Source: a virus. From it: 23,451 nucleotides of DNA. Below the pieces are notes generated by a model. That model saw nothing but the letters and a program-made list of their open reading frames with translations, was not told the DNA's origin and made no database searches. Below, piece after piece: positions 1-23,451 of the stretch. The position numbers and the translations under genes are program-made. The first letter of the stretch is position 1. Every line of letters starts with the position of its first letter. The stretch covers positions 1-23,451 of the IMG/VR virus record IMGVR_UViG_3300035698_001828. One strand, given 5' to 3'.

Positions 1-3000
1 ATATACCAAAAGCCGCCTACAGCATCAGTTGTGCTGTAAGTGGCTTCTTCAGTGTAAAATCCTACAAAATTAATCTCGTTAACAAACATTTCACCTGTTA
101 TGTCAAATACACCATTAGTATTTTTAACATAAACTACAGCACTATCTCTACGAGTGCTAACATACGCAACTTCTGCACTGCCGGTGTCGGTTGATACAAT
201 ATCACCAACAGTCGGTAATGTAACAAACGTTTCGATAAAGAATACATGATCAATTTTTTCAATAATTGCATGGTCTTGGCTTAAGAATTCTGGAGTTATC
301 TGTGCAATTATATTGTCAAACGGCAAATACGTATCTAGCGTAGGATATGTGTAACTGCGTCTATTCCAGAATAGATTAATAGTGTCTCCTGCGGTTGTGC
401 CGATATACATATCTTTTGGAGCACGAACAAGAATATGGTTAACTGTGTTGTTTTCTAAGCCCGGATCGCCTGCAACTAATAAGTTTAAATTTGTACTATC
501 TGCGTCAGCAGCACTTGCAATATTTACATATGTGTCAAATGTACTAAATGGTTGATTTGCAATTTCAGGTAAAATTTCTCTGTTGGCTTTCCACAAACTT
601 TCTCTATATCGTACAATGTCATTCTTAGTATATGTTGCATCGGGCTGGAAATCAAATGTGTCTAATCCTGTATCTGCATCTGTTTTATATGCTAGGCGAG
701 TTTTAACATCACTTGCTTGCGGAATACCTACTACTAAGTATTCACCATCAGGCGATACTGCAATGCTTTTACCAAAGTCTGCATCAACAATATTAAATAA
801 TTCATTATTATCAAATACAATTTCTTGATCTAATAATAGATTTGATGCTTCTCGTGTGCGTCTGTAAACAGATACTTTGCCGTTAGCATCATTTGCAGCT
901 GATACAAAAACATTATTGTTATTTTTTGTTATTGCTACACTATCACTAAATCCTTGGTCTGTGCTATCATACTGAGACGGATTAGCAATAGACTGTGAAT
1001 TTAAATATACAGGATTATTTTCTAATACTGCCCATTCGTTATTATAGGTGTCAACCCATAACTTTTGGTCTGCATATAATTCTTGATTTGTTGCAACGTT
1101 AATACCTGCAACATTGTCTACTCGCACTGTTCTTAATTTAGAAACTGCAAAGATTTCGTTTTCAAAATCTGTTATATCATTCTCAAACGGCACACGTATT
1201 TGTACCGTATTAAGATCAATGTTATCAATCTCATACAATCCATTAATTGAATATTGGCTTGCTCCTCGAATGCCAATATATTCACCTGGCTCTAATATAC
1301 CAAGTGCCCATTTATCTAATGTTAGTTCTACAAGTAATAATCCGTTAGCTGCTACTCCATTGGTAAGTGCAGATGCAGTTGTAACATTTACATTTGCTCG
1401 TACTAACTGCATAACTGACCAGTCACGGTTGTCAGTGTTAGTAACCCACAAACTGGCGCCTAACCTAATTTGATTAGTGTCAACTGATGCAAGATCTAAC
1501 ATACTTCCAACAATAAAGTCAACATCATTTTCATTTGTGTAGCCAGCAGTCTTGATATATTCACTAGCAATTGTCTTAGTTGGTAACGGTGCATGTGTGT
1601 AATCTGCAGGACGATCATATACTTCGTTAGGAAGTATTCTGTAGATTTTATCAAAGTTAGTAGCCGGCAATGACGTAACAAGTTCAACTGCTTGAGGTGA
1701 TTCTTGCATTTTATCTTGCTTTAAGTTATATTCAACTTGTTGAACATCATCAACAGCACCATAGCGTCCAACTTGGATTGCCCACTCTTCGTAGAACTCT
1801 AAGTTATCTGTAGTATTGCCAAGTGCATCAAACAGCTTAGTAAACACATTCATTGTGCCTTTGTCTGCAATTGCACCTCTATAGAATTTAAATTGGCTTA
1901 CATCATCATTAATAATGTTAGCAAGATATTGACGCTTTTGATATCCTATCAAATGCTGTGCCATTTTCTGTTGCTCAACGTCAAAGCTGTCTGAGTCTAG
2001 GTCGTAGAAATCTGTAAACTGCGTAACTCTATAATCAAAGTTAGTCATTAGCTGAGATACTGGTTTTTCAGCTAACCGGTACCAGTTGTTAGAATTAAAG
2101 TTTTGTGAGCCAGTAGCATTAACAGTTGCTACATAATAATATTGTTTATATTTTACAATATCGCCGATCTTGTAATCTTTCCACTGTGTCCAATCAGTAA
2201 ACGAAGCATCGTCATAAACAAATCCAGGAATGTTTAGGCCGCCGTTCCAGTTATCTGATCTGTATCCGTTAACACGAATACGCTCTTGGCGATAGCCGGT
2301 GCTAGGGTTGTATATTGTATCATTAAAGTCTGTTGTGTTGTCTATTAGAACAACGTGTTCTTTTTGTATAAGAGGTAATGATACATGATACAGGCCTTCG
2401 TCTGTACCAACTGTTTCTATACCAAAGCTATTTTGATCTCTTAATAGGCTATTAAATTCTGAATCTAAAAATTGCCCGTCTGCCTTGAAGATGCTATATC
2501 CGTAAAATTCGTCTTTAATGTTGTCAACTACATAAAACTCTCGTTGAAATTCTAATAAATTAGCAGCAGGACTAAGTGCAATTAGCGAACTAGTTGCCCA
2601 GCCTTGAGTTGTCCAGAATAAAAATTCCTTCGCACCTTCGCTCCAGTTTTCAACTTTGTTAGATCCGTCAGTTACATTTTCAAAACTAAATCCTATTTCT
2701 TTTTGTCGTATATTATACCCTAAAATAAAGTCAACAACTTCTTGTGCAGTATTAAGTCTGCTTCCATATTGTAATGTTTTAAGAGTTGAAGTATTAAAGT
2801 TTTTCTTAAATTCAGCTGTTCGGCCGCCTTTAATAGGCAGTGTTGGTAATTTAACAATGTTAGTTGTATCAAATGTTAGATTGCTTGTAAAAGAATTAAC
2901 AACTCTGTAATAAGCATTATTATGTAGAATCACTTCGCCACTAATGTAAGAGGTATTTGTATTCCACGGAACTACCTTTTCAGAAATTCCGCCTACAGTA

Positions 3001-6000
3001 ACAATCGACGATGATGATCCAGATTGCGCAGCATAATATTCAAAAAATGGCTTTTCTAAATTGTACCCACGTAACACATATCCTAATTCAGCACGCTCTA
3101 CTACAATACCACTAAAAATTGCTAGTTCACTAGGGCTACTAGTATTTAGAAATACTTGATAGTTTTCTTGCGGAACAAAAATACCATCTTGTGTAAGAAC
3201 CTGTGCAGGTGATCTACTATCAAGAATTAAATTAAATTTTTCCTTACTTGTAAATCCGGCAATTTTAAGACCTAATTGATTATTAATCGATTGCAGATCT
3301 GTTTTATATCCATCATACACTGACAGTATATCACTTGCTACAAGATTATAAATGTAATTAACTAAGCCCGATGTACTAGTTCTAATAGTTGATTCAAATG
3401 TATTTGGTAATTTTAAATCTTTAATAACAATAGGTTTATTAGTAGTTGTATCTACCCATTGATTTGTTAAGTTTTTGGCAATTCTAGAAACATCAAAACC
3501 TAAACTCATTGTTTTTGCTGGCTTATTTAACAGCATTGCAGTTAAGATTGCAAATGGATATTCTGAACTTCTGCGCCAAGTATTTTCAATTGGTGAACGA
3601 TCGCCAAACTTAAAATTTTGTGTTGCACTGTTTATATTAAAGTTTTTAGCATATCTGCTATCTAGTGGAGACAACAGGTTGCCAGCACTGTCAACAGGAA
3701 TAAAACTTGTTAATCCAGGACGAGCATAATTAAGATCAATCTTAGTATTAAGTGGATCTGCAATTCTTCCTGCTTCTAAGTCTCTCCACAGTACCAAGTT
3801 ATCACCTGTATACGGAGCAGGACCGTAAACGTTATTCCACCATGAAGGCTTTGTTGTCAATCCTGACATTTCCCATGGGTGAGTATGCGGGCGATCTGTA
3901 TCAAACGCTCTTACATATATGCCACGCCAGAACCCAGGATTTAAATTTCCGTTGGATGAATTAGTGCTAGAGTAATTAAATGTCCAGTTATTAGTTCTAT
4001 CATAAAATGTATTGTCAGTGTAGTTTGAATTATTTAAATTTTGTTGTAGCCATTGTATAAATTCGCCTAATAAAGTATTATCTATTTCAGTTTTTGTAAA
4101 TTCATTTGTTCTAAATTCGCCGCCAACAAATGCATTAACGTCTAATCTATTAGTCGAATACTCTGCTTTGATGTTGTTAAAGATGCGCTTTTCTAGTTCT
4201 AAGAGTAACTCATCTCTAAAGTCCTTGTATGCTTTAATATAGCTACCATCGTGGCCTCTAATAAATGCAACACCTACTGGATACTCATCAATTTCTACAT
4301 TGTCACTTACACCAAGATTTGCGCCTGTAGCAGGCATGTGGAATATTTTATTCATTCCTACAAAATTATAAGAAGTCGAAGTTTCACCTACAGCACTCTT
4401 GCTAGTGTATACAGGATAGAACCATCCTCTAGTGCCAGATGCACTATCTTCACCATACAATTTAAATGGACCGGTAGTTGTTGGTGCAATACTTTGTACA
4501 GTATCGTCAATTGTTAATTCGGGATAATACTTAGGGTATAAACCTAGCTTAGTTGGTGTTGGTGCAATAAAACTGCCGTCAGTAGTTTCATATTCATATA
4601 TTTCAATTAAATCATTTTCTTTTTGTCCTGCACTAATCGAAACATATCCATCTATGTCAAAATTATAATCTTTAATATTAGTTAATTGTACTCCATTTAA
4701 ATATACAAGTATACTAGTTGCACTTAGTGCTGTTAAATTAAACTTATTAGTAATAGGATAATCTGATACTCTAGCGTCTAATACTTTATATTCAATTTTA
4801 TTTGCTGCGCCTGCGGCGACCATATCTGAGAAGTAAAACGGTTGTGATTTTAATTTATCACTATTAACTGTTCTTAGAACAAGGTCAACATGAGATTTAA
4901 TTGGGCCATCATATCCAAGTGTTCTAGCAGTATCTAAAAATGTCTTTTTAAATCTTGAATATTCTTTCTTAGAATACTTTAGTGCCTTAACAATATTATA
5001 ATCTTTATTAGTTACGTGATATAACGGTAAGTTAATCGGACCACTATGTTTTACAAATCTTTTACCAAATTGATCTAAGTCTCCTAGATCACGAAGGTTG
5101 CTAGAGCCAAGATATGCACCGGTGTATCCTGGAATATTTTCTAGCATACTATTAACGTGATCAATTACTTCTCCTAGAGTAAATTGACTAACATCATCAT
5201 TTAACGGATTACGTTCTAAGTTATATGGAAACTCGTAGTATCCATTAGAATTTTTTATAGTCTTGCTATCTGTTTTAATTTTTATAACGTCATCATTTGT
5301 TAATTCAGTATTAAACTTAATAACAGCATTAGCATCTGTTCTGTTAATTGTATAGTCTATATCAATTAATTTTAAGTTATTATTTACAAATACTACTACT
5401 TTTAAGTCATCTATGCTACTTGAATTGTTGTATACGTCAATAGAAAAATTGTTAGTTTGCGTGACTGTAGCAGCGTATTCTCTTATAACATATTGCTTAC
5501 TTTGTGCAGGTGTACTACTAAATCCGTTTACATAAGAAAAATTAGTTAGAGACTTATATTTCTTTAAATATCCGCTACTAATTTCTTGTGTAAATAATTC
5601 TGTTTCTGTTTGATAGGTAAATGTGTCATTTAACAAATTAAAATCAAAAACAATATCGCCCGAATTTTCAATAGACTTATAGCTTAAAGGAAATCCTAAT
5701 TCAACGTCAGCTGTGCCTTCGCCAATAGCATACGAAAACACTTTGGTGCCGTTAAACGTAGTTGAACCATAGTATGTTTCGTCACTAAAATTATTTCCAT
5801 TTACATCACACACTTCAAACATAGGCGATTGATTGGTATCTGTTTTTTCTTGAGCAGCAATCCATACATTGTTATGATAATGATAGCTTTTACCTGCGTT
5901 TTTTATACCTTGTGTAACTAATACAGTTTCTAAATCAATAGGCATAGTATCATTAGTTTCTACCAAACTAATTTGACGATTATTACCAATTTCAATAAAG

Positions 6001-7658
6001 TTAACTTGATAAATTTTGCCACTAACTAATATGTCAGTATCTGCTGTAAACAAAATGCGCATTTTATCTGCTACATCTACGCCGTCAATATTATATCCTA
6101 ATTGACCTTCGATTGTAGTGAACACATCTGTTGTAAATGTATCAATTAAATCAACATCTTGTTTAGCATATGCGCCAAAGTTGTTTAATTTTAATCCTGC
6201 TTCAAATTCAATAATAGGACGCTTTGCACGGTTAGCTTCGTCTACGCTGCGCGGTAAATTGTTAAATTCAAAGCTTTTTAAAATTACATCTTTGTGGTGC
6301 CATCTATTATAACGACTCCACGCATTTCTATCAGGACTTGCTCTATTAACAACAATATAATCCTTAACTGCTGCATAAGCGCTTGCATTAGCAAACGGTA
6401 GAGTATCAAAGTTATCAGTGTCAAATGCTACTTGCAAATTTTCACTGTATGCCGCTGGAATAATTAAATCTTGATCTTTAATTAATTTAATTTTATCTCC
6501 AACGCCTTCTACATACCAATCGTTAGTTTCGTATTGTGCAGGTGTAACATCGCCTTGGAATCTAATTTTCATTCCGTTAGACAGTCCAACACCGTTTGCA
6601 CTTAGGTATGTTTTCTTACCTAAAATTTCTTCTTCTACATTAAGGAAAGCGTTTTCTTCAATGTCATAAATTCTAAATAAACCACTGGTGTCTACTGCAT
6701 TTTTACTAATATAATATAATCTGTCAGGCGCATTCATTGGAATAGTAAATTCAATTGTGCCTTTTTCAATATAAGCAATAGCTACTTGTTCACCTTCTTC
6801 ACCAAGTTTGCGGATACCGTCAGGGTATAGTGTTGACACATTATCATCGTCGGCAAAAGTTACGCTGCCGCTGCTAGGGAGAATAATATATTCTCCCTGG
6901 TCATATTCATTACCATATAATGTTGCATCAAATAATCCATCGGCACGCAAGCCTTCTGTGCCTGCTGTTAATATAGCAGTGCCAGGAGTAAATGTTCTGC
7001 TGATAGCAATAGCCATAGGATGGCCAGGTGCATCAATTTCAAAACGGTAGGTTTGCCCGCGGTATAACTTTAGATTAGGGTTACGTGTTAATCCGTCATT
7101 AAATACATATGCAACGTTGTCGCCTTGGTCTTCTGTAGTAACAGTGTAAGTGCTTACTACATCTCTACTCTGGCCTCGGACAGGAATACTAACAGGGCCA
7201 TTAGGTAACCAGTAGTACTCACGAAAGTTTACAAATTTATCCCAATCAATATTTGGGTTCCATGCATAAGTTTCTTGGCTGTTTAAACGACTGTGATTAG
7301 CTGTGTTTGCACCGAATACATTTAACTGACCTATATAATCGTTGTAGTCTTTGTAGAAGGTTACATTGTCGTAGACATCTTTAATAACGGTAGCAGGTTC
7401 TAATTGGTAATTAGTTCTGTCAGAAGTTACATCATCAATATAGTTATCTGTAGCTTTATATGCCTTAGCTGTTGTTCTGCCATAATATCCGTTAACCTTT
7501 TCAGCAACACCAGGCTGTATAAGTTGATCAAGTGTACCTTGCAAAAACTTCTTATTAGCTTGTGTTCTAAAGAACTTAGGCAGAAAATCACTTGCAGTAA
7601 TTTTATTGTTCTGACCTGGAACAGGTAGAGCACTTTCATTTTGATCATTCTTAGCCAT
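1..7658 (-). CDS. Giant baseplate-region structural protein, gp7 position, 3' end outside window
   Basis: Open for 2552 codons from the ATG at 7658 to the left edge; I found no in-frame stop where I checked it, and the C-terminus is missing. The start overlaps the gp6 stop as TAATG, with GGAGG 12 bases upstream, so the genes are translationally coupled. Its place right after gp6 is that of the T4 wedge initiator gp7 (about 1030 residues), so a wedge or peripheral baseplate role is inferred, but it is more than twice as long. Visible parts: an N-terminal region including IDWDKFVNFREYYWLP; a cupredoxin-like beta domain at about 193-330 (RGQTYRFEIDAPGHP to APDRLYYISKN) that keeps a His but has no Cys; long beta-rich and Tyr/Asn/Asp-rich middle segments with the motif RPHTHPWEMSG near 1254; and two FG-GAP-like blades at about 2237 and 2295. 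It resembles giant structural proteins of marine T4-like phages. Structural role fairly sure, gp7 identity not. Confidence 0.75.
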   Translation of the reverse strand, partial: MAKNDQNESALPVPGQNNKITASDFLPKFFRTQANKKFLQGTLDQLIQPGVAEKVNGYYGRTTAKAYKATDNYIDDVTSDRTNYQLEPATVIKDVYDNVTFYKDYNDYIGQLNVFGANTANHSRLNSQETYAWNPNIDWDKFVNFREYYWLPNGPVSIPVRGQSRDVVSTYTVTTEDQGDNVAYVFNDGLTRNPNLKLYRGQTYRFEIDAPGHPMAIAISRTFTPGTAILTAGTEGLRADGLFDATLYGNEYDQGEYIILPSSGSVTFADDDNVSTLYPDGIRKLGEEGEQVAIAYIEKGTIEFTIPMNAPDRLYYISKNAVDTSGLFRIYDIEENAFLNVEEEILGKKTYLSANGVGLSNGMKIRFQGDVTPAQYETNDWYVEGVGDKIKLIKDQDLIIPAAYSENLQVAFDTDNFDTLPFANASAYAAVKDYIVVNRASPDRNAWSRYNRWHHKDVILKSFEFNNLPRSVDEANRAKRPIIEFEAGLKLNNFGAYAKQDVDLIDTFTTDVFTTIEGQLGYNIDGVDVADKMRILFTADTDILVSGKIYQVNFIEIGNNRQISLVETNDTMPIDLETVLVTQGIKNAGKSYHYHNNVWIAAQEKTDTNQSPMFEVCDVNGNNFSDETYYGSTTFNGTKVFSYAIGEGTADVELGFPLSYKSIENSGDIVFDFNLLNDTFTYQTETELFTQEISSGYLKKYKSLTNFSYVNGFSSTPAQSKQYVIREYAATVTQTNNFSIDVYNNSSSIDDLKVVVFVNNNLKLIDIDYTINRTDANAVIKFNTELTNDDVIKIKTDSKTIKNSNGYYEFPYNLERNPLNDDVSQFTLGEVIDHVNSMLENIPGYTGAYLGSSNLRDLGDLDQFGKRFVKHSGPINLPLYHVTNKDYNIVKALKYSKKEYSRFKKTFLDTARTLGYDGPIKSHVDLVLRTVNSDKLKSQPFYFSDMVAAGAANKIEYKVLDARVSDYPITNKFNLTALSATSILVYLNGVQLTNIKDYNFDIDGYVSISAGQKENDLIEIYEYETTDGSFIAPTPTKLGLYPKYYPELTIDDTVQSIAPTTTGPFKLYGEDSASGTRGWFYPVYTSKSAVGETSTSYNFVGMNKIFHMPATGANLGVSDNVEIDEYPVGVAFIRGHDGSYIKAYKDFRDELLLELEKRIFNNIKAEYSTNRLDVNAFVGGEFRTNEFTKTEIDNTLLGEFIQWLQQNLNNSNYTDNTFYDRTNNWTFNYSSTNSSNGNLNPGFWRGIYVRAFDTDRPHTHPWEMSGLTTKPSWWNNVYGPAPYTGDNLVLWRDLEAGRIADPLNTKIDLNYARPGLTSFIPVDSAGNLLSPLDSRYAKNFNINSATQNFKFGDRSPIENTWRRSSEYPFAILTAMLLNKPAKTMSLGFDVSRIAKNLTNQWVDTTTNKPIVIKDLKLPNTFESTIRTSTSGLVNYIYNLVASDILSVYDGYKTDLQSINNQLGLKIAGFTSKEKFNLILDSRSPAQVLTQDGIFVPQENYQVFLNTSSPSELAIFSGIVVERAELGYVLRGYNLEKPFFEYYAAQSGSSSSIVTVGGISEKVVPWNTNTSYISGEVILHNNAYYRVVNSFTSNLTFDTTNIVKLPTLPIKGGRTAEFKKNFNTSTLKTLQYGSRLNTAQEVVDFILGYNIRQKEIGFSFENVTDGSNKVENWSEGAKEFLFWTTQGWATSSLIALSPAANLLEFQREFYVVDNIKDEFYGYSIFKADGQFLDSEFNSLLRDQNSFGIETVGTDEGLYHVSLPLIQKEHVVLIDNTTDFNDTIYNPSTGYRQERIRVNGYRSDNWNGGLNIPGFVYDDASFTDWTQWKDYKIGDIVKYKQYYYVATVNATGSQNFNSNNWYRLAEKPVSQLMTNFDYRVTQFTDFYDLDSDSFDVEQQKMAQHLIGYQKRQYLANIINDDVSQFKFYRGAIADKGTMNVFTKLFDALGNTTDNLEFYEEWAIQVGRYGAVDDVQQVEYNLKQDKMQESPQAVELVTSLPATNFDKIYRILPNEVYDRPADYTHAPLPTKTIASEYIKTAGYTNENDVDFIVGSMLDLASVDTNQIRLGASLWVTNTDNRDWSVMQLVRANVNVTTASALTNGVAANGLLLVELTLDKWALGILEPGEYIGIRGASQYSINGLYEIDNIDLNTVQIRVPFENDITDFENEIFAVSKLRTVRVDNVAGINVATNQELYADQKLWVDTYNNEWAVLENNPVYLNSQSIANPSQYDSTDQGFSDSVAITKNNNNVFVSAANDANGKVSVYRRTREASNLLLDQEIVFDNNELFNIVDADFGKSIAVSPDGEYLVVGIPQASDVKTRLAYKTDADTGLDTFDFQPDATYTKNDIVRYRESLWKANREILPEIANQPFSTFDTYVNIASAADADSTNLNLLVAGDPGLENNTVNHILVRAPKDMYIGTTAGDTINLFWNRRSYTYPTLDTYLPFDNIIAQITPEFLSQDHAIIEKIDHVFFIETFVTLPTVGDIVSTDTGSAEVAYVSTRRDSAVVYVKNTNGVFDITGEMFVNEINFVGFYTEEATYSTTDAVGGFWY

Positions 7659-10600
7659 TAGTAACTATAGCCTCCGCCGGTTGTGTTTGTGTTAAATGCT
7701 GTTGATGCACTGCTTGTTATTCCTGATGTTGTCTGTGTTGACACAGTATTAATTACTGCTCCGCTCGCTTGTAAATTTGTAGCTGTGATTTGATCAATTG
7801 TTTCAATGTCGCTTACTTTAGCAGCACTAGCAAAGACTTCATCTGGCTCACTTTTTATTTCAAACAAGCTACCAAACGATTGTGTAGTTTGGCGCGGAAC
7901 TATTAGTATACTTACCAATTTTGGAGACAGCTGATTTATAATATAGGCACTAAGTTCTTGGAAGTAAAACGTCTCTCCAAAGTCCCAATTTTCAATATCA
8001 AAAAACTTATTAATAGCTTCAATAATATCTGATTTAAGTTCATTATCGTTAATAACCATACTAGCATTTTTAACAATTTTAAATTTAACTTGTAAATCAG
8101 ATGCAGCTTTATCACCAAATAGTATTTTGTATTTTACAGGATGATAAATTATTTCATCACTGATACTTTTTATTTTATTAATTTCAATTCCATAACTTCT
8201 AAACAATTCGTCATTACTAGGCGGCTTTGGTCTAACTGATGTTGTACCAGCAATAAATTGTTTTACTTGTGTGTCATATGTTTTTGACAGTATGTAAGTA
8301 TCAATAATGTTGCTTGCACTTGGATCAATTCTATATCCACTGTCGGCGACGTGAATGTAATGAAACTTTAAATCTGCACGGCCAAAATATGCTTTATAAT
8401 CTGTATTAATTTGAGTGTTGTTTAGTGCTTTGTTAAGCTTTCTAAAAATGCCTTCATTAATTAGATAAAATATTTGTCCTTCTAAATGTGCACTATACGG
8501 TGCAATTGCAGCTTCATTCTGTACCACAATAATTTCAGCAGTTGCGTTTGCAAAATACTTAAAGTCTTCTACACCATCAGTCGTAGTGTATTTCTTTTGA
8601 AAGATAATTTTATCTGCTGTTGCAATTGCAGTATTTTCTTCACCAACAATTTGTTCAAAGATGTCAGGATCGTCTACAACTCCGTCGTCGTCTAGATCAA
8701 TAAATTGAACTTGAATCTTACGGCTGTCTAAATATCCTTCTACATCTCTATATGCATCTGTAATTGTCCAATTAAAATCTCTAGTAAATGGCGTTAGTTC
8801 ACCAGGTCGACGATTAATATTTAAAATGTCAATCTTGTCTCTGACAATTTGTCCAGTTGCTGGATCGTAAATTTTGTCAGCAGCATCAAAGAAGAATCTA
8901 ATTTCTTCTGCACTTTCCATTACATAGCGCAAATTACGATATGTAATAGTATATTTTTCACCGTTAGTTTTAAAGTAAAGCATCCAGCTTGCATCAAGAT
9001 TTTCTCCTGTAGCATCTCCTGCTTTACCTGTAGCAAATGCATTAAGAGTATTAATGTCTTCAGCTAATACAATCTTCCATTGCCTGTCGTATTGGTCGTA
9101 ACGCAGTGCAAAATCTTTGTATTCAAATGCTTGGTCAATTAATTGCGTTTTTACGTCATTAATTAATACTTTAGAAAAATTAGGTATAACCTGTTGTAAA
9201 ATTGCGCCAGTTGGAATAACATCGTTTACTGCTATAGGCGCAGTACCGTCTTCATCGATTACTGTTCCGTTGCCTTGCACAGATACTACTTTAGACCATT
9301 TGTATGTTGTTTTACCTAAGTGGTCTCCAATTGCGACGTCGGCCATTAGTGTTCCATTAGGCATAAAGTGTTGGCCGGCTGGTGCTACAAATTTTAATAG
9401 CGTGCCTGCTTCTAGCAATCTTAAACTATTAGCAGTAAATGCGCCTACTGTATATGCATTTCCGTCTACATCTTTAAATAGTCCTAATGTTTGATTAGTG
9501 CTTGTACTCGACTGCGTCCAAGTTGCATTAAGATCACTAACAATGATTTTTGGATACTTTGCAAAATAAAAGTTTTGTGTATTAACACCATCCAAAATTC
9601 CTTCAATAGTGTTGTATATTACGCCTTCGATGTCTGTTTGAGTAGCAAACGTAAATGTTTGCTTTTCAATAAATTCTTCTTTATAAATTACGCCGTCATC
9701 TGCGAATAAACTAGTGTTAGAATATTTGCCAGTGGCATCTTTTAGGTCAAAGAATCGACTAATCCCACTTGAAATTCTGTTTGAACTTTTAGTCTTAATA
9801 ATGTCTTGGCTAATTGCAAGAGGACCAATATTATAATCCTCGCCTGTGATCAAACGGTTTTGTGTGTAGTAAGTTGCAGGTGCATTTTGTTTAATTTCTG
9901 CATTTGTTTCCGACGCTGTGCCGTTATTAATAGTATAATTTAATTTAAGTCCAATTGTTAAAGTTTGTGCTGATCCGTTTCTTGATTGATAAGGTATTTC
10001 AATACTAACTGTGCTAACTGCACTCGGAGTAATTACGCTTCTTAAATTGTTACTAGTTCTGTAGTATGTTCTAAAATCTCCAGCCGGCAAATTACCAAAT
10101 ACACCATCACTAAAGTTTAAATTAATTCTATCACCAATTCTAGTAGTTACAGCAAATACATCTCTAGTTTGATTAAACAAACTGTTATAAATTACGTTAT
10201 TACCTTCAGTTGAATCAATTTTAGTCCATTGATTATTGTCAAATCCTGCGCTGTTAACTGCAAATAACCAAACGTCACTATCGTTTATATTTTCTGCATC
10301 AATTTGTACTGCTTGATTAGGAGTAGGATTGGCTACACTAAAGTTTCCTGTTTCAAGCTTGCCTTGACGGAAATGCATAAAGAATCCAGTGTTGTTTGAG
10401 CCTGCTCCTTGGCCATCATCACGGAATAAAAATGCGGGACTGTTGCCAGGCAATGGCGCTTCTTCTAAAATAGTGTCTGTTGTAATATCTGTACTTACAA
10501 TTTCAAAACGTGTGCTTACGCCTTCAATGCGTTTAGTAAACGGGTAGATTGCTTGTCCAGTGTTTGTAGCGTTTAGACGATATTTTTGTGTTTGTACATC

Positions 10601-11140
10601 TGCGATTAGTGCAGATTTTAATGGATTGCCTATTGAGTTAGATAGCGGCAATGCCGAATTCATTATTTTAATAAACTGTTCAAAGAAATTTGAATTAGTT
10701 TGATCATTCCATTTGACTGTGATTCCGGCCATGTTTAAGCCGTTTGAGTCTAGTATGTTTTCTGTAGTCTTAATAGTATCAAACTTTAGTAAACCATTAG
10801 CTGCTTGATTTCTACGTGGATTGTAAGACAGCATACGTGCTAGACGTAGTACACTTTCTCTGCGTTCTGCTGTTTCAAGGAAGTTTTCACGTGCGTTTAA
10901 ATCAATACGGAATGATAGGTTTTGTCCGAGGAAAGCAATCATATCAATCAGCGCAAGATATTCGCTTGATTCAATATAGTCGTTAAAATCTTCAGGATAG
11001 TTTTGACGCAGATAGTTAATCATTGTGCGTCTTAGATTGTCGAAATCGTAGCTCTGGAAATCAGCGTTTCTAAAACTTTGGTATATTCTTTTCCAGTCTT
11101 CAGCTACTAATAACCTTGACTGTCTATCATTTGCAGACAT
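7658..11140 (-). CDS. 6: Baseplate wedge subunit gp6, enlarged
   Basis: gp6 forms the continuous inner ring of the T4-type baseplate and changes conformation when the sheath contracts. The first roughly 110 residues are a typical gp6/baseplate-J N-terminus: YQSFRNADFQSYDFDNLRRT, then EYLALIDMIAFLGQNLSFRI and a Glu/Arg-rich helix. The last 250 residues also look like the family C-terminal region (FGETFYFQELSAYIINQLSP). At 1160 residues it is much longer than T4 gp6 (660), with a long beta-rich middle. Residues 815-826 form a perfect EF-hand-type loop, DLDDDGVVDDPD, a likely Ca site. The tail is Ser/Thr-rich and ends in GGGYSY. I chose the ATG at 11140 because AAGGA lies 7 bases upstream; it would be only 1 base from the ATG at 11146. 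gp25 lies upstream, and the next gene overlaps as TAATG. Confidence 0.9.
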   Translation of the reverse strand: MSANDRQSRLLVAEDWKRIYQSFRNADFQSYDFDNLRRTMINYLRQNYPEDFNDYIESSEYLALIDMIAFLGQNLSFRIDLNARENFLETAERRESVLRLARMLSYNPRRNQAANGLLKFDTIKTTENILDSNGLNMAGITVKWNDQTNSNFFEQFIKIMNSALPLSNSIGNPLKSALIADVQTQKYRLNATNTGQAIYPFTKRIEGVSTRFEIVSTDITTDTILEEAPLPGNSPAFLFRDDGQGAGSNNTGFFMHFRQGKLETGNFSVANPTPNQAVQIDAENINDSDVWLFAVNSAGFDNNQWTKIDSTEGNNVIYNSLFNQTRDVFAVTTRIGDRINLNFSDGVFGNLPAGDFRTYYRTSNNLRSVITPSAVSTVSIEIPYQSRNGSAQTLTIGLKLNYTINNGTASETNAEIKQNAPATYYTQNRLITGEDYNIGPLAISQDIIKTKSSNRISSGISRFFDLKDATGKYSNTSLFADDGVIYKEEFIEKQTFTFATQTDIEGVIYNTIEGILDGVNTQNFYFAKYPKIIVSDLNATWTQSSTSTNQTLGLFKDVDGNAYTVGAFTANSLRLLEAGTLLKFVAPAGQHFMPNGTLMADVAIGDHLGKTTYKWSKVVSVQGNGTVIDEDGTAPIAVNDVIPTGAILQQVIPNFSKVLINDVKTQLIDQAFEYKDFALRYDQYDRQWKIVLAEDINTLNAFATGKAGDATGENLDASWMLYFKTNGEKYTITYRNLRYVMESAEEIRFFFDAADKIYDPATGQIVRDKIDILNINRRPGELTPFTRDFNWTITDAYRDVEGYLDSRKIQVQFIDLDDDGVVDDPDIFEQIVGEENTAIATADKIIFQKKYTTTDGVEDFKYFANATAEIIVVQNEAAIAPYSAHLEGQIFYLINEGIFRKLNKALNNTQINTDYKAYFGRADLKFHYIHVADSGYRIDPSASNIIDTYILSKTYDTQVKQFIAGTTSVRPKPPSNDELFRSYGIEINKIKSISDEIIYHPVKYKILFGDKAASDLQVKFKIVKNASMVINDNELKSDIIEAINKFFDIENWDFGETFYFQELSAYIINQLSPKLVSILIVPRQTTQSFGSLFEIKSEPDEVFASAAKVSDIETIDQITATNLQASGAVINTVSTQTTSGITSSASTAFNTNTTGGGYSY
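7671..7675 (-). promoter_or_regulatory. Ribosome binding site of the giant gp7-position gene
   Basis: GGAGG on the minus strand, 12 bases before the ATG at 7658 and inside the last codons of gp6. The spacing is long, but the motif is a perfect Shine-Dalgarno core. With the 1-base TAATG overlap it supports this start. Confidence 0.6.
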
Positions 11141-11147
11141 GAGCATT

Positions 11148-11152
11148 TCCTT
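11148..11152 (-). promoter_or_regulatory. Ribosome binding site that decides the gp6 start
   Basis: AAGGA on the minus strand. It sits 1 base from a first ATG (11146) and 7 bases from a second in-frame ATG (11140). Normal spacing favours the second, giving a protein starting MSANDRQS. Confidence 0.6.
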
Positions 11153-11164
11153 GTTTACTATTAA

Positions 11165-11171
11165 TATTTAG
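11165..11171 (-). promoter_or_regulatory. Late-promoter-like motif CTAAATA, proximal to gp6
   Basis: CTAAATA on the minus strand in the 65-base gap between gp25 and the gp6 start. It matches the last six bases of the T4 late element TATAAATA. Initiation about 6 bases downstream would leave a very short leader before the gp6 ribosome binding site. The same heptamer occurs upstream of the gp48-like gene. Confidence 0.5.
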
Positions 11172-11197
11172 CTGAAAAGAAAATGTACGTATTTAAT

Positions 11198-11204
11198 TAT
11201 TTAG
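11198..11204 (-). promoter_or_regulatory. Late-promoter-like motif CTAAATA, distal to gp6
   Basis: A second CTAAATA on the minus strand, 33 bases upstream of the first and just after the gp25 stop codon. It would give a leader of about 50 bases. Two copies in one short gap suggest a tandem late promoter for gp6 and the giant downstream gene. Confidence 0.5.
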
Positions 11205-11205
11205 G

Positions 11206-11640
11206 TTAAAGAAGACCGTTTTCTTTGTCAAATTTGAAGCGTAATTGATCTGTTATTCCGAAAGGCAACACTGTTATAGTACAATCAATTTGTATACCTT
11301 GTTCATAAGTATCTATTACAATATCTTCTGCACGTATTCTAGGATCATAGTTAATAATACGAGTAACATCATCAATTATTGCTTCTTGTACCTCAACTGT
11401 AAATGGCTCGTAAAGTATATCCCAGATAATAGTACCAAACGTAGGATCGCTTAATTTTTCAGTTTGGCGTATATGAAAATGATTAATCAAGTCTTGTTTG
11501 ATTAATTCAAAATCGTAAAGACTAAAACTTTTAGCGTCTGCTACTGTGCTAAAGCCCCTATACTTTCTGCCAGACGTAGCTACTTGCGTAGGTTGACTCA
11601 CAGTTACTCGTTTGTAAAGATTTTTTTCTAATTGGCTCAT
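11206..11640 (-). CDS. 25: Baseplate wedge subunit gp25
   Basis: Small wedge protein of the GPW/gp25 family, conserved from T4 phages to type VI secretion (TssE), which helps form the core that initiates the sheath. Its 144 residues are close to T4 gp25 (132). The family core is visible: an N-terminal YDFELIKQDLINHFHIR region, then DPTFGTIIWDILYEPFT, then a helix VQEAIIDDVTRIINYDPRI, and a final beta part ending RFKFDKENGLL. The T4/TssE wedge motif (EPR) appears to be YEPF here. It lies 24 bases downstream of the spike gene and is followed by a gap with two late-promoter-like motifs. AAGGG lies 11 bases before the ATG. No oddities in length or frame. Confidence 0.93.
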   Translation of the reverse strand: MSQLEKNLYKRVTVSQPTQVATSGRKYRGFSTVADAKSFSLYDFELIKQDLINHFHIRQTEKLSDPTFGTIIWDILYEPFTVEVQEAIIDDVTRIINYDPRIRAEDIVIDTYEQGIQIDCTITVLPFGITDQLRFKFDKENGLL

Positions 11641-11664
11641 GTGTATATTTACCCTTATTATATG

Positions 11665-14142
11665 TTACTCAGGAGTAGCATGCGGTGATACAGTAGGTGT
11701 TGCAGCACTATTATCAGTCGGATCGACAGTCGGTGGATTGGCATTAGCTGCATCAATTTCTTGTTGTAAACTTCTAAGTGCATCTGCTTCTTCGTTATGA
11801 AATCTGTTTACCACACTATTCCTAACTGCCTGAGTACTACTGCGGAAATATCTTCCGCCATTTTCTGCTCGGCGCTCTGCATATACTGCCCTAATTAATG
11901 CAGCATCTGTAGGAGTTGTTGAAGTTATTTCAGTTGGAGGATAACCCAACCCGTCTAGTGCTCTACGGAATACATTCCTTGCGCCGCCTGGGCCATGTTG
12001 AATTGAGGTTGAAAATACTGCTTGTTGTACAGTTCTAGCTCGTGTTGTAGAATCAAGCCCAGTTGCGTTTTTAATTAATCTATTTCCAGGAGTAAAGTAA
12101 GATATTGCTGTATATTCACTTTGTGCATTGCCGCCTGCTGGAGTTCCCATTACTTGAGCCCAAGCTGTTTTATATGCATCAGTGCCCGCTCTTCCTCCTG
12201 CTGCGCCGCCTGCTGCTTGCATTTGCGAGTCTAAATTAGGATGTGCTTGTGCAAGCCATGCATGAAATTCATTCAATGCTCCGGTATTAGCAGCAAGCTG
12301 GTATTTTCCATAACTCCATCCGCCTGTACTATCCCATCCAATAGTTCCAGGATCGCCTTTAGATTCATATTTTTCACTTAGTGCACCAATATTAAAATCA
12401 AATGTATGAGTACTATTATAATTTCCCGGTGGAACAGATGCCTGACCATTGCCGCTTACTCGACTTTGCACTCCGGTGCTTACGTTGCCGCCGCTTCCTG
12501 TTACGTATGCACTGTTTGTGCGACCTTGTAAATTTTTATCAAACGTATCCGGAGTAAGCACGCGGTCTGCTGACGGTAACCCGCCAGGCTGTTCTCTATC
12601 TGTTTGTATCTTCTTAAACGCCATTGGGTCCATATTTTCGTGATGTGGCCAAGGCTCGTGTTGTGGTGCTCTTGTAATTATAGTATCGTATCCGTTTATA
12701 ATTCCGCCAGGTTTTACACGCGGTAACGTGTGTGTACTTAGTGGCTGCACTGCACTTGCTGCATTTGCAGTAGGAGCTGTTGGTCCATTCATATGCACAT
12801 AGGTTGCAGTTTCTCTATGTTCTTTAGCACTATTAATAAACGTATTGCCGGCCGCGGTAAGTCTATTGTCTTGACCACTTTTAATATGTAAACTTTTTGC
12901 AGTATCAATATATTGAGATTGGTTTACTTTTATGTGTTGATTTTGTCCTACAGTAATTTTACTGTCTTTGCCAACATATAAATTAAAATCTGTTTTAGAT
13001 TCTATCTGCACTCTTCCAGAAGATGCACCCTTTGCTCTGCCTGCGGCTTTGATATTAACATTTCTGCCTGCTTCCATGTTTATGTCACGTTCAGCAGTAA
13101 TGTTTAGATCATTTTCAGTCATAATACTAACACTGTCTTGTGCATGAATATCAATTTTGCCATCGCTGGTCATTTCAATCCATGTAGATCCTCGGGCATT
13201 ACCAATGTAGATTAAATCTTCACTATTGTGCATTAATATTTGATGCCCGGTCCTAGTTCTAAAACGCATTAATTCGTTTTGTGGAATAGTTCTGTCGCCG
13301 CCGGCTTCATTGTTGCCTTTGTTTTTGTAAATAGGCGGGCCATCTTCTGCATGCGTTGCACGCACAAATCTTTCGTCGCCGTCATCCATTACAAATGCAC
13401 TACCGCCTAATCTGTTAGACGGAACATTTACTTTATTACCTACTGTTCCGATTTCTACTGTTGGATGTCCATCACGGCGATCTTTAGGACCAGGTGTACT
13501 TATGCCAAATACTGCACTAGGCATTTCGCGGCGTGAACTAGTCGTAGTTGTACCGCGAACTTCGTCATTTAACAATCCTTGTATTTCTAAAGATTCTGAG
13601 AAATCCTTGTTGTAAGGTTTAGCAAACAATGTAGGATCGACCCGCGACCCGCTTTCAATTGATTTATTGTATTCACCTACTGGAAGTTTTCTGCCTTTTA
13701 ACGGTGGCGGCGTAATTCCAGTTGTGTTTTCTGTAGATGCTCTTCCATCAGGCACCATAAAATTCATATAGTCTGCAGGTATACAGCCAATCCAATACCC
13801 AAAGTTTGCATTTCCTTCTGCAAAAATTACAAGTACTTTGGTACCTACATCAGGAGGTACCATCCACATGCCGTATGACTTTTGTGTATGTTCGTAGCCG
13901 TCGTTTGCAGTAAGTGCAGCATTTGGTGTTACTCCGTAAAATGGACTTAAATATCGAACGTTTAACAACTCTCCGCTGCGTTCTGGCGTGCCGCCGGCAC
14001 TTGTATATTTTAATAATTCAACAACTAACCCGCCCATATATCGTGTATCGAGGTTGTTAACAACAACAGCTTCATACGGTCCAGAGTCTTTAAATCCTGT
14101 TGTTTGGGTGTTGGTAGTTCTTGTGTAATTTCCGTTTGCCAT
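11665..14142 (-). CDS. 5: gp5-like baseplate spike with C-terminal lysozyme-like domain
   Basis: Central spike of the tail that punctures the envelope and is expected to digest peptidoglycan. The 825 residues show an OB-fold domain at about 25-130 (YMGGLVVELLKYTSAGG, then PPDVGTKVLVIFAEGN); a region ending near the RTGHQILMH strand at about 294; a repetitive beta-helix at about 300-450 (SVSIMTENDLNITAERDINM and similar), like gp5/VgrG needles; a conserved-looking HEPWPHHEN motif near 495; a Gly/Ser-rich linker; and a lysozyme- or chitosanase-like domain at about 580-790. That domain has GALSEKYESKGDPG (E590 and E593 as candidate catalytic acids) and GWDSTGGWSYGKYQL (D604). In T4 gp5 (575 residues) the lysozyme lies between the OB fold and the helix, so the domain order differs. 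Lies 3 bases after its upstream neighbour. Spike role sure, enzyme fold less so. Confidence 0.88.
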   Translation of the reverse strand: MANGNYTRTTNTQTTGFKDSGPYEAVVVNNLDTRYMGGLVVELLKYTSAGGTPERSGELLNVRYLSPFYGVTPNAALTANDGYEHTQKSYGMWMVPPDVGTKVLVIFAEGNANFGYWIGCIPADYMNFMVPDGRASTENTTGITPPPLKGRKLPVGEYNKSIESGSRVDPTLFAKPYNKDFSESLEIQGLLNDEVRGTTTTSSRREMPSAVFGISTPGPKDRRDGHPTVEIGTVGNKVNVPSNRLGGSAFVMDDGDERFVRATHAEDGPPIYKNKGNNEAGGDRTIPQNELMRFRTRTGHQILMHNSEDLIYIGNARGSTWIEMTSDGKIDIHAQDSVSIMTENDLNITAERDINMEAGRNVNIKAAGRAKGASSGRVQIESKTDFNLYVGKDSKITVGQNQHIKVNQSQYIDTAKSLHIKSGQDNRLTAAGNTFINSAKEHRETATYVHMNGPTAPTANAASAVQPLSTHTLPRVKPGGIINGYDTIITRAPQHEPWPHHENMDPMAFKKIQTDREQPGGLPSADRVLTPDTFDKNLQGRTNSAYVTGSGGNVSTGVQSRVSGNGQASVPPGNYNSTHTFDFNIGALSEKYESKGDPGTIGWDSTGGWSYGKYQLAANTGALNEFHAWLAQAHPNLDSQMQAAGGAAGGRAGTDAYKTAWAQVMGTPAGGNAQSEYTAISYFTPGNRLIKNATGLDSTTRARTVQQAVFSTSIQHGPGGARNVFRRALDGLGYPPTEITSTTPTDAALIRAVYAERRAENGGRYFRSSTQAVRNSVVNRFHNEEADALRSLQQEIDAANANPPTVDPTDNSAATPTVSPHATPE

Positions 14143-14145
14143 ATA

Positions 14146-15483
14146 TTAGCCTGCGCCTCCACTTAGTGCTGCTGCTTCTTTTCGTTGTCGTAATCTACTG
14201 GGTCCGCCGGTAGTTGTGCCAGCTGGAATAACTGTGTCGTTTACCGGTGTATTTGATACTCTTGGAGTAGAATTTGGAACAGATGTATTACCTGCTACAT
14301 TCATACTTGCGCCTCCACCGTTAGGCGTAAACACTTTTTTACCACTATTAAAGTCATATCTATCAAACCCGCCCTGCAACGGCTCGTATATATATACATT
14401 TGCACTGCTATTAGTAGGTGTTGTTGACTGTCCTGATGTAGGAGTGGAAGGTTGTTGAGTTACTGTAGTAGGTGCTGTTGCAGTTGCGGCGGCGGCATCA
14501 GCGCGGCGCTGAGCAACTTCGGCTGCGCCATTACCTCTACCGCCGCCAACTGCTGCCGACGGTGATGATGTTTGCACAGGAGAAGTATTTTGTTGATTAC
14601 GACCTCTTGGGTCATTTGCATCTGGATTTGGTATTACTGATGCAGGAGCAGCGGCGGCGGCCCTAGCTTGCCTCATAATTGCATCATCGTAAGGAACACT
14701 TGCAGGGGGTGTTGCTCCGCTGCCGCCCGCAGTAGTAACTGGTGGGTTATTAGGTAAACATGGATCAGTACCTGTTTGGGCACCTGTTGCTAATGCTGCT
14801 GCTGCTGGTACTCTAACTGTTGGGCCTGCTCCGCCAAATGCATCTAATGGTCCTGCTGCACCAACTGTTGGTCCTGCGCCGCCAAATGCATCTAATCCTA
14901 CTTCTGCAGGTACAGTTTCACTTTCTGTTACTACTCCAGCAGCACCTACTTTAGCAGTTGTAGTAGTTACTGTAGTATTTCCTGTTGTTCTGCTAGTAGT
15001 AGCTTCTGACTGTGTTTCTGGTCTACTGTCATCTCGTGCAGGATCAGGAACATATACTCGAAGTCCCTGATAAGGTGATAACCGTATGGCGCCATCGGGC
15101 ATTTGAGTAAACGCATTTGCGGAACTGCCCCATCTACTGCCTTGATCAGTTCGCAATTCGTCGTAATAATCAAGCAATGGGAGTATGTCTACTGTATTAT
15201 TAGAATTTCCATTGCCAAAGCTTACATATTTTACTACCCAATAATTTTTATTGTTAGGATGGAGTACATCTTCGCCTTCATTGTCAATTACTATAACTAA
15301 TCCAGATTCACCTTGTCGCAGAAAAATTTGTTCTCCAAATTCATTTAAATCGTTGACATTTTGAAAACAAAGTTGCCCGAGACTATTCCTCCAGCCCGCT
15401 TGTAAATTAACTTCAACTGCATTTTCTTGGTCTAATTTTCCTACTGCTTCTTCTGGTAAACCGCTGTCATCATCATCTGCCAT
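14146..15483 (-). CDS. Thr/Ser/Pro/Ala/Gly-rich protein of the hub-spike cluster, function unknown
   Basis: I do not recognise the family. Of 445 residues, about 15-145 look like an ordered domain (LQAGWRNSLGQLCFQNVNDL, then NYWVVKYVSFGN, ending near YQGLRVYVPDP). The rest is low complexity: Thr/Ser runs, poly-Ala stretches and Gly/Pro-rich linkers, with an imperfect tandem repeat around 196-223 (LDAFGGAGPTV twice). A short ordered segment, NVYIYEPLQGGFDRYDFNSG, interrupts it near 365-385. There is no signal peptide or membrane helix. It sits 4 bases after the hub gene and 3 before the gp5-like spike, so a virion role linking or decorating hub and spike is a reasonable inference. The tandem repeat and low-complexity tail suggest rapid length change. 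Could also be a spike chaperone. Confidence 0.65.
   Translation of the reverse strand: MADDDDSGLPEEAVGKLDQENAVEVNLQAGWRNSLGQLCFQNVNDLNEFGEQIFLRQGESGLVIVIDNEGEDVLHPNNKNYWVVKYVSFGNGNSNNTVDILPLLDYYDELRTDQGSRWGSSANAFTQMPDGAIRLSPYQGLRVYVPDPARDDSRPETQSEATTSRTTGNTTVTTTTAKVGAAGVVTESETVPAEVGLDAFGGAGPTVGAAGPLDAFGGAGPTVRVPAAAALATGAQTGTDPCLPNNPPVTTAGGSGATPPASVPYDDAIMRQARAAAAAPASVIPNPDANDPRGRNQQNTSPVQTSSPSAAVGGGRGNGAAEVAQRRADAAAATATAPTTVTQQPSTPTSGQSTTPTNSSANVYIYEPLQGGFDRYDFNSGKKVFTPNGGGASMNVAGNTSVPNSTPRVSNTPVNDTVIPAGTTTGGPSRLRQRKEAAALSGGAG
14816..14896 (-). repeat. Two 33-base direct repeats, 48-base period
   Basis: Copies at 14816-14848 and 14864-14896 match at 31 of 33 positions and stay in frame, giving two LDAFGGAGPTV units in the 445-residue protein. 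The near identity at DNA level points to a recent in-frame duplication. Confidence 0.85.
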
Positions 15484-15487
15484 TATC

Positions 15488-18448
15488 TTATCCTAATAAA
15501 CTTCTAACTCTTGCTTTTGCTGCGTCTGTTGCAGCAGAAACTCCTTGATTACCAGCAGTATTTACAGCACTACTAACTCGAGATACAGCACTGCTGGCTT
15601 GTGATGACAAATCATTTATTCCAGCCGCAGTTGCTATTCTTGGAATAACTTTAGTTAAGTCTGGAACATTTGCTATTCCAAAGTCTACACCTTTTACTGC
15701 TTGAGAAAATTGGGAGGCGGCACTAGCAAGTTGTTCTTCAACATTAATAAATGGTGCTGCTAATTGTGCTGCTACATCTTGAGGCACTGCTGGCATTAAT
15801 TTTCTAACATCGTCTTGAGCAGGCGATGGCATACAGTCTGTACTTGGTTGGCCGCTTTGTCCTACAGTTCCATCAGATTGGGTAGTCGTTTTAGCAATTG
15901 CTGCACCATTATTAACTTGTAACAAATTACTATTTCCTGTAGTTGCTGCATCGTCTTGTCCTCGGCGCCTGATCATTTTAAGTGTTTGAGTAAACTTACC
16001 ACCACTTAAAATATTATTAACTGCCCATACTTGAAATATTCCACTAAATCCAGGTACAACCTGTGGCATTTCCATAGTTGCTCCTTTGATCTGATAATCA
16101 AAAGGAGTTCTAAAATTAACTATACATATTACCGGGCCTTGCGTATACTCCATAGTGCCGTCTGTCGATAGTCCAGGGCGGCCGCTGTTAGGTGCAGCAT
16201 AATTGCCAGTTTGTTGTGGCAAGAAGAATGGATCTCCCATTATTTCCATTTCAGCAGTTACCATATCCACATTCATATTTGTAATTCTATCGTGAAACTG
16301 TTCAGCAATTTGACGACGGACGTCGTTGCTGAGTGTACCCGGTGATTCAGCAACTCTAGTTTGCAATCCTACTGATGGCGTGGCTTCGTCTGCGGTTTGC
16401 AAATCTCCAGGCAGGCGTGGTGTAACTCCAGAATCGCCGTTGGTCTGAGTAGACGCAGTTGTACCGCTATCTACATTTGAAGGCCCTGCTGACATTCCGA
16501 AGTCTGAATTTGCTGTCATTAAAAATGCATTATTAAAATTAATATCAAAGTTTAATACATCTTCATTTTTTCCAGTATAGATATAGTTGTATTCTTTTAT
16601 TGCAGAGTCTCTTAGTCCTTGACCATTAGCTGCACGGGCACCCGGAGCCATTGTTACTGCTTCGTCAACTTCATAAGGCACAACGCTATACACATACACT
16701 TTTGGCTTGCGGCCCATTTGTGCTTCTGTTACCGGACTGTCATCTATAAACACCTGTGTGTCAATTCTAAACCATTTGTTCAATCCACTTTTTGCGCCTT
16801 CGGTTGCACGTTCAGCAGCATATCTAGATTGCATTACCATGCGTTCAATAATACTAGTAATTTGTTGCCCTTGACTAAACTGAAAATCTCTTGACACTGT
16901 TGCAGGTTGCGCTGCAACAGAAGTAGTATCAACTAATCCTGTCTCTGTATTAACTACTGCACCTGCTTCTGCTTCACTTGAATTGCCAGGTGCATTAGTA
17001 TCTTCATTAAGTGGACTAAGTCCAATTTCGTTCATTAAATTAGTGTTTTCAGCAAACGATTTTAATATTCCGTATGTTTCTGTAGATTGCTGTATAGTTA
17101 CAATAGTTGGATTAAACGAAGAACGAAGTCTTGGATTGTTTGCTCCAGCGCCAGTGCGCTGGGCTTCTTGTTCTTCCGGTGAAGTAGTAAATGCACTGTC
17201 GTCCACTGTTCCTGTTTTAAGAGCATCAACTAATGAAGTTGGATTTTTTGGAAAACATATTACATATCTATCAAATTTTGTAAGTGCTCCTGCTTTTTCT
17301 AAATTTTCTATTTGGCCATTAATTGCAGATGTTAGCGAACTATCATTAGTTTCAAGGACTTGGTGAAGAATCGTTCCGTTAGTCCTTATTTGTGTATTAA
17401 TTTTGTTAATATTATCTGCTAGTCCTGATTCGCTCATTGGAACTGCCTTAACTGCGTATTTACTACCCTGGCCACTTACATTAAAATCCATATTAACAAA
17501 TTTTATAGGTATAAAAATAGGACGTTGAAGAAAGTTAGCATCAGTAGTTCCGTCTAAATTCCAACCATTAAAGTCAATTCTTAAACAAAACGGAACGTCG
17601 GAATAACTGCTAAATCCGGCATCAGCTGCTGCTCCAATAATTGCTTGGATAAAGTTTCCCATACTATATGGTTCAGTTACTGTAAATGACAAAGACGTTC
17701 CGAGAGTAACTCGAGTGTTAGGATTAGGAGCAACAACTGCATCCATTTCAAAGTCATCTATATAATATTCTGCATGTTCGCTTTTTCCAGCGCCGGTCTC
17801 GTCAAAAACTTGATATCGCTTGTCTAGATTACCACCACTAGATTGTATAATATAATTTGTAAATCCGCCGCTGCTTCTGTAACTTTCTGGGTTGTTATAT
17901 TCTGATGCACTAAGTACTCCTAGTGTGATTGAATAATTAAACCCGTTATGGTCTCTTAAAGGATTAGGTATTCTACTAGCAGAAGTATCGTCGCCAGCAT
18001 AGGGAAATCTATTTCCTCTATCAGCAAATTCGGTATATGCACTTCTTTCTGATAATTCTCTATATTGAGATAATGTCAGTGCATATTCTTCACCCGTTAA
18101 TCCTGCAAGGTCTGCTACTCCTCTTTCTATTAGTTTTAATGGGTTATTAACTAATCCTGTTAATTCTTCTGCGTTTCCAATTAAGCTACCTAACTTGTTT
18201 TGTATTCCGCTGAGCAGAGAATCTGCATTGCCGCCTAACAGTCCGCCAGCTAGTGCGCCGATTGCTGCGCCCCGGCCACCATTTAACAATCCGCCGATAG
18301 CTGCACCAGCAAATGCTGAATTTATTTGTTGAGAACTCGCTCCTGTGGCTGTACTAATATCCCTACTTACAGTATTAACTGTAGTTTTTACTGTGTTAAC
18401 TACTGACGTTAAGTTGCTTTTAAGAGAGGCGCTTAGATTAAATGCCAT
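15488..18448 (-). CDS. Large baseplate hub protein, probable gp27 counterpart
   Basis: 986 residues, starting 1 base after the gp53-like gene and ending 4 bases before the next. Position between the tail-tube/wedge genes and the spike, and its beta-rich character, suggest the hub that holds the spike (gp27 in T4, about 390 residues); this is inferred, since similarity to gp27 is not obvious by eye. N-terminus: Ser/Thr/Val-rich helix, then a glycine zipper at 46-73 (FAGAAIGGLL to AGGLLGG). Beta-rich segments follow at about 155-345, with PIFIPIKFVNMDFNVSGQGS near 310-325. Another structured part near 765-831 ends in GGKFTQTLKMIRRRGQ. The stretches around 430-520 and 660-720 are Ser/Thr/Gly-rich linkers. 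The C-terminal 90 residues are Ala/Ser-rich and helical, mirroring the N-terminus. Structural role likely, exact identity uncertain. Confidence 0.65.
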   Translation of the reverse strand: MAFNLSASLKSNLTSVVNTVKTTVNTVSRDISTATGASSQQINSAFAGAAIGGLLNGGRGAAIGALAGGLLGGNADSLLSGIQNKLGSLIGNAEELTGLVNNPLKLIERGVADLAGLTGEEYALTLSQYRELSERSAYTEFADRGNRFPYAGDDTSASRIPNPLRDHNGFNYSITLGVLSASEYNNPESYRSSGGFTNYIIQSSGGNLDKRYQVFDETGAGKSEHAEYYIDDFEMDAVVAPNPNTRVTLGTSLSFTVTEPYSMGNFIQAIIGAAADAGFSSYSDVPFCLRIDFNGWNLDGTTDANFLQRPIFIPIKFVNMDFNVSGQGSKYAVKAVPMSESGLADNINKINTQIRTNGTILHQVLETNDSSLTSAINGQIENLEKAGALTKFDRYVICFPKNPTSLVDALKTGTVDDSAFTTSPEEQEAQRTGAGANNPRLRSSFNPTIVTIQQSTETYGILKSFAENTNLMNEIGLSPLNEDTNAPGNSSEAEAGAVVNTETGLVDTTSVAAQPATVSRDFQFSQGQQITSIIERMVMQSRYAAERATEGAKSGLNKWFRIDTQVFIDDSPVTEAQMGRKPKVYVYSVVPYEVDEAVTMAPGARAANGQGLRDSAIKEYNYIYTGKNEDVLNFDINFNNAFLMTANSDFGMSAGPSNVDSGTTASTQTNGDSGVTPRLPGDLQTADEATPSVGLQTRVAESPGTLSNDVRRQIAEQFHDRITNMNVDMVTAEMEIMGDPFFLPQQTGNYAAPNSGRPGLSTDGTMEYTQGPVICIVNFRTPFDYQIKGATMEMPQVVPGFSGIFQVWAVNNILSGGKFTQTLKMIRRRGQDDAATTGNSNLLQVNNGAAIAKTTTQSDGTVGQSGQPSTDCMPSPAQDDVRKLMPAVPQDVAAQLAAPFINVEEQLASAASQFSQAVKGVDFGIANVPDLTKVIPRIATAAGINDLSSQASSAVSRVSSAVNTAGNQGVSAATDAAKARVRSLLG

Positions 18449-18449
18449 A

Positions 18450-18749
18450 TTAGAATCCTAGTGTATTTCTTAGTGCCGATGGGTCAGGAAGATATATTTT
18501 TGTTCCTGCAACAAAATCAAAAACAGGATCCTTTAAAATATCTAAATTACGCTGCGCAAACACCCACCATAATTCTTTTCTGCCATAGGTAATATGCGCA
18601 AGCAGGTCAGGTCGATATGTATATTCTGATGTTATTTCAAATAAAATATCTTCTCGATTTATAGGAACAGGACGAGGAGATAAAATATCTAAATATCCGT
18701 TTTTATTAATAGCTGTTCTTGCATATTGGCTTAAACTAGTGTTTTTCAT
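18450..18749 (-). CDS. 53: gp53-like baseplate wedge protein, short form
   Basis: gp53 joins neighbouring wedges around the hub in T4-type baseplates. The 99-residue product has the signature region YRPDLLAHITYGRKELWWVF followed by AQRNLDILKDPVFDFVAG and TKIYLPDP, a LysM-like pattern found in gp53 and small tail proteins. T4 gp53 is 196 residues, so this is about half length and has little beyond the LysM-like core. The ATG overlaps the stop of the upstream gene (TAATG), and the hub gene follows after one base. The frame is intact, so shortness looks like a genuine compact form rather than decay. Confidence 0.75.
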   Translation of the reverse strand: MKNTSLSQYARTAINKNGYLDILSPRPVPINREDILFEITSEYTYRPDLLAHITYGRKELWWVFAQRNLDILKDPVFDFVAGTKIYLPDPSALRNTLGF

Positions 18750-19600
18750 TATACAAATCCTTCCGGTCCATTAATATGTCCGCCGCCTACATATTGATTT
18801 AAACTAAATCCTGATTGCGAACGTCTTGCATATTGCGGCTGTAGTGTAACTGTAATTGAACTTTGCGTAGGCACATAGTTAACTTGTCCGTTAATTGTAC
18901 ATTCTATATAATCTACATCTACTGGTAAATCTGTTGTAAAGTTTGTAATTACTACTGGTATATTATTTAATACATGCTTACCGTATCCATTTAGTCTACA
19001 TACCACTGGGGGGTTGCCCAACGGAGTACTATTACCATAAAACATTTTTGTTGCGCTTCTTAAAAAATGCAAGCAGGCAATCCAATACTTTGCATCATTT
19101 GAATTTTCTTGATAAAATTCACCAGTAAGTGTAATTGCATCAACTTGACTATTTTCATATGCCTGATACGGAAAATTTGTGTGTGTTGGTTGTATTGCAC
19201 TGTAATTTGCACTATGACTTAAAAGCACTGTAGGGTTAAATGGAAATATCATTCTATTTCCCGTATTAAACGCACTGCTTTTGCTGTTTTCTCTTAGTGG
19301 TGCAAGTATATCACCTTCATTTAATAAAACGTCAGGTACACTAATACTTACTCGCCAGTCGCTTGCTTCCGAAACACTGTTGCTAGAAGCAATAACGGCT
19401 CTAGAAATTGTTCTATTGTTAATTGACGAACCAAAGCCGCCGGTTTGATTAATAAAATTAGCTGCTAATTTTCCTAATGGTCCGAGACTGCCAAGCTTTT
19501 GATTAATAGTTTCGCCAATTGCTCCTTTGACGGCACTTTTTGCATCATTTACAATACTACTTACAAAGTTGCTTGCATCAAAATTAATTTTAAATGGCAT
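18749..19600 (-). CDS. gp48/gp54-like baseplate-tail tube junction protein
   Basis: First gene of the baseplate operon. The protein has 283 residues, close to T4 gp54 (320) and gp48 (364), which cap the hub and start tail-tube assembly. The N-terminal 55 residues are an amphipathic Val/Ala/Ser/Lys helix region followed by Gly-rich turns (INQTGGFGSS). The rest is a tube-like beta fold: DWRVSISVPDVLLNEGDI, FPFNPTVLLSHSANYS, then HFLRSATKMFYGN and PPVVCRLNGYGKHVLNNIPV. An insoluble-looking or membrane segment is absent. GGAGAG lies about 10 bases before the ATG. Whether it matches gp48 or gp54 I cannot decide; only one such gene is seen here, and the other may lie elsewhere. It follows a CTAAATA late motif. 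Confidence 0.65.
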   Translation of the reverse strand: MPFKINFDASNFVSSIVNDAKSAVKGAIGETINQKLGSLGPLGKLAANFINQTGGFGSSINNRTISRAVIASSNSVSEASDWRVSISVPDVLLNEGDILAPLRENSKSSAFNTGNRMIFPFNPTVLLSHSANYSAIQPTHTNFPYQAYENSQVDAITLTGEFYQENSNDAKYWIACLHFLRSATKMFYGNSTPLGNPPVVCRLNGYGKHVLNNIPVVITNFTTDLPVDVDYIECTINGQVNYVPTQSSITVTLQPQYARRSQSGFSLNQYVGGGHINGPEGFV

Positions 19601-19623
19601 TTTTATTTTCTCTCCTGTACTAC

Positions 19624-19630
19624 TATTTAG
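19624..19630 (-). promoter_or_regulatory. Late-promoter-like motif CTAAATA for the baseplate operon
   Basis: CTAAATA on the minus strand, 24 bases before the ATG at 19600, with AGGAG between them. It is the same heptamer as upstream of gp6 and matches the T4 late element except at one aligned base. It directly abuts the -35 box of the oppositely directed gp55 promoter. Confidence 0.6.
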
Positions 19631-19659
19631 TTGACAAAATTAAGTATGTGTATTATAAT
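19631..19659 (+). promoter_or_regulatory. Consensus sigma-70 promoter of gp55
   Basis: TTGACA at 19631-19636 and TATAAT at 19654-19659 with a 17-base spacer: perfect consensus in both boxes and spacing. Initiation near 19666 gives a leader of about 20 bases with AGGAG at 19671-19675. It suits early expression by the unmodified host polymerase. Confidence 0.85.
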
Positions 19660-19685
19660 AGTTATAACACAGGAGAAGTCTATAC

Positions 19686-20531
19686 ATGAGACCTAAAAAT
19701 TATCTTAACAATAAAGATATACTAAAAGAAATACACAAATCAAAAAACCAGTTTAATAGTTATACAGCACCCGAATACGGTGACTATGACATTATTTTGC
19801 CTAGCGTAGATAAAATTAATCGATTAACTGTAGCAGAAGCAAAACGTAATAAAGCAAAGAAGATGTCATCTGCTGAATACGAACGCCGTAAAGGACTTGG
19901 TGAGAAGGTTAAACAAGCAGAGTGCGAAACACTTGCATCTGAAATTACAAAAGAAGAACTAATCTTCCGTGTAATGACGTTTGATCATATTCCAGAAGAG
20001 CCGGGGCGTAAAAAGAACCCAAAGACTGTTGCTGACACACGAGTTAAGCTACCGTTTCCGCCGTTTGTACACTACAAGTACAACGATGACGGTGAAATTG
20101 TTCTAGTTGGTAAAAGTCACTGGGTAGGTGGCATGGACAACGGACACTTTTCAAAAGATCACGGTGTTGCAACTAAAAATCTTGCTATGATGTGGCTAAA
20201 ACTTGTTGACCGTTATGCAACTCGTGGCAATGTTCGTGGATATACCTACAACGACGAGATGAAGGGTCAAGCAATCCTGCAACTTTCTCAAATCGGCCTA
20301 CAGTTTGATGAATCTAAGTCAGATAACCCCTTTGCATACTACACTGCCGCAGTTACCAACAGTTTTGTACGTGTGATCAACATAGAAAAGCGCAATCAAA
20401 ACATCCGAGACGATATTCTTGAAATGAACGACTTGAATCCTAGCTTTACTAGACAAAATCAAGGCGAATGGGAAGCTGCTGTCAAGCGAAATGAGGAAGC
20501 AGAATTTACTCCGTTTACAAAACCCAAATAA
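19686..20531 (+). CDS. 55: Late transcription sigma factor gp55, long form
   Basis: gp55 replaces the host sigma factor on RNA polymerase and recognises the late -10 element. The 281 residues start like T4 gp55 (NYLNNKDILKEIHKSK) and carry the sigma-like core at about 160-266: NLAMMWLKLVDRYATR, YTYNDEMKGQAILQLSQIGL, NPFAYYTAAVTNSFVRVINI and EKRNQNIRDDILEMN. Between them lies an insertion of about 110 residues, rich in Lys/Arg/Glu early and containing LPFPPFVHYKYNDD and GKSHWVGGMDNGHF. T4 gp55 is 185 residues. The C-terminus (EEAEFTPFTKPK) lacks an obvious copy of the T4 clamp-binding tail. It has its own consensus sigma-70 promoter and lies divergent to the baseplate operon that it would activate. 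AGGAG is 10 bases before the ATG. Confidence 0.9.
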   Translation: MRPKNYLNNKDILKEIHKSKNQFNSYTAPEYGDYDIILPSVDKINRLTVAEAKRNKAKKMSSAEYERRKGLGEKVKQAECETLASEITKEELIFRVMTFDHIPEEPGRKKNPKTVADTRVKLPFPPFVHYKYNDDGEIVLVGKSHWVGGMDNGHFSKDHGVATKNLAMMWLKLVDRYATRGNVRGYTYNDEMKGQAILQLSQIGLQFDESKSDNPFAYYTAAVTNSFVRVINIEKRNQNIRDDILEMNDLNPSFTRQNQGEWEAAVKRNEEAEFTPFTKPK

Positions 20532-20535
20532 TTGG

Positions 20536-20564
20536 TTGACAACTGTATAAAATTACTATATACT
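20536..20564 (+). promoter_or_regulatory. Sigma-70 promoter of gp47-gp46
   Basis: TTGACA at 20536-20541, a 17-base spacer, and TATACT at 20559-20564: eleven of twelve consensus positions. It begins four bases after the gp55 stop codon. Initiation near 20571 leaves a leader of about 20 bases containing GGAG (20579-20582). It lets gp47 and gp46 be expressed early even without read-through from gp55. Confidence 0.8.
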
Positions 20565-20590
20565 TTAACAATAAGTATGGAGAATTAAAT

Positions 20591-21607
20591 TTGTTTAAAA
20601 AAGCTGCGGTGTTTACGGACATCCATTTTGGCCTAAAAGGCAATAGTCGTGTTCACAACGATGATTGTGAAAGATTTATTGATTGGTACATTCAAACTGC
20701 AAAAGATAACGGTTGTGAGACCGGAATCTTCTGTGGAGACTGGCATCACAACAGAAATAGTCTAAATCTAACCACAATGGATGCTACTATTCGTAGTATG
20801 GAGAAGCTAGGTGCTGCATTTGAGAAGTTCTACTTCTTTGATGGCAATCACGACTTGTATTACAAAGACAAACGTGATGTAAACTCAACTGCATTTGCTA
20901 AACACATTCCAGGCATTACATTTGTAGACGAAATTCTTATAGAAGACGACGTTGCACTTGTTCCGTGGCTTGTAGGAGACGAATGGAAGCAGATGAGTGA
21001 CATTAAAACAAAGTATTTGTTTGGTCACTTTGAGCTTCCTAGCTTTTATATGAATGCACTTGTTAAGATGCCCGACCACGGTGATCTAAAGTCTAAACAT
21101 TTTAAGCATCAAGACTACGTTTTTAGTGGTCACTTCCATAAAAGACAAAAACAAGGCGCTATTCATTACATCGGCAATGCATTTCCGCATAACTATGCAG
21201 ATGTAGGTGATGATGATCGCGGTATGATGATACTTGATAAGGAAAATAACAAGGAGCCAGAGTATATCAACTGGTCAGATTGTCCCAAGTACCGTACTAC
21301 TACACTTAGTTACTTAATTGACAATGCAGAAACATTTATTAAGCCAAATATGTACCTCCGTGTAACACTTGACCTTCCTGTAAGTTACGAAGAAGCAAGT
21401 TTTGTTAAAGAAACATTTATGGGACAGTATGAATGTCGTGAGATTACACTTATTCCGCAAAAACACCTAGAAGAAATGTCAACTGAGCTAGACATAGCAC
21501 AGTTTGAAAGTGTTGATCAAATTGTTAGCAACGAAATTGCAGAACTAGACACTAACAACTATAACAAAAGTATGTTACTACAGATTTACAACGGATTAGA
21601 ACAATAA
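20591..21607 (+). CDS. 47: Recombination nuclease subunit gp47 (Mre11-like)
   Basis: Metal-dependent nuclease that works with gp46 to resect DNA ends for recombination-dependent replication and host DNA breakdown. 338 residues, T4 gp47 size (339). Calcineurin-type phosphoesterase motifs are all present: D10-I-H12, G49-D50, G85-N-H-D88, G145-H146, and G180-H181-F-H183. The C-terminal third is the capping region, ending in helical Glu/Asn-rich sequence. The start is a TTG at 20591 with GGAG 8 bases upstream; there is no closer ATG, and the motif set begins only nine residues in, so TTG is the natural start. It has a sigma-70 promoter and is followed by gp46 after one base, suggesting coupled translation. 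Confidence 0.95.
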   Translation: MFKKAAVFTDIHFGLKGNSRVHNDDCERFIDWYIQTAKDNGCETGIFCGDWHHNRNSLNLTTMDATIRSMEKLGAAFEKFYFFDGNHDLYYKDKRDVNSTAFAKHIPGITFVDEILIEDDVALVPWLVGDEWKQMSDIKTKYLFGHFELPSFYMNALVKMPDHGDLKSKHFKHQDYVFSGHFHKRQKQGAIHYIGNAFPHNYADVGDDDRGMMILDKENNKEPEYINWSDCPKYRTTTLSYLIDNAETFIKPNMYLRVTLDLPVSYEEASFVKETFMGQYECREITLIPQKHLEEMSTELDIAQFESVDQIVSNEIAELDTNNYNKSMLLQIYNGLEQ

Positions 21608-21608
21608 T

Positions 21609-23384
21609 ATGATCAAAGTTAAGGACATGACGGTTAAAAACTTCATGAGTGTGGGCAATCAAACTCAAGCAGTAGATTTTAATCATGAACAGCTAACACT
21701 TGTACTAGGTGAGAACTTAGATCAAGGCGGTGACGATAGTGGATCACGTAACGGCACTGGAAAAACGACCATTATCAACGCACTGTCGTATGCTTTGTAT
21801 GGTACTGCACTAACAAACATCAAACGCAATAATCTAATTAACAAAACTAACTCAAAAGGCATGCTGGTTACGCTACATTTTGAAAAAGATGGCAATGATT
21901 ATAGGATCGAGCGCGGTCGTAGCCCAAATATCTTTAAATTCTACATCAACAATCAAGAAAGCCTTGTGGACGAGTCTCAAGGCGACAGTAGACAAACTCA
22001 AGATGATGTAAACACACTACTGGGCATGAGTCACGACATGTTTAAACACATTGTTGCACTCAATACCTACACAGAGCCGTTTTTGAGTATGCGTGTCAAT
22101 GACCAACGTGCAATTATTGAGCAATTGCTAGGCATTACTATCCTTAGTGAAAAAGCCGATGCACTTAAAGAGCAAATTCGTGCAACTAAAGATGCAATCA
22201 CTGAAGAAACATTAAAAATTAATGCAATGCAAAGTGCTAACGAAAAAATTGAAGTAAGTATTGATAGCTTAAAACGCACTCAACGTGCATGGCTTGCTAA
22301 AAAGGAGCATGACTGTGCTAAATTACAGCAAGGTATATCTCAGCTCGAACAGTTAGATATTGAAGCTGAATTAGCAGCACACGAGAAACTAGCAAACTGG
22401 ACTGAACATAACAATTCTATCCTTGCTCTTAAAAAAGAACTAAGCACACTGGAGCCGGCTCTCCAACGTGCAGACAAAGCTGTTGAAAAATTAACCAAAG
22501 AGATTACAGAACTCGATGATGCTACTTGTTACACTTGTGGACAAGAACTTCATGCAGATAAAAAAGCAGAAATTGCAGAGCGTAAAAACAAAGAACTACT
22601 CGATGCACAGTCATATGCACAAGAAATAAATGCAAAGTGTTCTGAAGTAATTATGGCACTAGAGGAAATTGGTGACATTAACGGCAAGCCTAGCACATTC
22701 TATGACACTGCTAAAGAAGCATACGAGCATCGTAGTAACGTAGATAATTTAAAGCAAGCACTAGAGTCAAAGAAGGTAGAGGACGATCCTTATGCTCGAC
22801 AAATTGACAGTCTAAACGAAACTGCTATTCAAAAGGTAGACTGGGGAGTTGTAAACGAACTTACCAGTTACAAAGAGCACCAAGAGTTCTTGCTCAAGTT
22901 GTTAACAAACAAAGATAGCTTTATTCGCAAGAAGATTATTGATCAAAACCTAGCATACCTAAACAATAGACTTACATACTATCTCGATAAAATTGGATTG
23001 CCTCATCAAGTTGTGTTCCAAAATGATTTGAACGTTGAGATTACACAACTAGGACAAGATTTAGACTTTGATAACTTGAGTCGAGGTGAACGCAACAGAC
23101 TTATCTTAGGATTAAGCTTTGCATTCCGTGATGTTTGGGAAAGTTTGTATCAAAATATTAACTTGTTGTTTATTGATGAGCTAATTGACTCAGGTATGGA
23201 CACTGCCGGCGTTGAAAACAGTCTAAGCATTCTTAAAAAGATGGCACGAGAAAGAGAAAAGAATATCTATCTTATCTCACACAAAGACGAACTAATAGGC
23301 AGAGTTAATCACGTGCTGCGTGTTGTAAAAGAAAATGGCTTCACCTCATACGAACCAGATTTAGATATTACTAGTATCGTATAA
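21609..23384 (+). CDS. 46: Recombination nuclease subunit gp46 (Rad50-like ATPase)
   Basis: SMC/Rad50-type ATPase that pairs with gp47 to tether and resect DNA ends. 591 residues; T4 gp46 is about 560. Visible: a P-loop at 45-54 (GSRNGTGKTT) preceded by an insertion, GENLDQGGDDS, that T4 gp46 lacks; a Q-loop region near 150; coiled coils at about 185-300 and 315-400; a zinc hook C307-Y-T-C310 at the hairpin; the ABC signature LSRGE at 490-494; Walker B LLFIDE at 519-524; and the H-loop His558 in LISHKDEL. All catalytic parts are intact. There is no good Shine-Dalgarno motif close to the ATG, so translation is likely coupled to gp47, one base away. A late promoter overlaps the stop codon. Confidence 0.95.
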   Translation: MIKVKDMTVKNFMSVGNQTQAVDFNHEQLTLVLGENLDQGGDDSGSRNGTGKTTIINALSYALYGTALTNIKRNNLINKTNSKGMLVTLHFEKDGNDYRIERGRSPNIFKFYINNQESLVDESQGDSRQTQDDVNTLLGMSHDMFKHIVALNTYTEPFLSMRVNDQRAIIEQLLGITILSEKADALKEQIRATKDAITEETLKINAMQSANEKIEVSIDSLKRTQRAWLAKKEHDCAKLQQGISQLEQLDIEAELAAHEKLANWTEHNNSILALKKELSTLEPALQRADKAVEKLTKEITELDDATCYTCGQELHADKKAEIAERKNKELLDAQSYAQEINAKCSEVIMALEEIGDINGKPSTFYDTAKEAYEHRSNVDNLKQALESKKVEDDPYARQIDSLNETAIQKVDWGVVNELTSYKEHQEFLLKLLTNKDSFIRKKIIDQNLAYLNNRLTYYLDKIGLPHQVVFQNDLNVEITQLGQDLDFDNLSRGERNRLILGLSFAFRDVWESLYQNINLLFIDELIDSGMDTAGVENSLSILKKMAREREKNIYLISHKDELIGRVNHVLRVVKENGFTSYEPDLDITSIV

Positions 23385-23387
23385 ATA
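23380..23387 (+). promoter_or_regulatory. Late promoter TATAAATA overlapping the gp46 stop
   Basis: Exact match to the T4 late -10 element. The TAA stop of gp46 (23382-23384) lies inside it. Initiation about 6 bases downstream gives a short leader with AAAGGAGA before the ATG at 23413. It separates the early nuclease genes from a late gene. Confidence 0.75.
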
Positions 23388-23412
23388 CTAAGTAAATTCT
23401 AAAGGAGATATA

Positions 23413-23451
23413 ATGTTTACGCAAAATAATTATTTAAAAGAATATTATGAT
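23413..23451 (+). CDS. Start of an unidentified gene under a late promoter, 3' end outside window
   Basis: Thirteen codons are visible from the ATG: MFTQNNYLKEYYD. GGAG lies 7 bases before the ATG (from AAAGGAGAT), and a perfect TATAAATA sits about 25 bases upstream, so expression late in infection is expected. The peptide is too short to identify. It shares direction with gp46 but has a separate promoter. Late timing suggests a structural, assembly or lysis product, but nothing in the visible codons confirms this. Confidence 0.65.
   Translation, partial: MFTQNNYLKEYYD

Follow-up and report, generated by a model that had tools for sequence, protein, structure and literature searches.

An Early Promoter of a gp55-Like Late Sigma Factor Gene Interlocked with an Opposite-Facing Late Promoter in Large T4-Related Phages

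Gene Context

The stretch of DNA analyzed here (the window) is a 23,451-bp IMG/VR fragment carrying a leftward and a rightward group of genes that diverge from a short gap. The leftward cluster (minus strand) begins with the gene of a gp48-like virion structural protein (18749..19600), whose homologue in PA5oct (33%, E 7e-35) is annotated as found in virions by mass spectrometry, continues with a gp53-like baseplate wedge protein (18450..18749), and also includes gp5, gp25, and gp6. The assignment of these genes to a baseplate operon, previously made from the letters alone, is thus borne out by homology to virion and baseplate genes. Among the other minus-strand products, the gp5-like baseplate protein (11665-14142) has a C-terminal part that matches a type VI secretion VgrG3-like domain, and a giant ORF (3-7658), truncated by the end of the window at over 2552 amino acids, has CBM_5_12 matches (carbohydrate binding) and perhaps encodes an adhesion protein such as a tail fibre. 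To the right run gp55, gp47, and gp46. The gp47-like gene has a separate sigma-70 promoter (TTGACA-17-TATACT, 20536..20564, plus strand), and with a loose pattern 55 of 56 relatives (see below) gave a similar site close to the end of gp55.

The first rightward gene (19686..20531, plus strand) codes for a 281 amino acid gp55-like late sigma factor, with an insert of about 100 amino acids relative to T4 gp55. It matches the late sigma PHROG 12791 (E 8.7e-72) and, at the level of PDB profiles, T4 gp55 (structure 7d7c_F, E 4.5e-9), which was the sole solid PDB match by sequence and the best Foldseek match of the structure model (mean pLDDT 85, TM-score on target 0.53). Homology to T4 gp55 covers the -10-binding region. 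In the model, a region of about 100 residues, for which no fold match was found, lies between an N-terminal NYLNNKD motif common to T4 and the -10-binding domain. PHROG, PDB sequence match, and fold therefore all agree with the earlier proposal that the right gene encodes a late sigma. The PF02916 sliding clamp was not found in 20 records, including the complete Atu_ph07, PA5oct, and Phosso, in a search that recovered the T4 control (E 2.9e-35) and that a very divergent clamp could escape.

Layout of the 85-bp Gap

Only 85 bp separate the ATG of the gp48-like gene (19600, leftward) from that of gp55 (19686, rightward). Facing gp55 there is a sigma-70 promoter formed by TTGACA (19631-19636), a 17-nt spacer, and TATAAT (19654-19659), with a predicted start near 19666 and conserved in relatives. 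With 12 of 12 consensus positions at 17 nt, within the 16–18 nt spacing of such promoters, it was the sole 12/12 match in a scan of positions 10000-23451 (~13 kb) and the sole exact sigma-70 site in the whole window. Facing the gp48-like gene, on the minus strand, CTAAATA (19624-19630) has the position of a late -10 element (-12 to -6) with a predicted start near 19618, its assignment to a late class coming from relatives. Not a single base lies between the two elements, the junction falling at 19630/19631. The sequence-only reading had described both elements and their contact, and in all three points it proved exact. The host-read promoter of the late sigma gene is interlocked base by base with the opposite-facing promoter that this sigma would be expected to read. 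The two starts, predicted from T4-type spacing, are 48 bp apart. Both genes have short leaders with an AGGAG-type ribosome-binding site, AGGAGAG at 19610..19616 (minus strand) for the gp48-like gene and AGGAG at 19671..19675 (plus strand) for gp55.

Conservation of the Fused Promoters

A protein search with gp55 retrieved 80 viral loci, and 56 distinct upstream regions were compared. Twelve consecutive columns, TATTTAGTTGAC, are identical in all 56 of these protein-selected loci, while in the same relatives none of the 37 fourfold-degenerate columns of gp55 is invariant. The arrangement is thus kept in related phages, a check that the sequence-only reading had proposed. Among 25 long records, TATTTAGTTGACA is single-copy and located at gp55 in 23, including the 490-kb Agrobacterium phage Atu_ph07, and was not found in the other two, PA5oct and Phosso. 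In these 25 records there are dozens of further exact sigma-70 sites. On this comparative evidence, chance abutment of the two elements can be excluded. When all viral contigs were searched for the fused string, 94 matches lay beside gp55 and 48 elsewhere; the latter are mostly in unrelated contexts and plausibly due to chance, and a few of them precede other divergent genes. In three other phage contigs (L130, L197, and L222), TATTTAGTTGACA lies between divergent genes, before a gene that is not gp55.

In 13 of the 56 relatives (L027, L034, L038, L048, L059, L076, and seven more) a rightward late motif, TATAATAAATA, lies over the early -10 of gp55, compared to 4.6 expected in shuffled sequence for any rightward late motif in that stretch, which suggests that in some relatives gp55 may drive its own gene. 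Five of the 56 (L009, L010, L011, L022, and L023) have, about 40 nt downstream of the fused promoter, a further sigma-70 promoter that does not overlap it. The window has neither of these features.

A T4-Type Late Promoter Class

Within the window CTAAATA is not enriched (7 found vs. 7.6 expected). At this chance frequency the abutment alone proves little, and the reading of CTAAATA as a late element depends on relatives. A count of TATAAATA in the window likewise gave no enrichment, and counts from the window alone were discarded as evidence for a late motif. We have therefore relied on eight long relatives together with the window, in which ORFs were called and all 7-mers counted in the 60 nt before 634 starts with no motif preset. 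ATAAATA was the top upstream 7-mer (77 seen vs. 3.7 expected), followed in the ranking by TAAATAC, ribosome-site words, and CTAAATA (25 seen vs. 3.7 expected), all of them strand-biased. The resulting logo, G-(A/C)TAAATA-C-W-W-T, is near the T4 form TATAAATA (-13 to -6) and the CTAAATA at -12 of Aeh1, and in the relatives the TAAATA core shows the genome-wide enrichment upstream of late and structural genes typical of T4-type late promoters. From this enrichment of (A/C)TAAATA and the closeness of the logo to the T4 and Aeh1 forms, we conclude that a T4-type late promoter class is present in this phage group, with CTAAATA as its minority form. The earlier proposal that the left motif is a late promoter consequently gains a real late class in relatives, although the window by itself lends it no enrichment.

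A Putative Upstream Box in the Early Spacer

In relatives, the early spacer shows more conservation than sigma-70 requires, with the leftward reading TAC(G/A)YA(S)TTAAT, and contains a leftward box of consensus TACGYASTTAAT. In the window the putative box is ACACATACTTAAT (19639..19651, minus strand, -33 to -21 of the late promoter). The gp6-like gene offers a comparison with no overlapping early promoter, its CTAAATA (late -10) being located at 11165..11171 and its own upstream box at 11180..11192 (both minus strand), at the same offset as at gp48. In the gp6 promoters of about 45 relatives, also with no early promoter on top, ATACGCACTTWW starts at an equal distance ahead of the late -10, 20 nt when counted from the T. 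A matrix trained on gp6 sites alone scored 8.2 on the window box at the predicted offset and gave on the gp48 sites, which are mutually related, a mean of +8.2 at that offset, with all the other offsets tried staying below -5. For a random intergenic position the probability of scoring at least 8 is 6.5e-4, or perhaps 0.01 allowing for the offsets tried, the pattern having been noticed before testing. We regard this match at the gp48 promoters as moderate; the late promoter apparently reaches across the early spacer, a point missed by the sequence-only reading.

The box is not a general late element, since 114 other late promoters lack it and genome-wide it shows no enrichment in intergenic sequence relative to column-shuffled matrices. 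Late promoters in T4 have no upstream (-35) element (PMC2988020); no shared box was seen in the 114 other late promoters, and a putative one was seen in the gp6 and gp48 promoters. One alternative is that the conserved block, TATTTAGTTGACAAAATTA...GTA, is an operator through which a phage regulator acts, negatively or positively, on one of the genes or on both, which would account for the conservation of spacer positions needless for any sigma-70 promoter and for the similar box before gp6. However, the conservation of the box is also what one would expect of a promoter element with constant spacing to TAAATA, a gene for such a regulator was not identified, and the genome-wide scan gives the box no enrichment, so we consider an operator improbable.

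In L085-L092 (G001), L100-L104 (G008), and L327-L331 (G006), boxes like TACGTAGTTAAC/TGCGTATATAA flank a late -10 on both sides, and this late -10 precedes a gene for a 95 amino acid protein (MSRPKP...). Similar boxes also occur between divergent genes in G003, G004, G005, and G013.

The Distant Clade and Atu_ph07

The PA5oct-related loci (L273-L319) keep the divergent pair without the fusion. There, a leftward GATAAATA behind the gp48-like start is followed, after about 20–45 bp, by a rightward TTGAC(A/T)-17-TATA(C/A)T. Since the layout is kept without fusion, the fused form probably arose later than the divergent early/late pair. One of these loci, L295, with its early promoter about 40 bp distant, keeps GTAGTTAATTT before GATAAATA, and GTAGTTAATTTGTCAACTAAATA is present in Atu_ph07 with no -10 at 16–18 nt from its TTGACA; in both cases the persistence of the box supports its belonging to the late promoter. 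In the distant clade no late motif was found directly before gp6, and the gp55 of Atu_ph07, used as a query for its own relatives, returned only itself.

These loci bear on two other explanations of the fused layout. The first is that TATTTAG, the complement of the leftward motif, is an upstream extension of the early -35 region and there is no late promoter at all. TATTTAG is indeed always fused to TTGAC in the fused clade. Yet it accompanies no other exact sigma-70 site of the same genomes. In L273-L319 the leftward motif is separate from the early promoter, and it is also found before gp6 and numerous further genes. In Atu_ph07, finally, the string is retained even though a -10 at sigma-70 spacing is missing. 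All of this makes the explanation very unlikely. As a general extension of early -35 regions TATTTAG was rejected, with one copy per genome.

The second is economical packing, in which both promoters are real and independent and overlap only because compact genomes are selected for, without consequence for regulation, gp55 replacing the host sigma anyway. The distant clade shows that fusion is not needed for an early/late program, as its promoters are kept apart, and the rightward late motifs in 13 of the 56 relatives suggest that shut-off of gp55 is not essential. On the other hand, all 56 distinct loci show the two elements in one and the same register, and their late promoter, instead of shifting by a few bases, has retained the less common C at -12 and an A at -13 (G-A is preferred elsewhere). 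Moreover, judging from known footprints, the 48 bp between the starts are too few for two polymerases without a collision, so that both starts could not be occupied simultaneously. Packing alone appears to us a rather doubtful explanation, though less so than an operator.

A Putative Early-to-Late Switch

We favor, as reasonably probable, a mechanism in which two overlapping divergent promoters would serve early sigma synthesis and then late baseplate transcription, with mutual exclusion and shut-off of the sigma promoter. Host RNA polymerase with the housekeeping sigma would read the rightward TTGACA-17-TATAAT early and produce gp55; the gp55-carrying polymerase would then read the leftward late promoter (box 19651-19639, CTAAATA 19630-19624) into the baseplate genes. 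With the early -35 placed between the late box and the late -10, and that box in turn placed within the early spacer, polymerase on either promoter would exclude the other, so late firing would also cut further gp55 synthesis, making the sigma self-limiting. This shut-off would be limited to gp55, since gp47 and gp46 would keep their own sigma-70 promoter at 20536. Recognition by gp55, timing, exclusion, and feedback are what we infer here.

The sequence-only reading had put forward such a switch from rightward early to leftward late transcription. Its outline is supported by the gp55 homology, the baseplate genes, the late class, and the conservation, but a strict change of direction is not general, given the 13 of 56 relatives with a rightward late motif at gp55 and the 5 of 56 with a second early promoter. 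In these relatives gp55 could continue to be made, and in the former the rightward motif would counteract the shut-off. A more elaborate variant, which we put forward only tentatively, would have the late promoters of the baseplate operons be bipartite, with the box replacing T4 clamp activation and being recognized by the additional gp55 domain or a different phage factor. The early gp55 promoter would then be built into the gap, and the sigma would switch off its own gene.

Comparison with Known Phages

Several features are shared with T4, namely the gp55 homologue, the TAAATA core at -11 to -6, a preferred C at -5, and late structural genes downstream. However, late transcription in T4 uses the gp45 clamp and gp33 (PMC2988020), whereas no PF02916 clamp was detected in 20 relatives, the gp55 described here has an insert, and the gp6 and gp48 promoters show a putative upstream box. 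In Aeromonas phage Aeh1 the main late motif is CTAAATA starting at -12 (PMC1524935), as at the gp48 site, although in the group of the window it is a minority form, yet invariant at this site. For jumbo phage CBB, which has a related late sigma family, the parts of the report available to us describe an RpoD-like promoter before the gp55 gene and ATAAATA before structural genes, with neither gp33 nor gp45 found, and contain no description of an overlapping divergent early/late pair (PMC5259590).

In layout, the nearest case is the A2c-A2b-A3 region of phi29, whose promoters all use one sigma and are switched by the regulators p4 and p6, bound between them to repress early and activate late transcription (PMC3100819). 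There too, opposed early and late promoters share one short region, their use shifts in the course of infection, and an early product drives the change; here, by contrast, the late promoter would be read by a phage sigma and the overlap itself would cause the exclusion. By this analogy phi29 may be the closest functional analogue, while motif and sigma are T4-type, and the layout with its possible box would represent a variant. In the literature, of which our coverage is incomplete, we found neither a description of the overlap nor transcriptome data from a close relative.

The fused layout, as predicted from sequence, is found in uncultured large T4-related phages and is unchanged in dozens of relatives. 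If the proposed mechanism is true, it would be a very compact early-to-late switch in which the promoter of a sigma gene and the target promoter of that sigma are never usable together. It would give a concrete site for studying how late transcription starts and is limited in large T4-related phages seemingly without the T4 clamp and gp33, and it suggests that, unlike in T4, an upstream element may be possible in gp55-type promoters.

The T4 late consensus itself appears in exact form on the plus strand of the window, at 23380-23387 (TATAAATA followed by CTAAG), between the gp46 gene and the next rightward ORF at about 23413; therefore, late genes may begin on this strand too.
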